Part shown: piece after piece, positions 1 through 64,000 of the stretch
How the letters are laid out: each line of letters begins with the position of its first letter
Position numbering within the stretch: the first letter of the stretch is position 1
Source of the DNA: an uncultured Gemmatimonadota bacterium
Lineage (GTDB): Bacteria > Gemmatimonadota > Gemmatimonadetes > Gemmatimonadales > Gemmatimonadaceae
Reading direction: 5' to 3'
Assembly: GCA_902826615.1 (NCBI GenBank)
Contig: CADEFN010000001.1
Coordinates: forward strand, 1,302,001-1,366,000
Length of the DNA stretch: 64,000 bases
The notes under the pieces: generated by a model
The model's input: the letters and a program-made list of their open reading frames with translations, nothing else
Database searches by the model: none
Told to the model about the DNA's origin: nothing
Translations under genes and position numbers: made by a program

Positions 1-2159
1 TGAGTTCTCTCGAAGATCTCCCGGAAACGGGTCCGGCGGCACGTCTCGACGTCAGGGAGCTCGAAGGACCTGGTGCGCTGCGATATCTGGTGAGTGGGGA
101 CAACGCCAAACGATTGCGTGATGCGGTGCTGCTGGGTGCTTCACGACGTCTGGGAAAGCGTTTCTCGAGCCTGCGCGACATTGGCGACGACCGGGTGTTT
201 GCCCTGCCGCCTGACGAGCAATACCTGGTTACGACGGGGCGCAACTACTTTCGCGACCTGTCCTTCAGTCAGCTGCACCGGTTGCAGTTCGATCTCGAGA
301 CGACGGGACTCGACCCCACACGTGATCGCATGTTCATGGTGGCGGTCCGCGACCCGCGTGGACAGGCGACCGTACTCGAAGCGAGTGGGGAAAACGACGC
401 CTCCGAAGCGGAGCTGATCCGGCAGCTGGTGCGTGTTGTCCAGGAGGCCGACCCCGATGTGATCGAAAATCACAACCTCCACGGCTTTGACCTTCCCTTT
501 CTCGAACGCCGCGCACGCACGTTAGGCGTTCCGCTCCCCCTGGGCCGCGACGGGGCACGGTTGCGCGACCGCGCCGCGCGGCGGGGCGCACCGATGGATG
601 GAGATCCGCGGCGCAGGCGGCGATTTGTCGCGCCGGGCCGCGAGCTGATCGACACGATGGACGCGGTGATGCGCTACGACTTCTCCACCCGTGAGCTGCC
701 GGGACACGGACTCAAGGTGGTCGCGAAGCACTTCGGGCTGGCGTCGGAAACTCGCGAGTATATCCGTGGCGACCGTGTCGCCGAGACGTGGCGCGCCGAA
801 CCGGAACGGGTGCGTCGTTATGCAACGCAGGATGTGGAGGAGGTGGCCGGCATTGCGCACCTCCTCGGCGGTGCAGCCTTTGCCCTGGCGCGCATGGTGC
901 CTCGACGGTACGAACGGCTCGCCGACGCCGGGGCGGCCACCGGGGTGATTGATCCACTCCTCGTCCGGGCGTATCTGCGCGCCGGGCAGGCGCTGCCGGC
1001 GCATAGTGTGAGTGACGGCACCACACACACCGGCGCCGCCCTCCATCTCTTTGCCGCTGGCGTCGCACACCGGGTGGTCAAAGCCGACGTGGCGAGTCTC
1101 TATCCCTCGCTCATGCGCTGCTATCGTATCGGGCCGGGGCGCGACCACCTGGGCGCCATGCTGGCGCTCGTCGATCGTCTGGTCGAGCAGCGCTTGCGGT
1201 CCAAGGCGCTGGGCCGTGCGGCACCACGCGACTCCGCCGAACGTCACACGCACGAAGCGGCATCAGCCGCCATGAAGCTCGTGATCAACTCGGCCTACGG
1301 ATATCTTGCAGCTGGCGGGGATCTGACCCGCTTTGCCGATGTACACGCCGCCAATGAGGTGACCCGTCGTGGGCGTGAGCTGCTCGATTTTCTCTGCCGC
1401 GAGCTCGCGGCACGCGGTGTCACCCTGCTGGAGGCCGACACCGATGGTGTCTACTTCGCTGTGCCCGGCACCTGGAATGAGGACGACGAAAGGCGCGTAG
1501 TGCAGGAGGTGGCGGCGCAACTGCCCGAGCTGGTACAGCTCGAGTTCGAGGGTCGCTACGCCGCCATGTTGTCGCACGAACCCAAGAACTACGCGTTGCT
1601 CACGTACGACGGTCGACTCACACTCCGGGGCGTCGCGTTCCGGTCGAGCCGCGCCGAGCCGTATGGCGAAGCGTTTCTGCGCAAGGCGGTGGGGTGTCTG
1701 CTACGGAACGATGTGGGTGGTGTGCGTGCCGCATATCTCGCGATGGTCGAGGCGTTGCGTGCTCGCGAATTGCCAACACGGGATGTCTCATCGCGCGTGC
1801 GGCTGACCAAAACGCCGGAGCAGTACGAGGTGACACGGCAGATCAGGCGCGAACTCTCGTACGAGGCCATGCTTGCTGCAGGGCGCACGATCTGGCGCGC
1901 AGGGGAGCGCGTGCGAGTCTATCGCAACCGTCGTGGTGAGGGTCGGCTGGCGCCCTCGGAGGACGACGCCGATCCGCGGGACTACGAGGTGGAACACTAT
2001 CTCCGCGTTCTGCGCGAGACGTATGCCGCTCGTCTCGCGCGTGCCCTCAAGCCGGAAGACTACGCCGTGGTATTCGGAGACGTCGACCAGCTCTCGCTTT
2101 TTGGCAGCTCGCTCGTGGACGTCCGGCCCGTGCTCACCCCCATCGCGGGGACACCGTGA
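1..2159 (+). CDS. Family B DNA polymerase with 3'-5' exonuclease (5' end outside window)
   Basis: Template-directed DNA synthesis with proofreading. Counting from the GTG at 90, exonuclease motifs are FDLETTGLDP (Exo I, about residue 68), ENHNLHGFDLPF (Exo II) and YATQDVEEV (Exo III). The polymerase motifs follow: DVASLYPS (motif A), KLVINSAYGY (motif B) and EADTDGVYF (motif C). All catalytic acids are therefore present. The frame stays open from base 3 through base 90, and the extra residues (ending LEGPGALRYLVSG) read like the natural N-terminus, so the gene almost certainly begins before the window and the GTG at 90 is only internal. About 718 residues are visible, near the size of small bacterial Pol II-like enzymes. 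It lies 6 kb from the imuA-imuB-dnaE2 cassette on the opposite strand; a shared role in damage tolerance is only an inference. The family call is secure; I give no symbol because the Pol II (polB) orthology is not certain. Confidence 0.9.
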   Translation, partial: SSLEDLPETGPAARLDVRELEGPGALRYLVSGDNAKRLRDAVLLGASRRLGKRFSSLRDIGDDRVFALPPDEQYLVTTGRNYFRDLSFSQLHRLQFDLETTGLDPTRDRMFMVAVRDPRGQATVLEASGENDASEAELIRQLVRVVQEADPDVIENHNLHGFDLPFLERRARTLGVPLPLGRDGARLRDRAARRGAPMDGDPRRRRRFVAPGRELIDTMDAVMRYDFSTRELPGHGLKVVAKHFGLASETREYIRGDRVAETWRAEPERVRRYATQDVEEVAGIAHLLGGAAFALARMVPRRYERLADAGAATGVIDPLLVRAYLRAGQALPAHSVSDGTTHTGAALHLFAAGVAHRVVKADVASLYPSLMRCYRIGPGRDHLGAMLALVDRLVEQRLRSKALGRAAPRDSAERHTHEAASAAMKLVINSAYGYLAAGGDLTRFADVHAANEVTRRGRELLDFLCRELAARGVTLLEADTDGVYFAVPGTWNEDDERRVVQEVAAQLPELVQLEFEGRYAAMLSHEPKNYALLTYDGRLTLRGVAFRSSRAEPYGEAFLRKAVGCLLRNDVGGVRAAYLAMVEALRARELPTRDVSSRVRLTKTPEQYEVTRQIRRELSYEAMLAAGRTIWRAGERVRVYRNRRGEGRLAPSEDDADPRDYEVEHYLRVLRETYAARLARALKPEDYAVVFGDVDQLSLFGSSLVDVRPVLTPIAGTP

Positions 2160-2281
2160 GGGATCACGAAGGCCTGGCACACCCTGACCCCGCCGCCGCG
2201 CCACTCATCACAGGCAGAATGTCCAGGTTTGCACCGCCGCGTCGCCCTCACGGTAACCTGATGAACTGATGAGGTATTGCC

Positions 2282-4642
2282 ATGAGGGTCCGGAGTGGGT
2301 GGGGCGCAGGATGTGTGCTGGTGTTGACCGCGTGTGGAGAGTTTGTAGTGCAACCCCTCGCCGAGCGCGCAGCACCGGTGGCGGCCAGGACGACGACGGT
2401 GCCAGCCTCATGTGACGTGACCTGGGTGGGCACAACCAGCGGAGACTGGGATGACGCCACCCGGTGGAGTCCGTCCAATACACCGGGAATGTGGGAGTCG
2501 GTGTGCTTCGGCGCCGGAACGTACAGCGTCAATGTGTATAGTGCTTCAGGCGACCCTTTCGCCGATCAAGTGCGCTTCCTACCAGGTGCCAATGTAACGC
2601 TGGATGGCTCTGCTGCATGTTCGTTACCCGGGCCTCAGATCTTCCATGCCAGCTCCATCTGGGTCGAGACGGGCGCTGTCGCGAACGTGCGGGGTTGCAT
2701 GCAGTTCCAGTCGGCCATCGGTACAACTGTCGATGGCACCCTGAGCCTGAATGCATATGCCTTTCACACGGGAGTGCTGCTTGTCCTTGGAGTGCTCGAA
2801 TTGATCGACCAATATGTGAGCGCGATTTCGTACGCACCAATCAGCGTTGCGAGTACAGGCGAGATACGGCTTACGGGCGCGAACAACCTGTCCGCCAGTA
2901 GCCGGGTCGGGTTTGTAGGAGGCAGCGTCACTGGAACCGGCCAGCTGCGCGTGGTCGGGTACGTGGGGTCGTTACTCGAATGGACCGCCGGCTCCTTCCC
3001 GGCGCGACCAGCGGGTGGTGGAAGCGCGAGTGTCAGCTTCAACGGCCCGTCAATCGTACTCGGCTCCGCGGGACGAGGAGCGCTGGACATTGAAAGCGAA
3101 GAAGGACTCGTCAGGCAGGTCACTGGCCACGTCTCGGCGAGGCATGACGTGGCCTTCGTGCCTCCATGTTGCGCTGACCAGGGGGGGACCGTGGCTCTGG
3201 AGCCGCCAGCGGGGTCGGCGCCGGGCTCGCCGGTGCTCCTCATGGGAGCGATGGCGGTGCGCAACGTGGTGCTCGAAAGTACGTCGCCGATAAGCAACTC
3301 CGGGACGCTGCTCTTCGGGAAGGCGGCGGGCAACAGCGGCGTGAGCGTCAATCGGATGCGAGGGACCACCTTTGACAACAGTGGCCAGGTGATCGTGCTT
3401 GACTCTACACGAATCGAAGATGTCGATGTGACGAATACCGGTACGTTCACAACGATCGGCAGCGCCGGGAATCTCATCGTCTCGGGCGGTCGCTATACGG
3501 TGGGTCCTGTCGGCTCGTTCTCCGGCAGACTGAGTCTGGAGTCGGGCGGTGAACTTCGCGGCGATGGTACCGTCGACCGCGTCATCTCGGCCGGAGGTGT
3601 GGTGTCGCCTGGCACCGGAGCGGCGCCGGTCGGCTCACTCAACTTCACCTCGCTGACGCTTGACGCCGCATCGCGGGTGGTCGTCGATATCGCTGGAACT
3701 ACGTCTACGGATCGTGTCGTGTACTCCAACCTGCTCACTCTCGGCGGGACGATGGACGTGCGGCGCATCGCCCCATTTGCAGGCGGCCTGTGTGGCCAGA
3801 GGGTCACGCCGATCCTCTCCACTCGCGGCGCCACCCGCACCGGCGGTTTCGCTCAGTACCTTGGCGCATCTCTCACACCCACGAGTCGCTGGCGGCCCTA
3901 CCTGACAGCAACAGGCGTCAGCCTGGTGGGGCACGATCCGTCGCGCATTCTCGGCTTTTCGTCCACCGCGGAGTCGGTCAGTGAAGCGGGCAGCGTTGCG
4001 ACCACGCAGATCTGCCTCTCAGGTGTCGGCCCCACGGCCGACGTCACGGTGACGCCAGGCGCCCGCTTCGGGCAATCCACGATATCGCCCAGCCCCTTGC
4101 TGGTCACACCGGGTAACTGGGCGCTCCCGCACACCATTACGGTCCATGCCATCGACGACCTTGTCGCGGAGCCGCTCCATGTCGACTCGATCCAGTTCCG
4201 CATGACCAGCACGGACGCGCTGTACAACGGCCCGGTGCAGCAGCAGTTGGCCGTCGCCATCACGGACAACGACCCTGGCATCGACCTGGGGGTCGAAATG
4301 GTCTCCGCCAACAATCCTGTCAATGCGGGGCAAACGATCGAACGCCGCTTCCGTGTCACGAACAGCGGCCCCGGAGCGTCCACGGGATCGACCTTCTCCA
4401 TCCCCGACCTCCTGGACGTGACGTTTCTGGCGAACGGTACCGGTGCGGCGTGTACCATGAACGGACCCGACCTGCAGTGCACAGTTGGTCCACTGGCCGC
4501 CGGTGCAGTCTACGAGTTTGTCGTGCTGTTTACAGCGCCGGCCACTGCTGGAAGTTACGACAACACGTTCGGCATCCGAGGCAACGAGTTTGATTCCGTC
4601 AACGGGAACAACAAGGTCCTCTGGATCCTCACAGTCAACTGA
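2282..4642 (+). CDS. Secreted lipoprotein with beta-rich passenger region and DUF11-like C-terminal domain
   Basis: A 786-residue protein starting at ATG 2282 after a purine-rich GATGAGG. The N-terminus carries a lipobox (VLTAC, Cys about residue 18), so it is probably anchored as a lipoprotein. Residues 45-65 hold the Trp/Gly-rich motif TWVGTTSGDWDDATRW that often opens beta-helical surface proteins. The long middle part is Gly/Ser/Thr/Val rich, as expected for a beta-solenoid. The last ~120 residues (from DLGVEMVSANNPVNAGQ) resemble DUF11/CARDB-type Ig-like domains seen in adhesins. No enzymatic motif is visible. It stands alone between the polymerase and a small membrane protein, and 120 bp of apparently empty DNA precede it. 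The likely role is surface structure or adhesion; substrate unknown. Confidence 0.7.
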   Translation: MRVRSGWGAGCVLVLTACGEFVVQPLAERAAPVAARTTTVPASCDVTWVGTTSGDWDDATRWSPSNTPGMWESVCFGAGTYSVNVYSASGDPFADQVRFLPGANVTLDGSAACSLPGPQIFHASSIWVETGAVANVRGCMQFQSAIGTTVDGTLSLNAYAFHTGVLLVLGVLELIDQYVSAISYAPISVASTGEIRLTGANNLSASSRVGFVGGSVTGTGQLRVVGYVGSLLEWTAGSFPARPAGGGSASVSFNGPSIVLGSAGRGALDIESEEGLVRQVTGHVSARHDVAFVPPCCADQGGTVALEPPAGSAPGSPVLLMGAMAVRNVVLESTSPISNSGTLLFGKAAGNSGVSVNRMRGTTFDNSGQVIVLDSTRIEDVDVTNTGTFTTIGSAGNLIVSGGRYTVGPVGSFSGRLSLESGGELRGDGTVDRVISAGGVVSPGTGAAPVGSLNFTSLTLDAASRVVVDIAGTTSTDRVVYSNLLTLGGTMDVRRIAPFAGGLCGQRVTPILSTRGATRTGGFAQYLGASLTPTSRWRPYLTATGVSLVGHDPSRILGFSSTAESVSEAGSVATTQICLSGVGPTADVTVTPGARFGQSTISPSPLLVTPGNWALPHTITVHAIDDLVAEPLHVDSIQFRMTSTDALYNGPVQQQLAVAITDNDPGIDLGVEMVSANNPVNAGQTIERRFRVTNSGPGASTGSTFSIPDLLDVTFLANGTGAACTMNGPDLQCTVGPLAAGAVYEFVVLFTAPATAGSYDNTFGIRGNEFDSVNGNNKVLWILTVN

Positions 4643-4732
4643 GCAGGATAGCCGCTCTCCGCGTGCGGGATTGCTACCATCTGATACGGTGGCATCTTGG
4701 TGCCACCCCTATCACACTGGTTCAAGGTCCCC

Positions 4733-5278
4733 ATGTCGCTGCCCGGTTTGCTCATCGAGTACCTCGTCATCGGTTCGCTCGCGCTGCCCTGGCTCTTGCG
4801 TCTCTTTCCTGTCGAGGTCTCCCAGCTGCCGGGCGCGGCATTCCCCGTGGTGGCCGCGTACCTCTATTTCACCGGCATGGTGGTGGATGTTGTGGCATTC
4901 TTCGCCCTCCGGCCCCTCAAGTGGACCATTCGTCGCCTGCTGGCTGAGCGGCATTCTCTTGCCCATGATGCCAAACCGGGCGCAGCAACTCGGCGACTGA
5001 TCAGGCTCATGCAGAAATCCAAGACACTCTCCGACGAGGCCGCGGCACGCAGCAGCCGCGACCGAATTGCCCGCGGTGCTGTGGTGAACGCAGTGGTTGC
5101 CTCGTTCTTCTACAGCGGATCAACGCGCCTGGTGTGTGTGGCGGCGGCGCTTGGTGCGCTGGCGATGTGGTTCTTCTTCGAGTCCCAGAGCCACACCTTT
5201 GATCTCAACGCCGAGCGGGAGCTGGGACTCCTCCCACCGGCCGCGGGTGCTGGGGGTGCATCCCGCTCAGGCCCATGA
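4733..5278 (+). CDS. Small integral membrane protein of unknown function
   Basis: I do not recognise this family. The reading frame opens at a TTG at 4697, but the ATG at 4733 is preferred because AAGGT lies about 7 bases upstream and the protein then starts directly with a hydrophobic helix (MSLPGLLIEYLVIGSLAL). The 181 residues contain about three to four membrane segments: residues 5-25, 33-55 (FPVVAAYLYFTGMVVDVVAF) and 125-155 (VVNAVVASFFYSG and CVAAALGALAMWFFF). Between them is a basic, probably cytoplasmic stretch (about residues 70-110) with many Arg and Lys. It is convergent with the S9 peptidase gene that ends 28 bases further on. No neighbour hints at a function. Confidence 0.55.
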   Translation: MSLPGLLIEYLVIGSLALPWLLRLFPVEVSQLPGAAFPVVAAYLYFTGMVVDVVAFFALRPLKWTIRRLLAERHSLAHDAKPGAATRRLIRLMQKSKTLSDEAAARSSRDRIARGAVVNAVVASFFYSGSTRLVCVAAALGALAMWFFFESQSHTFDLNAERELGLLPPAAGAGGASRSGP

Positions 5279-5306
5279 GGTGCGGCCCCTGGTTGCACCA
5301 CCAGCG

Positions 5307-7571
5307 CTACTGAATACGTGAAGGCTCGGGGCTCAGGTTCTCGCGCAGATAGCGCGTGAGCAGTTCGTAGAGGTGGCGTGAGGTGTTGGCGCCTTCGTAG
5401 ATCCCGTGTGAGCGGTTGGGATACGACATCATGGAGAACGGTTTGTTGGCGCGCACCAGGCGATTCACCAGCTGCTCGGCGTTCTGGAAGTGCACATTGT
5501 CGTCGCCCGTGCCGTGGACCAGCAGGAGTTTGCCGCGCAGCGAATCAGCGAAGGTGATGGGGGAGCCGAGGCGAAACGCTTCGGCGTTCTCGTCAGGCAA
5601 ACCCATGTACCGTTCCTGATAGATCGTGTCGTAGTTGCGCTGGTCGCTCACCGGGGCAACCGACATGCCCGCTGTGTAAACGCCGGGTGAACGGAAGAGC
5701 AGGTTGAGCGTCATCGAGCCGCCTCCGCTCCACCCCCAGACGCCCACGCGCGATGGATCGAGGTAGGGACGCGTGCGCAACAGTTCTTGCGCTGCGGCTG
5801 CCTGGTCAGCGGAGTTGAGGATGCCGATCTTGCCGTAGATGCTCTTGCGCCACGCCCGGCCGCGCAGCGAAGGCGTGCCGCGGTTGTCCACCGAGGCCAC
5901 GATGTAGCCCTGCTGTGTGAGCATCAGGTGCCAGAGATAGTTACGCCCGCCCCAGCTGTCGGTGACGGTTTGTCCCGCGGGCTCGCCATACACGTGGAAG
6001 AGCACGGGATACCGGCGTGCCGGATCGAAGTCGGGCGGGTACATGAGGTAGCCGTCGAGTTCGACGTTGCCGCCAATCGGTACGCGGACAAACTCCTGCT
6101 TGCCCTTGCGAAGCCTTGCAACCGTTGCCCGGAGCCGCGCATTGTCAACGAGCATGCGCAGCCGGCGGTGATCGGGCAGCGAGATGAGGTCGGTCTGTGG
6201 CGGCGAGTCGAACGTCGTCCACGTGTGAATGGCAAATCGTCCACCGGGGGCAATGTCATAGGCGTGGGTCCCCGATGCCTCAGGAGGCGTGAGTCGCGTC
6301 GCTGGCGCCGAGCCGTCGAGGCGTGTGCGAAAGAGATAACGCTGGGTGCCGGTTGCCGGAGAAGCCATGAAGTAAACCCACCCTCCGCTGACATCGATCT
6401 CCGCGATGCGGGCGACGTCGTAGTCACCGGGGGTGACCAGTGTTGCCGGCGACCCGGTGCGCGACTGGAGATAGAGATGACGCCAGCCATCGCGTTCGGT
6501 GAGCCAGGTGTACGACGCGCCACCGCTGAGCCAGCGGAAATCGTCGACCACATCCACCCACGCCGAGTCGCGTTCGGTATGCATTGGGCGCACCGCGCCG
6601 GTCGCAGCATTACCTGTGTAGAGCGTGAGGGTGTTCTGTTTGCGGTTGAGATGCTGGATCACCACCTCGCGTCCCTCGGGCGCCCACTCCATCCGTGCGA
6701 GGTAGTTGTTGCGCGGGTCGCCGGGCACCGCGAGCCAGCGCGTGCGTCCTCCCGCCGCTGGCACGACACCAACGCGTGCAGCGGAGTTGGTGGTGCCCAC
6801 CTTGGGATACTGGATGGGGATGGTGAAGGAGTAGAGCGAATCGGTGTTGTTGATCATCAAGAAGTCGCGCACGCCGCTGGCATCGAGCTGCCAGTACGCG
6901 ATGCGGGTCCCGTCGGGACTCCAGCGAAAGGCGTCGCGCAAACTGAGCTCTTCTTCGTACACCCAGTCGGTCGTGCCATTGATGGTCGTGCGGGAGCCAT
7001 CGCGCGTGAGGCGTGTGATGACACCCGTGGTGACGTGTTCGGCATAGATGTCATTGGCGCGCACATAGGCAACCCGATCACCTTGCGGTGACCACTTGGC
7101 GAACATGAGGGTGGAGGGTGCCGCGGCCGGTCCGCCCAACTTTCGCAAACGCCACGTCGTGAGATCGAGGGTCCAATAGTCGCCGCGTGTGTTGTCCCGC
7201 CACACCCGTGCACTATTGGTGAAAATCAGGAGGCGTTTGGCGTCGGGAGACCAGGTGTAGTCCTCGATCTCGATTGGGGCACTGGCGCCTGTCGGCACCA
7301 GACGCGCGGCCGGGACGATCACGGTGCGCGCGCCGGTGGTGGCGTCGTACCGCACCAGCTCCGAGCCGTCTCCGCCTGACGAGGCCTCGATGGCCGTGTA
7401 GCCATTGCCGTCCGGGGTCCACGCGGTGGGGCCGAGCCCGTCGCCGGCGAAGTCACGCGAGGCGAAGAGGCGATCGAGGGTGACACGCGCGGGGTCTGCG
7501 GTCTGCGCCTGCAGTGTGGTGGCAGTCGCGAAGAAGCCGAGGAGGATGAGGCGGCGGGGTAAGCGGCGCAT
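5307..7571 (-). CDS. Secreted S9 family peptidase, dipeptidyl-peptidase IV type
   Basis: A serine exopeptidase that would remove dipeptides from peptide N-termini in the periplasm. The open frame extends to 7877, but the upstream part is low-quality Arg/Pro-rich sequence. The ATG at 7571 starts a classical signal peptide (MRRLPRRLILLGFFATA, cleavage near LQAQ), giving 754 residues, normal for DPP-IV. An N-terminal DPPIV-type beta-propeller (about residues 60-480, repeated W-S-P-D-G blades such as FRWSPDGTRIAYWQLD) precedes the alpha/beta-hydrolase domain. The triad is visible: Ser in GVWGWSGGGS, Asp in LLVHGTGDDNVHFQN, and His in NRSHGIYEG. It is the last gene of a minus-strand run below the imu cassette, 35 bases after a hypothetical gene. 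A second S9 peptidase lies at 55104-57401. Confidence 0.88.
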   Translation of the reverse strand: MRRLPRRLILLGFFATATTLQAQTADPARVTLDRLFASRDFAGDGLGPTAWTPDGNGYTAIEASSGGDGSELVRYDATTGARTVIVPAARLVPTGASAPIEIEDYTWSPDAKRLLIFTNSARVWRDNTRGDYWTLDLTTWRLRKLGGPAAAPSTLMFAKWSPQGDRVAYVRANDIYAEHVTTGVITRLTRDGSRTTINGTTDWVYEEELSLRDAFRWSPDGTRIAYWQLDASGVRDFLMINNTDSLYSFTIPIQYPKVGTTNSAARVGVVPAAGGRTRWLAVPGDPRNNYLARMEWAPEGREVVIQHLNRKQNTLTLYTGNAATGAVRPMHTERDSAWVDVVDDFRWLSGGASYTWLTERDGWRHLYLQSRTGSPATLVTPGDYDVARIAEIDVSGGWVYFMASPATGTQRYLFRTRLDGSAPATRLTPPEASGTHAYDIAPGGRFAIHTWTTFDSPPQTDLISLPDHRRLRMLVDNARLRATVARLRKGKQEFVRVPIGGNVELDGYLMYPPDFDPARRYPVLFHVYGEPAGQTVTDSWGGRNYLWHLMLTQQGYIVASVDNRGTPSLRGRAWRKSIYGKIGILNSADQAAAAQELLRTRPYLDPSRVGVWGWSGGGSMTLNLLFRSPGVYTAGMSVAPVSDQRNYDTIYQERYMGLPDENAEAFRLGSPITFADSLRGKLLLVHGTGDDNVHFQNAEQLVNRLVRANKPFSMMSYPNRSHGIYEGANTSRHLYELLTRYLRENLSPEPSRIQ

Positions 7572-7606
7572 CAGCTGGTTCCCGTGATTGGGTTGATGAG
7601 GTGTCG

Positions 7607-8056
7607 TCAGGCGGGATTCGGCGTGACAGCGGGATCCCGCCGCATGGCTGCTGCCCGGTACTGCGCTCGCCGACTTTCGAGCACCTTTTCGAAGCCCGGG
7701 TTTTGGCGGATGACGGACTCGATATGGGCGCAGAACTCGGGTGTTTGGCTGACTTCGCGAATTTGTTCGAGGTATGGCTCGACCTTGGCGAAGGTCCCGA
7801 CGATTTCGGTGTGGGCGTCGAGAAAGGCACGGCGCTCGATGGCGCCATGGGTCACCATGGAAGCGGCCATGTCCCAATAGCCCAGGACCATCTGAAAGGA
7901 GGCGTTCCGCGCGCCCCCGGCGACGGCGACCACCTCATCGATGGTCTGCGGGTTGAACTCGTTCAGGTACCAGGCACGGGCCTCGCGGAGCACGGGCTCG
8001 CGGCGGAGGTCGAAGAGCTGGAGGTTGAGCCGGGCGGATTCGTAGGCGATGGACAT
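7607..8056 (-). CDS. Conserved hypothetical protein, mostly helical
   Basis: Not recognised with confidence. The frame is open to 8101, but the ATG at 8056 (MSIAYESARLNLQLFDLRR) gives a sensible start and leaves a 41-base gap to dnaE2. The 149-residue protein is soluble, charged and largely alpha-helical, with no signal peptide or membrane segment. It contains a segment on repeated residence of 'YWDMAASMVTHGAIERRAF' type that resembles DUF4760-like proteins, but I cannot verify this. It is co-directional with imuA-imuB-dnaE2 upstream and the DPP-IV gene 35 bases downstream, so it may be the fourth gene of the mutasome transcript. No catalytic motif is seen. Confidence 0.5.
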   Translation of the reverse strand: MSIAYESARLNLQLFDLRREPVLREARAWYLNEFNPQTIDEVVAVAGGARNASFQMVLGYWDMAASMVTHGAIERRAFLDAHTEIVGTFAKVEPYLEQIREVSQTPEFCAHIESVIRQNPGFEKVLESRRAQYRAAAMRRDPAVTPNPA

Positions 8057-8097
8057 GCTGGACGTTAGCGCCCTGTGCCGCCCGGGACCATCGACGA

Positions 8098-11000
8098 TCA
8101 ATGAAAGTTGTGCCCTTTGGCCCAGGCTTCCCCGGCATCGGCCTTGAGGGCGGTGAACTGCTCACCACGCAGGTTCACGACCTTGCCTTCCACCTGGAGG
8201 GTGCCACGTACGAGGAGGAGGGGAGATGTGGAGATGAGGAGTGCCTGTTTCTCGAAGCGTTTTGGGGTCACGACCACATTGAGAATGCCGGTTTCGTCTT
8301 CCAGCGAGAGGAACACGAACCCCTTGGCGGTGCCCGGCCGCTGGCGGCAGATCACGAGCCCGGCGTGGGCGACCTTGGTGCCATCCTTGCCATGGGTGAA
8401 CAGCTCCTGTGAAGTCTGCACGCCGTTAGGTGCGAGGAGAGCGCGGAGATGGCGCATGGGATGCCCGTTGAGTGAGAGACCGGTGACGCGATAATCGGCG
8501 TCCGTGGTTTCGAGACGGGACATGGGGGGAAGGGGGGCGCGCTCACGCTTTTTGCGTGAAGGGGCGAGGGGGCCGGCATCACCGCGAGTGGCTTCGAGCA
8601 CACGCCAGAGGGCGGTGCGACGGCGCTCGTTGACCGGCACATCGCCCACCATGGTGTCGAAGGCGCCGGCCTCGGCGAGGGCACGGAGGGCGCGCTGATC
8701 GAGACCCGCGCGTGCGACAACATCGGGAATGTCGGTGAAGGGGCCCTGGTGCAGGGCGAGTTCGAGTTTCTCTCGCGCGGCCGCGCCGAGTCCGCGGACG
8801 AGGCGGATGCCGAGCCGGACGGTGGGGGCTGGGGAGGATTTGGTACGATGGGGGATGGAATGATGACGCGGGTTCGGGGAAGCGGCGGTAAATTCTTTTT
8901 CGGGGGGGGCCCCCCGGTCATCGGTAGATGGTGCGACATGTTTCTCGCGGTCCTGTCCCGCATTCACCACTCGCACCTCACCGCCAAATGGCACCACCGC
9001 CCGCCCCTCGCCGCACTCCAGCGAGGTGTCCCACGCCGAACGGGTGAGATCAATCGGGGCGATCTGCACACCATGTCGCCGCGCGTCCTCGATGAGTGTC
9101 CCCACCGAGTAGAACCCCATCGGCTGGGCATTGAGGATCGCAGCCGTGAACTCCGGTGCGTAGTAGTGCCGCAGGTACGCCGAGGCATACACGATCAGCG
9201 CAAAACTCGCCGCATGCGATTCGGGAAAGCCGTAATCCGCAAAGGCATTGATCTGGTTGTAGATCCGGCGGGCGACGTCGTCCGCGATGCCATTCTTCTT
9301 CATCCCCTCGATGAGTTTCTCGCAGATCGCCGCCATCCGTTCACGCGACCGTTTGTGCCCCATGGCACGTCGCAGGTTGTCCGATTCGCCGGGTGTGAAA
9401 CCGGCGGCCGTGATCGCCACCTGCATCCCCTGCTCCTGAAACAGGGGAATGCCTAACGTCCGTTTGAGGATCGGTTCGAGCGTCGGGTGGGGATAGGTGA
9501 CGGGTTCTTCTCCGGCGCGCCGCCGCAGGTAGGGATGCACCATTTCCCCCTGGATCGGTCCGGGGCGGATGAGTGCCACCTCTACCACCAGATCGTAGAA
9601 ACTGCGGGGTTTGAGACGTGGCAAGGTGTTCATCTGCGCGCGGCTTTCCACCTGGAACACCCCGATTGTGTCAGCGGCACAGATGTCGTCGTACACCGAC
9701 TGGTCCGTCATGTCGAGCTGCCCCAGCTCTACGCTCACACCACGGGCGCCGCGGATGTACTTGAGACAGTCCTGCAGCACCGTGAGCATTCCCAGGCCTA
9801 ACAAGTCGATCTTGACGAGGCCCACGAGGTCGAGGTCGTCCCGTTCCCACTGAATCACCGTGCGCCCCGGCATCGACGCCGGTTCGATCGGCACCACCGT
9901 GCGCAATGGCTCCGCGGTGAGCACAAACCCGCCGACGTGGATGGAGCGGTGCCGTGGCGCCTGATGCAGCCCGTCGACAACATCGGGAAGAACGCGCACA
10001 CGTCGGTCACCCGGGTCGAGACCGGCCTGCGCAAGAATGGAGTGCTCGGATGGCGGCTGACCGACGGCCGATGCCGGAGTAGCCTCCCGCTTGCCCCCAA
10101 CGCCTAACGGTTTGAGGACCTGTTCGACCCGTGCGTTCTGCTGTGCTGTCGCCTGCCCATTGGCGTTTCCATACGGTTCGTATCCCTTCGAGGGGCGCCG
10201 GTCCGATGGTGTTGGTGCAGAGGGTGGGCCGTCGTACTGATGTTTGCGTCTGTTGGAGAACTCCGGCCGCCCACTTCCCGCCGCCATATCGGCACGCCTC
10301 TGCGACTGATCTGCCGTCTGCCGTCTGCCGTCTGCCGTCTCAGGAGTCTCCCGTCTGCCATCTGCTGTTTGGCCCAGCAACTGCTCCGCACTCCACTCGT
10401 CTTTCTTCTTGCGCGGGTCGTCCGGAATGCCGGGACCATCGCTGCGCGGGTCCTTGTCGTACTCCCGGCCTAACATGGCCTCCCCTGGTGTCCCGGCACG
10501 GAGGGCGTCCGCTGTGGAGTGCGCCGAAAAGCGGTCACTCAATGCGCTGAGCACATCGGCCTGCTGCACCGAGAACCCCAGCACCCGTGCGGCATCGCGC
10601 ACCGCCGAACGACCGCGATAGGTGATCTGCTCGCACACCATGGCAGCATGTTCACGGCCGTAGCGGGCATAGACGTACTGCAGCACCTTCTCGCGATCGC
10701 GATGGGCAAAGTCGATGTCGATGTCGGGCGCTTCCTTGCGTTCTTCACTCAGGAATCGCTCGAACAGGAGATTGAGTTTGATGGGATCGACCGCCGTGAT
10801 CCCCAGGCAATAACAGACCACGGAGTTGGCGGCCGATCCTCGCCCCTGGCACAATACCCCTTCGCGACAGGCAAACCGCACAATGTCCCATACGATCAGG
10901 AAGTAGCCTGCAAATCCAAGTTTGCCTATGAGGGTGAGTTCGTGGGCAATCTGGCGGCGATAGCGGGGTTCGAGTTCGTCGATGGGGCGCCCCCAGCGGT

Positions 11001-11898
11001 CGATGGCGCCCTGTTCCACCAGGCGGGCGAGATATTCGTCGGCATCGACCCCTGGAGGCAGGGGAAAGTTTGGCAGTGTGGGCTTGAGGTCCTGAAGCCT
11101 GAAGGCACAACGCTCGGCGATGGCCAGGGTGGCGCGGATCCCCGATTCGTCCTGCCTCCAGCGTCGGCGCACCTGGTCGGGATCCTTGAGATACCATTCC
11201 CCATTAGGGCGCAGCCGAGTACCCATCTCGTCCAGACGCCGCTGATGCCGGAGGGAGGAGAGCACATCGTGGACGATCCGGCCGGTGGGGAGCGCGTAGT
11301 GGACGTTGTTGGTGACCACCCACGGAATGCCTAACGACTTTGCCAGGGGAATGAGATGCCGCACGAGGGCCCGTTCCTCTGGGAGCCGGTGATCCCACAC
11401 CTCGATGGCCAGACGTCCGCCGAGGATATCGATGAGGGTGGCGGCCGCTTCGCAGGCGGCATCGTGCTGTCCCTCGGCAATGAGTGAGGGAACCCAGCCG
11501 TGGGGGCATCCGGTCAGGGCGAAAATGCCGCCGGCGTGGGCCGCGAGAGTGTCCAGGGACACCCGCGGCGAACCCCGCAGGCTGTCGAGTCGGCCACGGG
11601 TGATGAGTGAGGAGATATTGCCATATCCCTCACGCGACTCGGCGAGGAGCACGAGATGGGTGAGGCGTTGCCCCACGTCGAGCGACAGTTCGCATCCCAG
11701 GATGCCCCCGATCTCCAGTTCGCGTGCGGCCTGCGCAAAGCGCACGGCTCCACCCAGATCGTCGTGGTCAGTGAGGGCGAGGGCGGGCATGCCGAACGCC
11801 TTGGCCCGTGCCAGCAGCGCCTCGGGTTCGGAGGCGCCGTCGAGGAGTGAGAAGACGGAGTGACAGTGGAGTTCGGCGTACAACGGAGGACCCGGCAA
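8098..11898 (-). CDS. dnaE2: Error-prone DNA polymerase III alpha subunit DnaE2
   Basis: Polymerase of the SOS mutasome, which bypasses lesions together with ImuA and ImuB. The 1266 residues contain a PHP domain (YAELHCHS at 7-14, ALTDHDDL at 41-48) and the polymerase core with PDIDIDF (acids at 392-396) and the third catalytic Asp in KIDLLGLG (~698). An HhH region and a C-terminal OB fold (FLSLEDETGILNVVVTP) follow. Typical DnaE2 is about 1050-1100 residues. The excess sits in two linkers. One, about residues 475-620, lies between the catalytic acids, is Arg/Pro/Gln rich and carries a 7-nt DNA repeat read as TADGRRQ. The second, near genomic 8800-8990, carries a G8C6 run. The catalytic set is intact and the frame is unbroken. 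The start is TTG at 11898, directly after the imuB stop (TGA then TTG), so translation is probably coupled. Confidence 0.93.
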   Translation of the reverse strand: MPGPPLYAELHCHSVFSLLDGASEPEALLARAKAFGMPALALTDHDDLGGAVRFAQAARELEIGGILGCELSLDVGQRLTHLVLLAESREGYGNISSLITRGRLDSLRGSPRVSLDTLAAHAGGIFALTGCPHGWVPSLIAEGQHDAACEAAATLIDILGGRLAIEVWDHRLPEERALVRHLIPLAKSLGIPWVVTNNVHYALPTGRIVHDVLSSLRHQRRLDEMGTRLRPNGEWYLKDPDQVRRRWRQDESGIRATLAIAERCAFRLQDLKPTLPNFPLPPGVDADEYLARLVEQGAIDRWGRPIDELEPRYRRQIAHELTLIGKLGFAGYFLIVWDIVRFACREGVLCQGRGSAANSVVCYCLGITAVDPIKLNLLFERFLSEERKEAPDIDIDFAHRDREKVLQYVYARYGREHAAMVCEQITYRGRSAVRDAARVLGFSVQQADVLSALSDRFSAHSTADALRAGTPGEAMLGREYDKDPRSDGPGIPDDPRKKKDEWSAEQLLGQTADGRRETPETADGRRQTADQSQRRADMAAGSGRPEFSNRRKHQYDGPPSAPTPSDRRPSKGYEPYGNANGQATAQQNARVEQVLKPLGVGGKREATPASAVGQPPSEHSILAQAGLDPGDRRVRVLPDVVDGLHQAPRHRSIHVGGFVLTAEPLRTVVPIEPASMPGRTVIQWERDDLDLVGLVKIDLLGLGMLTVLQDCLKYIRGARGVSVELGQLDMTDQSVYDDICAADTIGVFQVESRAQMNTLPRLKPRSFYDLVVEVALIRPGPIQGEMVHPYLRRRAGEEPVTYPHPTLEPILKRTLGIPLFQEQGMQVAITAAGFTPGESDNLRRAMGHKRSRERMAAICEKLIEGMKKNGIADDVARRIYNQINAFADYGFPESHAASFALIVYASAYLRHYYAPEFTAAILNAQPMGFYSVGTLIEDARRHGVQIAPIDLTRSAWDTSLECGEGRAVVPFGGEVRVVNAGQDREKHVAPSTDDRGAPPEKEFTAASPNPRHHSIPHRTKSSPAPTVRLGIRLVRGLGAAAREKLELALHQGPFTDIPDVVARAGLDQRALRALAEAGAFDTMVGDVPVNERRRTALWRVLEATRGDAGPLAPSRKKRERAPLPPMSRLETTDADYRVTGLSLNGHPMRHLRALLAPNGVQTSQELFTHGKDGTKVAHAGLVICRQRPGTAKGFVFLSLEDETGILNVVVTPKRFEKQALLISTSPLLLVRGTLQVEGKVVNLRGEQFTALKADAGEAWAKGHNFH
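8902..8915. repeat. G8C6 homopolymer tract inside dnaE2
   Basis: Eight G (8902-8909) followed by six C (8910-8915) on the plus strand, read in dnaE2 as Arg-Gly-Ala-Pro-Pro within a nonconserved, Pro/Ser-rich linker. Runs this long are prone to polymerase slippage and would shift the dnaE2 frame. The tract is also a perfect short palindrome. I saw no comparable run elsewhere in the window's coding sequence. Confidence 0.8.
10309..10373. repeat. 7-nt tandem repeat (CTGCCGT)n within dnaE2, copy A
   Basis: Four perfect copies of CTGCCGT run from 10311 to 10338, followed after CTCAGGAGT by degenerate copies (CTCCCGT, CTGCCAT, CTGCTGT) ending at a TTTGGCCC block. On the dnaE2 strand the unit is ACGGCAG. 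Because 7 is not a multiple of 3, the array cycles through all three frames, yet each frame reads the same heptapeptide (ADGRRQT), so it is stop-free in every sense frame. Gain or loss of one unit would shift the frame. It shares a block with copy B in imuB: CCTGAGACGGCAGACGGCAG on the coding strand. Confidence 0.85.
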
Positions 11899-13752
11899 TC
11901 AGTCGTACCACCCTTGAACAAACCACACACTGCCGGCTGGTTCGGGGGCGTGCAGATCGCGATAGACCACCAGGTCGGGCCCATGATCGGCATCTTCGAT
12001 CCGCCAGTAGTCGCGTGCGTAGGTGTCGGTCCACCAGTCACCGGTCAGTCGTTCGGGGCCGGTGGCCCGGCGGATACGGACCCAGCGGTTGCGCCAGTGG
12101 AGCGCACGTGGTGTGTCGGGGGCATGTTCCGTCGGCTCGACGTCGGCCGGCTCCGGCGGATCGAGCTGACGGAAGGAGCGGGTGGGCAGGAGTGGTGCGG
12201 CCGCTGTGTCCGGTGTGGATGGCATGGTGATGTCTTCCACCCGTTCCCAGGTAGCGGCCTGCTCCGGACGGTGGGTGTCGTGCAGCACCGGCCGCACGAT
12301 GGCATCGCTGCCTAACGTGGCACGCAGGCGGGCAAAGGCGGCGTCGGCGGCGGCCGGGTCGCGCCAGGCGGTGTCGAGCAGGTCGCCCTGTGCGCCGGAG
12401 AGTGGAGCCGTGGCGGTGATGGCTACCTGTACCCCGCACACCGGTGCGGTGAGTGGCCATTCGTCCAGCAGGGCCCGGCAGCGTTCGAGGAGCGGGACAC
12501 TGCGCGCCAGAGGGCGCGGCAACCGGATTTCGCGTGTGACGGTGTGGGCCCGCGCGGGGACGGGCATGGCGCCGCGGGCTTCATCGAGGGTGAGTGTAAT
12601 GGCAATGGTGGCGGCGGCACGGCCGTCACTCACCAGTCGCTGCACCAGCCGCTCGAGGGCCGCTCGCACCAGGAAAAGCACAGGTTCGTTAGTCTCGGCA
12701 CTGGGATGCAGCTCGGTGGTGACCGATCGTGGCGCATCGATGCGCGTGAGCCCCGGACGCCGGTGATCGATGCCCTGTGCCAGGTGCCATGCCGAGAGAC
12801 CGGTGGGGCCCCAGCGCCGCTCGACATCTTCGGCGGAGAGCCGTGCCAGGTCGCCAATGGTGTGCAAACCGAGTGCGTGCAGCGAATCGCGCAGGTCGCC
12901 ATCGATGGTGAGGAGGCCTAACGGGACCGGGGCCAGGTAGGCGGCATCCTGCCCCGTGGGGACAATCACCGGTGTAGCAGTTGTCTGCCCTCTGCCACCT
13001 GCCATCTGCTGTCCGCCGTCTGCCGTCTGCCGTCTCAGGTTGCTGTCTGTCGTTTGGCATGATCGTCTTTCCCACGTTCCCGCACGCGCGGCCACACACG
13101 AGTCGGCGATGGCCACACGGGCGGCCGGGTGCCAGATCCGGGCGATGGAGGCGAGCTGGCGGGCGAGGGCCGGTTCTCCGCCTGACGATTCGACCCCATT
13201 GGCGCCGATCCACCAGAGGCCCGGGGCGCCCTGGGCCGGGGTGACTTGCGGGCTGGCTCGGACAAACGCCGCGGTGGCGCGGGTGACGTCGCGTGCGATC
13301 AGGTCCTCGTCCCAGGGGAGCACATGGAGTCCGGCACATCGGGAGCGGGCCTCGGCGATGGTCATCCCGGCGCGAATGCGCGCACGACCTGCGGCCGCAG
13401 TGGCGGTGCGGATGCGCTGGCCATCAACCAGTACGATCGGGAGATCGTCCCAGTGGGCGGGATCATGGCGATGTGCCGTCTGCTGTCTGTCGTTTGGTGT
13501 GGTCTTCGAGGATATGCGGCCGCTCGGGTTGCCGGCGGTCGAGGAGGAAGTGCTCCCGGCTGGTGGCCGGTTCTGCACAGCGTCGTTTGCGTGGGAGGGC
13601 AGTGCCTCCCACACCATCGGGAGGAGGAGTTGCTGGTCCGAGGCCGGGGGCGTCCGGAGCGGCACGCTCCCCGAGGCGATTGCGTGTCGCCACACCGCGC
13701 CGATCGGGAATCGCGGGATTCGTACACAAGCGATGCGCCAGGCTGAATGCAC
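11899..13752 (-). CDS. imuB: ImuB, catalytically inactive Y-family polymerase-like mutasome hub
   Basis: Bridges DnaE2 to the beta clamp and ImuA during SOS mutagenesis. The GTG at 13752 gives the characteristic N-terminus IACVRIPRFPIGAVW. The Y-family fold continues with LPIVLVDGQRI (~104), then GLWWIGANGV (~178), where active polymerases carry their second set of catalytic acids, so the enzyme is predicted to be dead, as is usual for ImuB. Helix-hairpin-helix and little-finger regions follow (LHTIGDLARLSAEDVERRWG, ~297-315). The C-terminus ends in a Trp-rich ImuB-type tail (DYWRIEDADHGPDLVVYRDL). Two nonconserved insertions, ~residues 35-100 and 228-262, contain 7-nt-repeat-derived sequence. 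The 5' end overlaps imuA by 290 bp, far more than the few bases typical of such pairs. 617 residues, longer than the usual ~500. Confidence 0.88.
   Translation of the reverse strand: MHSAWRIACVRIPRFPIGAVWRHAIASGSVPLRTPPASDQQLLLPMVWEALPSHANDAVQNRPPAGSTSSSTAGNPSGRISSKTTPNDRQQTAHRHDPAHWDDLPIVLVDGQRIRTATAAAGRARIRAGMTIAEARSRCAGLHVLPWDEDLIARDVTRATAAFVRASPQVTPAQGAPGLWWIGANGVESSGGEPALARQLASIARIWHPAARVAIADSCVAARAGTWERRSCQTTDSNLRRQTADGGQQMAGGRGQTTATPVIVPTGQDAAYLAPVPLGLLTIDGDLRDSLHALGLHTIGDLARLSAEDVERRWGPTGLSAWHLAQGIDHRRPGLTRIDAPRSVTTELHPSAETNEPVLFLVRAALERLVQRLVSDGRAAATIAITLTLDEARGAMPVPARAHTVTREIRLPRPLARSVPLLERCRALLDEWPLTAPVCGVQVAITATAPLSGAQGDLLDTAWRDPAAADAAFARLRATLGSDAIVRPVLHDTHRPEQAATWERVEDITMPSTPDTAAAPLLPTRSFRQLDPPEPADVEPTEHAPDTPRALHWRNRWVRIRRATGPERLTGDWWTDTYARDYWRIEDADHGPDLVVYRDLHAPEPAGSVWFVQGWYD
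12983..13058. repeat. 7-nt repeat array within imuB, copy B
   Basis: Eight units of a degenerate 7-mer (GTCTGCC, CTCTGCC, ACCTGCC, ATCTGCT, GTCCGCC, GTCTGCC, GTCTGCC, GTCTCAG) run in register from 12983 to 13038. They are followed by a non-repetitive arm, TGCTGTCTGTCGTTTGG (13041-13057). It encodes the RRQTADGGQQMAGGRGQ-type insertion of ImuB (~residues 240-256). The same arm recurs at 13481-13497, and the GTCTGCC-GTCTCAGG junction is shared with copy A, so these are copies of one dispersed element rather than independent low-complexity sequence. Confidence 0.8.
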
Positions 13753-14470
13753 ACGTCACCTCGATACTGTGGGGTCGTGCACCGCCGCCCTTGGTGACGG
13801 TGCAGGTGAAAGTGGGAGTTGCCGGATCCTGCTCGGGGCTGGGCACGTCGCGGGCGAGGGAAAGTCCCTGCGCGGCGCGTGTCAGCCGGGTTTCGATGCG
13901 CCGCCACGCCGCGGGACGTTCGGCGGCTGCGGCGGGGGTGTTGCGCTGCAGGGAGAGGCGCAAGGCACTCCCCACCAGACCGGGTGCCACCGTCTGATGA
14001 TGCAGGATGAGAAAGGCGGCATTGCCTTCCTTCGCCAGACGGGTGAGCCGGACAAGAATGCTGCGGGCAATTGGTGTCCGGTCGTCGAGCACCACGAGAC
14101 CGAAGGCGCCACTGCGCAGCAGGATGTCGGCACACCAGGCGCCATGGTCACTGGCGGACGCGGGGGGACGAACGGTCCAGAGCCGGCCACTCCCGGCCAG
14201 GGGTGCCCAGTCGGCCGGGGCGAGGGTGCGCGAGGCGTCGATATAAGCAACCCACCGTTTGTCTGCGAGAGTGGCAGCGACCACAGCATGCACGAATGTG
14301 GTCGCACCACTCCCGTCGGGCCCCGCCACTTCCGTGAGTCGCCCGCAGGGAATGCCCCCACCGGGCAGGACGGCGTCGAGGGCCGAGATCCCGGTGGCAA
14401 TGGTTTCCCCCGCCGGGACTGGCGGGGCAATGACGGCGGCAAGCTGGGCGCGGAGGGCGGCGAGTGACAC
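13463..14470 (-). CDS. imuA: ImuA, RecA-like SOS mutagenesis protein
   Basis: First gene of the mutasome; a RecA/SulA-like partner of ImuB. The N-terminus is typical (MSLAALRAQL, then ISALDAVLPGGGIPCGRLTEVAG). The P-loop-equivalent reads GPDGSGATTF (~50-59) with Ala where RecA has the ATP-binding Lys, so nucleotide hydrolysis is doubtful. A Walker-B-like strand LVVLDDR follows, and the conserved core ends near TCTVTKGGGARPHSIEVTCAF. The remaining ~95 residues are Arg/Pro-rich and lie entirely within the out-of-frame imuB 5' region; they look like fortuitous read-through, and the last residues (TKRQTADG) come from a third copy of the 7-nt repeat. Either the native stop was lost or the tail is tolerated. 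Start ATG 14470; the gene is divergent from a small membrane protein gene at 14634. Confidence 0.85.
   Translation of the reverse strand: MSLAALRAQLAAVIAPPVPAGETIATGISALDAVLPGGGIPCGRLTEVAGPDGSGATTFVHAVVAATLADKRWVAYIDASRTLAPADWAPLAGSGRLWTVRPPASASDHGAWCADILLRSGAFGLVVLDDRTPIARSILVRLTRLAKEGNAAFLILHHQTVAPGLVGSALRLSLQRNTPAAAAERPAAWRRIETRLTRAAQGLSLARDVPSPEQDPATPTFTCTVTKGGGARPHSIEVTCAFSLAHRLCTNPAIPDRRGVATRNRLGERAAPDAPGLGPATPPPDGVGGTALPRKRRCAEPATSREHFLLDRRQPERPHILEDHTKRQTADGTSP
13474..13497. repeat. 7-nt repeat element, short copy C in the imuA/imuB overlap
   Basis: GTGCCGTC (13473-13480) is followed by TGCTGTCTGTCGTTTGG (13481-13497), a 17-base arm identical to 13041-13057 in copy B. It encodes DRQQTAHR in ImuB and, in another frame, the C-terminal TKRQTADG of ImuA, so one element contributes to two overlapping proteins. 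Confidence 0.7.
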
Positions 14471-14580
14471 ACTGATGACCGGGTGCTGCGTAGGGTGTTG
14501 CTGCGGCGGAACAACTGCTCGAGGTGCTGCCGGACTTGTGCAGCGGTGACAAGTGGTTCACCGTGCCATCTGCTTTGCTG

Positions 14581-14613
14581 GAACACCGCGGGAGCGATGT
14601 TCGTATGGTGTTC
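14581..14613. promoter_or_regulatory. Candidate operator between imuA and the divergent small gene
   Basis: A perfect inverted repeat, GAACACC (14581-14587) and GGTGTTC (14607-14613) with a 19-base spacer, sits 110 bp upstream of imuA and 20 bp upstream of the divergent gene at 14634. GAAC/GTTC half-sites recall LexA-type SOS boxes, but the spacing is far wider than the usual LexA palindrome, so it could instead be another repressor's site or a hairpin. Mutasome cassettes are normally damage-inducible, which makes the position interesting. Confidence 0.35.
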
Positions 14614-14633
14614 GTCAACTCACCTCACCACCC

Positions 14634-14864
14634 ATGGCCGAACCCTTCTCCGGAACCATTCACGATCCCGGTGCCTCCGCACCGCCACCGCCGCAATCCC
14701 GCAGTTTCTCGTTCCAAACCGGGAATGCAGCCCGGGCCGGCCTGACCATGGGCAGTACACTGGCCATGGTCATTTCGTGGGGTGAAAACCACTCCATCAT
14801 CTGGGCCATCATCCACGGGATTCTGTCCTGGCTGTACGTCATCTACCACGCGCTCACGCGCTGA
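14634..14864 (+). CDS. Small single-pass membrane protein
   Basis: A 76-residue protein from ATG 14634. The N-terminal half is polar and Pro-rich. The C-terminal half starts at LTMGSTLAMVISWGENHSIIW and forms one or two hydrophobic helices rich in Trp and His, ending WLYVIYHALTR. This 'ISW..N.SI.WAI.HG..WLYV.Y' pattern resembles short conserved proteins of unknown function I associate with several phyla, though I cannot confirm it. It is divergent from imuA across a 163-bp intergenic region that contains an inverted repeat, so co-regulation with the mutasome is possible. It precedes the convergent radical SAM gene by about 80 bases. Confidence 0.55.
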   Translation: MAEPFSGTIHDPGASAPPPPQSRSFSFQTGNAARAGLTMGSTLAMVISWGENHSIIWAIIHGILSWLYVIYHALTR

Positions 14865-14946
14865 TCGTCTGCGCGGAGCAGACGTCCGCCTTCGTGGCGC
14901 ACTCTGGCGAAAGCAGGAGTTGCGTGCGCGCGGCGAGGTCCGTTGT

Positions 14947-16020
14947 TCATGCCAGTAACTCCAGCTGGGCCGATGCCGGCACAGCCAGGGGCTCGGAGCT
15001 GGTTTCCTCAGTTTGTTCCCAGGCGGCGCCGGCCCGTTGTTCGAACTGCCGCTCATCGGGGGTGCCGTACTGCAAGCCCACTTCGGCGCAGAGCCGCTTC
15101 ATGAAACGGCGCAGGCCGTCCCGGTACTCCGGCGTCATTTCGTGATTGTGTGCGTAGGCCGCGGCGTATCGCTGGGCCAGGTGCGGAAACTCGGCGGCCA
15201 GGAACGGGAGGTACCGTTTGCGGGCCGTGGCCCGCAGCCGCAGCGGGCTGGGGTTCACATGAGTGGCCCCTTCGGCGGCAATACGACGAACCAGGGCCGC
15301 CAGCTCATCGGGGCGATCGGTCAGCCCTGGGAGGACCGGCATGATGTTCACCCCGGTTTCGATGCCGGCCGCGCGAAGACGCCGCAATGCACGCAAGCGT
15401 GATTCCGGGGTGGGGGCACGTGGTTCGATACGACGCGCCAGCTCGCGATCGAGTGTGATCAGCGAGAGGTGCACCGTGAGAGTGGATCGTTGCGCGATGC
15501 GCTGCAGCAGATCCACGTCGCGCGTGATCAGCGGCGACTTGGTGATGATGACCAGCTTGAGCCGATGCGCCTCGGCGAGTACCTCGAGCACACCACGGGT
15601 GACGCCGAAGGTGCGTTCGGCCGGTTGATAGGGATCGGTGGCGGTGCCGATGACGATGGTTTCGCCACGCTGAATGGCCCCCGACGATCCGCGCTCGCGC
15701 AGCGTTCGCCGCAACACCTCGGCCGCATTCCGTTTCACGAAAATGCGACGTTCAAACGCCAGCCAGGGAGGAAGTTCGGTCAGGTCATCGGCGATACCGG
15801 CGTCGGATTCTCCCTGTGCCGTCGCCCGTTCCATGACAAAACGATGGGCATACCGCGCGTAGCAGTACGCACACCCGAAAGCGCACCCCACATATGGGTT
15901 GATGGACCAGAACGACATGCCGGTGGTGTCGGGGCTATTGAGCACCCCTTTGGCTGTCGTTCCGTAATACCGGATGTCTTTCTGGACACCCACGACCGGG
16001 TGACGCGGGCTATCGCCCAC
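14947..16020 (-). CDS. SPL/Rv2578c-type radical SAM protein
   Basis: A radical S-adenosylmethionine enzyme. The [4Fe-4S]-binding motif is in NPYVGCAFGCAYCYARYAHR, preceded by the family-typical lead (YYGTTAKGVLN). Downstream blocks match the spore-photoproduct-lyase-like family of unknown substrate: GTATDPYQPAERTFGVTRG and VIITKSPLITRDVDLL, then PVLPGLTDRPDEL. The open frame runs up to 16872, but the upstream 280 residues are not protein-like and cover a region without clear genes. GTG codons at 16020 or 15993 fit the family N-terminus; 16020 is used here, giving 357 residues. The stop is convergent with the small membrane protein gene. The family call is strong; the substrate (DNA photoproduct repair versus another reaction) is not known. 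Confidence 0.85.
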   Translation of the reverse strand: MGDSPRHPVVGVQKDIRYYGTTAKGVLNSPDTTGMSFWSINPYVGCAFGCAYCYARYAHRFVMERATAQGESDAGIADDLTELPPWLAFERRIFVKRNAAEVLRRTLRERGSSGAIQRGETIVIGTATDPYQPAERTFGVTRGVLEVLAEAHRLKLVIITKSPLITRDVDLLQRIAQRSTLTVHLSLITLDRELARRIEPRAPTPESRLRALRRLRAAGIETGVNIMPVLPGLTDRPDELAALVRRIAAEGATHVNPSPLRLRATARKRYLPFLAAEFPHLAQRYAAAYAHNHEMTPEYRDGLRRFMKRLCAEVGLQYGTPDERQFEQRAGAAWEQTEETSSEPLAVPASAQLELLA

Positions 16021-16373
16021 CGCGTCGCTGAGCAGAAGCGGTTGCAGCACTGGATCCAACCTTTGAAATGGTCCCAACCAAGAGACCGGGGGGCAAGAAA
16101 TACCGAACAAACCCCGAAGTCGCAAGGGGGAGTTTTCGCTCGCCCATCGTCTGTCTGCGAGCCTGACGGCCCCACTGCCTGCCGGAGGGAGCCCAGGTTG
16201 AAGGGACATGCCGCGATCTGCGGCTTGGCGCCACGGCCTGTGGAGGCTGACTACGAAGTTGGGCCGCGAGAGGGGGTCGGGCTTACCGAGCCAACCTGCA
16301 CCAGCGGACACCTGACGGCGTGTGTCGTGTGCGCATCTTTCGATCTGGAGTAATGCGCATACTTGGGAGGCCC
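16021..16373. other. 353-bp region without a recognisable gene
   Basis: Between the start of the radical SAM gene and the antitoxin gene. Frames here are open by chance on both strands but the translations look like GC-rich noise. Candidate control elements for both divergent genes must lie here. I see no strong hairpin, tRNA or transposon end. The Shine-Dalgarno of the antitoxin (GGGAGG, 16365-16370) is at its right edge. Confidence 0.5.
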
Positions 16374-16628
16374 ATGGCCAACACCGCGAAGAGACCGCGC
16401 AACCTGACCCTGGATGATGAAGCCATGGCGCGGGGGGAGCGCTATAGCCGGAAACACGGCACGAGTATTTCGCGGCTGGTCGGCGACTTCCTTCGTTCTC
16501 TTCCGTTAGAGCCGTCGCCCGGGGCGCTATCTCCGGTGGTTCGCAGACTCCTCGGTGTGGCAGCGGGCGAGGTGGTCGATGAGGCCACGTATCGGTCGCA
16601 CCTCGTTCGCAAGTACGGCAAGCGCTAG
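16374..16628 (+). CDS. Antitoxin-like protein of a PIN toxin-antitoxin pair
   Basis: An 84-residue basic protein starting at ATG 16374, with GGGAGG three bases upstream. The middle (NLTLDDEAMARGERYSRKHG then TSISRLVGDFLRSL) matches the short DNA-binding N-terminus of ribbon-helix-helix type antitoxins (DUF6364-like) found upstream of PIN toxins. The C-terminal part (VVDEATYRSHLVRKYGKR) would wrap the toxin. Its TAG stop overlaps by one base the GTG start of the PIN reading frame, the coupled arrangement normal for type II modules. Because the toxin is frameshifted, this antitoxin may be an orphan. Confidence 0.75.
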   Translation: MANTAKRPRNLTLDDEAMARGERYSRKHGTSISRLVGDFLRSLPLEPSPGALSPVVRRLLGVAAGEVVDEATYRSHLVRKYGKR

Positions 16629-17110
16629 TGGTGGTGAGACGTCGGCGTCCTCGCGCGTCGGAAGTTGTGGGGTCACCCGAATGGACGCTGCTGTTGTTGG
16701 ACACCAACGTCATTCTGGATGTCGTTCTGGCGCGCGACCCGTGGACCGACGACGCGGCGGCGCTCCTCGACGCCGCCGCCCGGGGTGCCATTCTTGGATT
16801 GGTGGCGGGCCATACGGTTACAACCGTCCACGACCTTTGCGGAGCGGGCGCGGGATCGACGCACAGCGACAACGGCCGTGAATGATCTGTTGCAGGTCGT
16901 GACGGTTGTGCCTCTGGCCAGCGAGGACTTTATCGCGCGCTTTCGCTGGGATTGCGCGACTTCGAGGACGCCGTGCAAGCGGCGGCTTGCCTGCGCGCGG
17001 GTGCACACTTCCTCGTGACTCGAAACGCGCGTGATTTTCGCGGTGCTCCCGTCGCGGTGCGTTCGCCCTCTGAGGCAAGAGCCCTTGTGCCGGGCAACCT
17101 GATAGAGTGA
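16628..17110 (+). pseudogene. PIN-domain toxin (VapC-like), frameshifted twice
   Basis: The PIN fold begins at LLLDTNVILDVVLARDPW, with the first catalytic Asp, and proceeds to VAGHTVTTVHDL in the frame of 16628; that frame stops at 16885. The homologous continuation (FAERARDRRTATTAVNDLL to PLASEDF) is in the +1 frame. From about 16937 the original frame resumes with ALSLGLRDFEDAVQAAACLR, AHFLVTRNARDF and a stop at 17110, restoring the remaining acidic residues. Two compensating single-base indels, near 16840 and 16930, explain all three pieces. Together they give about 160 codons, normal for PIN toxins. It is either a decayed toxin or a product of two sequencing errors; the latter is less likely because the flanking genes read cleanly. 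Confidence 0.75.
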
Positions 17111-17118
17111 GTCGGAGT

Positions 17119-17151
17119 CACCTGCGGCGCAGCAGCATCGCGCCGCAGGTG
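17119..17151. terminator. 12-bp perfect stem-loop after the PIN pseudogene
   Basis: CACCTGCGGCGC (17119-17130) and GCGCCGCAGGTG (17140-17151) form a 12-bp perfect stem with a 9-base loop, 8 bases beyond the PIN stop. No T-run follows, so it is not a textbook intrinsic terminator. It may act as an mRNA 3' stabiliser or recombination site. A CCTAAC/GTTAGG hexamer follows at 17160. Confidence 0.45.
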
Positions 17152-17186
17152 CACGCCTGGTTAGGCAAGAAACAAGGAACGAGACG

Positions 17187-17213
17187 GAAGCCCGGCCCGC
17201 GCGGTCGGGCTTC
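17187..17213 (+). terminator. Likely transcription terminator hairpin
   Basis: GAAGCCCG (17187-17194) pairs with CGGGCTTC (17206-17213) around an 11-base GC-rich loop, followed by a short TGTGTTG stretch. It would end transcripts from the toxin-antitoxin locus. The T-tract is weak, so confidence is moderate. The remaining ~270 bases up to the PadR promoter region contain nothing I recognise. Confidence 0.4.
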
Positions 17214-17470
17214 TGTGTTGCTGCCTGAACTATGGACTGCTCTCTCGGCTTTCGGCCACGCGGGTTGGCTCCTCAGGGGTGATCAGCTGGCCTTCCGCGC
17301 ACACTTCGCGCGGCTGCGGCGTCGCCAGAACCGGAGGGCATCGACGAGCGAGTCCTGGCCGGGCTCGGGTGCTCGCGCGGGCAACGTCCACAGGATCACT
17401 ACGTTCCACCGCCTGCTCATTCCCACCCGAAGGGAGCACGCCGACTGCAGGATCTCGCTGCCGCGTGGGT

Positions 17471-17520
17471 TGTTCCTCTACTTCTCTTGACAGCAAGAGG
17501 AGCAGCCCTATGTTCCTCTA
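17471..17520 (+). promoter_or_regulatory. Candidate promoter and PadR operator upstream of the PadR-ADOP operon
   Basis: A direct repeat TGTTCCTCTA occurs at 17471-17480 and 17511-17520, starts exactly 40 bp apart (about four helical turns). Between them lie the inverted repeat CTCTTG-N4-CAAGAG (about 17483-17498) and a -35-like TTGACA (17487-17492) spaced 16 bases from TATGTT (17509-17514). The layout suggests a strong promoter with repressor sites overlapping both elements, as expected for an autorepressing PadR regulator whose gene starts 25 bases downstream. Confidence 0.55.
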
Positions 17521-17544
17521 GACACCGAGAAGACGGAGGCAGCC

Positions 17545-17880
17545 ATGTCGAAGGGCGCGCACAGCGATGCGCTCCGCGGGTCGCTCGACCTGCTCGTGCT
17601 CAAGACACTTTCACTCGATGCGATGCACGGGTGGGGGATCAGTCAGCGCATCCAGCAGATCTCGAAGGGGACGCTCGAGGTGAACCAGGGATCGCTCTAT
17701 CCGGCGCTGCAGCGGCTGGAGAAGGACGGCCTCATCACCAGCGAGTGGGGCACGACCGACAACAACCGGCAGGCGCGCTACTACAAGCTCACAGCGAGCG
17801 GACGGCGCGCGCTTGGCACCGAGCTCGAGGCGTGGCGGAAGTTCGCCGCGTCGCTGGAGCTCGTGCTCCGCGCAGGATGA
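17545..17880 (+). CDS. PadR-family transcriptional regulator
   Basis: A 111-residue winged-helix repressor, ATG 17545 after GGAGG. The PadR signature is complete: RGSLDLLVLKTLSL, MHGWGISQRIQQISKG, then VNQGSLYPALQRLEKDGLI (recognition helix) and the wing SEWGTTDNNRQARYYKLTASGRR. It is the short subfamily-2 type lacking the extended C-terminal dimer domain, and is commonly found directly upstream of ADOP permease genes, as here (13-base gap). It probably represses its own operon through the repeats at 17471-17520. The inducing signal is unknown. Confidence 0.9.
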   Translation: MSKGAHSDALRGSLDLLVLKTLSLDAMHGWGISQRIQQISKGTLEVNQGSLYPALQRLEKDGLITSEWGTTDNNRQARYYKLTASGRRALGTELEAWRKFAASLELVLRAG

Positions 17881-17893
17881 GGACCAGCCAACC

Positions 17894-20575
17894 ATGAGTT
17901 GGATCGACGGGCTCCGCACGAAACTGGCGCTGCTCTTTCGGGGGCGCGCGGAGAAGCGCATGAATGCGGAGATCGACTTCCACATCGCCATGGAAGCGGA
18001 GCGACTCGTGCGCAGCGAGGGACTTGATGTCGCCGAGGCGAAGCGCCGTGCGCTGGCGACATTCGGAGGGGTGGAGAACCATAAGGAGGTGCTTCGCTCG
18101 GGCCTGACGCTGAACGGCGTGTCAGGGATCACCCTCGACTTCAAGCTTGGGGCGCGCATGCTGCGCAAGACCCCCGGGCTCACATTCGTCGGCGTGCTCT
18201 CCCTCGCCGTGGCCATCGCGGTCGGCGCGGCATACCTCGAGGCACTCGGCCGGGTCGTCAATCCCACGCTGCCTAACACAGACACGGATCGTATCCTCAG
18301 GCCGCTGTACTGGGACCTCGTGAGCAACACCGCGGAGTCGCGGCTGATGCACGACTTCGTCCGTTGGCGCGAGGAACTCACTGCGGTCGACGGTGTGGGG
18401 GCATTCCGCCTCGTCGAGCGCAACCTGGGGAGCAGCACTAACCGCAGGGAACCGCAGCAGGGAGCGGAGACAAGTGCGCTCGCCTTCAGGTTGCTCCACG
18501 CGCGACCTCTCCTCGGACGCACACTGCTCGACTCCGATGAAACACGCGGAGCGCCCGCAGTGGCGGTGATCGGCGAGAAGCTCTGGCGCGAGCGCTTCGG
18601 GGCGGACTCCTCCGTTGTAGGGCGAACGATCCACTGGGGACGCAGCAGCTACACCGTTATAGGTGTGATGGCCGACGGGTTCGCCTTCCCCATCAACCAG
18701 CAACTCTGGGTGCCACTGGTTCCGCCCGCCGCGTCGGCGGCTGGAGCGGGGTCATCGATCGTGGTTTTCGCTCATCTCGCCGAGGGAAAGACGGCAGCTG
18801 ACCTGCGCGCCGAGCTGGACGTGATCGGCGCGAGGCGGATCCGCGAGGATTCTGCGACCTACGGAAACCTGCGCCCGCAGGTGAAGCCCCTCTTCAGGCT
18901 GGCCAACGACCCGCTGGAGGTGGCACTCCTCTACAGTCTGAACATGGTCATGTTTGGCTTGCTGGCGGTCTGCGCGGCCAACGTCGCCGCGCTCGTTTTT
19001 GCGCGTACGATGTCGCGTGAGACCGAGCTCGCCGTTCGTACGGCGCTCGGTGCCAACCGACGCCGCATTGTGTGGCAGCTCGCCGCCGAGTCGCTGGTAC
19101 TGTGTGGAGTAGCACTCGTGGCCGGACTCGCCACGGCGCGAGCTGGACTTGAGTGGATCGCGCGGACGCTGATGCGGGCTGAGCAGAGTGAGCTTCCCTT
19201 CTGGTGGGGCGACGCACTCTCGTACTCGACGATCGCCTACGCCACTGCGCTCGCCGTTGGGGCGGCCCTGTTCATCGGTGTGGTGCCCGCGCTGCGCGCG
19301 ACGATGCGTACGCCGGGTGACCAGCTCAAGACTTCCAGCGCCGCGCGCGGGTCGGCGCAGTTCGGACGGATGTGGACGGGAGTGATCGTGGGGCAGGTCG
19401 CGATCACCGTGTTGTTTCTCCAGCTCTGCGGGGCGGTCGCGTGGCACGTCCGGACCGGACGCTACAGGACCGGCGAGGTGGCGCTGCCGGCGGAGCGTTA
19501 CGTGACGGCGAAGCTCCGCATGGATGGGGACCCGGATCCTGAGCGCGCGCCCACCGAAGCCTTCAAGCGGGAGTTTGCCGCCGCTACGCGCGGGCTCACG
19601 CAACGCGTGCATGGCGATCCCATGTTTGCCGGAGCCGCCCTGGTGAGCGAGGTGCCGGGACGGCTGAGTCCCTTCCTGGAGATTGAGGTGGAAGGGCCGA
19701 TGCCGATTCGCGCAACGTCGCGAGGGGTGTTCGTCTCGGGCGAGTTCTTCGAAGTGACGCGCGCCAGCATCGTAGCGGGACGCGCGCTGCAGCCGGCTGA
19801 TGTCGAAGGTGGTCGTTCGGTTGTGGTTGTGGACCAGACCTTCGTGCGAAACATACTCGGCGGTGCCCACGCGATCGGCCGTCACGTGCGCGAGATCAAG
19901 TGGAGGCACGACGCCGAAGAATTCGGCCCCTGGCTGGAGATCGTTGGAGTGGTGAGCGACCTCGTGCTGGACCAGTGGAAGCCCGCGCAGCAGTCAGTGG
20001 TGTACCGCCCCATTCCACGCGAAGGGATCTACCCGGTGGAGTTCATCGCAAGGACACGCGGGCTGGCCGCTGCCGCGATTCCGCAGCTCAACGCGATTGC
20101 GGCGAGTGCCGCACGCGACGTCCAATTGCACGACGTGATGCCGATGTCCGAGCTCGGCACCGGGTTGGAGATCGCCCAGGGGATCGTCTTCCGGGTCATG
20201 ATGGCAATTGGCGTCGTCATCCTGATGCTCGCCGGCACCGGAGTTCATGCACTCACGGCCTTCACGGTGGGTCGGCGGCGGCGGGAGATCGGTATCCGCA
20301 CCGCTCTCGGCGCTGACCGACGGGGCATTCTCGTCGCAACGTTTTCGCGCGTTGGCGTGCAGATCGCTACGGGAGTGATGCTCGGCGTGGTTCCAGGAGC
20401 GCTGCACCTTTTCGTCGGCTCGTCAGAACTCGGCGGTGGTATCGGATGGAGAGTGGGAGCTGTTCTGTCGGTGGTGGTTGTCGCGTTCGTGTTCGTCTCG
20501 GGGACGTTGGCCGCGGCCGGGCCGCTGCGACGAGCGCTTAGCGTGGAACCCAACGAGATGTTGCGAGTCGACTAA
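17894..20575 (+). CDS. ADOP-type ABC permease (MacB/FtsX fold, no ATPase)
   Basis: An 893-residue integral membrane protein from ATG 17894; an upstream in-frame start at 17813 would overlap the PadR gene and is rejected. The N-terminal ~75 residues (RRKAEKR-like helices, MNAEIDFHIAMEAERLV, then AKRRALATFGGVENHKE) are the cytoplasmic domain diagnostic of acidobacterial duplicated orphan permeases. It is followed by a first TM helix, a MacB-like periplasmic domain (~100-330), an FtsX block of three helices with the ETELAVRTALGANRRRI motif, a second periplasmic domain and a second FtsX block (RRREIGIRTALGADRRGI), ending in PNEMLRVD. No cognate ATP-binding protein is nearby, consistent with the 'orphan' type. 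Function (export, envelope stress or signalling) is not established. Confidence 0.88.
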   Translation: MSWIDGLRTKLALLFRGRAEKRMNAEIDFHIAMEAERLVRSEGLDVAEAKRRALATFGGVENHKEVLRSGLTLNGVSGITLDFKLGARMLRKTPGLTFVGVLSLAVAIAVGAAYLEALGRVVNPTLPNTDTDRILRPLYWDLVSNTAESRLMHDFVRWREELTAVDGVGAFRLVERNLGSSTNRREPQQGAETSALAFRLLHARPLLGRTLLDSDETRGAPAVAVIGEKLWRERFGADSSVVGRTIHWGRSSYTVIGVMADGFAFPINQQLWVPLVPPAASAAGAGSSIVVFAHLAEGKTAADLRAELDVIGARRIREDSATYGNLRPQVKPLFRLANDPLEVALLYSLNMVMFGLLAVCAANVAALVFARTMSRETELAVRTALGANRRRIVWQLAAESLVLCGVALVAGLATARAGLEWIARTLMRAEQSELPFWWGDALSYSTIAYATALAVGAALFIGVVPALRATMRTPGDQLKTSSAARGSAQFGRMWTGVIVGQVAITVLFLQLCGAVAWHVRTGRYRTGEVALPAERYVTAKLRMDGDPDPERAPTEAFKREFAAATRGLTQRVHGDPMFAGAALVSEVPGRLSPFLEIEVEGPMPIRATSRGVFVSGEFFEVTRASIVAGRALQPADVEGGRSVVVVDQTFVRNILGGAHAIGRHVREIKWRHDAEEFGPWLEIVGVVSDLVLDQWKPAQQSVVYRPIPREGIYPVEFIARTRGLAAAAIPQLNAIAASAARDVQLHDVMPMSELGTGLEIAQGIVFRVMMAIGVVILMLAGTGVHALTAFTVGRRRREIGIRTALGADRRGILVATFSRVGVQIATGVMLGVVPGALHLFVGSSELGGGIGWRVGAVLSVVVVAFVFVSGTLAAAGPLRRALSVEPNEMLRVD

Positions 20576-20805
20576 ATCGCCCGCCCCGCTGAATGCGGAA
20601 CCTCATTGTGAAGTTGGCTTGGACAGGTGGGCGAGGTGGCGCGCTGAGCAAACTGCGCCCGCACGTCTGTGGCATTGATCAGGCGCCGAGTGTGCAGCAC
20701 TGCGCTCGTCCCGCCAACCAGGAAGACATCCGCATCCGCCGTCGCGTGTCGCGCAAGTGCGGTCATGAACGCGCTGATGCGCTCGCGATCCGCTACCTCG
20801 CGCAC
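20572..20805 (-). pseudogene. Truncated nucleotidyltransferase-like (DUF6036-type) gene
   Basis: From a GTG at 20805 the frame reads REVADRERISAFMTALARH then VFLVGGTSAVLHTRRLINATDV, which matches the start of bacterial nucleotidyltransferase-fold proteins (LVGGtsAVL...DvD). After about 50 residues the similarity ends and the frame runs to a stop that overlaps the ADOP stop codon. A full-length protein would be about 150-200 residues, so the 3' part is missing. The break lies near 20640-20660, just beyond the ADOP gene, suggesting that arrival of the PadR-ADOP block or an accompanying deletion removed it. Confidence 0.6.
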
Positions 20806-21065
20806 TGCGTTGCGCGGCGGAAACTCGCGACACGCCGGAGCAACGCGTTGTAGCGGCCATGCGCCGCAGCCCCGTCGCGCGCAGACAACAGCGCGTACAA
20901 TTGCAACTCGGCGTCGGGAATCGCGTGACCAACGACGAGCCCCGCGTCGCGCAATCCCGGCGCGGCGATCGAGACGAGTAGCGACTCGATGGTCACCCGT
21001 CCGGCCGCCAAGTCGGCGAGGCCAGTCTCGATCAGTTCGCTCCCGGGGTACTGCGCGGTCAGCAT
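20793..21065 (-). CDS. Small conserved partner of the truncated nucleotidyltransferase
   Basis: A 90-residue protein starting ATG 21065 (MLTAQYPGSELIETGLADLAAG). The pattern ELIE.GL.DLA.GR.T.ESLLVSI..P.LR, followed by a polar helix and AHGRYNALLRRVASF, resembles small proteins that sit immediately upstream of DUF6036-like nucleotidyltransferases. The 3' end overlaps that gene's start by 13 bases, the coupled arrangement of a toxin-antitoxin-like or regulatory pair. With its partner truncated, this gene is probably a relic but its own frame is intact. Function not established. Confidence 0.5.
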   Translation of the reverse strand: MLTAQYPGSELIETGLADLAAGRVTIESLLVSIAAPGLRDAGLVVGHAIPDAELQLYALLSARDGAAAHGRYNALLRRVASFRRATQCAR

Positions 21066-21214
21066 CAATCAAGTTTACCGATCTTTCCAGGCTGCGACCA
21101 GCGCTCCTCGCTCGGGCGCACACGGGCGGCTATTGCACTGAACCCGCCTGCCTCCCTTGCGGCTCCGGGGCCCGCCCGGCAGCGTTGCATCGCCAACCCG
21201 AGCCTCACATCCAG

Positions 21215-22627
21215 ATGCCCCGCCATTCCCTCGCCGCCCTCCTCTTCCTCACGGCGTCTGCTGCTGCCGCGCAGCGTCCCACCATCACGCCGGGGTTACG
21301 CCCCTTTGTGCGAGTGGACGCCCCCGTCGTGGCACTGACCCATGCACGCCTGATCGACGGGACGGGCGAGGCACCGCGCGAGGACTACACCATTGTGCTG
21401 CGTGACGGGCGCATCGACGCGATTGCCCCCTCGGCCCGGCTGGCCCCACCGCCGGGGGCCACGGTGGTCGACCTCAGCGGCCATACCGTCACTCCCGGGT
21501 TTGTCGGCCTGCACGAACACACCTACTTCCGGCAGACCACCCGCACGACGCAGATGACCACCAGCGGGCCGCTCGCCTACCTGGCCTCCGGTGTCACCAC
21601 CATCCGCACGGCGGGGAGCATGTTCCCCTACCAGGAACTGAACATGAAACGCGCGATCGACCGGGGTGAGCTGCCGGGACCGCGCATGCACATCACCGGA
21701 CCCTACCTGAATGGTGCCGCCGGCCCCGAATCGATGAACCGCGGGCTGGAGTCGCCGGCCGAGGCGCGCCGGGTGGTGGCCTACTGGGCCGAAGAAGGGG
21801 CCACCTGGCTCAAGTTGCAGGGCGGGCTCACTCGCGCGATTGCCGGGGCCATCATCGACGAGGCGCACAAACACGGCATGAAGGTCACGGGGCACCTCTG
21901 CTCGATCACCTTCGGCGAGGCCGCAGCGTTAGGCATCGACGCCCTCGAACATGGCTTCATCACCAACAGTGCCTATGTGCCGGGCAAACAACCCGATGTC
22001 TGCCCCGCAGGCAACATGCGGGTCCAGACCGATGTGGACGAAACCAGCGCACCGGTGCAGGCCTCCATTCGCGAGCTGGTCGACAGGAAGGTCGCGCTCA
22101 CGTCCACCCTGGCGGTCTACGAAACCTTCTCGCCCGGCCGGTTCAAGCTGAATCCGGGGGCCATGAAGCTGCTCGCCCCCGACACAAAGCGCGAAGTGGA
22201 GGAAACCTACGCCGCACTGGGCAAGGACGGCCTGGTGGTGACGGAACGTCTCCTGAAGAAAATGATGGCCTGGGAACGTGACTTTGTGCGCGCGGGGGGA
22301 CTGCTCGGCGCCGGTGTGGACCCCTGGGGCACCGGCATGCTGCCGGGGTTTGGGGATCTGCGCAACTACGAAATGCTTGTCGAAGCGGGCTTCAGCGCCG
22401 CCGAAGCGGTGAAGATCATGAGTTTCAATGGCGCCCGCATTCTGGGGGAAGAGGCGCAGCGGGGTTCGATTGCCCTCGGTAAGGTGGCAGACCTGGTGGT
22501 GATCCGCGGCAACCCGGTCGCGACCCCATCGCAGATCTACCAGGTGGTGACGGTCTTCCACGACGGCGTGGGCTACGACTCGGCGAAAATGCTGGCGGCG
22601 GCGCAGGGTCTGGTGGGGGTTCGTTAG
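21215..22627 (+). CDS. Secreted amidohydrolase (metal-dependent, imidazolonepropionase-like)
   Basis: A 470-residue hydrolase acting on C-N bonds, probably periplasmic: the ATG at 21215 starts a signal peptide (SLAALLFLTASAAAAQ). The preceding open frame (from 20669) is noise. The amidohydrolase barrel is recognisable from VVALTHARLIDGTGEAPR. Metal ligands are GLHEHTYFRQ (HxH), the likely carboxylated Lys in TWLKLQGG, His in KVTGHLCS and DALEHGF, and the Asp in GAGVDPWG. The C-terminus has the usual GSIALGKVADLVVIRGNP. TAG at 22625 is immediately followed by the GTG of the amidase gene, so the two are translationally coupled. Substrate unknown; a cyclic dipeptide or acylated amino acid would suit the partner. 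Confidence 0.85.
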   Translation: MPRHSLAALLFLTASAAAAQRPTITPGLRPFVRVDAPVVALTHARLIDGTGEAPREDYTIVLRDGRIDAIAPSARLAPPPGATVVDLSGHTVTPGFVGLHEHTYFRQTTRTTQMTTSGPLAYLASGVTTIRTAGSMFPYQELNMKRAIDRGELPGPRMHITGPYLNGAAGPESMNRGLESPAEARRVVAYWAEEGATWLKLQGGLTRAIAGAIIDEAHKHGMKVTGHLCSITFGEAAALGIDALEHGFITNSAYVPGKQPDVCPAGNMRVQTDVDETSAPVQASIRELVDRKVALTSTLAVYETFSPGRFKLNPGAMKLLAPDTKREVEETYAALGKDGLVVTERLLKKMMAWERDFVRAGGLLGAGVDPWGTGMLPGFGDLRNYEMLVEAGFSAAEAVKIMSFNGARILGEEAQRGSIALGKVADLVVIRGNPVATPSQIYQVVTVFHDGVGYDSAKMLAAAQGLVGVR

Positions 22628-24004
22628 GTGATCGACGCGTTCGGGTCGGCCGAGGCGCTGGCGTCGGCTGTGCGCCGCCGGCGAGTCTCGCCGGTGGAGG
22701 TGGTGCAGCACACCCTCGCCGTCATCACACGCGCGCAGCCGCAGCTGAATGCCTTCATCACGGTGATGGAGGAACCGGCGATGCAGGCGGCACGCTCCCT
22801 GGAACGGCGACTGGCGCGTCGTCAACCGGTGGGTGCCCTGGCCGGTGTGCCGGTGGCTGTGAAAGACCTTCTCTTCACGAAAGACGCACCAACCACGGCG
22901 GGCTCCCGCATCTACGGCGACGGCTTGCCACCACAGACCGACGCCGAGGTGGTGCGGTTGCTGCGACGCGCCGGTGCGATTGTGGTGGGCAAGGCCAACC
23001 TCCACGAGGTCGCGTTAGGCGTCACGAACCTGAACGAACATTTCGGGGCGGCGCGCAATCCCTGGAATCGTGACCACGTCTCCGGGGGATCCAGCGGAGG
23101 CTCGGCGGTGGCCGTGGCGGCGGGACTCGTGCCGCTGGCCGTGGGCACCGACACCCGCGGCTCCATCCGCATTCCCGCCGCCTGCTGCGGCATTACAGGG
23201 TTCAAGCCAACCCGTGAAGCCTTGTCGGTGCGAGGAGTGCTCCCTCTGGCTCCCACACTCGATCATGTCGGCCCCATGACGCGCAGTGTGCGCGATGCCG
23301 TGCTGATGCTGGGTGCCATGAAAAGCGGCGCTGCGTGGCAGGCCAGGATGCATGCCGCGCTTCGTGGTCGCGTCCGAGGGCTCACGATTGGTGTGCCGGA
23401 CTATCATCTCGATCGCGCCGATGAGGCGGTGAAACGAGTGATCGAGAAAGCCATTCGCGTCCTGACGCCGCTGGTGCGCGAAGTACGTCGAGTGTCGATG
23501 ACGTCGCTCCAAGGGGTGCAGGAGGCGTCGAACGTGGTGGCCGGCTCGGAAGCGGTGACCATCCATCACGAGTTCCTGCAGTCGAATCCGGCCGGCTACG
23601 GACCGGTGGTCCGCGAGCGGCTTGCCGGTGGGTACACTCGGACAGCGCTCGAATACCTGCAGGCGCTGCAGGTGCGGCAGCATGTGATGGCCGCCTTCGA
23701 AACGACATTTGCAGATGTGGATCTGCTCATCACTCCCACGCTCCTGGCGCTGCCACCACGGATTGGTGAAAGTGTGGCCATGGTCAACGGCCGCGAGATG
23801 AACGTGATCGAGGCGTTCACCTGGTGCAACGCGCCCCAGAGCATGGCGGGGCTCCCTTCGCTCTCGGTTCCGGCCGGGCGATCTGCGGGATTCCCGGTCG
23901 GGATGCAGGTGATCGGTCCATCGGGCGCGGACGCCCAGGTGCTCGCGCTGGGCGCGGCCTGGCAGGGTGCAACCGATTGGCACGAGGCGACACCCAGCGG
24001 CTGA
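22628..24004 (+). CDS. Amidase signature family enzyme (GatA-like fold)
   Basis: A 458-residue amidase with the Ser-cisSer-Lys triad: Lys in GVPVAVKDLLF (~79), the two serines in SGGSSGGSAVAVAAG and DTRGSIRIPAACCGITGFKP. GTG start at 22628 abuts the preceding stop. No signal peptide, so cytoplasmic. It differs from the Glu-tRNA amidotransferase subunit GatA by context (no gatB or gatC nearby) and is better called a general amidase that would act on a product of the coupled secreted amidohydrolase. The C-terminal half (NVIEAFTWCNAPQSMAGLPS and SVPAGRSAGFPVGMQVIGP) is typical. Coding sequence shows no anomalies. Confidence 0.85.
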   Translation: MIDAFGSAEALASAVRRRRVSPVEVVQHTLAVITRAQPQLNAFITVMEEPAMQAARSLERRLARRQPVGALAGVPVAVKDLLFTKDAPTTAGSRIYGDGLPPQTDAEVVRLLRRAGAIVVGKANLHEVALGVTNLNEHFGAARNPWNRDHVSGGSSGGSAVAVAAGLVPLAVGTDTRGSIRIPAACCGITGFKPTREALSVRGVLPLAPTLDHVGPMTRSVRDAVLMLGAMKSGAAWQARMHAALRGRVRGLTIGVPDYHLDRADEAVKRVIEKAIRVLTPLVREVRRVSMTSLQGVQEASNVVAGSEAVTIHHEFLQSNPAGYGPVVRERLAGGYTRTALEYLQALQVRQHVMAAFETTFADVDLLITPTLLALPPRIGESVAMVNGREMNVIEAFTWCNAPQSMAGLPSLSVPAGRSAGFPVGMQVIGPSGADAQVLALGAAWQGATDWHEATPSG

Positions 24005-24052
24005 GCCCGCGTACTATCTTTCGCGTTGCCTCCACCCACCTGGTCCGCCGCA

Positions 24053-24337
24053 ATGGCCATTGCACCACTCTCCGACATCGAGATTCAGCGTGAACTGGGT
24101 TCCCTGTCGGGCTGGGCACGCCGCGGGAATGCCCTCACGAAGCAGTTCACCTTTCCTGACTTTCCGGCGGGCATCGACTGGGTGCGCCGGGTGGCGGAAC
24201 TGGCCGAGCAGCGGGATCATCACCCCGACATCGACATCCGCTACACACGGATAACAATCGTCTTGTCGACGCACTCGGCGGGCGGGATCACCACAAAGGA
24301 CTTCGAGCTGGCGCGGGCGATTGAAGGGTTGCCCTGA
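24053..24337 (+). CDS. phhB: Pterin-4a-carbinolamine dehydratase
   Basis: Dehydrates 4a-hydroxytetrahydrobiopterin after aromatic amino-acid hydroxylation, or acts in molybdopterin-related metabolism. 94 residues from ATG 24053, the usual length. The family motif is complete: ELAEQRDHHPDIDIRY followed by LSTHSAGGITTKDFELA, including the catalytic histidines (HH at ~61-62 and the later His in STH). No aromatic hydroxylase gene is seen in the window. It is 48 bases downstream of the amidase and ends at a strong bidirectional terminator. Confidence 0.92.
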   Translation: MAIAPLSDIEIQRELGSLSGWARRGNALTKQFTFPDFPAGIDWVRRVAELAEQRDHHPDIDIRYTRITIVLSTHSAGGITTKDFELARAIEGLP

Positions 24338-24361
24338 GGCTCTTGGAGTGCGGTGAAAAAG

Positions 24362-24392
24362 AAAACGGCGCCCGCGAGTGGGGCGCCGTTTT
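24362..24392. terminator. Bidirectional intrinsic terminator
   Basis: AAAACGGCGCCC (24362-24373) pairs perfectly with GGGCGCCGTTTT (24381-24392) around a 7-base loop. The A4 and T4 ends supply a U-tract in both directions. It separates the convergent phhB gene and the BI-1 gene and closes the long minus-strand sigma operon. Confidence 0.9.
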
Positions 24393-24410
24393 GTGCTTCA
24401 GGCGATGGGG

Positions 24411-25094
24411 TCAGTCCCGGTTGCGTCCGCCGAGGAGATTGAGAATGGCGAGGAACATGTTGAGCAGGTCGAGATAGATGTTGACTGCTGCGGCCACGTA
24501 GTCATTGGGGCCGTACACGTTGCGCAGACGCCAGGTATCGAAGACCAGCAGCCCGCTGAAGACCATCACCGCCGCACCGGAGAGCCAGAGTGAAGCCGTC
24601 TGGTTCTTGAAGAAGAGGTTGAGGAGCGAGGTGGCGATGAGGACCCAGAGCCCAACGACAAAAAACGAACCCCAGGCGCTGAAGTCGCGCCGGGAGACGA
24701 ACGCGTAGAGAGTCAGGATGCCGAAGGTAGAACCCGTGAGCATACCGGCCTGCCCGATGATGCCGGGGTTGGTGCGGGCGTAGAAATACATGATGGGCGC
24801 AATGGCAATGCCTTCCACAAAGGTAAAGAGGAAGACGAGGCCCAGATTGGCCGGAAAAGCATCACGCAGTTTGAGCGCGAGGAGCAGCGGGGCAAAGGTG
24901 GCCAGCATCGTGATGAACGGATGCTCGTTGACCGCTGCCAGGAGGCGCGGCTGCTGCATGGCGAACCAGGTGCCGACCATCGTCATGAGGACGCTGGCAA
25001 ACACGAGGGAGTAGGTCCGACGCACCAGGGTGGCGCGGTCGGCGCCGGTGCGAACGGTGATGGCGGGATTCAGGGGGCGGAATGTGGCGCCCAT
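24411..25094 (-). CDS. Bax inhibitor-1/YccA family membrane protein
   Basis: A 227-residue, seven-helix inner-membrane protein of the BI-1/TMBIM family. The start (MGATFRPLNPAITVRTGADR) precedes TLVRRTYSLVFASVLMTMVG, the first helix; the mid-region EGIAIAPIM and the end LVFDTWRLRNVYGPNDYVAA then ALNLYLDLLNMFL-type sequence are family hallmarks. The conserved Asp residues of the pH-sensing pair lie in that C-terminal region. E. coli homologues are YccA and YbhL. It is 99 bases below the second DUF4097 gene and just above a terminator, so it probably belongs to, or ends, the sigma operon. Confidence 0.9.
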   Translation of the reverse strand: MGATFRPLNPAITVRTGADRATLVRRTYSLVFASVLMTMVGTWFAMQQPRLLAAVNEHPFITMLATFAPLLLALKLRDAFPANLGLVFLFTFVEGIAIAPIMYFYARTNPGIIGQAGMLTGSTFGILTLYAFVSRRDFSAWGSFFVVGLWVLIATSLLNLFFKNQTASLWLSGAAVMVFSGLLVFDTWRLRNVYGPNDYVAAAVNIYLDLLNMFLAILNLLGGRNRD

Positions 25095-25193
25095 GGGGGT
25101 GCTCCGGATGGATACCCCGGAAAGCTAGGTGAATGGGCGCGCTGGCGGCAGCGGTCAGACGGCCGTGGAGTGCCACGGCCCTCTGACATCCGG

Positions 25194-25979
25194 CTAGTTC
25201 TTTCGCAGTTCCACGCTTCCGTTCACGGTCGAGAAACGGATCCGGCGGCCCCCATTGCCGATTTTCGCCTTGATGTTCCGCGGGTTGATGCGGCCGCTCA
25301 GTGTCATCGGGAAGTCGGAGTTGACCCGCCCGTTGACGGTTCGCATGTCGATGTCGGCGTTGAGGTTGGCCGGCACCCACACCTCGATCGACCCATTGAC
25401 CGTCTCGAAATCGAGATCGCTCTCGCCTAACTCTTCCATGCGCACGACGATGGAGCCGTTGACCGTGTTGGCGCGCACGGGGCCGCCGCTCGACGACGCA
25501 TCGATGGTGCCGTTGACCGTGTTCGCTTCCACCTCGGCGGTGGCGCCGCGTATGTCGAGACTGCCGTTCACGGTGCTGGTCACCAGTTTCACGCCGGCCG
25601 GGAGCTCCACGACAAACTCGACCGAGGTGTCGTTATTGCGATTGCGCCAGCCATCGTTGCGGGAGCGGTAGCCGTCTTCGTCGCAGCGCGTGTTGTCGTT
25701 CCAGAGGGCGCAGATGATCACATCGTCGCCCGACTTCTTCTGCTCGATCCGCACCTCGTCGGGGTCGCCACGCCGCCAGCGCTTGGTGCCGGTGACGGTG
25801 ACACGATTGCCACTGGCGCGCTCGACACGCACGGGACCATTGAGGTTGCGGACATACAACCAGCGCCCAGTGGGAACCGTGCCTTCCCATGTGAAGGCCT
25901 TGTCCGAACGGCGGTCCTGGGCCTGGGCTGTGGTGGCCACGGCCACCAGCAATGCGGCGCCGACGATGCGGTTCATCAT
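25194..25979 (-). CDS. Secreted DUF4097-type beta-repeat protein (TVNG type)
   Basis: A 261-residue protein with a cleavable signal peptide (NRIVGAALLVAVATTAQAQ). The body is a right-handed beta-solenoid of DUF4097/DUF4098 type with a short repeated unit, TVNG followed by S/T (for example TSTVNGSLDIRG, ANTVNGTIDAS, ANTVNGSIVV, FETVNGSIEVWV and FSTVNGSVELRKN), one turn per ~20 residues. It is paired with a paralogue upstream whose repeat is TSGD/VSGS instead. Enzymatic residues are absent; a structural or envelope-sensing role is likely. Start: two consecutive Met codons, either possible. Confidence 0.8.
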   Translation of the reverse strand: MMNRIVGAALLVAVATTAQAQDRRSDKAFTWEGTVPTGRWLYVRNLNGPVRVERASGNRVTVTGTKRWRRGDPDEVRIEQKKSGDDVIICALWNDNTRCDEDGYRSRNDGWRNRNNDTSVEFVVELPAGVKLVTSTVNGSLDIRGATAEVEANTVNGTIDASSSGGPVRANTVNGSIVVRMEELGESDLDFETVNGSIEVWVPANLNADIDMRTVNGRVNSDFPMTLSGRINPRNIKAKIGNGGRRIRFSTVNGSVELRKN

Positions 25980-25997
25980 GGGATGTTCTCCGGTTGC

Positions 25998-27092
25998 CTA
26001 ACGTTTACGAATGGTGACGTCGCCGCTGAACGACTCCGCCATCACCCGCGGGCCACCGTTGCCGACCGTGAAGTCGAAACGGGTGGGCCGCCCCACGCCG
26101 CGAGCCCCGGGCTGCAGGGTGATAGGGAAGTCGGAGTCGATCGCACCGCTGAAGGTTTCGACACTGAATCGGGCACTGCTGGCCGCCGGGATCGCCAGAT
26201 CGATCGTGCCCGAATGGGAGCGGAACTCATAACGCCCGGTGCCGTCGATCGCGCCGATGTACGACACGTCGCCGCTGGTGGTGGAGAGCTGCACGTCACG
26301 ACCACGGGCATCGCTCACATTGATGTCGCCGCTGGTGCTCTCGAGATGCAGATCACCCTCGAGGTCTCGTGCCTCGACCGAGCCGCTCACACTGCTGGCT
26401 TCGACATCGCCACGGATCTTTTCGAGCATCACCTCGCCAGACACCGTGCCGACCTGGATGCGCCCGGTGGCATCGATCACGGAGATGTCTCCGCTCGTCG
26501 AGTTGGCTTCGACCTCACCACCCGTTGCACGCGCTTCCAGATCACCCGACGTGGTGCGGAGCAGCACCCGCGCTCCGCGGGGGACCCACACGTCATACCG
26601 TGTGCCTTCGGAGTCACGTCCGCGACGCGACGAGCCTTCGCGGCGATGCTCCATCGTCAGCCGTGATCCAGTGAACTCGTACTCGATGCGCCCACGATCG
26701 GTGTGCGCCTGCACCCGTGCTTCACGACGGTCCCACCCATTGATGACGATGTCGCCATTCACGCTGCCAAGATCGACAATGCCGGTCGGTGAAAAGGCGA
26801 ACGTGGTGTCGATGCGCTGCGCCTGCTGAGAGAGCTCGCGATCGGTCCAGTCTTCGTCACGCGACCGGCCGCGGCGAGCCCGCCCCTGCGACTCGTCGAA
26901 CTCACGCTCGATGCGCATGGCAAGGGAATTCGCCTGCCGTTCGACACGGGCCGCGATACGTTCGGCCATGGCAGCGATGGACTCGGCCCATCGCTCGATG
27001 CTGCGTTCGGTCGACTGGGCGGAGATCGCGCGCGGTGCGGCGAGCCACGCCACAAGTCCAACCAGGGAAAACACCCGAGACAAGGTGGTCAT
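25998..27092 (-). CDS. Secreted DUF4097-type beta-repeat protein (TSGD type)
   Basis: A 364-residue paralogue of the next gene, with a signal peptide (VFSLVGLVAWLAAPRAISA). The N-terminal quarter is charged and predicted helical with many Arg and Glu (ESIAAMAERIAARVERQANS), possibly a coiled coil. The remainder is a beta-solenoid with units such as TTSGDLEARATGG, NSTSGDISVID, SVSGSVEARDLEG, TSGDINVSD and TTSGDVSYIG. It begins 4 bases after the anti-sigma gene, ends 18 bases before the next DUF4097 gene, and its stop is formed inside a GTTAGG hexamer. Member of a sigma / anti-sigma / envelope protein operon. Confidence 0.82.
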   Translation of the reverse strand: MTTLSRVFSLVGLVAWLAAPRAISAQSTERSIERWAESIAAMAERIAARVERQANSLAMRIEREFDESQGRARRGRSRDEDWTDRELSQQAQRIDTTFAFSPTGIVDLGSVNGDIVINGWDRREARVQAHTDRGRIEYEFTGSRLTMEHRREGSSRRGRDSEGTRYDVWVPRGARVLLRTTSGDLEARATGGEVEANSTSGDISVIDATGRIQVGTVSGEVMLEKIRGDVEASSVSGSVEARDLEGDLHLESTSGDINVSDARGRDVQLSTTSGDVSYIGAIDGTGRYEFRSHSGTIDLAIPAASSARFSVETFSGAIDSDFPITLQPGARGVGRPTRFDFTVGNGGPRVMAESFSGDVTIRKR

Positions 27093-27096
27093 GGGA

Positions 27097-27861
27097 TCAG
27101 GTCGTGGAGGAAAGCAGGGCCGCGGTGCGCAGCAGCCCGAGTTTGCGTTCGAGGGATTTGTTCAGCTGACCCGAGAGAAAGCGGCTTGCCGGATCCCTGG
27201 CGAGTGCGCTCCGTGCCTGGGCGATTGCGGTGTCGATGGTGGCGAGGCTTGCTTCGATGGTGGCCACGGTAGCGGGGTCGAGCACATCGGAGCGCTCCGA
27301 GAGTACACCGCGCAGGCGTGTGATTTCGGCGGTGTAGGTGTCGCTGGCTTCAGCGCGCACCCGTGGCGTCGGTGTGCTCGCAACCGGAAGGGCCGGCGTG
27401 GTCTGCGCGGGCTCGGTGGCTGGAGTGATCGTGGTCTGCGGCGCCGGTGCAGGCGTCGAAACCGCAGCGGCCGACGCGGGTGCGGTGGATGACACCACCG
27501 GCGTCGCTACGTTGCGCCGGGCAAACTGCCAGGTGGTGACGGCGGTGGCGGCCACCAGGGTCGCAGCGATCGCGCCGAGCCGCCACGTGGCACGCGTGCG
27601 GCTCGCGGGTGCCGCCAGTGGCAGCACTTTCGGCGCAATGCGCGCCTCGATGGCGGGCCACAGATCGCGTGATGGAGTCAAAGCAGGCAAAGCAGCCGCT
27701 GACCGTGAAATCGTCTGCAGGTCGCTCACCAGGGTGCGGCACGACGCGCAGGCGGCGAGATGCAATTCGGCGCTGGCCACCTCCGAGTCGCCGAGCGACC
27801 CGTCGAGATAGTCCGCCAGCATTGCCTCAAACTCTTCGCAGCGCCAGTTGGTATCGGTCAT
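27097..27861 (-). CDS. Anti-sigma factor with zf-HC2 domain
   Basis: 254 residues. The N-terminal zinc-binding anti-sigma domain is clear: CEEFEAMLADYLDGSL, then ELHLAACASCRTLVSDL, i.e. the H-x3-C-x2-C arrangement. A single membrane helix lies near residues 105-125 (LGAIAATLVAATAVTTW), followed by an Ala/Pro/Thr-rich linker and a C-terminal periplasmic helical region. It would hold the co-encoded ECF sigma factor inactive at the membrane. The start overlaps the sigma stop by 4 bases, so the two are coupled. Nothing shows which envelope signal releases the sigma. Confidence 0.88.
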   Translation of the reverse strand: MTDTNWRCEEFEAMLADYLDGSLGDSEVASAELHLAACASCRTLVSDLQTISRSAAALPALTPSRDLWPAIEARIAPKVLPLAAPASRTRATWRLGAIAATLVAATAVTTWQFARRNVATPVVSSTAPASAAAVSTPAPAPQTTITPATEPAQTTPALPVASTPTPRVRAEASDTYTAEITRLRGVLSERSDVLDPATVATIEASLATIDTAIAQARSALARDPASRFLSGQLNKSLERKLGLLRTAALLSSTT

Positions 27862-28421
27862 CGTTGCAGTGCCTCGCGCAGGAGAAGCCGGGCCCGGTGC
27901 AGTTGGGCCTTGCTCCCGCCGGCTGTGATGGAGAGCATCTCTCCGATCTCTTCGTGTTTGTAGCCTTCCACATCATGCAGCACAAAAATTCGCCGGGCTC
28001 CCGGGGGCAGCAGGGCAATCGCCGCCTCCAGATCTATCGACGCACCAGGCGTTGGCATCGCTGCACTCGCCGGATGCGTGTCGAGCGCGTCCTCGTCTTC
28101 GCTGAACCGTGCACGCGATCGTCCATCGGACTTTCGCGCGTTCAGCACCACATTCACCGCCAGACGATGAAGCCAGGTGGTGAAGGCGGCCTCTCCCCGG
28201 AACTGCCCCAGCTTCTCCCACGCCCTCACGAAGACGTCCTGCGTGAGCTCCTCGGCCTGCGACCGGTCATTCACCATCCGCGCACAGACGCCGAACACTC
28301 GACCGAGATGTGCTCGATACAGTCGCTCGAAGGCTCGACGGTCTCCCGACGCGGCAAGGGCCACGTCGGGGGCGTCGCTCTCGGATTGGAGAGATTCGCG
28401 CTCCAGTTCGGTCACACTCAT
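27858..28421 (-). CDS. ECF sigma-70 family RNA polymerase sigma factor
   Basis: A 187-residue RpoE-like sigma factor. The frame is open to 28466, but the ATG at 28421 (MSVTELERESLQSESD) is preferred because the extra 15 residues are not typical. Region 2 reads AFERLYRAHLGRVFGVCARM and AEELTQDVFVRAWEKLGQF with TWLHRLAVNVVLNARK; region 4 reads LPPGARRIFVLHDVEGYKHEEIGEMLSI. It is the first gene of an operon with its anti-sigma factor, two DUF4097 proteins and a BI-1 protein, suggesting an envelope-stress regulon that controls its own structural genes. Confidence 0.9.
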   Translation of the reverse strand: MSVTELERESLQSESDAPDVALAASGDRRAFERLYRAHLGRVFGVCARMVNDRSQAEELTQDVFVRAWEKLGQFRGEAAFTTWLHRLAVNVVLNARKSDGRSRARFSEDEDALDTHPASAAMPTPGASIDLEAAIALLPPGARRIFVLHDVEGYKHEEIGEMLSITAGGSKAQLHRARLLLREALQR

Positions 28422-28552
28422 CAAATGGCGGGTCCTCGCCTGCTCGTATCCTTTGATAACGAGCACGGGCGAAGGGTTTGAACCGGACTACGGCGCGGGC
28501 TGCCGAAGGGGTTTCGCGGCGCCCAGCGCTAGCGTTCGGTCAGCGTGACGCG

Positions 28553-29119
28553 TCAGATCTTTCGCCCCGGCGGCAACCAGGGCGCGAGCCGTTCCCGTAG
28601 CGTGCGCAGGGCTCGAGCCATGTGGGCCTCCACCGCCTTGACCGAGATATCGAGTGCGTCCGCCACCTCGGTGTACTTGAGCCCCTGAAAGCGGTTCATC
28701 TCGAAGACCTGACGGCACCGCGGTGGGAGGGACTCGATCGTCTCGTGCAGCACCCTCTCTATTTCGCTCTCCGAGGCGGCCGCCTCGGAGCTGCTGGTGG
28801 CGGGCAGGGTGTCGGTATCGAAGTCCTCGCGGCTCTCCACCTTGAGGTGTCGCAGGCGATTGAGCGAGCGATTACGGGTCGACTGGAAGAGGTAGGCTTG
28901 GGGCGACCCTTGAATCACCAGGGAGTCCCGACGCTTCCAGAGCTCGAGCATGACATCCTGCACCACCTCTTCGGCGGCGTCGCGGTCACGCAGCATGCGC
29001 TCGGCGAATTGAACGAGCGGCGCGTACCAGCCCCGAAAGAGAGCGTCAAAGGCCGCCTCGTCACCGAGTCGGAGTCGTTCGAGCTGCTGGGAAAGCTGGC
29101 CGGGATCCGGGAGGGTCAT
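28553..29119 (-). CDS. FecI-like ECF sigma factor
   Basis: A 188-residue ECF sigma factor. Region 2: AFDALFRGWYAPLVQFAERML, then AEEVVQDVMLELWKRRDSL and YLFQSTRNRSLNRLRHLK. Region 4: LPPRCRQVFEMNRFQGLKYTEVADALDISVKAVEAHMARAL. Length and residues are those of the FecI group that partners FecR. Its gene is divergent from fecR and the TonB-dependent receptor across a 98-bp gap, so the three form a cell-surface signalling set with the sigma factor on the opposite strand. Start ATG 29119. Confidence 0.9.
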   Translation of the reverse strand: MTLPDPGQLSQQLERLRLGDEAAFDALFRGWYAPLVQFAERMLRDRDAAEEVVQDVMLELWKRRDSLVIQGSPQAYLFQSTRNRSLNRLRHLKVESREDFDTDTLPATSSSEAAASESEIERVLHETIESLPPRCRQVFEMNRFQGLKYTEVADALDISVKAVEAHMARALRTLRERLAPWLPPGRKI

Positions 29120-29217
29120 TCCTGATGCATCTTACGCGTATCCGGCACGGTCGGCGACGGGTAGCCGCAGTTCCGGCAGCGAAGTAGGGTATTGGCGTTC
29201 ACCTGTGTATTTCCTGT

Positions 29218-30243
29218 ATGGCTGACTTATCTCCTGACCAGCGCGATCCCCAGCAGACCCCCGATTGGGAGCTTCTGGCTCGCCGTATGTCGGGTGAGGG
29301 GAGTGGCGCCGAGTCGCTGCATCCCGATGACCAGCGGGTGCTGGACGCCCTCGGTGAGGTGATCGGCGCGTCGACACCGCGTCGTCCGGCCGGGCTCGAC
29401 GTCGAGGCGGCCCTCAAGCGTACGAAGGCCAGGTTTGGCGAAACCCCGGTAGTCCCGATTTCGCGTCCCAATGTCCGTAAGCCCTCTTTCTGGGTGTCCC
29501 CGGCGTTTCGAATTGCCGCCGGATTGGGGATCGCGCTCGTTGGCGTTTATGCCTGGAATGGTCGATCGACCGGGGCAGTGGCCGGGCCAGAAGTCGCGCA
29601 GACGCATGTCGCTCCACGCGGTGGGCCCGACTCCCTGACGCTCGCAGACGGCAGCGAGGTCATCCTGGCACCCGGGAGCGAGCTCACGGTTGAGGCCGGG
29701 TATGGGGCAGACCGCCGTCAGCTCACGCTGAAGGGGCAGGGGTGGTTCCGCGTCGTGCACGATGACGCCAAGCCCTTCGTGGTCACAGCGCAGGGTGCCG
29801 AGGTGCGCGACATTGGAACCGTCTTTGTGGTGGACGCCGAGAATTCCAGGGGTGTACGCGTGTCGGTGCAGGAAGGGTCAGTCGCCGTGCGCGCGACCGC
29901 GCAGCAGCCCGAAACCACCCTCGGCGTCGGTGATGTGGCAACGGTGAACAGGGCAGGGGTGACCGAGGTCGCGCGGGGCAGTGCGAGTGCTGAGGATGCG
30001 TCGTGGGCGTCAGGGGAGCTGCGCTTCCGCGATGTCACACTTGAGGCGCTCGCGGGAACCCTTGAGCGGTGGTACGGAGTACGAGTGGAGGTGGATGGTT
30101 CGCTTCGGGGCCAGCGGGTTTCGACAAGTCTTAACGGCGGCACCGTAAAGTCCGTCTTGAATGAAGTGGCAATGACTTTGGCGGCCGAAGTGGAGTGGGC
30201 AGGGGACACTGCAACGGTTCGTCGACGAGGGAGCATGAGGTAG
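29218..30243 (+). CDS. FecR-type anti-sigma / transmembrane signal transducer
   Basis: 341 residues. The N-terminal cytoplasmic part (residues 1-95, including PDWELLARRMSGEG) would bind the FecI-like sigma. A single membrane helix is at ~96-118 (SPAFRIAAGLGIALVGVYAW). A periplasmic FecR domain (~135-245: ADGSEVILAPGSELTV then LTLKGQGWFRVVHDDAKPF) precedes a C-terminal STN/DUF4974-like domain (~255-335: RFRDVTLEALAGTLERWYGV). It is 11 bases upstream of the receptor gene, so both are one transcript. It would relay occupancy of the receptor to the sigma factor. Confidence 0.9.
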   Translation: MADLSPDQRDPQQTPDWELLARRMSGEGSGAESLHPDDQRVLDALGEVIGASTPRRPAGLDVEAALKRTKARFGETPVVPISRPNVRKPSFWVSPAFRIAAGLGIALVGVYAWNGRSTGAVAGPEVAQTHVAPRGGPDSLTLADGSEVILAPGSELTVEAGYGADRRQLTLKGQGWFRVVHDDAKPFVVTAQGAEVRDIGTVFVVDAENSRGVRVSVQEGSVAVRATAQQPETTLGVGDVATVNRAGVTEVARGSASAEDASWASGELRFRDVTLEALAGTLERWYGVRVEVDGSLRGQRVSTSLNGGTVKSVLNEVAMTLAAEVEWAGDTATVRRRGSMR

Positions 30244-30254
30244 ACAGACACGGC

Positions 30255-32720
30255 ATGAAGCCAGCAAGACACGCAATACGGACGCTGATTGGCGTCATTG
30301 CGCTGGTGGCCCCTCTCGGGCTGCAGGCGCAATCGTCGTGTCTGGGGGTGCCGTCGTCGCAGGGAGTGTGGGCCGCTCCGCTCGATCGCGTGGTCACGCT
30401 CGATGCGTCGACGCTGCCCGTGCGCGAAGCGCTTGAGCGGGCCGCAAAAGCGGCTGGCGTAAGGCTGACGTATGCCAGCGAACTGATCCCCGATCGCCTG
30501 GTGTGTGGTTCGGTACGCCGCGTTGCCCTCGGCGATGCCATCAGCCTCTGGCTGGGCAATGCTGCAGTACGGCCCCTGGTGGTGAGTGAGGAGCGGGTGG
30601 TGCTTGTCCCCGCCCGTGTTTCGCCGAGCACGCAGGAGCCGGTGAGTGACCTGGCCCTGTCGTCGGCGCAGCTGGCCCCGGTGATTGTCCGCGATTCAGC
30701 GGTGGTGAGCCTGGGCCCCATCTCCGTGGCTGCACGCACGGTGATCACGGCCGATCAGCTGGCGGCGTCGGGGGCGACCAATCTGGCGCAGGCGCTGTCG
30801 GGTGGTGTGCCGGGCCTCTGGATGTGGACACCGACCCCGTCATCGTTAGGTACGGGGATGGGGAGTCTCCGCGGTGCGAGCTCGTTTGGTGCGAGTTACC
30901 CCAAGGTCTACATCGACGGCATCGAAGTGGCCAATCCGCTCTTCCTTGGCCAGGTGCCAACCGATCAGGTGGCGCAGATCGAAGTGATCCGCGGGCCACA
31001 GGGTTCGGCGCTGTACGGGGCCGGCGCGATCAATGGGGTCATCAGCATTACCACACAGCAGGGCGCCGGGTCCGGCGAGGCATCGGGGATGTCGATGCGC
31101 AGCCTGGCTGGTATCAGCGAGAGCGCCTTTTCTCCGCTTGGCGCCTTTGTGCAGGAGCACACCTTCAACGGAGAGTTTGGGAACAGCGAGCGCCGGCTGG
31201 GTGTGGGCGCATCGACTGCCACCACTGGTGCTTTCATTCCGGGAGCCTTCAGCCGCCAGCTGCAAGCCATCGCCGGGTACAGCGCCATCGGGAGCCGGCA
31301 CCGGTTGCAGCTGACTGGCCGAATGTTCGCGCAGCGAGCGGGCAACCCCGAAAGTCCTCTGCTGCCGGAGCTTGCGACGCCAGTCTTTTCCGAGTTTGCC
31401 GCGACCGGCAGTGCGGCGCGCACGTCGCCGCCACTCACCATGTTCGATACGAGTGCGGCGCAATCGGTACGGCAATACACACTCGGTGGCACGCTGGCCC
31501 TCGACCGCGCGAAGTGGGTCCACACCTTTGTTGCTGGTGTGGATGGGTACCGGCTGAACAACGTCTCGCCCCTGCCGGCGTCACTACGCACGCCGGCCGA
31601 CTCTGCGCTCCTGGCAGCGTCGGGTGCGGCTGACCGGCTCAATGGGCGCTGGAATGCCAACACGCGGCGCGGCGATCCTGCCGGTGTAGCGGCTGCGTTC
31701 ACCTTTGGCGCCGACCACTCGTCGCTGAGAGACGCCTCCCTGGGCGCCACGCCAGCGGGGGAGGGGCCGGAGACATCTGGTGGCGCGTTGTGGCGGCGGA
31801 CGACCGGCCTCACCGGCCACGCCGAGGTGAGTGTGCACCGGTCGCTGGTCATCACGGGCGGGTTGCGTGCCGAGCACAACTCCGGATACACGGTACTGAG
31901 CGGAGAGAACCTGCTGCCGACAATTGGGGCCGCCTACCGCCGCACGCTGGGGAGTACTTCGCTGCTGACCGTGCGTGGTGCCTGGGGACGTGCCATTCAG
32001 CCTCCGCGGGTGGGGAGTTATGCACTGCGCTCGGGTGGCCGCATTCCCAGTGTGCTCGCGCTCGAGCCCGAAGAGCAGGCCGGTATTGAATTCGGCGCCG
32101 ACCTGCATGTGGGATCACGACTGGCCCTGAGCGTCACGCGCTACGACCAGCAGGCGCGCAACCTCATTCAGCCCGTGACGTTTGCTACCGGATTTCGGGG
32201 GCGCGGAGGTGTCGTGACCCGCCCGGAGAACATCGGTGCCATCGCCAATCGTGGGTGGGAGGTGGAGTCGCGTTATGCAATCGGTGCGCTTACCCTCACC
32301 GGCGCGTTAGGCATCACCGACAGCCGCGTACGTCAGGTCGCGAACGGGTACACCGGCGAATTGCGCGCCGGGGACCGGGTACTCCAGGTGCCGGCCCGCA
32401 CCATCAGTGCGGGTGCGTCGTGGCTTGGTCGTGGATGGTCGTCGTCGATGACCCTGGCCCGCGCCTCGGACTGGATGAACTACGACTGGCTGGCGTTGTC
32501 GCTGCAGCCTCAGGTGTCGGGTGCCGGTCTCCGCGATTTCTGGATGCAGTACCCGGGCGTCACGCGGGTGCGGGCGTCGTTCTCCCGCGATATCACGCGC
32601 TCGTTAGGGCTGACGATGTCGGGTGACAACCTGCTGGGATGGCAGCGCGGCGAGCCGGACAACCTCACCATCGTGCCGGGTCGGACCTTCAGAGCTGGGC
32701 TGCGCGCGCGGTTCCCCTGA
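30255..32720 (+). CDS. TonB-dependent receptor with N-terminal STN signalling domain
   Basis: An 821-residue outer-membrane receptor, ATG 30255 (MKPARHAIRTL, signal peptide ending near LGLQAQ). An STN domain follows (~38-100: LDASTLPVREALERAAKAAG), which would touch the FecR C-terminus. The plug (~150-270) includes NLAQALSGGVPGLW, YPKVYIDGIEVANP and QIEVIRGPQGSALYGAGAIN, and a ~550-residue beta-barrel ends RAGLRARFP with a terminal Phe-Pro rather than the usual aromatic residue alone. Substrate unknown. No SusD-like partner is adjacent, unlike the 49-52 kb system, so this is more likely a siderophore, cofactor or small-glycan receptor. Confidence 0.9.
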   Translation: MKPARHAIRTLIGVIALVAPLGLQAQSSCLGVPSSQGVWAAPLDRVVTLDASTLPVREALERAAKAAGVRLTYASELIPDRLVCGSVRRVALGDAISLWLGNAAVRPLVVSEERVVLVPARVSPSTQEPVSDLALSSAQLAPVIVRDSAVVSLGPISVAARTVITADQLAASGATNLAQALSGGVPGLWMWTPTPSSLGTGMGSLRGASSFGASYPKVYIDGIEVANPLFLGQVPTDQVAQIEVIRGPQGSALYGAGAINGVISITTQQGAGSGEASGMSMRSLAGISESAFSPLGAFVQEHTFNGEFGNSERRLGVGASTATTGAFIPGAFSRQLQAIAGYSAIGSRHRLQLTGRMFAQRAGNPESPLLPELATPVFSEFAATGSAARTSPPLTMFDTSAAQSVRQYTLGGTLALDRAKWVHTFVAGVDGYRLNNVSPLPASLRTPADSALLAASGAADRLNGRWNANTRRGDPAGVAAAFTFGADHSSLRDASLGATPAGEGPETSGGALWRRTTGLTGHAEVSVHRSLVITGGLRAEHNSGYTVLSGENLLPTIGAAYRRTLGSTSLLTVRGAWGRAIQPPRVGSYALRSGGRIPSVLALEPEEQAGIEFGADLHVGSRLALSVTRYDQQARNLIQPVTFATGFRGRGGVVTRPENIGAIANRGWEVESRYAIGALTLTGALGITDSRVRQVANGYTGELRAGDRVLQVPARTISAGASWLGRGWSSSMTLARASDWMNYDWLALSLQPQVSGAGLRDFWMQYPGVTRVRASFSRDITRSLGLTMSGDNLLGWQRGEPDNLTIVPGRTFRAGLRARFP

Positions 32721-32735
32721 ACTTTCGAGTGCGCC

Positions 32736-33083
32736 TCAGGAGATCCAGATCCCCAGGACGCGGGTGAGGAGCGACAAGCCGAAGGCGAAGACGGCCATGA
32801 CGCCGACGGCACCAACCACAAACTGCAGGGCTCGCATCATGCCGCCGCGGCGGGTGGAGCGCTCGGTAATGATCCAGCCTCCGAACGATGCGACTGCCAC
32901 GAGTGGCAGTGCGGCACGCCACCATGCCGGGGCCAGCAAACCGACAGCTGCCGTGCCCACGAGCCCCGCGGCACAGACCACCACCGCCTGTGTGTCGCTC
33001 CAGCGCATGGCCAGCTGGCGCACCACGGCTCCGAGTGTCGGCTCGGTATCACCTGCGAAGCCGGGGTGCGCGGGCTGGTTCAT
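32736..33083 (-). CDS. Small membrane protein, function unknown
   Basis: 115 residues from ATG 33083. Three hydrophobic segments can be seen: about 34-50 (VVVCAAGLVGTAAVGLL), 54-70 (RAALPLVAVASFGGWII) and 86-112 (VVGAVGVMAVFAFGLSLLTRVLGI). A basic loop (TERSTRRGGMMR) separates the second and third. Its start overlaps the stop of the ChaN-like gene upstream by 4 bases (ATGA), so the pair is coupled. No similarity recognised; a partner of the haem-binding lipoprotein is a reasonable guess only. Confidence 0.6.
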   Translation of the reverse strand: MNQPAHPGFAGDTEPTLGAVVRQLAMRWSDTQAVVVCAAGLVGTAAVGLLAPAWWRAALPLVAVASFGGWIITERSTRRGGMMRALQFVVGAVGVMAVFAFGLSLLTRVLGIWIS

Positions 33084-34087
33084 TTTGCGGGTGCGGGTAC
33101 GCGGCGCGTGAACACGAGATAGTCGCCCTTCCCTCGGTGCTCGGCGATGGGAAGTGAGTCAAGCGACGCGACCGGAACAGCCGAGATCACCACAGTGCGC
33201 GCAGCGGCCGCCCTTCGTCGAGCGCGGGCGGCCGTGCCGAGACCGTAGTCGCTGTGGAAGGCGCCGTCGTAGTGCACTGCAATCGCATCACGACCCGCGC
33301 GCTGCCAGTACGCGACCATGGCTTCGGCCATGGCTTCGTCCTTTGCGCACTGCGCGTCGTAAAATCGCTCGGTCATACGTCCGAGTCCGGCGGTGTCCGA
33401 GGGCGAGGCCGGTCCGCCGGGACCATGTCCCTGCATCTGTTCGGCAAAACGGCGAAAGTATTCGTCGCCACGCGGACACTGGTGCTCACGTGCGGTCCAC
33501 TGCTTTTCGGTCGCGGAGAGGGTGTCCAGAACGGCGAGTCCGCCGCGGCCCAGCATGGAGGCAACACGCCGCGGGATGTTGGAGGCCACCACCGGCCATC
33601 CTCGCGCGCGCGCCAGCTCTACCATGCCCCGATAGTCGGTGTTGTAGCGATCCCATGGGCGGGACGCGGCAAGGAACTCGGGTTCGCCGATTTGTCCCGC
33701 CAGATAGCGATCGAGCAGCGTCTGCACATCACGCTCGAACATTTCGAGCGACAACACCACGTTGGGGCGTCGCTCGGCTATGGCGGCGAGAAAGGCGAGT
33801 TCGGTGGCGTGGGTGACGGGGTCGTCGTGCTGTTCGCCGAAAAAGACGAGGTCGGCCCTGGCGGCGGTGCGCACCATCTGGTCAAACGAGACCATGGCTG
33901 AGGCGCGTGTGTCGTAGACGCGGACAACCGGTGATGTGCCGGGCGCGCTGACAGGTGTTGCCGGGGCGGAGCAGGCGGCGAGGAAGACGGCGAGGATGAG
34001 CGAGGCTCGTGCACCCACCCGGGCGTCATGCCCGTGTACGCGGGCATTCGCGTGCGGGACGTCTGATTTCTTGAGGCAAGCAAACAT
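33080..34087 (-). CDS. ChaN-like haem-binding lipoprotein
   Basis: 335 residues. The family block is clear: LVFFGEQHDDPVTHATELAF, then VVLSLEMFERDVQTLLDRYL, then DYRGMVELARARGWPVVASN and the C-terminal ERFYDAQCAKDEAMAEAM, as in ChaN/DUF399 proteins that bind haem at a Tyr or His. A lipobox (VFLAACS) marks a lipoprotein. The ATG at 34087 makes an atypically long, basic N-terminus; a GTG at 34018 (GARASLILAVFLAAC) would give a normal lipoprotein signal and may be the true start. A 9-bp inverted repeat covers the 34087 start. Neighbour of a small membrane protein; no TonB receptor adjacent. Confidence 0.82.
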   Translation of the reverse strand: MFACLKKSDVPHANARVHGHDARVGARASLILAVFLAACSAPATPVSAPGTSPVVRVYDTRASAMVSFDQMVRTAARADLVFFGEQHDDPVTHATELAFLAAIAERRPNVVLSLEMFERDVQTLLDRYLAGQIGEPEFLAASRPWDRYNTDYRGMVELARARGWPVVASNIPRRVASMLGRGGLAVLDTLSATEKQWTAREHQCPRGDEYFRRFAEQMQGHGPGGPASPSDTAGLGRMTERFYDAQCAKDEAMAEAMVAYWQRAGRDAIAVHYDGAFHSDYGLGTAARARRRAAAARTVVISAVPVASLDSLPIAEHRGKGDYLVFTRRVPAPAK

Positions 34088-34095
34088 GCCTCAAG
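34070..34095. repeat. 9-bp inverted repeat over the ChaN-like start
   Basis: CTTGAGGCA (34070-34078) and TGCCTCAAG (34087-34095) with an 8-base loop. If translation began at 34087 the hairpin would sequester the start codon. If the true start is 34018, the element lies in the leader or terminates the upstream AKR-Rid transcript. Confidence 0.55.
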
Positions 34096-34125
34096 CTGCT
34101 GACTGCTCCCGGCTTTGGCCAGCGG

Positions 34126-35571
34126 TTATTCCCGGACGACGGCCTCGGTCTCCATCTCCACCAGGTACTCGTCGCCGATCAGGTCCGCGCGCACGAGCGT
34201 GTTGGCCGGCTGGATGTGCGCGAACCGCTCGCCATGGGCACGGGAGACCGCTTCCCAGTCTTCCATCCGCCGGATGTAGAGCCGGGTGCGCACGACATCT
34301 TCGAGGGTCCCGCCAAGCGAAATGATGGCACCCTCGGTTTTGTCGATGATGTGGTGGAGTTGTGCGGCGGGGTCGTTTCCACCCATGGCGCGAGTGCCGT
34401 GGGTGGCGGTAGTGCCCGAGACGAGGATGCGATTGCCTTCGCGCACCGCCCGGCTGAAGCCGCAGAGCGACTCCCACACGGTGCCACTGAACGCATGCGC
34501 TCGGCCTCCCACCTGCCGTACCTCGAAGGGGACGGGGAAGCTCTCGAGGTGGTGGCTCAGATCGCCGCTGGCCGTGAGGAATGGTGGCTTTCGGTACTCG
34601 TCACCACAGTCGCCCGGAATGGCGCGCATGGTGCGCAACACATTGCGGATGTCGTCGTGGCAGGCCTGGTCGAGCGTAAAGCCGAAGAGCCGGAGTGTGT
34701 CGTCCACATGAGCACTCTGGCCGAGCCTGGCGCCCACGACAATTCCCCCAACTGCGGGCTGCTCCAGCATGTAGCGGCACGCCACATTGGCAATGGAGGC
34801 GCCGAGCCGCTGCGCATGTGTGTTCAGCACGGTCAGGAGCCGCTGCAAGGCGTCCCAGCCTCCGGCTTCCTCGACAAAGCGGCGGTACTTCATCTGTGAC
34901 CAGGTATCGAGCCCCGTGGGGTCTGGCGCACCGAGCCAGCGTTCGGACAACAGGCCACCCGCCACTGTACCAAAGGCGAGCAGCTTGACGCCATGCGCCA
35001 CACAGAGGGCCGACATTGCACCGGCTGCGCGCTGATCGATGAGGGAAAAACTCACCTGATTGCTCACCACGGGAATCCCGCTCTGCACCACAACGCGCAG
35101 GTGCGCGGTGTCAAAGTTGGTGAGTCCGAGATTTCCGACGAGTCCCTCCTCGCGGAGTTCATCGAGCCAGAACATGGCGTCGAGCCAGGCGGGATGGGCG
35201 TATTGCCAGGCGTGGAACTGCAGCAGCGGGAGCTGCGTGAGATGCATGCGGTCGAGCGATCGCATGACCGCCGCGCGCACCATGTCGCGTGTCAGGGGTC
35301 CGGGCTGCGGAACCCACTTGGTGAAGAGCTCAACGGCGCCCGCATCGCGGCGCTGCACATACCGGCCGACGATGTCCTCGGCGGATCCATAGTGATCCGC
35401 CATGTCGAAGGTGGTGAGGCCGGCGTCGACGTAGGGCTGCATGGCCGCAGCGGTCGCGTCGAGATCGATCGTCCGGCCATCGCGCTCCATGTCGGCGATC
35501 TGCCAGAGGCCGGTGAGGACACGCGAGATACTGAGCGAGGGACCGAGGGGGCAGCGTTCGACAGTTGGCAT
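34126..35571 (-). CDS. Aldo/keto reductase fused to a RidA/YjgF domain
   Basis: A 481-residue two-domain protein. Residues 1-325 are an NAD(P)H-dependent AKR with the full tetrad: Asp56 and Tyr61 (FDMADHYGS), Lys85 (ELFTKWVP) and His120 (LLQFHAWQY). It also has the cofactor-binding end GGIVVGARLGQSAHVDD. After a ~30-residue linker a Rid domain begins at SFPVPFEVRQVGGRAHAFSG and ends EYLVEMETEAVV. The Rid part keeps the substrate Arg in RTRLYIRRMEDWEAVSRAHG. The two halves are in one frame with no stop, so the fusion is genuine. A Rid enamine/imine deaminase joined to a carbonyl reductase could convert an unstable imine to a carbonyl and then reduce it. Confidence 0.88.
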   Translation of the reverse strand: MPTVERCPLGPSLSISRVLTGLWQIADMERDGRTIDLDATAAAMQPYVDAGLTTFDMADHYGSAEDIVGRYVQRRDAGAVELFTKWVPQPGPLTRDMVRAAVMRSLDRMHLTQLPLLQFHAWQYAHPAWLDAMFWLDELREEGLVGNLGLTNFDTAHLRVVVQSGIPVVSNQVSFSLIDQRAAGAMSALCVAHGVKLLAFGTVAGGLLSERWLGAPDPTGLDTWSQMKYRRFVEEAGGWDALQRLLTVLNTHAQRLGASIANVACRYMLEQPAVGGIVVGARLGQSAHVDDTLRLFGFTLDQACHDDIRNVLRTMRAIPGDCGDEYRKPPFLTASGDLSHHLESFPVPFEVRQVGGRAHAFSGTVWESLCGFSRAVREGNRILVSGTTATHGTRAMGGNDPAAQLHHIIDKTEGAIISLGGTLEDVVRTRLYIRRMEDWEAVSRAHGERFAHIQPANTLVRADLIGDEYLVEMETEAVVRE

Positions 35572-35578
35572 GTGGCGC

Positions 35579-35619
35579 GGTGCGGTGGGACGAACCGCAA
35601 GCTACTCACCCACCGCACC
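35579..35619. terminator. 11-bp perfect inverted repeat between the NTF2-like and AKR-Rid genes
   Basis: GGTGCGGTGGG (35579-35589) and CCCACCGCACC (35609-35619) with a 19-base loop, in the 59-bp gap. No T-run follows on the minus strand. It could be a Rho-type terminator hairpin, an attenuator or a repressor operator upstream of the AKR-Rid gene. Confidence 0.45.
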
Positions 35620-35630
35620 GATGCGAACGT

Positions 35631-36050
35631 CTATCTGATGCCGTTGTCCATGTCAGCGGCGATCAGCCATTGCCCGCCCACCTTCCTGAGGACAAGGACA
35701 AACTTTCCCTCGTCGGGTCCCGTGCGCTCGCCGTAGCGGTATGCACCGATGATGTAGCCGAGGGTGCCGCTCTCGGAGAAGGCCAGCGCCCGCAGTCTGA
35801 GCGGTCCCCCTTGTCCGGCATACGCCGCGCGGATGGCATCGCGTCCACGCGCAGGGGGTTTGCCGCTGGGCAGCGCGTACCCCTCCGGATGAAAAAGCTG
35901 AGCAACGGCGGCCGGGTCTTTCTGCTCCCAGCCGCGTTCATAGTCGCGCAGCACGCGTTCCATGGCGGGCGGGAGCTGGACTGACGGTGGCGTCTGCGCC
36001 ACGAGTGGCGCCGCGAGAAGGAGGGCGCCGAGCAGGAGGAGGATGCGCAT
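35631..36050 (-). CDS. Secreted SnoaL/NTF2-like protein
   Basis: 139 residues, signal peptide (RILLLLGALLLAAPLVAQ). The NTF2-like cone is recognisable from LRDYERGWEQKDPAAVAQLF through the final LRKVGGQWLIAADM, the DUF4440-type layout. These small folds bind ligands or act as lyases or isomerases; no catalytic residue can be assigned here. The gene is 50 bases downstream of the HAD phosphatase gene on the same strand and 59 bases above AKR-Rid. Confidence 0.75.
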   Translation of the reverse strand: MRILLLLGALLLAAPLVAQTPPSVQLPPAMERVLRDYERGWEQKDPAAVAQLFHPEGYALPSGKPPARGRDAIRAAYAGQGGPLRLRALAFSESGTLGYIIGAYRYGERTGPDEGKFVLVLRKVGGQWLIAADMDNGIR

Positions 36051-36100
36051 TGATCGCGGGGAGAGTTCGTGTCCAGCTTAACCAGGCCGCTCCCCTGGCG

Positions 36101-36742
36101 CTACGCGAGCCGCGCCTTCAGCTCCGCCGCGGAATGCACGACCGCTGTAGGGGACTCGGCTTTCAGTGTCTCAACGTCGAACGCGCCCCACGTCACCGCG
36201 ATGGAATCGATCCCCGCGGCGCGTGCGGCCTGGAGATCGAAGGGGGAGTCGCCGATGTAGACCGTGTCCGAAGGACGTGCCTGCAGACGCTCCATCGCAT
36301 ACCAGAGCGGCTCGGGGTTCGGTTTGTGCTTCGGCGTGGATTCGATGCCCACCACAAGCGGGAAGTAGGGGGCAAGACCGAGGAGCTGCAGGGCACGGTG
36401 GGCGAGGGGTTCGATCTTGCTGGTCACCACGCCTAACGCGCGCTGTTCGGCACTCAGCCAGGCGACAAGGTCTCCCACACCATCATACGGCAAGGTGAGC
36501 CGGTCATGATGTTCCATCTGATAGCTGCGGTACGCCTTGATGAGAACGTCGAGCTCCGCGGCGTCGCGTGCGTACTGATCGAATTGCTGAATGAGCGGCT
36601 TCCCGATGCCAGCCATGAGGACGGCGCGCGACGGTGTGTGACCAAGCACGGTACTGAATGCGTGTTCACTGGCCAGGACAATGAGCTCGATGGAGTCGAC
36701 AAGTGTGCCATCGAGGTCGAAGAGGACGACGGGGTAGGTCAT
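36101..36742 (-). CDS. HAD family phosphatase (phosphoglycolate phosphatase/PpaX-like)
   Basis: 213 residues. Motif I, VLFDLDGTLVDS (first Asp nucleophile at ~9), motif II Thr/Ser in LGVVTSKIEP, motif III Lys in HKPNPEPL, and motif IV in YIGDSPFDLQAARAAGI. The helical cap between motifs I and II is of the phosphoglycolate-phosphatase type. A small-molecule phosphatase or pyrophosphatase is likely; substrate cannot be told from sequence. It follows the helicase gene by 40 bases on the same strand, so it may be in the same transcript as the helicase-methyltransferase pair, though this could be accidental. Confidence 0.85.
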   Translation of the reverse strand: MTYPVVLFDLDGTLVDSIELIVLASEHAFSTVLGHTPSRAVLMAGIGKPLIQQFDQYARDAAELDVLIKAYRSYQMEHHDRLTLPYDGVGDLVAWLSAEQRALGVVTSKIEPLAHRALQLLGLAPYFPLVVGIESTPKHKPNPEPLWYAMERLQARPSDTVYIGDSPFDLQAARAAGIDSIAVTWGAFDVETLKAESPTAVVHSAAELKARLA

Positions 36743-36782
36743 CTCTCAATCTAGGCAGCGTGCCGGTACACTCCAACCGTCG

Positions 36783-38978
36783 TCAGGCAGGCACAATGAT
36801 GAGAAGTGCTTCCACGGTCGGCACAACTCGCGGCTGCTGCGCGCGCACGCGCGGGGCAAGCGTGACCATCAGCTCCTCGATGCCGGCGGCCGTGAGTGGG
36901 CCCGTCGCCATCTGCGCCAGCCAGGCCCGAAGGGCTCGTTCGGCCCCCGATCCCGCGCTCTGAAGCACGAGTTCCCGGGCACGGGCGGTGAGGGCGAGTC
37001 GCTGATAGCGGTCGATGCGTGAGGCGCCGGTGGCAAACGCGGAGAGACGCCGCAGCACCTGCTGATGATCAACGGACAGGCGGTCCAGCAGCAACGACTC
37101 ACGGAGGGCCTTGCCTCGCAACCAACGGTCGAGCTGCGACCACGCGGCCGTGCGGGCCTCAGGGTGGTCACATGCCGCCGCTGTTCCGGCATTCGCGAGG
37201 AGTCGAAGAATGGTGCTCGGTTCACGAGTGACGCCGTGCGCTTCATTCGCAACCAGGATCACTTCACAATCGCTTTGCACAGCGGCAACCCATCCCCGGC
37301 ACACATCAGACTCGGCGACGACCACGACAGGGCTCGTGTCGAGTGACCGGTCATCTGTCGCCCACTCATTCAGCAGCGAACGCAGCAGTTGCAGGCTGGA
37401 TGTTGTCCCGCGAGAGCGAGAGATGCCGCGACGAAAGCTGGCAGGAAGCGCGAATCCCACCGGGTCTACACCCACAGCGCGTCGGGACAACCCGGCCTTG
37501 CGTGCCAGGCGGCGCAGAACACCGGTGAGCTTCTCGCTCGCATGCGGCGGCTGGAGGGCATACTGGCGTACCTCGCTGTGCGGGGAGCCAAGCCGTCGCA
37601 ACCGGCCGATGCGCTGCTCGATGCGAGCGACGGTCCACGGAAGGTCGAGATGTACGAGTACGGAGGCCGCATGGAGGTTCACTCCTTCGCTCACCACATC
37701 AGTGGCGATGAGGACGTCCATCCGCAGCAGATCGTCAGGCAAACGTGATGACGGGACAAAGCGCGCGAGGATTTCGTGCCGAGGGAGGTGGCCACTGGCC
37801 ACGAGGCCATGGCTTCCGGTCAGGAGAGCGCAGCGCCACCGCGTCTTGAGTGCGGCAAAGAGTGAATGGGCGGTGTCGGCACTGTGTGTGAAGAGCACCA
37901 CCCGTTCATCGCGATGCATGGCGATGATGCGGTTGACCTGATCGAAGCGGTCGTGGTCGTCGCACTCGTCGAGGAGCGTTCTGAGCGCGCGTACGCCATC
38001 GGTATGGTCCCGGAGATATTCGAGCAATCCCTCACACGAGTCCGTGGTGCTGTCGAGCCCGAGTTGCAATTGCACCGATGCGGAGCCGAGCAGCCAGCGC
38101 CGCACCTCGTGTCGCGAGGGATACACCCCGGCACGGAGTCGTGTCTCCATGGTGATGGCGAGGTGCAGTCGGCGGTGCAAGGCGGCCCGCAGCGCGGCCA
38201 GGCTGGAGCAGTACTGCCTGACGAGTACCAGGGTGCCTAACGCTTCTGCCGTCCCCCCGTCTGAAGGCGGGAGTGGTGGTGGCAATGCCACAATCTGTTC
38301 CAGCACACGCACTGCAGCAGGACAGGCGATCCAGACGGGTGGCGCCACCGCAGGCAGCGGGAGCGCGAGTTCTTCTTCGCTGCGACGGCAGACGAGTTGA
38401 TGCAGGGCGGCTATGGGGAGGCCAAAGGCCCGCGCGCCCAAAAAGAGCGCACAGAGTGAGGCGAGGTCGCGATCATGATTGTGGACGGGCGTGGCGGTGA
38501 GGAGGAGGATGTCCTGTCCCCAGGCGAGTGTTTCGAGTGCTGCGCGCCGCTGTGTGCCGGGGTTCCTGAAGTGATGCGCCTCATCAACGATCACGAGACC
38601 GCCTCGAGCTGCCACGGACGTTGTCCGGTTCATGGATTCCATGGACAGAAGCGACGCCGAAAGGTGTGCGTCCTTGAGCGACTGGCTCCACATCGAACGC
38701 AGCACCGCGGGGCAGACCACGGTGATGGCCGTGTGCTGCCGGGCCACCTCGAGGGCAATCCGGGTCTTTCCGGTACCAACCGGATCGGCCAGCACGGCAC
38801 CCCCAAAGCGACGCAGCAGCGCAACGACGATCCGGCTCGCGTCCAGCTGGTGCGGGCGCAGCGAAAGGGGGCCCGCACGATCCGGCGCACCGTGGCCCTC
38901 GGGAAACAGGGCCCTGGCAAATCGGCTGCGAGCGAGCGCCAGGGCATCGGATGGAGCCACGCCTAACGCCAGGTCCAT
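36783..38978 (-). CDS. SF2 DEAD/H-type DNA helicase, partner of the adjacent methyltransferase
   Basis: 731 residues. RecA-like domain 1: RPHQLDASRIV, Walker A ADPVGTGKTRIAL (~64-75), VVCPAVL, DEAH box IVDEAHHF (~130-136), LLLTATPVHN (~158-167). Domain 2: VVLFTHSADTAHSLF, then VLIATDVVSEGVNLHAASV and VARIEQRIGRLRRLG (motif VI). The Snf2/RapA-like pattern suggests translocation on double-stranded DNA. No nuclease motif is obvious in the C-terminal ~230 residues, which are helical and Arg rich. The ATG at 38978 lies inside the end of the methyltransferase gene (16-bp overlap), so the products are probably made together. Distinct from DISARM, BREX and type I sets because no other such gene is nearby. 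Confidence 0.88.
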   Translation of the reverse strand: MDLALGVAPSDALALARSRFARALFPEGHGAPDRAGPLSLRPHQLDASRIVVALLRRFGGAVLADPVGTGKTRIALEVARQHTAITVVCPAVLRSMWSQSLKDAHLSASLLSMESMNRTTSVAARGGLVIVDEAHHFRNPGTQRRAALETLAWGQDILLLTATPVHNHDRDLASLCALFLGARAFGLPIAALHQLVCRRSEEELALPLPAVAPPVWIACPAAVRVLEQIVALPPPLPPSDGGTAEALGTLVLVRQYCSSLAALRAALHRRLHLAITMETRLRAGVYPSRHEVRRWLLGSASVQLQLGLDSTTDSCEGLLEYLRDHTDGVRALRTLLDECDDHDRFDQVNRIIAMHRDERVVLFTHSADTAHSLFAALKTRWRCALLTGSHGLVASGHLPRHEILARFVPSSRLPDDLLRMDVLIATDVVSEGVNLHAASVLVHLDLPWTVARIEQRIGRLRRLGSPHSEVRQYALQPPHASEKLTGVLRRLARKAGLSRRAVGVDPVGFALPASFRRGISRSRGTTSSLQLLRSLLNEWATDDRSLDTSPVVVVAESDVCRGWVAAVQSDCEVILVANEAHGVTREPSTILRLLANAGTAAACDHPEARTAAWSQLDRWLRGKALRESLLLDRLSVDHQQVLRRLSAFATGASRIDRYQRLALTARARELVLQSAGSGAERALRAWLAQMATGPLTAAGIEELMVTLAPRVRAQQPRVVPTVEALLIIVPA

Positions 38979-41900
38979 TCCACGAGGGGCGCGAGGGCAC
39001 GATGGCTCAGACCATAGGCGGCACAGGCGGCCTCCAGCAGCTCGGCGTCACCGGGCACGTCACCGCGCACAGCGCGAACGCCGAGTGGTGCCAGCACCGC
39101 TCGAGCGCGCTCCCAGCTGGAGGGGAGGGGCATGCAGGCGACCGTCCAAGCCATGTAGCGCCGGTAGCCACCGCGTGCCGGTTCGGCGATGGCGTCGAGC
39201 CACGCGGTGAGCAGCGGAGAGTTGAGCAGCGCGGCAAAGGTCACCGCATCGGTGTCATCTCGGCAGGAAAGGACGTAACAGCTGTTGAGCGGTACGGTGG
39301 GATCGCCTGCGGGAAGCACCGTGGCACGCGGTCCCTTGCTGACGTCGGCCCAAACCACACGTGGCCTGTGGCAGGCCGCGCCTTCGACCCGGAAGAGTGA
39401 CCACCAGGGAATCGATGTGCGCGCGTCGCTCCGTTCGCCCAGCTGGTTGCGCCACCGCTGCATCCAGCGAAGCGTGGCGGGCGGTAGCGTGCGCAATGGT
39501 CGCCCGTCACGTTCATGGGTCCACACGATCCATTCGTCGCCGGGGCCGGTGTGCCAGCGCCGCACATGTTCGCCCCGCATCACGGGACGCAGCACACTTG
39601 TATCGATGCGCACATTGCCGCGAGTGGTGGACACCACCGACTCGCCCGGTGTGAGCGCTGATGCACCAACGAGGAAGGCGTCGTTGCAGCCGCACTTCAC
39701 GCCCAGCGCGGGTGTACCAAACGCCGAATGCTCCAGTGACGTTCCCGCTTCGGTGAGCCGGCGAAATGCGCGTTCGGCGTCTGGAGGCAGCAGCAGCCAG
39801 GGTGCGCCTGGGGTGTTGTCGAGGGCGAGGTGTGCGCCGGTGGTGCGCCACGAGATCGCCAGGCGCTTCTTGTGCACCGTGAGCTGCAGCTCGTGTGCGC
39901 CTGGTGTTGGTGTCTCGCGGTGCGCCACCACCAAAGAGGGATACACGGCGGCATCGAAGGCGGCGGGGGCCTCCGACCAGTCTTCGAGCACGCGCACGGT
40001 GTGGTCGCTGCCTAACAAGCGCCGCGCACCGCCGCCGGACAGCGATCGCCAGAGTTTCATCGGGAGGAGCAGCGCCAGCACGCCACCAGGCCGCACCAGG
40101 TGCATCGACTGCTCGGCGAAGAGTGCCGCGAGGTCCACTTGCGCTGCAAATCCGCTCCCTGCGCCACCGGCGGCGGCGCCCCGTTGCCAGGCGGCCTCGC
40201 GAAAGACCTTGAAGCTGGCACGAAACGCCTCCCGCTTGTCGGCGGGAATCCGGTGGATGCGCACCCAGGGTGGATTGCCGACCACGACATCAAAGCCACC
40301 GGCGCTCATGGCGTCGGCAAAGTGGCTTTCGAACTGGAATGGGAGGGCACCACCCGACTGGAGCGCGCGCCGCTGGTCGCGCAGGCGCCGAGCCGTGATG
40401 CGGAGTTCGTCACGCCGTGTGCGTTCGGCGCCTAACGACCCGCGCCGGCCGCCGAAGAGGTCGCGCCCGCGGGACGCCGCCACCAGGGCGCGCCGTTCGT
40501 CGGTAATCGTCGTAAGGCGCGCGCCGATGAGGGCGATGCCCGCCTCCCGCTCGGCGCGGTCGATCGACCGCAGGAGGAGTTGCTTTCGTTTTCCGGTCGC
40601 ACGCGCGTAGCGCTCTCGCAGTCGTGCGAGCGCGGGGCCGCCGGCGCGTCGTGTTGCAAGCGGATGTCCGCCATCGAGGGCATCACCGATGCGCACATTC
40701 CGGTCGAGGTTGGGAAGTGGGGTCACTTCCATCGGGTCGGTGGCGTCGAGGTCGACGATGGTCGAGAGCCAGAGCCGCAACTCGCACAACCAGACCGCCA
40801 TGGGGTTGATGTCGACCCCGAACACCGAGCGTGTGAGCACACGTCGTTTGAGGTGCGCGCGAGGGAGGGGATCACCGGCCGCGCATAACGAGTCGGTGAG
40901 GCGGTCGAGGGCATGCACCAGAAAGGCCCCGGTGCCGCAGGCCGGGTCGAGCAGCCGTACCTTCGCCAGCAATGGGTGGATCAGGGCACAGTCGGCGGCG
41001 TCGAGTGTGTCACGACGCAACACACGCGCGCGGAGCGGTTCGTCGACCTGGTGGGTGGCCAGCCATTGATCGAGTGCGGCTTCGGTGGTGCGTTCGACGA
41101 GTGCTTGCGGCGTGTAGAAGGCTCCACTCTCGCGACGATCGCGCGACGCCATGAGGCTCTCAAAGGCGCGTCCCAGCATTTCCGGATCGATGGCCGCTTC
41201 GCTGGCATCGGTGCGATCTTCGCGCGGTGTAAAGCGAAAACGGGTCAGGACGTCGTCGAAGAGGGCGCCCACCTCCTCATCGCGAAATCGCAGGGTGCGA
41301 TACCGGGACTCCAGCGCTGATCGCGCGAAGAGTCCGCCATTCAGAAAGGGCACCTGCCCGAAGGCGCGCGCCCGCGCGGCGCGCTGGCGCAGCGGCGTGT
41401 TCAGCGTCCCGAAGAACAATGGCTCGAGCACACCGCGATGGATGCCCCGCCCACGACCGGAGGCCGCGTCGCAGTGTTGCGCCAGAAAGTCGGCGTTGTG
41501 GTCGAGCCAACCACGGGACTGCAGAAATGAGAGGAAGAGGAGGCGTGAGGTGGTGGTGAGAGCCAGGGTGCGACGCGCGTCGGATGGCGCCTCACCCAGA
41601 GCCCCTTCGCCTAACGACACAACAGCTCGTTCGAGTGCCCGGTAAAAGCGCGCCGACAGTGCCTCGCGCCCGAGGATTTCATGCCAGCGCAAATGCACCA
41701 GCGCATCATCACCGCCGGCCGCTGCCGATAGCGCGGCCAATGTTTCGGCGTCGCTGTCGAGCACCCGTCCCGGTTCGAAGGCCAGCGTGGCTCGCCGAAC
41801 CCGCTCACCTTCCTGCACCCAGGTCCCCAATGCGGCTTCGCGTGCGTCACCACGGAGTGCCAGCACCACCCAGGCGAAGTGCGGAGCTCGTGCGCCCACC

Positions 41901-42151
41901 CGCGTCGCGAGCTGCGTGAGTGTCTCCCGCAACGGCCGTCGGCCGTTGGTAATGATCACGAGGGCTCGCAGCATGCCCTCTCGCTGCGCCAGCGCGACGG
42001 CCGCCGCGTCGGGCGGAACGCCGAGTTCGCCTATCGCGGAGGCGTCGAGCCGCGAGGGTGGACCGAAGCCCAGTGCGGCGAGAAGTGGAGGCGCTCCGCG
42101 GGCGCTGGCGAGTCCCGCGAGGAGCGGAGCGGCGGTTCGGGTGGTAAGCAC
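38963..42151 (-). CDS. Eco57I/TaqI-type N6-adenine DNA methyltransferase
   Basis: 1062 residues. The N-terminal ~300 residues (ALVIITNGRRPLRETLTQLA, then helical TTTSRLLFLSFLQSRGWLDH) are an Eco57I-type lead domain. The methylase core has GAFYTPQALVERTTE (~343-357), motif I LLDPACGTGAFLVHALDRL (~400-418), GVDINPMAVWLCELRL and catalytic motif IV NPPW (~626-629). A C-terminal TaqI-like specificity region (LRPVMRGEHVRRWH, NSPLLTAWLDAIAEPARGGY) follows. No PD-(D/E)XK signature is evident, so it looks like a methylase plus recognition domain without its own nuclease. Its end overlaps the helicase start. Both frames are intact. Confidence 0.9.
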   Translation of the reverse strand: MLTTRTAAPLLAGLASARGAPPLLAALGFGPPSRLDASAIGELGVPPDAAAVALAQREGMLRALVIITNGRRPLRETLTQLATRVGARAPHFAWVVLALRGDAREAALGTWVQEGERVRRATLAFEPGRVLDSDAETLAALSAAAGGDDALVHLRWHEILGREALSARFYRALERAVVSLGEGALGEAPSDARRTLALTTTSRLLFLSFLQSRGWLDHNADFLAQHCDAASGRGRGIHRGVLEPLFFGTLNTPLRQRAARARAFGQVPFLNGGLFARSALESRYRTLRFRDEEVGALFDDVLTRFRFTPREDRTDASEAAIDPEMLGRAFESLMASRDRRESGAFYTPQALVERTTEAALDQWLATHQVDEPLRARVLRRDTLDAADCALIHPLLAKVRLLDPACGTGAFLVHALDRLTDSLCAAGDPLPRAHLKRRVLTRSVFGVDINPMAVWLCELRLWLSTIVDLDATDPMEVTPLPNLDRNVRIGDALDGGHPLATRRAGGPALARLRERYARATGKRKQLLLRSIDRAEREAGIALIGARLTTITDERRALVAASRGRDLFGGRRGSLGAERTRRDELRITARRLRDQRRALQSGGALPFQFESHFADAMSAGGFDVVVGNPPWVRIHRIPADKREAFRASFKVFREAAWQRGAAAGGAGSGFAAQVDLAALFAEQSMHLVRPGGVLALLLPMKLWRSLSGGGARRLLGSDHTVRVLEDWSEAPAAFDAAVYPSLVVAHRETPTPGAHELQLTVHKKRLAISWRTTGAHLALDNTPGAPWLLLPPDAERAFRRLTEAGTSLEHSAFGTPALGVKCGCNDAFLVGASALTPGESVVSTTRGNVRIDTSVLRPVMRGEHVRRWHTGPGDEWIVWTHERDGRPLRTLPPATLRWMQRWRNQLGERSDARTSIPWWSLFRVEGAACHRPRVVWADVSKGPRATVLPAGDPTVPLNSCYVLSCRDDTDAVTFAALLNSPLLTAWLDAIAEPARGGYRRYMAWTVACMPLPSSWERARAVLAPLGVRAVRGDVPGDAELLEAACAAYGLSHRALAPLVEWTWR

Positions 42152-42244
42152 ATCCCGAGCCTACCAGTGCCCTGCGCCTGCTGTGTCATCGTTTTATTGC
42201 AGGTGGTGCCAATTCTGCTGCGTTGATCGGAGAGGTGACCAGAA

Positions 42245-43501
42245 TCAGTTGCGTGCTGGGGCCGCCCGTTCGCCTCGCGCGACCACCACGGCTGCAGACA
42301 TATCGCCGGTCACGTTGGTGGTGGTGCGAAACATGTCCGGGATGGTGTCTACCCCGAGGAGCACACCCATCCCCTCCACCGGCACGCCCGCTGCCAGCAA
42401 CACCGGCACCATCACGACGATCGAGCCGGCCGGGATGCCCGGCACCGAGAAGGTGGTGAGCACCACCGTCAGTACCACGGTCGAGAGTTGTGCTATGCCG
42501 AGTTCGACGCCGTAGAGTCGCGCGACGAACAACACGCCGCTCGTGATGCCTAACGCGCCCCCAATCCGGAAGGTTGAGGCCGCCAGCGGGAGAAAAAACG
42601 AGGCCACCTGTTCGGGGAGCTGCAGTCGCGAACGTCCACTTTCCATCATCGCCGGCAAGGCGGCCAGCGACGAGCGCGCACTGAACGCCACCGCCTGTGC
42701 GGGAAAGACGCCGCGGGCAAACTCGGCCAGCGATATTCCCCCGCCAATCGCGGCCAGGGGATACAACACCACCAGCGCAAACACACTGCACACCGCCGAC
42801 GTCACCACGATGTAGCCCACCAGCGCCCCGGCCGCGGAGATCCCCAGTTTGGCGGCCAGTGGCACTGCCAGCGCAAACACACCGATCGGCGCCGCAACGA
42901 GCACCCACCGCACCAGCGTGAGCGCGGTATCCGACAGCGCCTTGAAGAAGCCTTGCAGAATGTCGCGAGATGCCGGGGCGAGACGCGTGATGCCGAGCCC
43001 CAGGATGAGGGAGAAGACAATCAGGGGAAGCATGGCGCCGTCAGCCGCGGCCTTCACCGGGTTGGTCGGCACCAGCTCGACAAGCCACTGCGAGAAGGTC
43101 GGGATCTTCTTCACGCTTTCCCCCGCCGCCGCTGCCGCCGTGCTCGCCGTCTCCTGGAGTGCGCGCACAGCCTCCGGATCGAGCGGCAGCCGAGCGAAGA
43201 GTGGTGGCGAGATGGCGGCGGCAAAGGTGGCACCCGCCACCAGCAACACCACGAACAGGATGAGGGCGCGTCCCCCGATGCGTCCGATTGTCCGCGCATC
43301 AGGCGCGGCGGTGACTCCGACAATGATGCTCCCCACCACGAGGGGAATCACCGTCATCCGGATGGCGTTGATCCAGAGGGTGCCCAGTGGCTCGATAATC
43401 GGTACGAGGGCGCGCGCCGCTGGCGCCTCGCTCGCGGAGATCCCGATACCGGTGGCCAAGCCGGCGGCGAGGGCAATCAGTACTTTCGTAGTGAGAGACA
43501 C
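42245..43501 (-). CDS. Dicarboxylate/amino acid:cation symporter (DAACS family)
   Basis: A 418-residue sodium- or proton-coupled transporter for glutamate, aspartate or C4-dicarboxylates in the inner membrane. Recognised by VLIALAAGLATGIGI, NAIRMTVIPLVVGSIIVGV, a serine-rich re-entrant loop (AFSARSSLAALPAMMES) and SVPGIPAGSIVVMVPVLLAAGVPVEGMGVLLGVDTIPDM near the C-terminus, which carries the substrate- and cation-binding Asp, Thr and Asn positions. About eight membrane helices. Its start is only 17 bases from the divergent rhodanese frame, so a shared promoter region or a later rhodanese start is implied. Confidence 0.9.
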   Translation of the reverse strand: MSLTTKVLIALAAGLATGIGISASEAPAARALVPIIEPLGTLWINAIRMTVIPLVVGSIIVGVTAAPDARTIGRIGGRALILFVVLLVAGATFAAAISPPLFARLPLDPEAVRALQETASTAAAAAGESVKKIPTFSQWLVELVPTNPVKAAADGAMLPLIVFSLILGLGITRLAPASRDILQGFFKALSDTALTLVRWVLVAAPIGVFALAVPLAAKLGISAAGALVGYIVVTSAVCSVFALVVLYPLAAIGGGISLAEFARGVFPAQAVAFSARSSLAALPAMMESGRSRLQLPEQVASFFLPLAASTFRIGGALGITSGVLFVARLYGVELGIAQLSTVVLTVVLTTFSVPGIPAGSIVVMVPVLLAAGVPVEGMGVLLGVDTIPDMFRTTTNVTGDMSAAVVVARGERAAPARN

Positions 43502-43518
43502 TCGGCCAAACTACGCCC

Positions 43519-43923
43519 ATGCCGAACGGCGCGCGAGCGCCCCTACCCATTGCCCCGGAGTTGCCCGTGAAGTCGGCCACCGACCTGATCACTGAAGCCA
43601 AGTCGCGCATTCGCGAGATTTCCCCCGCTGACGCCGTGGCCTTGCGCGCATCGAGCCCCGGCATGGTGCTCATCGACGTCCGCGAGCCTAACGAATACAA
43701 CCTCGGGCACGCGCCCAAGGCCCTCTTTATCCCGCGCGGCCTGCTGGAATCGCAGATCGAAGCCAATGTGCCACGCAGCGCCAAGGTCGTGCTCTATTGT
43801 GCGTCCGGGAATCGCTCCGCGCTCGCCGCCGACACACTGCAACAGATGGGGTATGGCGACGTGGCGTCGATGACGGGGGGCTTCAGGGGATGGGTCGAGG
43901 CCGGGGGAGAGGTCGAGGGATAA
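43519..43923 (+). CDS. Rhodanese-like sulfurtransferase
   Basis: A single rhodanese domain of 134 residues, or about 118 if translation starts at GTG 43567, which has GGAG about 6 bases upstream and avoids crowding the divergent symporter start. The fold is clear: ISPADAVALRASSPGMVLIDVREPNEYNLGH, then the active-site loop YCASGNRS with catalytic Cys, then LQQMGYGDVASMTGGFRGW. Cytoplasmic, for sulfur relay or thiosulfate and persulfide handling. The NUDIX gene follows 6 bases later, so they share a transcript. Confidence 0.88.
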   Translation: MPNGARAPLPIAPELPVKSATDLITEAKSRIREISPADAVALRASSPGMVLIDVREPNEYNLGHAPKALFIPRGLLESQIEANVPRSAKVVLYCASGNRSALAADTLQQMGYGDVASMTGGFRGWVEAGGEVEG

Positions 43924-43929
43924 CCGCCC

Positions 43930-44517
43930 TTGCGTGAGTTCCTCGAGCGGCTCGATCTCTCGTTGCAGACGCAGCCCGGTGTGGCGGCGCCGCTCGATGG
44001 TGACCCGGCGCGTGCCGCCGTCCTCATCGTGCTCCGCACCGACCGGGATGAGCCCGAGTTGCTCCTGATCAAGCGAGCGGCGCGCGAGGGCGACCCCTGG
44101 AGCGGCCAGGTGGCGCTCCCCGGGGGACGGTGGCAGGCGAGCGACCTGTCCCTCGAAGAGACGGCGGTGCGCGAGACCCATGAAGAAACGGGGCTCGACC
44201 TGCGGCAAGCAGGCCGTCTGCTCGGCACACTCGACGACCTCCGGCCTCGTACCGCGCTTCTCCCGTCGATTGTAGTGACCCCGTATGTGGCGCATCTCGC
44301 GGTCCCGGCACCCCTCCGCCCTAATCATGAAGTGGCAGACGCCTTCTGGGTGGCCTGGTCGGTGCTCACCGATCCCTCCGTGGACCGGATCTCCGAAGTG
44401 AAGTCGCGGGGCTCGACCTGGCGGGCCCCCAGTTTTGTGCTTGGCGAACACATCGTGTGGGGCATGACCGAGCGCATTCTCCGGCAGCTGATCGCTCGGA
44501 CGCAGCAATCGTCGTGA
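43930..44517 (+). CDS. NUDIX hydrolase, CoA-pyrophosphatase type
   Basis: 195 residues from a TTG at 43930 (MREFLERLDLSLQ). The NUDIX box is LPGGRWQASDLSLEETAVRE then THEETGLDL, with the extra Asp spacing typical of the CoA/acyl-CoA pyrophosphatase subgroup rather than MutT. The lead strand LLLIKRAAREGDPWSGQVALP also matches that group. It would hydrolyse coenzyme A or its oxidised esters to phosphopantetheine and 3',5'-ADP. It ends 26 bases before the serine hydrolase start. Confidence 0.85.
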   Translation: MREFLERLDLSLQTQPGVAAPLDGDPARAAVLIVLRTDRDEPELLLIKRAAREGDPWSGQVALPGGRWQASDLSLEETAVRETHEETGLDLRQAGRLLGTLDDLRPRTALLPSIVVTPYVAHLAVPAPLRPNHEVADAFWVAWSVLTDPSVDRISEVKSRGSTWRAPSFVLGEHIVWGMTERILRQLIARTQQSS

Positions 44518-44543
44518 CCACACCTCCCCCTACTGGAATCGTT

Positions 44544-46046
44544 ATGCGACGCGGGTTCGTACTTGCGCTGATGGCATTCGTCTCAGCGCCACTCAATGCA
44601 CAGGTCCCGGATTTCAAGGCGTTTGATGCCTGGGTCGCAAAGGGTGTGAAAGACTGGGAAGTGCCAGGCCTTGCCGTGGCGGTCGTGAAAGGCGACTCCC
44701 TGGTCTTTGCCAAGGGGTACGGTGTACGTGAACTCGGCAAGACGGACCCCGTCGACATCAGAACCCGTTTTTCCATCGGGTCGACGACCAAGGCCATGAC
44801 GGCCCTCTCGGTGCTGATGCTGCAGGACGAAGGGAAGCTCAAGCTCGATGATCCGGTCCTGCGTTTTCTTCCAGATCTGCAGCTGTACGATCCCGTGATG
44901 ACGCGGGAGCTCACCGTGCGTGACCTCCTCACCCATCACACCGGTCTCCCCGGGAGTGACCTCCTGTGGAGCGGTGGGGACTACTCAACGACCGAAGTGA
45001 TCCGGCGCATGCGATGGCTCAAACCCTCGGCGTCGTTCCGCAACGAGTACAACTACCAGAACGTGCAGTACGCCATGGCGGGCGAGGTGATTCGGGCGGC
45101 ATCGGGGATGCCCTGGGAGCAGTTCATCGAGCAGCGGATCTTCGGACCGTTAGGGATGCGCAACTCCGTGCCGGTCCTCTCGCGCACCATCGGCCAGCCC
45201 AATGTGGCCACACCACATATGCGCATCGGCGACACCGTTCGGGTGATCGTCAATCGCTCCGTCGACCCGGTGGCCGCCGCTGGCTCGGTCTGGTCGAGTG
45301 TGGAAGACATGTCACGCTGGATGCGCTTTGTCCTCGACTCGGGGCGCAGTGGCGGGCGTCGGCTGGTGAGCGCCGAGCGTTTTGTGGACTGGCTATCGCC
45401 GCAGGTGGTGGTGCCGCAGTCGCAATTTTATCCCACCGCCACCCTCACACGCCCGCATCAGGTGAACTACGGGCTGGGCTGGTTCCTGCAGGACTATCGC
45501 GGCATGTCGGTGGCCATGCACACCGGGAGCATTGACGGGCTGGTCGCCATCATCGGCCTGGTTCCCGACCAGCGGCTTGGCGTGTACGTCCTGGCCAATC
45601 TTGATCACGCCGAGGTGCGGCACGCCATCATGCATCGTGTCTTTGACATGTATGCGGGAGGGGCCTTGCGTGACTGGTCCGCAGACTTCCTCGCGTTGTA
45701 CGGCGGCTTCGAGAAGGCGGGCAAGGCCGCCGTCGCCGCCGACAAGGCGCGTCGTGTGGCCGGGACCAAACCGTCGCTTGCGCCCGGGCAGTACGTCGGC
45801 ACATACGCAGACTCGTTGTACGGGTCGGTGCAGGTGACAGAGCAGGGCGGGCGGCTCCGCGTCACCTTTGGCAAAGGGTTCACCGGCCTGCTCGACCACT
45901 GGCACTACGAGACCTTCTCCGTCACCTGGGACGACCGCCGCGCCGGAGAGGATCGTGTGGTCTTTGCGATCGACGCCAGCGGTCGGCCGGCGTCGGTGCA
46001 ATTGCTGGGCACCACGTTCCACGCTGTCCCGCAGAAGAATCGTTAG
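44544..46046 (+). CDS. Secreted serine hydrolase (beta-lactamase class C-like/DUF3471)
   Basis: 500 residues, ATG 44544 with signal peptide (RRGFVLALMAFVSAPLNAQ). The penicillin-binding-protein fold is shown by FSIGSTTKAMTALSVLML (catalytic Ser80 and Lys83, SxxK), the YxN-like YNYQNVQYAMAG (~177), and the His-x-Gly motif HTGSIDGLVAI. The C-terminal ~110 residues resemble the DUF3471 beta-barrel of such hydrolases. A peptide or ester hydrolase is likely, not a true beta-lactamase. The TAG stop falls within GTTAGG. The next gene, a deacetylase, starts 37 bases later. Confidence 0.85.
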   Translation: MRRGFVLALMAFVSAPLNAQVPDFKAFDAWVAKGVKDWEVPGLAVAVVKGDSLVFAKGYGVRELGKTDPVDIRTRFSIGSTTKAMTALSVLMLQDEGKLKLDDPVLRFLPDLQLYDPVMTRELTVRDLLTHHTGLPGSDLLWSGGDYSTTEVIRRMRWLKPSASFRNEYNYQNVQYAMAGEVIRAASGMPWEQFIEQRIFGPLGMRNSVPVLSRTIGQPNVATPHMRIGDTVRVIVNRSVDPVAAAGSVWSSVEDMSRWMRFVLDSGRSGGRRLVSAERFVDWLSPQVVVPQSQFYPTATLTRPHQVNYGLGWFLQDYRGMSVAMHTGSIDGLVAIIGLVPDQRLGVYVLANLDHAEVRHAIMHRVFDMYAGGALRDWSADFLALYGGFEKAGKAAVAADKARRVAGTKPSLAPGQYVGTYADSLYGSVQVTEQGGRLRVTFGKGFTGLLDHWHYETFSVTWDDRRAGEDRVVFAIDASGRPASVQLLGTTFHAVPQKNR

Positions 46047-46083
46047 GCCATCGTCGTTTCGCCATTCCACTCCAGAGCCATTC

Positions 46084-47025
46084 ATGCGACGCCCATTGCT
46101 TCTGCTTGCCCTCGCGGCTTCCACGGCCAGCGCCCAAACACCACCCGTGAAACCCGGCTGGCAGTGGTCCACCGACACGGTGATGAAGGTGGTGAATGCG
46201 GTGCGCGCCGGACGGAGCCTGGCACCAAAGCAGTGGCCAGGTGGTGCTCGGGTGGGCGTGCTTCTCTCGTTTGACGTGGACAACGAAACGGTGCAGCTGC
46301 GTTTTGGTGAACCCACGGTGGGAGCCTTGTCGCAGGGGCAGTATGGCTCACGTGTCGCGCTCAAGCGCGTGGTCGATCTGCTCGACCGCAACCGGATCCC
46401 GGCGTCGTTTTTCATCCCGGCCGTCAGCCTGATGATTGCGCCGCAGCAGGTGGACATCATCAAGAAATCCGGGCGGCATGAGTTCGCGGTGCACGGATGG
46501 ATTCACGAGATGAATACCACGCTCCCCGGCCCGGTGGAGCGCGACCTCGTGAAACGTGCCATCGACACCCTCACCAGCATGACAGGCACTCGACCTGTAG
46601 GGTACCGGGCGCCCTCGTGGAACTTCTCCCCCAATACGCTCAACATCGTTCGCGAGATGGGCTTTCTGTATGAAAGTTCTCTGATGGCGGACGACAGTCC
46701 CTACGAGCTCCTGCAGAATGGCCAGCCGACCGGTATTGTCGAGCTCCCGGTGGAGTGGATCCTGGATGACGCGCCGCTCTTCAGTCCGCAGGGCAATGCG
46801 TACGCCAACCCGCGCGATGTGGCCCGCGTCTGGATGGATGAGTTTGACCGCGCCTATGCCGAGGGCACGATGTTTCTGCTCACCATGCATCCCCACGTGA
46901 GTGGACATCGCTCGCGCATCGTGGCGCTGGAGATGCTGATTGCCCACATCAAATCCAAGCCGGGCGTCTGGTGGGGCACGCACCGCGCGGCCGCCGAATA
47001 CGTGAAGAAGCAGGCGGGGATGTAG
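46084..47025 (+). CDS. Secreted polysaccharide deacetylase family protein
   Basis: 313 residues, signal peptide (RRPLLLLALAASTASAQ). The NodB fold is seen in VGVLLSFDVDNETVQL (catalytic Asp, then metal-binding Asp), FFIPAVSLMIAPQ, EFAVHGWIHEMNTTL (the two metal His), GYRAPSWNFSPNTL and MFLLTMHPHVSGHRSRI (late His). It would deacetylate a glycan or act as an allantoinase-like hydrolase; the length and the H-x-W-x-H motif fit the puuE/allantoinase branch too. Substrate unresolved. Confidence 0.82.
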   Translation: MRRPLLLLALAASTASAQTPPVKPGWQWSTDTVMKVVNAVRAGRSLAPKQWPGGARVGVLLSFDVDNETVQLRFGEPTVGALSQGQYGSRVALKRVVDLLDRNRIPASFFIPAVSLMIAPQQVDIIKKSGRHEFAVHGWIHEMNTTLPGPVERDLVKRAIDTLTSMTGTRPVGYRAPSWNFSPNTLNIVREMGFLYESSLMADDSPYELLQNGQPTGIVELPVEWILDDAPLFSPQGNAYANPRDVARVWMDEFDRAYAEGTMFLLTMHPHVSGHRSRIVALEMLIAHIKSKPGVWWGTHRAAAEYVKKQAGM

Positions 47026-47182
47026 GGGAAGTGGCGGACCCCACGCGCGTGTAGTTGGGTTGCTGCCGTTTATTTGTAGGGATGTGGGCGCCCCGACGCG
47101 TGCCCACCTCCTGCGGTGGCAATGCGATCCGGAGCTGCCCTTGCGCCCCTTCGGCGGCGCGCGTAGGCTGCTGTGTCATTTA

Positions 47183-47209
47183 ATGAGACTTCGTCCCGTT
47201 TTGTGAGAC
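47183..47209 (+). promoter_or_regulatory. Candidate IclR operator upstream of the nitroreductase gene
   Basis: Two TGAGAC half-sites in the same orientation at 47184-47189 and 47204-47209, exactly 20 bp apart. The first lies in the block TTTAATGAGACT, which matches TTTTATGAGACT at 48997-49008 in the receptor promoter. The site lies 66-91 bp upstream of the ATG at 47275. Confidence 0.6.
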
Positions 47210-47274
47210 ATGTGACGGGGCTCGAGAACACACCAGGCCGCCTGCTTCACGCCCGCCCCACCATCCCGTCACCG

Positions 47275-48018
47275 ATGACTGACCTGAACGAACGCCGGCC
47301 GACGCCGAGCCACGACGTCGTGTATCCCGGGCGCGAGGAGGCCCGCCTTGTCCCCTTGGCTGAGTACACGCGTCGTCCGGTGTCGGAGATGCGAGCGCTG
47401 GCCGCGAGCTTCTATGCTGAGATGAATCGGCGCCGGACGGTTCGCGACTTCAGCACGGATCCGGTCCCGCGCGAACTGGTTGAACTGGCCATCCGGACGG
47501 CGGGAACGGCGCCATCGGGTGCGCATCACCAGCCGTGGCACTTCGTGGTCATCGGCGACCCAGCGCTCAAGGAGCGCATTCGCGAGGCGGCCGAGCGCGA
47601 GGAATTCGAGACGTATCAGCGCCGGATGAGTGAGGAGTGGCGGACCGCACTCGCACCGATCGGGACGCACTGGGTCAAGCCACACCTGACCGACGCGCCG
47701 TGGATCGTCGTGCTCTTCAAGCAGAGTTACGGCATCCTGCCCGATGGAACCAAGCGCAAGAACTACTACGTCGAGGAATCGGTGGGGATCGCGGCTGGAA
47801 TGTTCATTACGGCGCTTCATCATATGGGGCTCGTGACGCTCACCCACACACCGACCCCCACGGGATTCCTGCGGGAGTTGCTCAATCGCGGCAAGAATGA
47901 GACGGCGGTGCTGGTCCTTCCGGTGGGGTTCCCACACGCCGAGGCGACGGTGCCCGACTTCACGCGAAAGCCGCTCGAGGAGATCACGACATGGCACACT
48001 GCGGACGACGCCACCTGA
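47275..48018 (+). CDS. Nitroreductase family flavoprotein, iodotyrosine deiodinase-like
   Basis: 247 residues from ATG 47275; the 34 preceding codons from 47173 cover the operator and are not protein-like. The sequence tracks the IYD branch rather than ordinary nitroreductases: FYAEMNRRRTVRDFSTDPVP, then RTAGTAPSGAHHQPWHFVVI, EEFETYQRRMSEEW, APWIVVLFKQSYG, YYVEESVGIAAGMFITALHH and GLVTLTHTPTPTGFLRELL. The FMN-binding Arg-Arg-x-x-Arg and Ser-Gly positions are present. IYD enzymes reductively dehalogenate halotyrosines; a bacterial homologue might dehalogenate such amino acids. It is paired by promoter sites with the peptide-uptake locus next door. Confidence 0.85.
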   Translation: MTDLNERRPTPSHDVVYPGREEARLVPLAEYTRRPVSEMRALAASFYAEMNRRRTVRDFSTDPVPRELVELAIRTAGTAPSGAHHQPWHFVVIGDPALKERIREAAEREEFETYQRRMSEEWRTALAPIGTHWVKPHLTDAPWIVVLFKQSYGILPDGTKRKNYYVEESVGIAAGMFITALHHMGLVTLTHTPTPTGFLRELLNRGKNETAVLVLPVGFPHAEATVPDFTRKPLEEITTWHTADDAT

Positions 48019-48141
48019 TCTCGTCGCGGGCAACCGGCTAACTCCTCGCAGCCTTCTCCCGCTCGGCCGCCTCCCGGCCCTTGCCGCCGGTCTCCTGGAA
48101 ACTCACGCCGCCGCGCAGTGTTCGCCGGGGGCGTCCGGGCA

Positions 48142-48891
48142 TCAGGGATGAATCCCTGAATAGCCGATGGCGGCGGAGGCTTCGCTCGCCGCCTGAATCA
48201 CCGCCTGCCGAACCTTGTCCAGTTGCTCGGCGCTCGCACGCGCTTTAGGCAACCCGACGGTGATGGCGGCGGCCACCGCAGCGGCGTGATTCCACACTGG
48301 GGCGGCGACACCGAAGACATCACTCACCCACTCCCCACGCGCAACGGCCACACGCCGGTCCTGCACGCGTGAGAGCTCTTCGTTGAGACGCCCGTGGTCC
48401 GTGATGGTCGTTGGCGTGAATCGCTCCAGGCGCGCGCCGAGCAACTCGCGTCGCATCGCCGGACTCATCCAGGCAATCAGGACCTTGCCGCCGGCCGACG
48501 CATGCAGTGGCGGATGTCCACCCAGGACCCCCGGCACCATCAATGGCTGGAAGGACTCCACCATCTCCACTGTACTGCCGATGGAGCCATTGCGGACCAT
48601 GAACGTCGCGGTTTCTCCCGTTAGGTTGCTGAGGCGGACAAGCGTCGGATACAGCGCGCGCTGCAGGGTGGTGGAACGCTGGGCGAGGAGGCCAAGGCCC
48701 GCCAGTCGAATCCCGACACGATACCGGGACGTGTCTTCATCCTGGTCCAGAAAGCCATTGGCTGTGATGCTGCTGAGCAGCCGATACACCGTGCTCTTGG
48801 GTCGTCCGAGTTGCTCCGCGATTTCCAGCGCGGAGAGCTCCGGACGTTGTGGGGAGAACAACGCCAGGATCTCGCTGAGTTTCTGGAGCAT
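48142..48891 (-). CDS. IclR-family transcriptional regulator
   Basis: 249 residues. ATG 48891 (MLQKLSEILALFSPQRP) is chosen over 48996 because it starts precisely at the winged helix. DNA-binding domain: LSALEIAEQLGRPKSTVYRLLSSITANGFL. Ligand-binding GAF-like domain: ETATFMVRNGSIGSTVEMVES and LHASAGGKVLIAWMSP, ending AITVGLPKARA. It is divergent from the SusC-like receptor and convergent with the nitroreductase, and the shared TGAGA half-sites in both neighbouring promoters make it the obvious regulator. The ligand is probably an aromatic or peptide-derived catabolite, but this is not shown. Confidence 0.9.
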   Translation of the reverse strand: MLQKLSEILALFSPQRPELSALEIAEQLGRPKSTVYRLLSSITANGFLDQDEDTSRYRVGIRLAGLGLLAQRSTTLQRALYPTLVRLSNLTGETATFMVRNGSIGSTVEMVESFQPLMVPGVLGGHPPLHASAGGKVLIAWMSPAMRRELLGARLERFTPTTITDHGRLNEELSRVQDRRVAVARGEWVSDVFGVAAPVWNHAAAVAAAITVGLPKARASAEQLDKVRQAVIQAASEASAAIGYSGIHP

Positions 48892-48966
48892 GAGGTGGTG
48901 CCGTGGGTACGGGTCGAGCGATCCGGAATGATACGTCTTGCCGCGTGCGTCAGCGGGCGGTACGAT

Positions 48967-49008
48967 AGTCTCGCGAAAGATGAGAGTCAATCTCATTTTA
49001 TGAGACTA
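48967..49008. promoter_or_regulatory. IclR operator cluster between iclR and the SusC-like gene
   Basis: TGAGAG (48981-48986) and TGAGAC (49001-49006) lie exactly 20 bp apart, as at the nitroreductase promoter. In addition, TCTCAT (48991-48996) makes perfect inverted repeats with ATGAGA on both sides (48980-48985, spacer 5; 49000-49005, spacer 3), and TAGTCTC (48967-48973) with GAGACTA (49002-49008) forms an outer pair. It lies 76 bp beyond the IclR start and 37 bp before the SusC-like ATG, suited to control both. Confidence 0.65.
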
Positions 49009-49044
49009 TTTTGCCGACGGAACGCGCGGCGAGGAGCTGGAGCG

Positions 49045-52032
49045 ATGCATCAATCTGTCAGGAGAGCTCTGTTGGTTGTTGGTTTGGCTGGCTTCGGCTG
49101 GACAGTGCCGACGACGACGCTCGGCGCGATGCAAGTCGCCCGCGCGCCGGGCGACTCGATTGCCGGCAATGTCCGCGACGAACGTGGCCGGCCCGTGGCC
49201 GGGGCGCGGGTGGCCATTGTGGGGACAGCAACAGTGGTCTCGAGCGACGGGCGCGGACACTTCCGGATGACCGACGCCGGGGCAGGCGAGGTGACCGTTC
49301 GAGTGACGGCGCTCGGCTACGCGGCCCAGTCTCGGACCGCCCGTGGCGGTGGCGCGCCAATCGAGTTCGTGCTCGAAGAGCTGGTGATGAAGCTCGACGA
49401 AACGGTCGTCACCGGTACGGCGGGCGCGGTGGAGAAGCGCTCGTTAGGTAACGCGGTCACCAAGATCGACGCACGGGCCACGCTCGAGCTGGCGCCCGTG
49501 GCAGACGTGGCACAACTGGTCAACGGGCGCGCGGCGGGCGTGATCCTCACGGCCAACGGCGGCGCCGCCGGGGCGGGCGCAAAAATCAGTGTGCGGGGTC
49601 GCAACAGCCTGGCGCTGACCACGCAGCCGCTGGTCTATGTCGATGGCGTACGCGTGGATGCGGCGCCCTTCAGCGGGCCGGCGATCCAGGGCGCCAACGT
49701 GGTCTCGCGCCTCAACGACATCAATCCCAACGACATCGAGTCGATCGAGATCATCAAGGGGCCTGCCGCCGCCACGCTCTACGGCACCGAAGCGTCCAAC
49801 GGTGTGGTGCAGATCATCACCAAGGCGGGGCGCGCCTCCGACCGGGCGCGGATCGACGTGACGATCGACCAGGGGACCAGCGCCTTCGACAATCCCAACG
49901 GCCGCATCCCCACGAACTTCGCGCGCAATCCTGCGGGGCAGATCGTCACCTACAACGCTGCTGCAGCCGAGGAAGCGCGCGGAGCGCCGCTGTGGCGCAC
50001 GGGTCACTATCAGCGCTATGCGCTGGCCGCCGAGGGAGGCTCGGGGCCGATTTCATACCGCACGAGCGGCAACTATCAATACGACCAGGGGATCGACCTC
50101 ACCAACGACCAGCGCATGGGGTCGGCGCGTGCCAACCTCCAGTTTCTTCCGCGGCCCTCGTTCTCTGCGCGGTTGGACATCGGTGTCGTGGCGGGCAAGA
50201 CACAGCTGACACTCCAGGAGGGTGGTGGCGGACCGATCTTCGGTGCGATCAATGCCAATCCCCTGCTGCAGAACTCGCCCAACCGCGGCTTTATCTTTGG
50301 GCCGCCCGAAGTGCTCCACGCCGTGAACGACGCGTTTCAGCTCCTGCGCCGCACGACAGCCAGCTTGCAGCTGCAACAACAAATTGGCACACGGTTCACG
50401 CATCGGCTGAACCTGGGGCTGGACAACGCATCGGAGAACAACCAGTACCTGGTCCAGCGTATGACCGCGGCACAGGCCGCGTTCTTCAGCCCGGTGGCGG
50501 CGCAGGGACGCAAGGACGTCAACCTGCGTGACGCCACGACGACCACGCTCGACTACAATGGCACGATCAACCTCAACCTCTCATCGAGGCTGCGGTCAAC
50601 TACATCGTTTGGGGCGCAATACTTCGACCGGCTGAACCGTTTCACGGTCGCCAGCGGGCAGCAGTTTCCGGCCCCGGGGTTGAGCACCATCCTCGGCACG
50701 TCGATCCGCACCGGGTCGGATGACTACATTGAAAATGCAACCGTGGGTTTCTTTGCGCAGCAACAGGTGGCGTTGCGCGACCGGTTGTTCCTCGTGGGCG
50801 CCGTGCGGGTCGACAACAACAGCGCGTTCGGGACCGACTACGACCTGGCGACGTATCCCAAGGTGAGTGCCAGCTGGGTCGTGAACGAGGAGCCGTTCTG
50901 GAAGCTGGGATTTGTGAATGCCCTGAAACTGCGCGCGGCGTACGGCGCCGCCGGGCAGCAACCCGATGCGTTCGCGGCCATTCGGACACTGGCGCCGGCG
51001 ACGGGCCCCGGTGACTCACCGGCCCTCACCACGCAGTCCATCGGAAACAACGATCTCAAGCCGGAGCGCGGTACCGAGCTCGAGCTCGGGTTCGACGCCG
51101 GGTTGTTCAACCAGAAGCTGGGCATCGAGGCCACGTATTTCAGGCAGAACCGGCGTGATGCGATCCTGCTCGCTCCCGCTCCGCCGTCGGGCGGCTTCAT
51201 TGGCACACAGTTCGTGAACGCGGGCGCCATCAAGAACAACGGCGCTGAGGTCAAGCTCACCTACGCCGTGCTGGAAGGCGCGAGATATGGCTGGGACCTC
51301 GGAGCGTCGGTGTCGATGAACGAGAACGAGATCACCGACCTGGGTGGTCAGCCCTCCATCTTCGTCGGGACCTTCCCGCGGGCACAGCAGCATCGGGTCG
51401 GATACCCGGTCGCCGGATTCTTCGGGCAGCGTGTCACGAGCGGATCTCTGAGTCCCACGGGAGTCGCGACCAACCTCCAATGTGCTGGGGGGGCGGGTGG
51501 GGCGTCGGTGCCATGCGCCACGGCACCGTTTGTCTACCTCGGCCGGTCTGTGCCGAAGTACGAGGGGGCGGTGACATCAACCATCCGGGTGTTGCAGCGC
51601 GTGCGCATCTACACCATGGTGGACTTCAAGCGGGGCCATCATCGCTTTGATACCAACCTGTGGGCGCGATGCAGCGTGTTCCGTTTGTGTGAGGCGAGTG
51701 TCTCGCCGGAGAAGTTCTCGCCCGCGACGGTGGCGTACGCGCAGCAGGGCAGCGCCCTCGCACTCACCAGCGGTTTCATCAACGACGCGAGCTTCGCCAA
51801 GCTGCGCGAGGTGTCCGTGAACGTGGATGTCCCCCCCACCTGGCTGCGCGGGCTCAACGCATCGCGTGCCTCGATCACCCTGTCGGGCCGCAACCTCCGA
51901 ACGTGGACCAACTGGAGCGGCCTCGATCCCGAGATAGAGCAGCCCGGATCATTCGGGGAACTCTCCAGCAGCGAGCAGGGCATTCTGCCGCTGCCGATGC
52001 AGTTCCGCCTCACGCTGAACTTGAACTTCTAG
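49045..52032 (+). CDS. SusC/RagA-like TonB-dependent outer-membrane receptor
   Basis: 995 residues. ATG 49045 (MHQSVRRALLVVGLAG) has GAGGAG upstream; an ATG at 48999 lies inside the operator. A signal peptide is followed by a carboxypeptidase-regulatory-like domain (~45-115: SIAGNVRDERGRPVAGARVAI), then the plug (~125-270) with ISVRGRNSLALTTQPLVYVDG and the SusC-type IESIEIIKGPAAATLYGTEA. The ~700-residue barrel ends LTLNLNF, the correct terminal Phe. The following gene is SusD-like, so this is a lidded nutrient importer. The downstream peptidases suggest peptides rather than glycans. Confidence 0.92.
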   Translation: MHQSVRRALLVVGLAGFGWTVPTTTLGAMQVARAPGDSIAGNVRDERGRPVAGARVAIVGTATVVSSDGRGHFRMTDAGAGEVTVRVTALGYAAQSRTARGGGAPIEFVLEELVMKLDETVVTGTAGAVEKRSLGNAVTKIDARATLELAPVADVAQLVNGRAAGVILTANGGAAGAGAKISVRGRNSLALTTQPLVYVDGVRVDAAPFSGPAIQGANVVSRLNDINPNDIESIEIIKGPAAATLYGTEASNGVVQIITKAGRASDRARIDVTIDQGTSAFDNPNGRIPTNFARNPAGQIVTYNAAAAEEARGAPLWRTGHYQRYALAAEGGSGPISYRTSGNYQYDQGIDLTNDQRMGSARANLQFLPRPSFSARLDIGVVAGKTQLTLQEGGGGPIFGAINANPLLQNSPNRGFIFGPPEVLHAVNDAFQLLRRTTASLQLQQQIGTRFTHRLNLGLDNASENNQYLVQRMTAAQAAFFSPVAAQGRKDVNLRDATTTTLDYNGTINLNLSSRLRSTTSFGAQYFDRLNRFTVASGQQFPAPGLSTILGTSIRTGSDDYIENATVGFFAQQQVALRDRLFLVGAVRVDNNSAFGTDYDLATYPKVSASWVVNEEPFWKLGFVNALKLRAAYGAAGQQPDAFAAIRTLAPATGPGDSPALTTQSIGNNDLKPERGTELELGFDAGLFNQKLGIEATYFRQNRRDAILLAPAPPSGGFIGTQFVNAGAIKNNGAEVKLTYAVLEGARYGWDLGASVSMNENEITDLGGQPSIFVGTFPRAQQHRVGYPVAGFFGQRVTSGSLSPTGVATNLQCAGGAGGASVPCATAPFVYLGRSVPKYEGAVTSTIRVLQRVRIYTMVDFKRGHHRFDTNLWARCSVFRLCEASVSPEKFSPATVAYAQQGSALALTSGFINDASFAKLREVSVNVDVPPTWLRGLNASRASITLSGRNLRTWTNWSGLDPEIEQPGSFGELSSSEQGILPLPMQFRLTLNLNF

Positions 52033-52047
52033 GGCAACGGAGAACCC

Positions 52048-53325
52048 ATGACTAATCCCAAAACCTTGCTCTCGCGGATCGTGGCCACCGGTGTGTGCGT
52101 TTTGGCCCTGGGGACCGCCGCCTGCTCCTCGCTGCTCGAAGTCGACGTGCCGAGCCGCGTGCCGGCCGACGATGCCTTTGTGCCGGAGAATGCCAGCATC
52201 CTGATGAACAGCGTCATCGGCGAGTTTGAGTGCGCCTTCGGCGTGGCCGTCGCCAGCGGTGGGTTGCTTGGAGATGAGCTGGCCAACTCCTCCACGGGCA
52301 ACACGCAGTGGCAGGTGGACCGGCGCGACATGCAGACCAGTTCCACCATCAACACGGGCGGGTGTGGAGCGCTCGGTCCGTTCGGATCGTTCTCCGTGGT
52401 GAACTGGTTGGCCTCGGGTTTTCGCACGTCACTCGAGGGATGGACGGACGCGCAAGTCGCCAATCGACGTGCCCTGCTCGCGCGTAACGCGGCGTACCAG
52501 GCCTACTCCTATCTGCTTTTGGGTGAGCAGATGTGCAGCGCGACCGTCAACGTTGGCCCCGAACTCACCAAGGCCCAGCTTTTCGCGCTTGCGGACGAGC
52601 GCTTTTCGGTCGCGATTGCCGAGGGGGGGGCCACCAACCAGGCCGATGTTCGCGACATGGCACTGGTCGGCCGGGCGCGGACCCGCCTCAACCAGGGGAA
52701 TCGAACCGGGGCAGCCGCCGATGCGCGGCTGGTGCCAGCGGGCTTTGTAAAGAACGCCACGTTCTCGGCGGCAGACGCGCGACGCTTCAATCCCGTTTTC
52801 AACAACAACAATCGCGGGGCAGGGGTTACGGTCGGTCCGGTCTACCGCGACCTCCGATTCAACGGGGTGCGAGATCCGCGGGTGAACGTGACCAACGGGA
52901 ACCGCCTGGGGCAAAACCAGGTGGATGCCCTCTGGCTCCAGGGGAAGTACACTGCGCTGGACTCCCCTATTCCGATTGCGCGTTGGGAGGAGGCACAGCT
53001 GATCGTCGCCGAGGCAGAGCTGGAGGCCGGCAACCTTCCGGCGGCGGTGGCGATCATCAACGCGTTGCATGCGCGCACGACCCCGGCGCTGCCACCGTTC
53101 GCGAGCACCAGCGCCACGGAAATCCGCGCGCAGCTGGTGTATGAGCGACGCGCCGAGTTGTTCCTCGAGTCGCACCATCTCAACGATTACCAGCGCTTTG
53201 CCCTGCCGTTTACTCCGGCTACGGGGGCGCCATTCCCGTTAGGCGGCGGTTTCTATGGGTCACAGCGATGTTTCCTCATTCCGGACCTGGAACGGACGAC
53301 CAACCCGAACCTCAATGGTGGTTAG
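52048..53325 (+). CDS. SusD/RagB-like substrate-binding lipoprotein
   Basis: 425 residues, ATG 52048, lipobox LGTAACSS (Cys ~26), so anchored on the outer surface as the lid of the SusC-like receptor. The start SSLLEVDVPSRVPADD, the helical body with TPR-like units (ADERFSVAIAEGGATNQADV, RARTRLNQGN) and the C-terminal RAELFLESHHLNDYQRF are SusD hallmarks. Slightly short compared with the usual 500 residues. 15 bases separate it from the receptor gene, and its TAG stop sits in a GTTAGG that also overlaps the next start. Confidence 0.9.
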   Translation: MTNPKTLLSRIVATGVCVLALGTAACSSLLEVDVPSRVPADDAFVPENASILMNSVIGEFECAFGVAVASGGLLGDELANSSTGNTQWQVDRRDMQTSSTINTGGCGALGPFGSFSVVNWLASGFRTSLEGWTDAQVANRRALLARNAAYQAYSYLLLGEQMCSATVNVGPELTKAQLFALADERFSVAIAEGGATNQADVRDMALVGRARTRLNQGNRTGAAADARLVPAGFVKNATFSAADARRFNPVFNNNNRGAGVTVGPVYRDLRFNGVRDPRVNVTNGNRLGQNQVDALWLQGKYTALDSPIPIARWEEAQLIVAEAELEAGNLPAAVAIINALHARTTPALPPFASTSATEIRAQLVYERRAELFLESHHLNDYQRFALPFTPATGAPFPLGGGFYGSQRCFLIPDLERTTNPNLNGG

Positions 53326-55087
53326 GCGGCTCGGTCTCGCCGTTGCCTGTGCCTGGTCGTTCCTGTCCCCCTGCATGTCGGAGGGACAGGGGACGGCCGG
53401 GCGACCCGAGGCTCGGGTGGTGGCGCTCGCCGATGAACTCTGGGCGCGCCGCATGGAGGACAACCTCTCGTTGCGCCTGCGCAACGGCCTCCCGGTGCGA
53501 GGGCTCCCAACACTTGCATACGACCCGGTGCGACGGGAGGCCGAGTACGCCGGTCGTCTGCTGCAGCGCCTGAGTAGTGTGCGGGCGGTGCCGGTCGGGA
53601 GCGACGCGTGGAGCCTGGCCACCGTCGTTCGGTTTCGCGCCGAGGAAGCCGTCGCCGCCGAGCGCTTCTTCTGGTTCCGCAATCCAGTGTCGCCGTACGC
53701 CAACGAGCTTGACGATGTGCACCGCGTATTCACCGGGTTTCGCTTCGCGGCAGCCGGTGATGTGGACACGTATCTCGACCTGCTGGAGCAGTACCCCGGA
53801 GTGATCGACAGCTATGTGGCATACCTCCGGGGCCAGGTGCGCCGCGGGATCGTGATGCCGCGTGACGAAGCGGCGTCGGCGCTGCGGCAGATGCGCGGGT
53901 TCGTTCAGCCTGCCGAGCGCAGCCTCTTTGCCGTCGACACGGTTCGACTGCAGGCCCTCGACGTGGCCCGGAGGTCGGCACTGACAGCACAGCTGGCCGC
54001 GGCGATCAGCGAACGGATCAATCCGTCTCTCCAGCGTCTGGTGGACTACCTGGAAGGACCCTACACGCAGCAAGCCGGCACACGCGTCGGGTTGGCGCAG
54101 TACCCGGGGGGCGAGGCGTACTACCGTCAGCTCGTGCGTCAGTACCTCACGTTTGACATGTCGCCTGAGGCCGTGCACCAGCTCGGGCTTCGGGAGGTGG
54201 CACGACTCAATGCCACCATGGACTCGATCCGCCGCCAGGTTGGGTTCAGCGGGAGCAAAGCGGAGTTTCATCGGTTGCTGCGCACCGATGCGCGGTTCGT
54301 GCCAAAGTCGACCGAGGATGTGCGTCGCCGCATGGTGGCGGCGGTGGACACCCTTCTGCCCAAACTGCGGGAAGTGTTTCACGTTGTGCCGAGCATCCCG
54401 TACGATGTGCGTCGCCTGCCGGCTGCGCTCGAACCGGGCATGACGTTCGGGTACTTCCAGGGTCCCACGGCGGCCGAGCGTGTGGGGGTGTACTACTTCA
54501 ACGGAAGCAATCTCGACCAGAAGAGCCAGGTGTGGTACGTCGGACTCGCCTACCATGAGCTGATGCCGGGGCATCACTATCAGGCGTCACTGGCGGTCGA
54601 CCGAAGCGCCAGGCTCCATCCGTTGCGGCAGGCGTTCAGCAGTACCGCATTCGGCGAGGGGTGGGCGGAGTACGCGGCGACGCTGGCCGGTGAGCTGGGG
54701 GGCTATCGTGATCCGTACGACCGATATGGCCGACTCATCATGGACTTGTTCGCGTCGGTTCGGCTCGTGCTCGATACCGGCATGAACCTGATGGGCTGGA
54801 GCCGCGAGCAGGCGAAGGAGTACATGCGCGAGAACTCCATCATGTCGGAGCCGGAGATCGAGTCGGAGACCTTACGGTACTGCTGCGACATTCCGGCCCA
54901 GGCGCTTGGCTACCGAATGGGGTCGCTCAAGATCATGGAGTTGCGCCAGAAGGCCCAGGCCGCGTTAGGTTCCCGCTTTGACCTTCGCGATTTCCATCAG
55001 GTGGTGATTGGCGATGGGGTACTGCCGTTTACCGCACTTGAACAGCGAATCGATCAATACATCGCCCGCGGACGACGTGGGCACTGA
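53315..55087 (+). CDS. Secreted DUF885 metallopeptidase-like protein
   Basis: 590 residues from ATG 53315, which overlaps the SusD stop by 11 bases; the signal peptide is RRLGLAVACAWSFLS. The DUF885 fold shows the zinc motif YHELMPGHHYQASL (HExxPGH, ~residue 420), the downstream FGEGWAEYAATLAGELG glutamate and the C-terminal RMGSLKIMELRQKAQA. Members are bacterial secreted metallopeptidases or carboxypeptidase-like proteins. It would degrade peptides before or after uptake by the SusC/SusD pair. Conserved N-terminal helical half is present. Confidence 0.85.
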   Translation: MVVRRLGLAVACAWSFLSPCMSEGQGTAGRPEARVVALADELWARRMEDNLSLRLRNGLPVRGLPTLAYDPVRREAEYAGRLLQRLSSVRAVPVGSDAWSLATVVRFRAEEAVAAERFFWFRNPVSPYANELDDVHRVFTGFRFAAAGDVDTYLDLLEQYPGVIDSYVAYLRGQVRRGIVMPRDEAASALRQMRGFVQPAERSLFAVDTVRLQALDVARRSALTAQLAAAISERINPSLQRLVDYLEGPYTQQAGTRVGLAQYPGGEAYYRQLVRQYLTFDMSPEAVHQLGLREVARLNATMDSIRRQVGFSGSKAEFHRLLRTDARFVPKSTEDVRRRMVAAVDTLLPKLREVFHVVPSIPYDVRRLPAALEPGMTFGYFQGPTAAERVGVYYFNGSNLDQKSQVWYVGLAYHELMPGHHYQASLAVDRSARLHPLRQAFSSTAFGEGWAEYAATLAGELGGYRDPYDRYGRLIMDLFASVRLVLDTGMNLMGWSREQAKEYMRENSIMSEPEIESETLRYCCDIPAQALGYRMGSLKIMELRQKAQAALGSRFDLRDFHQVVIGDGVLPFTALEQRIDQYIARGRRGH

Positions 55088-55103
55088 CCCGGGAGGGCTG
55101 ACG

Positions 55104-57401
55104 GTGTTGGGACACGTGATGCGCGCCGGCGTTGTGGGATTGTGGTGTGTGCTGGCTCCCGGGCTTGGGGCACAGGCGAGCCCGGACTCGGCGCGATGGG
55201 TTCGATATCGGGCGTATCAGCAGGTGGGCGAGCTGCTCGACGACACGCGCATTGTGCCGCACTGGATGCCGGATGGTGCGAGCTTCTGGTATACGAGTGG
55301 TTCGTCGCAGGATCGCGAGATTCGGCGGGTGGACGCGGCAACGGGACGCGCCACACCGATGTTCGACGTCGCGCGGCTTCGCGCAGCGCTCACCGACGCC
55401 AGGCATCAGGAGCCGGCCGGGCGGGGCGTGCCCTTTGCTGCCTTTGCCGTTGCTGGCCCTGGCGTTGTGCAGTTCGAGCTCGAGGGACGCAGCTGGCGGT
55501 TGGATCTTTCGACATACGCGGTGACGCGTGTGACGGCGCCCGATGCGTTCGCCGATGTTATCGGCATCCTGGGAAGTGAAAGGTCCAGGGTCACGCCACA
55601 ACCCTTCTGGCAGGAGACGTTTACCGGCATTGGCGAAATGCGGGCGATGGAGCGTGCGTCGCCTGATGGTCGGTGGTTTGTCTCGACCCGCGACTACAAC
55701 CTGGCGATCCGGGCGGCGGTGGACGGTCGCGCCACGATGCTCACCGCGGACGGCAGCGCCGACGTACGCTGGATCGTGGAGACGGGGCGCTGGAACCCCT
55801 GGTCGCCTAACGGACAACGCCTCCTGGCCTCGAAGGTGGACGTGCGCGGCGTGGCGAAGATCCCCACGGTGCAGTGGCTCAAGCCGCTTGAGGAGTTGCA
55901 GGAGGTGCTCACGATTCCAGCCGGCGGCACCATGGAGAACGACCAGCCGTATGTGGTGGACATCAATGGGCGCACTCCCGTGAAACTCGCGTTAGGCGAG
56001 ACCAGGGACTGCTACGTGGTGTTCCTGGGCTGGACGCCGGACAGCAAGCGGGTGTTGGTGGCGAAGTACAACCGCCTGATGAACCGGGTTGATGTGTATG
56101 CGGCCGACGCGATCTCCGGCGAGACACGCGTGATCCTTACAGAAGAGTCCAAGACCTTCCTGACCAACCAGCACGAGGTGGTGAGCAGCACCGATCTGCC
56201 ATTCACCATGTTTCCTGATGGCTCGGGCTTTGTGTGGCGATCGGAGCGCGACGGCTGGGACCAGCTCTACCGATATGACCTGAACGGCACCCTCGTCACG
56301 CGACTCACGCAGGGCGCCTTCCCCGTGCTCGATGTGGTTCGTATCGACCAGGCTTCGGGCTGGGTGTACTTCAGCGCGAACGGTGATCCGTCGCGTCCGT
56401 ACGATACACACCTGTATCGCGTGAGCCTCGGTGGAGGGCGGCAACAACAGCTTACCCAGGGCAACGGAGTACATCGTGTGTCGATGTCACCGACCGGCAC
56501 GCACTTCATCGACACATACTCGACGCCCGCAGTACCACCACGGACCGAGTTGCGACGAGTGGATGGTGCGCTCGTCAGCGAGGTTGGTGGTGCCGATATC
56601 TCCCGTCTGCAGAAGATCGGGTACACTCCTTCGCGCGAGTATGTGGTGAAGGCCGCGGATGGAGTGACTGACCTATGGGTGACGATGCACTTTCCGGCAG
56701 ACTTCGATAGCACCCGCAAGTACCCAGTGGTGGAGTACATCTATGGCGGTCCGCAGATCGTGACACGCCCACTCGAGTTCGAAGCCGCACCCGGTATTTC
56801 CCAATCGGCATACAACCGGGCGCTCGCGCAACTCGGCTTTGTCGTCCTCACGCTGGATGCGCGCGGGACCCCGTGGCGATCGAAGGCCTTTCATGACGTG
56901 ATCTTCCACAACTGGGGCAACTTCGAGATGGCTGATCACGCGGGGGCGATCAGGCAACTCGGCGCGCGCCTCCCGTTCATGGACCTCAGCCGCGTGGGCA
57001 TCTGGGGGCGCTCGTGGGGTGCGCACTACGCGGTGCGTGCACTGGCGCAGGCCAACGACCTGTACAAGGTGGCATCGGCGGAATTCCCCGGGTTCGACCC
57101 CGGCGGTGGTGACCTGTACGAGATCTACCTTGGCCTTCCCGGGGACAATCCGCAGCTCTACAACACCGCCAACCCGATCCTCCTTGCACCAAAGGTGCGA
57201 GGCAAGTTGCTGTTGGTGAGCGGACTCAACGACACCGGTACCATGCGCGAGCTGGCCAAGATGTCGGATGCGCTGGTGCAGATCGGCTTCCAGCATGACC
57301 TGATGGTGTACGCCAACACCAGCCACTCGCCCATGGGCCGGGTCGCCGCGTACAATGAAGAACAGCGCACCCAGTTCCTGGTGCGCCACCTCCGACCCTG
57401 A
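55104..57401 (+). CDS. Secreted S9 family peptidase (DPP-IV-like)
   Basis: 765 residues from the GTG at 55104, with GGGAGGG about 8 bases upstream; ATG 55119 is an alternative. Signal peptide VVGLWCVLAPGLGAQ. The propeller region includes PHWMPDGASFWYTSG and WTPDSKRVLVAKYN, and the catalytic domain has Ser in GIWGRSWGAHYAV, Asp in LVSGLNDTGTM, and His in ANTSHSPMG. The nucleophile elbow is GRSWGAH instead of GWSYGG, so specificity may differ from classical DPP-IV. Together with the DUF885 enzyme and the receptor pair it makes a peptide-utilisation locus. The next gene follows 8 bases later. Confidence 0.87.
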   Translation: MLGHVMRAGVVGLWCVLAPGLGAQASPDSARWVRYRAYQQVGELLDDTRIVPHWMPDGASFWYTSGSSQDREIRRVDAATGRATPMFDVARLRAALTDARHQEPAGRGVPFAAFAVAGPGVVQFELEGRSWRLDLSTYAVTRVTAPDAFADVIGILGSERSRVTPQPFWQETFTGIGEMRAMERASPDGRWFVSTRDYNLAIRAAVDGRATMLTADGSADVRWIVETGRWNPWSPNGQRLLASKVDVRGVAKIPTVQWLKPLEELQEVLTIPAGGTMENDQPYVVDINGRTPVKLALGETRDCYVVFLGWTPDSKRVLVAKYNRLMNRVDVYAADAISGETRVILTEESKTFLTNQHEVVSSTDLPFTMFPDGSGFVWRSERDGWDQLYRYDLNGTLVTRLTQGAFPVLDVVRIDQASGWVYFSANGDPSRPYDTHLYRVSLGGGRQQQLTQGNGVHRVSMSPTGTHFIDTYSTPAVPPRTELRRVDGALVSEVGGADISRLQKIGYTPSREYVVKAADGVTDLWVTMHFPADFDSTRKYPVVEYIYGGPQIVTRPLEFEAAPGISQSAYNRALAQLGFVVLTLDARGTPWRSKAFHDVIFHNWGNFEMADHAGAIRQLGARLPFMDLSRVGIWGRSWGAHYAVRALAQANDLYKVASAEFPGFDPGGGDLYEIYLGLPGDNPQLYNTANPILLAPKVRGKLLLVSGLNDTGTMRELAKMSDALVQIGFQHDLMVYANTSHSPMGRVAAYNEEQRTQFLVRHLRP

Positions 57402-57409
57402 GTGGTGCC

Positions 57410-57949
57410 ATGAAACAGATCATCGCCCCCCTGTTGGCTGCGCTTGCTCCCGCCCTCGCCGCGGCACAGGGTGATCGCGTCGCAACGCACCTCATCACCA
57501 CCAACGAGGTGGTGATCGCGCGCCCAGCCACGGCCGTGTGGCCCTTCATCATGGACCCCACGTCATGGAAACAGGGCAACAAGCTGGTGCATCGATCCGG
57601 GCCGAAGGGCGCCACCGGGGAAGTGTTCGCGGCCGTGTCGGCAGCGACGCCCGACAAGGCCGACTACTTCGTGGAGAACGCCGACCTGATCCCGCGTCGG
57701 CGTCGGGTGATCAAGTTGTACACACCGGATGGCGTGCTGGTCGGCTTTGCCGCATTTGTCCTCACGGAGTCGGGAGGCAAGACCACGGTACGGTACGACG
57801 TCTACTCGGAGACGCTGATCCCGAAGGCCGAGGTGGCCAAGCGAACGCCGGCGTCGATCGCAGAGGACGAGCGCAAAGCGCGTGAGGCAAGCATGAAGCG
57901 TTTCGACGCAGAACTACAGGCCCTCAAGAAACTCGTGGAGGCCAAGTGA
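57410..57949 (+). CDS. Secreted SRPBCC/START-like small protein
   Basis: 179 residues, signal peptide (KQIIAPLLAALAPALAAAQ). The rest starts with TTNEVVIARPATAVWPFIMDPTSW, which is the opening helix-strand pattern of polyketide-cyclase/SRPBCC folds, and continues with strands to ESGGKTTVRYDVYSETL, ending in a long charged helix. Such folds bind hydrophobic ligands. Its role in the operon is unknown. The stop overlaps the next start by 4 bases (GTGA). Confidence 0.65.
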   Translation: MKQIIAPLLAALAPALAAAQGDRVATHLITTNEVVIARPATAVWPFIMDPTSWKQGNKLVHRSGPKGATGEVFAAVSAATPDKADYFVENADLIPRRRRVIKLYTPDGVLVGFAAFVLTESGGKTTVRYDVYSETLIPKAEVAKRTPASIAEDERKAREASMKRFDAELQALKKLVEAK

Positions 57950-58932
57950 GGTCTCTCATTCTCGCAGTTGGCATGGTCCTGGCGGCCGCGTGTGGCAGCA
58001 AAGCGCCTGAGTCTGCGCAGGACGCAGCGGCGTGGAAACCAGAGGTGCGCGAGGGGTACGCGGTCACACCGGACAGTGTGCGGTTATACTACCGCGTGGT
58101 AGGGAACGGGCCGGAGACGGTGATCGTCGGCGCGGCGAACTATTTCCAGAAGTCCCTGGACGCGCTGGCGACCCCAACGCGACGGCTCGTGCTCTATGAC
58201 ATTCGAGGGCGCGGCAAGACCGACTCGGTTCCTCCATCCAAAATGGGCATCGCCGAGTTTGATGCCTCCGACATCGATGTGCTGCGCAAGGAAGTCGGCG
58301 CAGAGAAGGTGGCGTTGATAGGCTGGTCAGGTGGTGCGCTCTCCACCTTTCGTTATGCCGCAGAGTTTCCAGACCGAGTCTCGGCGCTGGTGCTGCTCAC
58401 CCCGGTTGGTCCCCGATGGGTACCCTGGTGGGATGACATGCGAAAGAACGGGGCGTCCAAAGCCGACACCGTCGCCAGCAGTGCGCTCGCGGCCCGGATC
58501 AAGGCGGGAGAGTTCAAGGACAACGAGGTGGCCCTCTGTCGCGAGTCGGCGAAGATCGGCCTCAAGACCAACTGGGTGGTGACCGAGCGCATCAACCTGG
58601 CGCCCGATGTGTGCGACTCCCCCAACGAAGTGCCGTCGCGTTACGGAGACTTTGTCCCGCGCCTGCTCGCCAAACTGGGCAAGTACGACTACCGCGCCGA
58701 CTTTGCCCGCGTGACAGCACGCCGCCTCGTGATCCATGGGGAGTTTGACAACCCGCCGTTAGGCGGGAGTCTCGAATGGGTTGCCGGTCAACCGGAGGCG
58801 AGGCTGCTGGTCGTCAAGGGTGTGGGGCACTGGCCGCACTACGAAAAGCCCGACGAAACGCTGGCCGCCCTCACGGCCTTCCTGGATGGTGGGTGGCCGG
58901 TGGGTAGTGACGTCGTGCCGGCAGGAAAATGA
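57946..58932 (+). CDS. Alpha/beta-hydrolase lipoprotein
   Basis: 328 residues, GTG start 57946, lipobox VLAAACGS (Cys ~16). The hydrolase triad: nucleophile Ser in LIGWSGGALSTF, Asp in VIHGEFDNPP and His in GVGHWPHYE. The strand RRLVLYDIRGRGKTDSV has the oxyanion-hole pattern. It may be an esterase, prolyl iminopeptidase-like or epoxide-hydrolase-like enzyme; proline iminopeptidase is attractive given its peptidase neighbours. Overlaps both neighbours by 4 bases, so tightly coupled. Confidence 0.8.
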   Translation: MRSLILAVGMVLAAACGSKAPESAQDAAAWKPEVREGYAVTPDSVRLYYRVVGNGPETVIVGAANYFQKSLDALATPTRRLVLYDIRGRGKTDSVPPSKMGIAEFDASDIDVLRKEVGAEKVALIGWSGGALSTFRYAAEFPDRVSALVLLTPVGPRWVPWWDDMRKNGASKADTVASSALAARIKAGEFKDNEVALCRESAKIGLKTNWVVTERINLAPDVCDSPNEVPSRYGDFVPRLLAKLGKYDYRADFARVTARRLVIHGEFDNPPLGGSLEWVAGQPEARLLVVKGVGHWPHYEKPDETLAALTAFLDGGWPVGSDVVPAGK

Positions 58933-60209
58933 TCCTCGCGAGGCTCACGTTGATCGTCGCGCTATTCGGGGCGACGCATGCCCTCGCGCAGACACCGGAT
59001 ATCCCGATCGACCCGGCCTTTCGCGCATGGGCGCGGTCCAACGCCATTGCGGTGCGGCCGGTCGACGAACCCTACAGTGATACAGCGTGGGCATTCCTGC
59101 GGCCCTTGGTCGGGGGGGCACGTGTGGTGGCGATCGGGGAGAATATCCACGGGGGACACGAACCCCTTGCCCTGCGCAACCACATCATCCGGTATGCGGT
59201 GACACAGCTCGGCTTCACCGCGGTGGCCATCGAATCGGGCTTTACGGAAGGGCAACTGGTCGATCGCTACGTGCAAGGCGAGGCGCTCGACATCGACACG
59301 GTGTTGCGCCAGGGGATCAACAACGGGTTCGGCCTGATGCCGGAGAACAAGGAGCTGCTCCTCTGGCTGCGCGCGCATAACGAGACCGCCTCGCGCAAAG
59401 TACACTTCTACGGCATTGACCAGACCGGGGCCGGGGCCGCGATTTATTCGGGCGCGCCTGCCGTCGAGGCGGCGCTGACGTATCTCGGGCCAGCGCGAGC
59501 GGCCCCACACCGTGCGGCCCTGGTGCCACTGCTCGACCGCTTTACGGCCGGACGTTTTCCCGAGATCTCGTCTGGCGAGAGAGCCCGGCTGAGGGAATCG
59601 TTAGGCCGACTTGGCCGGGCGGTTGGCGCCGCACCATCTGCGGATCGTCTGGCGCATGCGGTCGCCGTGCGAAATGTCTGGGCCGCGGAGCGACTGGAGC
59701 AATCGTTCGGGGCCTCTGGTGCTGAAGGCCCGCGCAGCCTCCACGCCATTCGGCTGCGCGACAGCGTGATGGCTGAGAACGCGCGCTGGGTTCTGCAGCA
59801 GCAGGGACCGGGCGGCCGCATGGTGGTCTTTGCGCACAATGGGCATGTGTGGGACGTGCCCATGGCATTCCCCGCCATGGGTCCGGCCATGGTGATGATG
59901 GGCACGCGACTCCGCCGCGTATTGGGGCGCGACCTGTGCGTCATGGGAATGGCGGCGGTGAAATACGAGGGCATGGGGTCCGTCTTGTCCGACCTGAGTT
60001 CAATGGAGAACTCGTTTGCCCGGGTAGTGCCCCCGAGTCACGCGATCGATCTTCGCACCGCCGATCGAATACCTGCGGTCAGGGCGTTGCTCCACGAACC
60101 CTGGGTCACGCGCATCCATGCCTGGCTGCAGCCCATCGTGCCCCGTCAGGCCACGGACATTCTGTTCACGCTCGAGCGTGTCACGCGCTCGCGGATGGCG
60201 GATCGGTGA
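58929..60209 (+). CDS. Erythromycin-esterase-like hydrolase
   Basis: 426 residues, signal peptide (ILARLTLIVALFGATHALAQ). The family motifs are GENIHGGHEPLALRNHIIRY (active-site Glu and His), AVAIESGFTEGQLVDRYV, VHFYGIDQTG and MVVFAHNGHVWDVP. The conserved Ere histidine near GGHEP and the HNGHV histidines are kept, so hydrolase activity is possible. Most members of this family are not antibiotic resistance enzymes but act on unknown lactones or esters, so a resistance role is only speculative. Last gene of the operon that starts with the SusC-like receptor; the next region contains a DtxR-type palindrome. Confidence 0.82.
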   Translation: MILARLTLIVALFGATHALAQTPDIPIDPAFRAWARSNAIAVRPVDEPYSDTAWAFLRPLVGGARVVAIGENIHGGHEPLALRNHIIRYAVTQLGFTAVAIESGFTEGQLVDRYVQGEALDIDTVLRQGINNGFGLMPENKELLLWLRAHNETASRKVHFYGIDQTGAGAAIYSGAPAVEAALTYLGPARAAPHRAALVPLLDRFTAGRFPEISSGERARLRESLGRLGRAVGAAPSADRLAHAVAVRNVWAAERLEQSFGASGAEGPRSLHAIRLRDSVMAENARWVLQQQGPGGRMVVFAHNGHVWDVPMAFPAMGPAMVMMGTRLRRVLGRDLCVMGMAAVKYEGMGSVLSDLSSMENSFARVVPPSHAIDLRTADRIPAVRALLHEPWVTRIHAWLQPIVPRQATDILFTLERVTRSRMADR

Positions 60210-60292
60210 TGCGCGTTGGCTCGGCCAAGCGGGGCCGTCAGCTCCGAATAGATCGGGAGGGAGCCTAAGGGGCTGTTGTGCCGGGCTTAAAC

Positions 60293-60316
60293 CCGATTTA
60301 GTTTATCCTAAACCGG
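60293..60316. promoter_or_regulatory. Candidate MntR/DtxR operator upstream of the NRAMP gene
   Basis: CCGATTTAG (60293-60301) and CTAAACCGG (60308-60316) form a 9-bp inverted repeat with one mismatch around TTTATC; the core TTTAG-N6-CTAAA is the AT-rich dyad style of manganese/iron-responsive DtxR-family repressors. It lies 34 bp before the mntH-like TTG start, and the operon encodes a DtxR-family regulator two genes later. Confidence 0.7.
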
Positions 60317-60349
60317 TCCCACACCCCCCAAGACTACAAGACCAAGACC

Positions 60350-61699
60350 TTGTCTCTCCCGGAATCCACCGCGCCCGAACCTGGCTGGCGTCGGGCACGC
60401 GAAGCCCCTTCGCTGGCCGAGGTCCATCGCAGCGTCACGGTGCATGGCCTCTCCAAGTGGAAGAAGATCCTGGCCTTTGCCGGACCGGGTTACCTCGTGG
60501 CCGTGGGGTACATGGACCCGGGTAACTGGGCCACCGACCTGGCCGGCGGTTCGCAGTTCGGCTACTCGCTCCTCAGCGTCATCCTGATATCCAATCTGAT
60601 GGCGGTTCTGCTGCAGGGGCTCGCCTTAAAGCTCGGAATTGTCACGGGACGCGACCTCGCGCAGGCCTGCCGAGATCACTACTCCCGCCCGGTGAGTTTT
60701 GCTCTCTGGGTGTTGTGCGAGATCGCCATCGCCGCGTGTGATCTGGCCGAGGTGATCGGCACCGCCATCGCGCTCAATCTCCTCTTTTCGATTCCGCTGG
60801 CCTGGGGTGTGGCGATTACCGCCTTCGATGTGTTGCTGGTGTTGTATCTCCAGAACAAGGGATTCCGCCTGCTCGAGGCCCTGGTGATCACCCTCGTGGC
60901 GGTGGTCGGGGCCTGCTTCCTCTTTGAATTGTTTGTCTCGCGCCCCGACATGGGGGACGTGGCCAAGGGGTTCATTCCCACCGCCGACATTCTGCGCAAT
61001 CAGGACAAACTCTACATCGCCATCGGTATCCTCGGTGCCACGGTGATGCCGCACAATCTCTACCTGCACTCCTCCATCGTGCAGACCCGCAAGTATGAGG
61101 AAAGTCAGGAAGGGAAACGGGAGGCAGTGAAGTACGCCTTCATCGATTCCACCATCGCGCTCTCTTTCGCGCTCTTCATCAATGCCGCCATCCTTATCGT
61201 GGCGGCGGCCACCTTCCATCGGTCGGGCAACACACAGGTGGCCGAGATCCAGGACGCCTACCAGCTCCTCTCACCGCTTCTGGGTGTGGGGGCGGCGAGT
61301 GGTGTCTTTGCGCTGGCCCTCCTCGCGTCGGGGCAGAACTCAACGCTGACCGGCACCCTCGCGGGACAGATCGTGATGGAGGGCTTCCTCAATATTCGGC
61401 TCCGCCCCTGGGTGCGGCGCCTCCTGACTCGCGCGATAGCCATTGTGCCCGCTGCGATCACGGCCATTTTGTATGGCGAAAGCGGGACCGCGCAGTTGCT
61501 CATCCTCAGTCAGGTCATCCTCAGCCTCCAGCTGTCGTTCGCCGTGTTTCCTCTGGTGATGTTCACGTCAGATAAGCTCAAGATGGGGTCGTTTGCCAAC
61601 CCCGGCTGGCTCAAGGTGTCCGCGTATGCTGTGGCGACGGTCATCGCCTCGCTCAACGTCTGGCTCCTGATCCAGACCGTGCGCGGGTGGATGAGCTGA
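60350..61699 (+). CDS. mntH: NRAMP-family Mn2+/Fe2+ transporter
   Basis: 449 residues, TTG start at 60350. Proton-coupled divalent-metal importer of the inner membrane. Helix 1 metal site: [20 protein letters not shown] (Asp and Asn ligands), helix 6 site: [13 protein letters not shown] (Met of the MPH motif retained). About 11 membrane helices. The upstream palindrome and the co-transcribed DtxR-type regulator suggest manganese-repressed expression. The C-terminal hydrophobic end overlaps the UspA gene by one base (TGATG). Confidence 0.92.
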
Positions 61700-62139
61700 T
61701 GTATCGCCGCATCCTCGTACCGCTGGAAAACACACCCACCGACGCGCACATCGTGACGCATGTGCGTGACCTGGCACGTCACTGCGGCGCGTCGGTGGTG
61801 TTCATTCACGTCGCCGATGGATGGGCGGCGCGCAATATCAATCATCTCAAGCTCCGTGAGTCGGAGGAGATGCGTCTCGACCGGGAGTACCTCGAACGGG
61901 CGACGGCGTCGATGACAAAAGACGGCGTGCCATGCGAGTGTGTGCTGGCCACCGGGGACCCGTCGAAGGAGATCGTGGAAGCGGCCCTGCGAGAGCAGTG
62001 TGACCTGATTGCCATGGCCACGCACGGCCACAAACTCATTGGCGACATGGTGTACGGCAGCGTGGCCAACGGTGTGCGTCACGCCACGTCGATTCCGGTG
62101 TTGCTGGTGCGTGCATCGGCGCAGCGCACCGACGCGTGA
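61699..62139 (+). CDS. Universal stress protein (UspA family)
   Basis: 146 residues, ATG 61699 in TGATG. The Usp fold: [15 protein letters not shown], then ASVVFIHVADG, LATGDPSKEIVEAA, and the ATP-binding loop MATHGHKLIGDMVYGSVANG, followed by TSIPVLLVRA. Single domain, ATP-binding type. Placement between a manganese transporter and its regulator is unusual and could link metal supply to oxidative or general stress survival. The stop overlaps the GTG of the next gene. Confidence 0.88.
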   Translation: MYRRILVPLENTPTDAHIVTHVRDLARHCGASVVFIHVADGWAARNINHLKLRESEEMRLDREYLERATASMTKDGVPCECVLATGDPSKEIVEAALREQCDLIAMATHGHKLIGDMVYGSVANGVRHATSIPVLLVRASAQRTDA

Positions 62140-62840
62140 CACCACGTCGCGCTCGAGGGGCCCCCCAGGACGACGCACGCCCGCTGACGGAGCCGGTCGA
62201 GGACTATCTCAAAGCCATCTACGCGATTGAGCAGTCCGGCGAGGCCGCTGGCACCAGTGATCTGGCCACCCGTCTGGAGATTGCCCCGGCATCGGTGAGT
62301 GGTATGGTGCGACGGCTCGCCGACCAGGGGTTGGTGTCCTACGAGCGGTATCGGGGAGTTCGCCTTACCGATGCCGGTCGTCGCGCCGCACTCCGTACCA
62401 TTCGCCGCCACCGGGTGATCGAGTCTTACCTGGCCAAGGCGTTAGGCTACGCCTGGGACCGGGTGCATGCCGAGGCCGAGCGGCTGGAGCATGCCGCGAG
62501 CGATGAGCTGGTGGATCGCATGGCCGAGGCGATCGGTGAACCGCTCACCGATCCACATGGCGACCCGATCCCGACGCGCGACGGAGTCATCGACGAGACT
62601 CGACATCAGCGGCTCTCAGACCTGGCGGCCGGTCAGCGTTCGCGCGTCAAGCGCGTGAGCGACGACGACGGAGAGCTGCTCCGCTATCTGGCGCAGATTG
62701 GTATCAGGCCGGGGGTGATGGTGACGGTCGCGGAGCGCGCTCCCTTCGACGGCCCCCTCTCGTTGCGCATCGGGAAGGTGACGGTACAGGTGGGCCCTGT
62801 CCTCGCGTCACGCGTGATGGTGGAGCTCCTCCCGGACTGA
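62136..62840 (+). CDS. mntR: DtxR/MntR-family metal-dependent repressor
   Basis: 234 residues, GTG 62136. Winged helix: VEDYLKAIYAIEQSGEAAGTS, then IAPASVSGMVRRLADQGLV and YRGVRLTDAGR. Dimer and metal-site region: RRHRVIESYLAKALGYAW and EAERLEHAASDELVDRMAE, which contains the metal-ligand His-Glu positions of DtxR. C-terminal FeoA/SH3-like domain: LLRYLAQIGIRPGVMVTV and LRIGKVTVQVGPVLASRVMVE. The three-domain architecture suits DtxR/IdeR, but the gene context (mntH) argues for manganese. It presumably binds the palindrome at 60293-60316 and so controls its own operon. Confidence 0.88.
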   Translation: MTPRRARGAPQDDARPLTEPVEDYLKAIYAIEQSGEAAGTSDLATRLEIAPASVSGMVRRLADQGLVSYERYRGVRLTDAGRRAALRTIRRHRVIESYLAKALGYAWDRVHAEAERLEHAASDELVDRMAEAIGEPLTDPHGDPIPTRDGVIDETRHQRLSDLAAGQRSRVKRVSDDDGELLRYLAQIGIRPGVMVTVAERAPFDGPLSLRIGKVTVQVGPVLASRVMVELLPD

Positions 62841-62841
62841 G

Positions 62842-63156
62842 TCAGTCCCGAAGGCGCACGTAGAGGAAGCCACCCACGGCGACCGTGGCACACCCTGCAA
62901 GCAGAACCCACGCCCCGATCGGTGGTGTGCCCTTGCTGAGAATGGCACCGGAGCCGAGGATGAGGCCTAACACTCCGAAGGTGATGGCGATTCCCAAGGC
63001 GGCCTCGCGCGCTTTGTCACCCTGCGCCGGGGCTACCAGCTTGAGAGCGGCCGCGACTTCTGCATCCGTGATTTTCGCCTCGCGAGACCGGAAGTCCGTG
63101 ACGGCCTTCTGCAGGTGCTCGGCCAACGCACGAACGCGGACCGGCTGATGTTGCAT
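62842..63156 (-). CDS. Small two-helix membrane protein, function unknown
   Basis: 104 residues from ATG 63156. The N-terminal half (QPVRVRALAEHLQKAVTDF, then AALKLVAPAQGDKAREAA) is polar and helical; two membrane helices follow at ~57-75 (LGIAITFGVLGLILGSGAI) and ~83-101 (GAWVLLAGCATVAVGGFLY), ending in RLRD. Convergent with the mntR gene (1-base gap) and 11 bases downstream of the alpha/beta-hydrolase on the same strand. Not recognised. Confidence 0.6.
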   Translation of the reverse strand: MQHQPVRVRALAEHLQKAVTDFRSREAKITDAEVAAALKLVAPAQGDKAREAALGIAITFGVLGLILGSGAILSKGTPPIGAWVLLAGCATVAVGGFLYVRLRD

Positions 63157-63167
63157 GGCGACATGTA

Positions 63168-64000
63168 TCATTGCAGTACCTTGCGGGCCCCGGCGCTGCC
63201 TCGCTGCACCACCCAGTCCGTGACCAGACCGAGGATGTCCCCTCCGACGCGCCCGTTGGTGAGGCGGGTATAGAGGAGCGGACTCCCGTTCGGGTCGTCG
63301 AGGAAGAGATGGTTGCGATTGGGGAAGACCTTGACGGTCACATCGCGGTTGCCACCCGCCTTGAACGCGACGCCCAATGCTTCGGCCTGTTTGGGAGTGA
63401 CCTGCTGATCGGTGCCACCCTGCACCACAATCACGGGCACCTTCACTTTGCGTGCAGTAGGCAGGGGATCATACTCGAGGAAGTAGCGCATCCACGGGTT
63501 CTCGCGCTTCAAGATGGCTATGTTGCCGTCGATCGCCTTGATGGCGGAATCACGTGCGGTCGTGCTGAGCGTGGAGTCCTGCAAGGCCAGGTTGCGCATC
63601 TGGAAACGCAGGATGTCCTCACCCTTCTCGGAGGGACCCGCAAGGAGCACAATGCCGGCGAGCCTGGGATCACCGGCCGCCACCAGCGGGGCAATGAGCC
63701 CGCCCTCGCTGTGCCCCATCAGCATGATACGATCGGGGTCGATTTCGGGGCGCGTGCGAAGCCACTGGACGATGGAGCGCACATCGTCGGCAAAGTCGGC
63801 CGACGTCGCTTTGGCGAAGTCGCCCGAGGATTCTCCCGTGCCGCGATCGTCATAGCGCAACATGGCAATGCCACGTCGGCCTAACGTGTCTGCAAACTGC
63901 CGGTAGGGGCGGTACCCCGGTACGAGGGGGATGTACTCATCGCGGTCCTGCGGTCCGGAGCCCGAGATCGTCACCACCGCCGGAATACGTCCCGTCCGTT
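63168..64000 (-). CDS. Alpha/beta-hydrolase (S9/DLH-type), 5' end cut by the window
   Basis: The frame is open to the window edge (TGRIPAVVTISGSGP is read through from 64000), so the start lies beyond. Visible residues include the oxyanion region VTISGSGPQDRDEYIPL, YDDRGTGESSGDFAK, the nucleophile elbow IMLMGHSEGGLIAPLV, VPVIVVQGGTDQQVTPKQ (Asp) and VFPNRNHLFLDD (His). This is the usual C-terminal hydrolase domain of secreted esterases/peptidases that carry an N-terminal DUF3887-like region, which would lie outside the window. At least 277 residues are present. Confidence 0.85.
   Translation of the reverse strand, partial: RTGRIPAVVTISGSGPQDRDEYIPLVPGYRPYRQFADTLGRRGIAMLRYDDRGTGESSGDFAKATSADFADDVRSIVQWLRTRPEIDPDRIMLMGHSEGGLIAPLVAAGDPRLAGIVLLAGPSEKGEDILRFQMRNLALQDSTLSTTARDSAIKAIDGNIAILKRENPWMRYFLEYDPLPTARKVKVPVIVVQGGTDQQVTPKQAEALGVAFKAGGNRDVTVKVFPNRNHLFLDDPNGSPLLYTRLTNGRVGGDILGLVTDWVVQRGSAGARKVLQ

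Follow-up and report, generated by a model that had tools for sequence, protein, structure and literature searches.

Heptanucleotide arrays in a Gemmatimonadota mutasome operon: probable passengers from a dispersed repeat family

Dispersed heptamer repeats are already known and poorly explained. The closest described systems are the heptameric SSRs of Xanthomonas (GGGAATC) and Nostoc (GGGGA(C/T)T); the Xanthomonas arrays are 89-93% intergenic and lie nearer to the 5' ORF (28 vs 160 nt; PMC4692102). A strict 7-nt period and dispersal near gene boundaries are also found for the heptanucleotide repeats of the cyanobacterium Calothrix (cited in PMC4692102) and for the TAACTGA arrays of Beggiatoaceae, which in the Guaymas Maribeggiatoa mostly lie immediately 5' of start codons and have one unit common across phyla (PMC4679880). 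Other tandem repeats act as switches. The heptanucleotide repeat of neuO sits in coding sequence and sets its frame, with 65.6% of alleles OFF and 20 units as the commonest number (PMC13001214), a heptanucleotide repeat is also described for hmwA (PMC8262952), and a 6-bp repeat switches Salmonella mutL (PMC2955026).

We analyzed a window (the whole stretch of DNA, 64 kb) that carries an ImuA-ImuB-DnaE2 mutasome, an operon of RecA-like ImuA, Y-family-like ImuB and DnaE2 identified by Pfam, NCBIfam and synteny. The genes and their arrays are as follows:

8098 to 11898, minus strand: dnaE2, error-prone DNA polymerase, 1266 aa (NCBIfam NF004225, 1243 bits for a cut-off of 939; Pfam PHP, DNA_pol3_alpha and DNA_pol3_finger)
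10310 to 10371, minus strand: dnaE2 linker (near residues 510-530): array of ACGGCAG, perfect over 10310-10340; repeat-free congeners have the linker too
11899 to 13752, minus strand: imuB, encoding a 617-aa Y-family-like polymerase homologue (Pfam IMS and IMS_C above cut-off, though weak; adjoins DnaE2 in the mutasome loci of the family)
12983 to 13056, minus strand: imuB linker (near residue 243): degenerate array of ACGGCAG, perfect over 13015-13035; 60-nt species-specific expansion
13463 to 14470, minus strand: imuA, encoding a 335-aa RecA-like mutasome accessory protein (Pfam RecA, 45 bits; NCBIfam ImuA_translesion, 57.5 bits, below the cut-off of 150; synteny)
13474 to 13496, minus strand: C-terminal end of imuA, within the imuA/imuB overlap: degenerate ACGGCAG units (27 nt resemble the end of the imuB array; family D9)

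Period-7 arrays were detected by TRF in dnaE2 (10310-10365, 7.7 copies) and in imuB (12983-13035, 7.6 copies, 80% matches). The perfect tract of dnaE2 measures 31 nt (4.4 units) and that of imuB 21 nt (3 units), the latter inside a degenerate array of 74 nt. Using GCCGTCTGCCGTCT with at most 2 mismatches, we observed 8 occurrences in the window compared to 1.45 expected, a count reached in 0 of 100 shuffles, and codon-shuffled dnaE2 and imuB yielded only 0.017 and 0.023 such arrays, respectively. A search of the window for periods 2 to 15, requiring 12 or more matched bases, gave runs of period 7 only, apart from a 14-nt multiple of the dnaE2 array. The mutasome arrays are not due to chance. 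TRF, perfect tracts and shuffles together confirm the 7-nt repeats that a sequence-only reading had placed in dnaE2, in imuB and at the imuA/imuB overlap; its eight degenerate copies in imuB correspond to a real array, but three copies are perfect. That reading was also right that each unit gained or lost shifts the frame, as the 7-nt unit lies inside the open dnaE2 and imuB coding sequences. It had further stated that the linkers are atypical and that the host proteins tolerate the arrays. Tolerance stands, and the imuB linker, at 111 nt here, is 51, 51, 42 and 57 nt long in the four congeners compared; the imuB insertion alone is new to the species. The DnaE2 linker, in contrast, occurs without repeats in G002, G003 and G015.

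A pattern search of this Gemmatimonadota genome with an ACGGCAG 14-mer (at most 1 mismatch) returned 96 places in about 50 arrays, a search for which the reversed-pattern control is uninformative because the reversed unit is the same repeat. Such pattern searches, together with sampled stretches totalling 1.13 Mb, underlie the genome-wide counts. Arrays were outside genes for 37 of the 39 scored in G000 (those outside the mutasome), 25 of 26 in G001, 9 of 9 in G004 and 13 of 13 in G016. The 5' gene was the closer one for 52 of 62 intergenic arrays and not for 10 (median 22 vs 92 nt, p = 6e-8), and the ACGGCAG strand typically has its 5' edge near a gene boundary. Of the period-7 arrays in the random 1.13 Mb sample, 54 lay in the 136 kb of intergenic DNA and 15 in the 997 kb of genes, whereas period 6, with 12 intergenic arrays, had no such skew; in 349 kb of G009, we counted 65 period-7, 22 period-6 and 0 period-8 arrays. 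The heptamer period is thereby over-represented relative to other periods, and the dispersed one-unit arrays are mostly intergenic and nearer to the 5' gene. Within one genome, many loci carry the same unit variants, and other genera of the family have their own heptamers, each genus with its own unit or units; of the 179 family genomes, GAGTCAC was found only in those of genus g6, where the reversed-sequence control gave 0. Concerted evolution is the best reading of this heptamer family. The genome-wide scatter of ACGGCAG was absent from the sequence-only observation. A scan of named genomes returned one close relative only, a Gemmatimonadetes MAG.

These arrays resemble the Xanthomonas and Nostoc SSRs by their 7-nt unit, their many dispersed copies nearer to the 5' ORF and their lengths varying between related species. 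Unlike them, ACGGCAG has only GG and no G-tract of three, so that the G-quadruplex idea is not transferable; we rejected such a role and assigned the repeat to the wider heptamer kind and not to the G-quadruplex subtype. A second difference is that the arrays repeatedly enter the coding linkers of one operon. The strict period and the dispersal near gene boundaries recall the Calothrix and Beggiatoaceae repeats, which belong to other phyla and have other units, and unlike TAACTGA each genus has its own unit here. A polar-growth (telomerase-like) model was dropped, since the polarity of degeneracy along the arrays, likely judged by eye, was not significant (37 vs 26, p = 0.21).

In 34 loci of the family, period-7 arrays in mutasome genes reached 0.32 per kb, equal to the intergenic density and 12-fold that of other genes of the same loci (57 observed compared to 2.3 in codon-shuffled genes). 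The mutasome arrays carry the units of their own genome (GATGGCN in G086, GAYGG-type in G422), and the same protein loops were struck in different genera by different units. The repeats, which had been presented as a feature of the mutasome, are indeed over-represented there, but they are members of the genome-wide, mostly intergenic family. A gradient was visible in G009: random genes had 9 arrays in 296 kb, DnaE1 1 in 2.9 kb, LigD 2 in 2.2 kb and the mutasome 16, which fits constraint. Compared to DnaE1, DnaE2 was 3.2-fold richer in frame-neutral period-6 runs, as general tolerance predicts, and 5.6-fold richer in period 7.

Overall, we consider with a probability of about 0.7 that these arrays are the local part of a dispersed heptanucleotide family that colonises tolerant linkers, as tolerated passengers and not as an on/off switch. 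Slippage or copying with a 7-nt step would create and homogenise arrays, most genes would purge them, and long, weakly constrained loops of the accessory mutasome proteins would take them repeatedly. Candidate accepting loops are located at about residues 74-79, 470-612 and 982-1050 of DnaE2, 181-219 of ImuA, and 86-98, 243-254 and 506-517 of ImuB. Surviving alleles would be in frame and short because single-unit gains and losses that break the frame are presumably removed; with tolerant loops and such purging, the arrays would be passengers that lengthen linkers and at most incidentally cause an occasional loss-of-function frameshift. Two observations go against the passenger reading: the 12-fold mutasome excess is above the tolerance seen in the controls dnaX, ftsK and DnaE1 (0.055-0.09 arrays per kb), and the excess is greater for period 7 than for period 6. 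An extra cause, such as selection for switching or damage-linked insertion, may thus contribute to the excess beyond control-gene tolerance. Because many lineage-specific heptamers of one family share a single strict period and a positional polarity, and their units drift in concert, the 7-nt step is directly testable, and a mutator operon colonised time and again in the same loops offers a natural experiment on whether coding-linker repeats are neutral or adaptive.

The sequence-only reading had proposed phase-variable mutagenesis, in which array slippage reversibly frameshifts dnaE2 or imuB, producing mutator ON and OFF subpopulations, and arrays are kept by selection. Its interpretation is partly supported, but switching is not, and we regard this explanation as unlikely. 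In its favour, many genera have the mutasome as a repeat hot spot, the same sites being occupied by different units, a 7-nt unit does not fit the triplet frame, the dnaE2 of G063 has one natural frameshift, and precedents exist: like mutL, this operon has a short tandem repeat within mutation-rate-setting genes, and like neuO and hmwA the repeat is a heptanucleotide. However, the mutL unit is in frame, in a repair gene and with demonstrated allele conversion, whereas here a 7-bp unit occupies a mutator operon and no conversion was observed. Most neuO and hmwA tracts contain far more units (about 20 as a rule in neuO, 13-24 in hmw1A constructs), with ON/OFF or expression variation shown; among 58 mutasome arrays, perfect tracts did not exceed 34 nt (4.9 units), although arrays in intergenic DNA extended up to 60 nt in G000 and 99 nt in G001, and the two tracts of this locus are not of the long, perfect, hypermutable kind. 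The reading frame was intact in 29 of the 30 mutasome genes with arrays that were compared across species. The sole exception, the dnaE2 of G063, is ambiguous: its natural frameshift lies inside a repeat-filled linker, between GGGAGAC heptamers and 10-nt repeats of a draft assembly, so that we did not count it as proof of an OFF phase. Insertions shared and length-locked, the pattern named beforehand as contrary to switching, are largely what was found across species, as genus g13 has arrays of about 4 units with a drifting sequence at three mutasome sites common to congeners. Most arrays of the same family are also intergenic, and LigD and DnaE1 carry arrays too in the array-rich genomes G009 and G183. 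It is similarly improbable that the arrays are selected slow contingency switches for the mutator across this Gemmatimonadota family, re-evolved in several genera with different units in the same loops. The G001 dnaE2 ends at a contig edge where the G004 array starts, which fits a repeat-induced assembly break and is no evidence of variation.

A very unlikely alternative is that arrays are laid down at breaks or during repair under SOS-induced transcription, so that SOS genes including the mutasome collect them mutationally. The equality of mutasome and intergenic densities and the arrays of the DNA-repair and replication genes LigD and DnaE1 are consistent with such insertion, but the other intragenic arrays show no functional theme (ABC and AcrB transporters, amidohydrolase, sugar hydrolases, a molybdopterin enzyme, an SPFH protein) and LigD is not known as a usual member of the SOS regulon. 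Finally, the idea that the arrays are DNA or RNA binding sites at gene ends, with the mutasome copies regulating the operon, is highly implausible despite the strong positional polarity at gene boundaries and the regulatory role proposed for the TAACTGA arrays (PMC4679880), as the mutasome copies lie within coding linkers and not at the operon start, and the unit sequence drifts fast.

The genome that holds the window (G000; 5.9 Mb in 98 contigs) has a Gemmatimonadetes MAG as its closest named relative. Its mutasome genes carry the following heptamer arrays.

Mutasome genes and heptamer arrays in the window
8098-11898, minus strand: dnaE2
10310-10365: array in dnaE2, perfect tract 31 nt
11899-13752, minus strand: imuB
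12983-13035: array in imuB, perfect tract 21 nt
13463-14470, minus strand: imuA
13474-13496: degenerate heptamer copy

The arrays in dnaE2 and imuB were thus detected where the sequence-only reading had placed them, and the window arrays exceeded chance in both sequence and codon shuffles. At 13463-13752 (about 290 nt), imuA and imuB share sequence in different reading frames. The family repeatedly shows such an overlap, roughly 230-290 nt long, in which the ends of both proteins can be aligned: a long dual-coding stretch.

We compared 34 mutasome loci from this family. Their mutasome genes held 58 period-7 arrays in 181 kb (0.320/kb), the remaining genes of these loci 8 in 294 kb (0.027/kb) and their intergenic DNA 17 in 54 kb (0.312/kb). 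The mutasome/neighbour-gene density ratio was 11.8 (10.1 without G009, of genus g6), with p=7e-17 under an independence of arrays that is not fully true. Codon shuffling predicted 2.3 mutasome arrays for 57 observed, and 8.3 for 15 observed in 896 random genes. Nonetheless, at least one array was present in 21 of the 34 loci, and 14 of 30 dnaE2 genes were array-bearing, whereas dnaE1 had arrays in 2 of 18 genomes (p=0.013). Mutasome genes are therefore a hot spot for period-7 arrays, and the same protein positions were struck in different genera by different units.

Sites of period-7 arrays in mutasome proteins
DnaE2, near residues 74-79: five genomes
DnaE2, residues 470-612: seven genomes
DnaE2, residues 982-1050: five genomes
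ImuA, residues 181-219: three genomes
End of imuA and ImuB residues 86-98: four genomes besides the window
ImuB, residues 243-254: five genomes
ImuB, residues 506-517: three genomes

The phenomenon is tied to the 7-nt period rather than to any single unit. ACGGCAG 21-mers occurred in 13 of 395 sampled genomes of the phylum, all in five genera of one family. In g6, GAGTCAC replaces ACGGCAG (58 hits in G009 and G414, zero in either with the reversed sequence) and was absent from all other genomes among 179 of the family. Across 349 kb of G009 we counted 65 period-7, 22 period-6 and no period-8 arrays; this sample (L099, L199-L218) contains 28 different heptamer units, an extreme diversity of heptamer SSRs. 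In a random 1.13 Mb baseline from six genomes only, period-7 arrays were 26 times denser between genes than within, and period-6 arrays were equally dense in both. An earlier proposal, cited in PMC4692102, is that heptamers originate by slippage linked to the DNA stretch that the polymerase holds. A process making 7-nt steps would presumably operate here.

Arrays were also found in comparison genes: 4 in 57 kb of the linker-bearing dnaX and ftsK, 3 in 55 kb of the paralogue DnaE1 (these controls being assumed essential), and 3 in 21 kb of the accessory LigD, all in g6. Array density in G009 is lowest in random genes (9 in 296 kb), higher in DnaE1 and LigD and highest in the mutasome, and frame-neutral period-6 runs are 3.2-fold commoner in DnaE2 than in DnaE1. 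Given these control-gene arrays, this gradient and this surplus, part of the mutasome excess arises because dispensable, loop-rich proteins generally tolerate low-complexity insertions, and such tolerance is the probable main cause. The period-7 excess is larger than that of period 6, as would be expected if the repeat process of the genome supplies heptamers. An additional adaptive or damage-linked cause is possible.

The sequence-only reading had proposed a phase-variable switch of mutagenesis. The longest perfect tract in mutasome genes was 34 nt (median 19.5), and intergenic arrays ran up to 60 nt (G000) and 99 nt (its congener G001). Known phase-variable heptamer loci have more units than these mutasome arrays: neuO carries 3 to 53, most commonly 20, with 65.6% of alleles OFF (PMC13001214), and hmw1A constructs carry 13-24 (PMC8262952). 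The reading frame was kept in 29 of 30 array-bearing mutasome genes; every comparison here was made across species, and most involved draft genomes that were probably assembled from metagenomes. The sole exception, dnaE2 of G063 (L260:4750-5000), is frameshifted within a linker holding GGGAGAC heptamers and 10-nt repeats, and is intact in its sister G110; it is a true loss, an OFF allele or an assembly error, hence one OFF allele at most.

At each of ImuB 506, ImuB 243 and DnaE2 74, three or four species of genus g13 have an array in common, about four units long. The unit differs among species (GACGGTG, GACGGGA, GATGGCN, GATGGTA), changing in step along the array, and mutasome variants resemble those elsewhere in their own genome (GATGGCG and GATGGCN relatives in G086; GACGGTA and GATGGGA in G422). 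Therefore, site and length are conserved while the unit sequence undergoes concerted evolution. The imuB linker measures 111 nt in the window species vs 51, 51, 42 and 57 nt in congeners, its gain relative to G001 and G004 being 60 nt, divisible by three. An orthologous intergenic array differs between G001 and G004 by two units (14 nt), a would-be frame break; no frame-breaking length change was found among the intact coding arrays compared.

Heptamer arrays did not prove to be a mutasome speciality. With at most one mismatch, the 14-mer ACGGCAG core matched 96 places in G000, about 50 separate arrays; using a simple home-made codon-usage gene caller, and leaving mutasome arrays out, 37 of 39 scored arrays were intergenic, as were 25 of 26 in G001, 9 of 9 in the congener G004 and 13 of 13 in G016, from another genus. 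On the ACGGCAG strand, arrays are polar: a gene boundary is close to the 5' edge, which frequently overlaps a TAG stop codon, and the 3' edge is distant (52 vs 10, p=6e-8). The median distances are 22 nt on the 5' side, counted from the perfect core, and 92 nt on the 3' side. Xanthomonas GGGAATC arrays are alike (28 vs 160 nt, 89-93% intergenic; PMC4692102).

Several intergenic G000 arrays (L127, L047, L053, L108) have a common hairpin-like sequence on their 3' side (type CGGAGCG...CGCCCTGACG), which may be another dispersed element that is coupled to them. At L045:2001-2040 and L051:1994-2036, also in G000, a stop codon is directly followed by an array and its inverted copy, giving terminator-like hairpins. 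In the ACGGCAG-rich G016, ImuB is reduced to a short remnant that contains an in-frame TGA (L092, G016:C45:8019-8240), suggesting that this genome lost its mutasome while the repeats persist.

Follow-up and report, generated by a model that had tools for sequence, protein, structure and literature searches.

SusC/SusD-type transporters are known from polysaccharide utilisation loci, in which the pair is accompanied by downstream hydrolases, and from the RagAB system of Porphyromonas gingivalis, in which the pair is tied to peptide breakdown. RagAB imports peptides, and these are made by the gingipains (PMC11817032). For regulators of the IclR family, aromatic catabolism is given as the main target, and three-box binding sites of alternating direction have been described, for example for PcaU, which needs the third box (main text of PMC8222616); the words ‘peptide’ and ‘sarcosine’ are absent from that main text. 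A locus like the one presented here was not found in the open-licence literature, as judged by titles and the openings of abstracts.

The window, i.e. the whole stretch of 64,000 nucleotides that was analysed, is part of contig 1 of a 5.9-Mb genome from the phylum Gemmatimonadota. Seven plus-strand genes were found head to tail between positions 49045 and 60209, and their families were assigned with Pfam and NCBIfam profiles:

49045..52032 (start at 49000 or 49045), plus strand: SusC/RagA TonB-dependent receptor (TIGR04056, 410.8 bits, cut-off 368.25)
52048..53325, plus strand: SusD/RagB lipoprotein (PF07980, 38.5 bits, cut-off 23.1)
53315..55087, plus strand: DUF885 metallopeptidase-like protein (PF05960, 427 bits; YHELMPGHH motif; signal-like N-terminus)
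55119..57401, plus strand: S9 serine peptidase, DPP-IV/PtpA-like (DPPIV_N and Peptidase_S9; signal-like N-terminus)
57410..57949, plus strand: SRPBCC protein (PF10604 below its cut-off, 24.3 against 27.4; signal-like N-terminus)
57946..58932, plus strand: alpha/beta-hydrolase lipoprotein (LAAAC lipobox identified by eye)
58929..60209, plus strand: Ere-like protein of the erythromycin-esterase family (Erythro_esteras), last gene of the operon

Starting at SusC and ending at Ere, the intergenic gaps measure 15, -11, 31, 8, -4 and -4 nt, and the next gene downstream, mntH, follows after 140 nt. The initial annotation was correct as to gene contents and coordinates, and its statement that no significant gaps occur from the receptor pair onward agrees with gaps of -11 to 31 nt. 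SusC and the adjoining SusD both score above their cut-offs and can be classified as a SusCD transporter; the closest solved relatives of SusD, RagB among them, were matched only at E-values of 0.004-0.005. Although the presence of hydrolases downstream of a SusC/SusD pair is reminiscent of polysaccharide utilisation loci, none of the ten proteins scanned with Pfam and NCBIfam matched a glycoside-hydrolase family, as had already been noted, and no carbohydrate-active enzyme of the kind that defines such loci was found among the operon genes. The five genes downstream of SusD have signal-like N-termini, as read by eye, and the base composition of the locus is unremarkable.

Upstream of the operon, the following features were considered:

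44544..46046, plus strand: beta-lactamase-family serine hydrolase (PF00144 and DUF3471), a possible functional partner of uncertain membership
46084..47025, plus strand: polysaccharide-deacetylase/PuuE-like protein (TIGR03212, 95 bits, cut-off 424.6), outside the operon and of uncertain membership
47174..47208, plus strand: second operator, in front of IYD (with an additional left box, TGTCA, at 47174; TGAGA-N5-TCCCG-N5-TGAGA at 47184-47208)
47275..48018, plus strand: IYD, an iodotyrosine-deiodinase-like flavoprotein of nitroreductase fold, predicted regulon member
48142..48891 (about), minus strand: IclR-family regulator (PF01614 and PF09339; start taken from relatives, the longest open reading frame beginning at 48996)
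48981..49005, plus strand: three-box operator in the gap separating iclR from susC (exact TGAGA-N5-TCTCA-N5-TGAGA)

The regulator contains both the HTH_IclR and the IclR_C domain and therefore belongs to the IclR family. Its gene is located between IYD and SusC, divergent from susC and convergent to IYD. The initial annotation had placed IYD beside the locus, and it is indeed nearby, but the divergent iclR, which was omitted there, separates it from the operon; IYD as an operon member was ruled out, because this minus-strand gene intervenes. The arrangement also differs from that of RagAB in that the peptidase genes are part of the operon itself and an IclR regulator is present.

When 395 genomes of this phylum were searched with the SusD, matches of 70-71% identity came from four others (G313, G262, G106 and G083; 70-73% in the comparison of the loci), all from one genus of the family, g23, so that they are not independent of each other. 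The gene order susC-susD-DUF885-S9-SRPBCC-alpha/beta-hydrolase is kept in all four, the left part of the locus being on a separate contig in G083. Identities to the window are 67-68% for susC (66% for the contig-end piece of G083), 51-54% for DUF885, 59-60% for S9, 48-51% for SRPBCC and 64-65% for the alpha/beta-hydrolase, and iclR is found at the equivalent place with 55-57% identity. The comparison of gene order that had been suggested earlier thus revealed a core, including iclR, that is kept in four Gemmatimonadota genomes at 48-73% identity. In each of these relatives the SRPBCC protein and the alpha/beta-hydrolase form one uninterrupted frame, with SRPBCC as the N-terminal and the hydrolase as the C-terminal half, and this fusion speaks strongly for a joint function of the two genes in the window. 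The genus g23 accounts, by our own count, for 24 of the genomes sampled, and since only four of them carry the locus, we regard it as accessory. Within the genus of the window itself, no SusD match above 51% identity was seen in G001, G002 and G004, a listing that G003 stands outside.

Neither IYD nor Ere was present in the locus stretches of the four g23 relatives, so that conservation of IYD with the locus was ruled out. The relatives carry a cytochrome P450 gene between iclR and susC, on the iclR strand and divergent from the operon, and their operon extends contiguously into genes for an M19 dipeptidase (PF01244, 380.9 bits), a second alpha/beta-hydrolase, SoxB (530.6 bits against an NCBIfam cut-off of 529.45) and SoxA (951.5 against 1164), SoxA running off the contig in two of the four (G262 and G083). 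Dpp/Opp-type transport genes adjoin iclR in G262.

Inspection of both intergenic regions identified TGTCATTTAATGAGAC at 47174 and TCTCATTTTATGAGAC at 48991. A search of the 5.9-Mb genome for TSTCATTTWATGAGAC with up to two mismatches gave only the sites in front of IYD and of susC. This pattern was derived from the two sites themselves, and independent tests were therefore run. In G313, G262 and G106 the palindrome TCTCA-N5-TGAGA is confined to a single place and in G083 to two, the P450/susC gap always being included; the genome of the window has it at the locus and at a single further place (control counts of 0 in the g23 genomes and 3+3 in the window's genome). The operator between iclR and susC, which is new here, consists of three boxes spaced ten bases apart and is exact at the locus in five of five genomes. 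Among the 395 genomes the exact three-box pattern was found at seven places in six genomes (reversed control: none in 395); each of these sites adjoins an intact or decayed iclR, and five of them are this locus. Judging from this conservation of the motif, IclR is predicted to bind the three-box operators. The boxes resemble those of PcaU/PobR/HmgR-type regulons in number and alternating direction, but the half-site here is TGAGA/TCTCA, the most similar one listed in PMC8222616 being that of IphR (GTCTCATCAGAC), and it is a SusCD operon that is targeted. Promoter-like matches around the operator were no more frequent than chance (2 found, 1.7 expected).

In the operator before IYD the middle box is altered, which amounts to 2 mismatches in 15 positions of the three-box pattern. 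At up to two mismatches, this pattern gave five matches at three regions of the genome (the locus, IYD and one other, chance-like), and the control gave four; from the density of such matches, the chance of a match in the 249 bp before IYD was estimated at roughly 2 in 10,000. A motif-blind comparison of the two intergenic regions yielded a 14-of-16 match that was equalled by 50 of 3000 Markov shuffles and by 4 of 485 window tiles, and for this reason the link of IYD to the locus, taken alone, is only moderate. Nevertheless, because an operator of the same kind stands before IYD and before susC, IYD is probably a member of the regulon in this genome, even though it is not conserved with the locus. 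No operator was detected, at up to three mismatches, at other IYD loci (L062-L082), near the upstream SusCD-bla cluster (L114) or near a SoxBA stretch elsewhere in the same genome (L139; SoxA 59% and SoxB 70% identical). Since the latter lacks the operator, N-demethylation is not tied to the window locus. The occurrence of operators at both places suggests a joint pathway for unusual, chemically modified peptides.

The best PDB match of the IYD protein is 5ko7 (E 1.7e-72), presumably the Haliscomenobacter enzyme, followed by the IYD structures 3tnz, 3gb5 and 4ttb. In human iodotyrosine deiodinase, the substrate triad consists of E157, Y161 and K182, and a Thr is located near the flavin. The window protein keeps the Glu/Tyr/Lys triad with the E-x3-Y-x20-K spacing of known deiodinases, as well as GLVTLTHTP, and it has no signal-like N-terminus. 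It is thus similar to animal IYD and 5ko7 in sequence and triad, and differs from them in its predicted co-control with a peptide operon. Structures have been solved for bacterial deiodinase-family members, but to our knowledge they have no settled cellular role; the operator shared with the SusCD operon makes this role testable, with two defined DNA sites, a single regulator and an inducer to work from. Halotyrosine peptides had been raised as a substrate on the grounds of proximity. This argument fails, as iclR lies in between and IYD is absent from all four relatives, but the shared IclR-type operator in this genome keeps halotyrosine peptides as a candidate, and N-methyl or ester-containing peptides are equally good candidates.

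The S9 peptidase had been described as having an altered nucleophile elbow. The elbow does read GRSWGAH, and GRSWG[AG]H is common to the five closest relatives, but it still fits GxSxG. Moreover, Ser632, Asp705 and His736 align with the S9 triad and are invariant in 34 sequences; inactivity owing to the elbow was ruled out, as the triad is kept. An AlphaFold model built from these 34 sequences (pLDDT 84.6; a 5-sequence model with a pLDDT of 45 was set aside) matches DPP-IV and PtpA (2d5l, 2ecf, 5yp1) over the whole length (VIA Z 40.3, rmsd 4.3 and 639 aligned against 5yp1_C), so that the protein shares the S9 fold and the Ser-Asp-His triad with these enzymes. What was not found, in an alignment read by eye, is their N-terminus-anchoring Glu. 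Arg217 stands at the position of PtpA E205, which we take to be this anchoring residue, and Asp665 at that of E636, a residue taken from PDB titles. The S9 proteins of the relatives have Leu and Gln at these positions in the alignment, and the window S9 lacks the loop on which the Glu pair sits in L004. The lost anchor is a stronger departure than the elbow, and it would fit a substrate whose N-terminus is blocked or absent.

These features bear on the view that we are dealing with an ordinary, RagAB-like SusCD locus for the scavenging of oligopeptides by general peptidases, in which IYD, Ere, P450 and SoxBA lie nearby by chance or are only loosely linked. RagAB imports peptides (PMC11817032), M19, S9 and DUF885 are general peptidase types, and the distribution is patchy, with a SusD of at least 70% identity in only four other genomes of 395. 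However, SoxBA and M19 are contiguous within the operon of the relatives (SoxA being cut by the contig end in two of four), an operator stands before IYD, and the S9 peptidase is without the anchor for a free N-terminus. We consider this view doubtful, though worth keeping in mind.

Among the remaining enzymes, the DUF885 protein has relatives of solved structure, none of them with a named function. The Ere-like protein shares the PF05139 family and the GExxHGxxE and HNGH motifs with EreA/B/C, but it differs in its signal-like N-terminus and its place within a peptide operon, and its best score against the NCBIfam models for EreA, EreB and EreD lies far below the cut-off (91.1 against 750 bits). 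A role as a macrolide-resistance gene is therefore unsupported. Homologues are scattered across genomes, the best match among the four genomes of the same genus being 53% (G003). An aromatic ester or polyketide as the substrate, with S9, DUF885 and the hydrolases acting as esterases, would agree with the main target of IclR regulators (main text of PMC8222616) and with the chemistry of the Ere family, the alpha/beta-hydrolase, SRPBCC and P450. It appears improbable in view of the M19 dipeptidase and SoxBA in the operon of the relatives and the peptidase-like character of the DUF885 and S9 families.

Related SusD genes at 15 non-core loci were examined for their neighbours, and a peptidase-type neighbour was found at nine of them: six of the beta-lactamase family, one S13, one DPPIV_N/PD40 propeller (truncated where the locus ends) and one M19; a further locus has an FAD oxidase. 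The other five downstream genes were outside the Pfam scan (L096, contig end; L099, L101 and L104, opposite strand; L103, resembling L100). In G034 (L093), the gene that immediately follows a related SusD shows 58% identity to the beta-lactamase-family gene of the window. The window gene is also 35% identical to a gene in G373 (L111) that lies beside an Ere-like homologue and a 47% homologue of the hydrolase. No operator stands before the window gene.

That beta-lactamase/AmpH-type, S13 and M19 proteins adjoin related SusD genes, and that the window product is so similar to one such neighbour, could be taken to mean that D-amino-acid peptides, e.g. muropeptides, are taken up and broken down. 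However, amidases, LD- or DL-endopeptidases and MurNAc enzymes are all missing from the operon genes scanned, and IYD, P450 and SoxBA would be left unexplained. We attach little weight to this explanation.

Peptide catabolism is the best account of the locus and is well supported by the peptidase families present here, by M19 and SoxBA in the relatives and by the peptidase-type neighbours of SusD, in line with the use of peptides or modified amino acids proposed in the initial annotation. We lean, with a little better than even confidence, towards a RagAB-like uptake and breakdown of a peptide, probably a modified one, under the control of IclR. From the gene context, SusCD would bring a blocked, N-methylated, ester-closed or halogenated peptide through the outer membrane. 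In the periplasm, DUF885, S9, the SRPBCC-hydrolase pair and the Ere-like protein, all apparently exported, would cut amide and probably ester bonds, and the fragments would pass into the cytoplasm. There, IYD, as a regulon member outside the operon, may reduce a (halo)tyrosine-like residue. IclR would occupy the three-box operator between iclR and susC as well as the second one before IYD, and respond to a breakdown product. The locus is also an example, from a phylum that has received little study, of a SusCD system that appears to be controlled by IclR and whose finishing enzymes can be exchanged.

The finishing enzymes vary by lineage, with IYD in one and P450 plus SoxBA in the other, which points to modified residues. 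A more specific and rather speculative extension, which we think unlikely, is a dedicated Gemmatimonadota pathway feeding on non-ribosomal peptide natural products that are cyclic or lactone-closed, N-methylated and sometimes halogenated. After import by SusCD, exported ester- and amide-cutting enzymes that need no free N-terminus would open the peptide, and exchangeable cytoplasmic modules under one IclR operator would finish the odd residues, namely IYD by dehalogenation in one lineage and P450 plus SoxBA by oxidation and N-demethylation in another. If true, such a pathway would give a bacterial IYD a physiological role.

Lastly, two exact three-box sites lie outside the five loci. One, on contig 60 of G083 (L152), has a truncated iclR and a fragment of DUF885 next to it, together with M19 and, as judged by eye, gamma-glutamyltransferase-like genes, and is a decayed second copy of the locus; the same contig also seems to carry a lone S9 copy that is 76% identical to the window S9. 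The other, in the order-level relative G197 (L163), stops 7 nt short of a different iclR (33% identical), after which come a GcvT/SoxA-like gene (30%) and, as read by eye, FAD enzymes.

A further SusC/SusD pair (40/48% identity) lies immediately upstream of the window (L114, C1:1284000-1302500) and is followed by a beta-lactamase-family gene; the order of SusD and then a beta-lactamase-family gene was also found in several relatives. Within the window, a further S9-type peptidase is encoded on the reverse strand (5307-7877) and shares 28% identity with the S9 enzyme of the operon. After the locus, at 60350-62840, mntH, a universal stress protein gene and an mntR-like gene, all named by eye, are arranged head to tail with overlaps of 13 and 4 nt and apparently form a manganese transport unit.

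A second IYD-like gene directly adjoins an argD-like gene in the genome of the window (L081, C1:255185-255850), as is likewise the case in four of the other fetched IYD loci (L068, L070, L071 and L072). In these five loci, the IYD homologue has an arginine-biosynthesis setting.

In the relative G083, a stretch at C60:1-15000 (L152) carries a shortened iclR, the intact operator, a DUF885 fragment, and GGT-like and M19 genes, a gene set that we regard as a second, decayed copy of the locus. A lone S9 copy (76% identity to the window S9) with an SRPBCC fragment (L122) appears to be located on the same contig.

Lastly, the identical three-box operator was found in the order-level relative G197 (L163, C127:6815-10419) immediately before a different iclR (33%), which is followed by GcvT/SoxA-like and FAD genes; this set is perhaps an N-methyl compound regulon.
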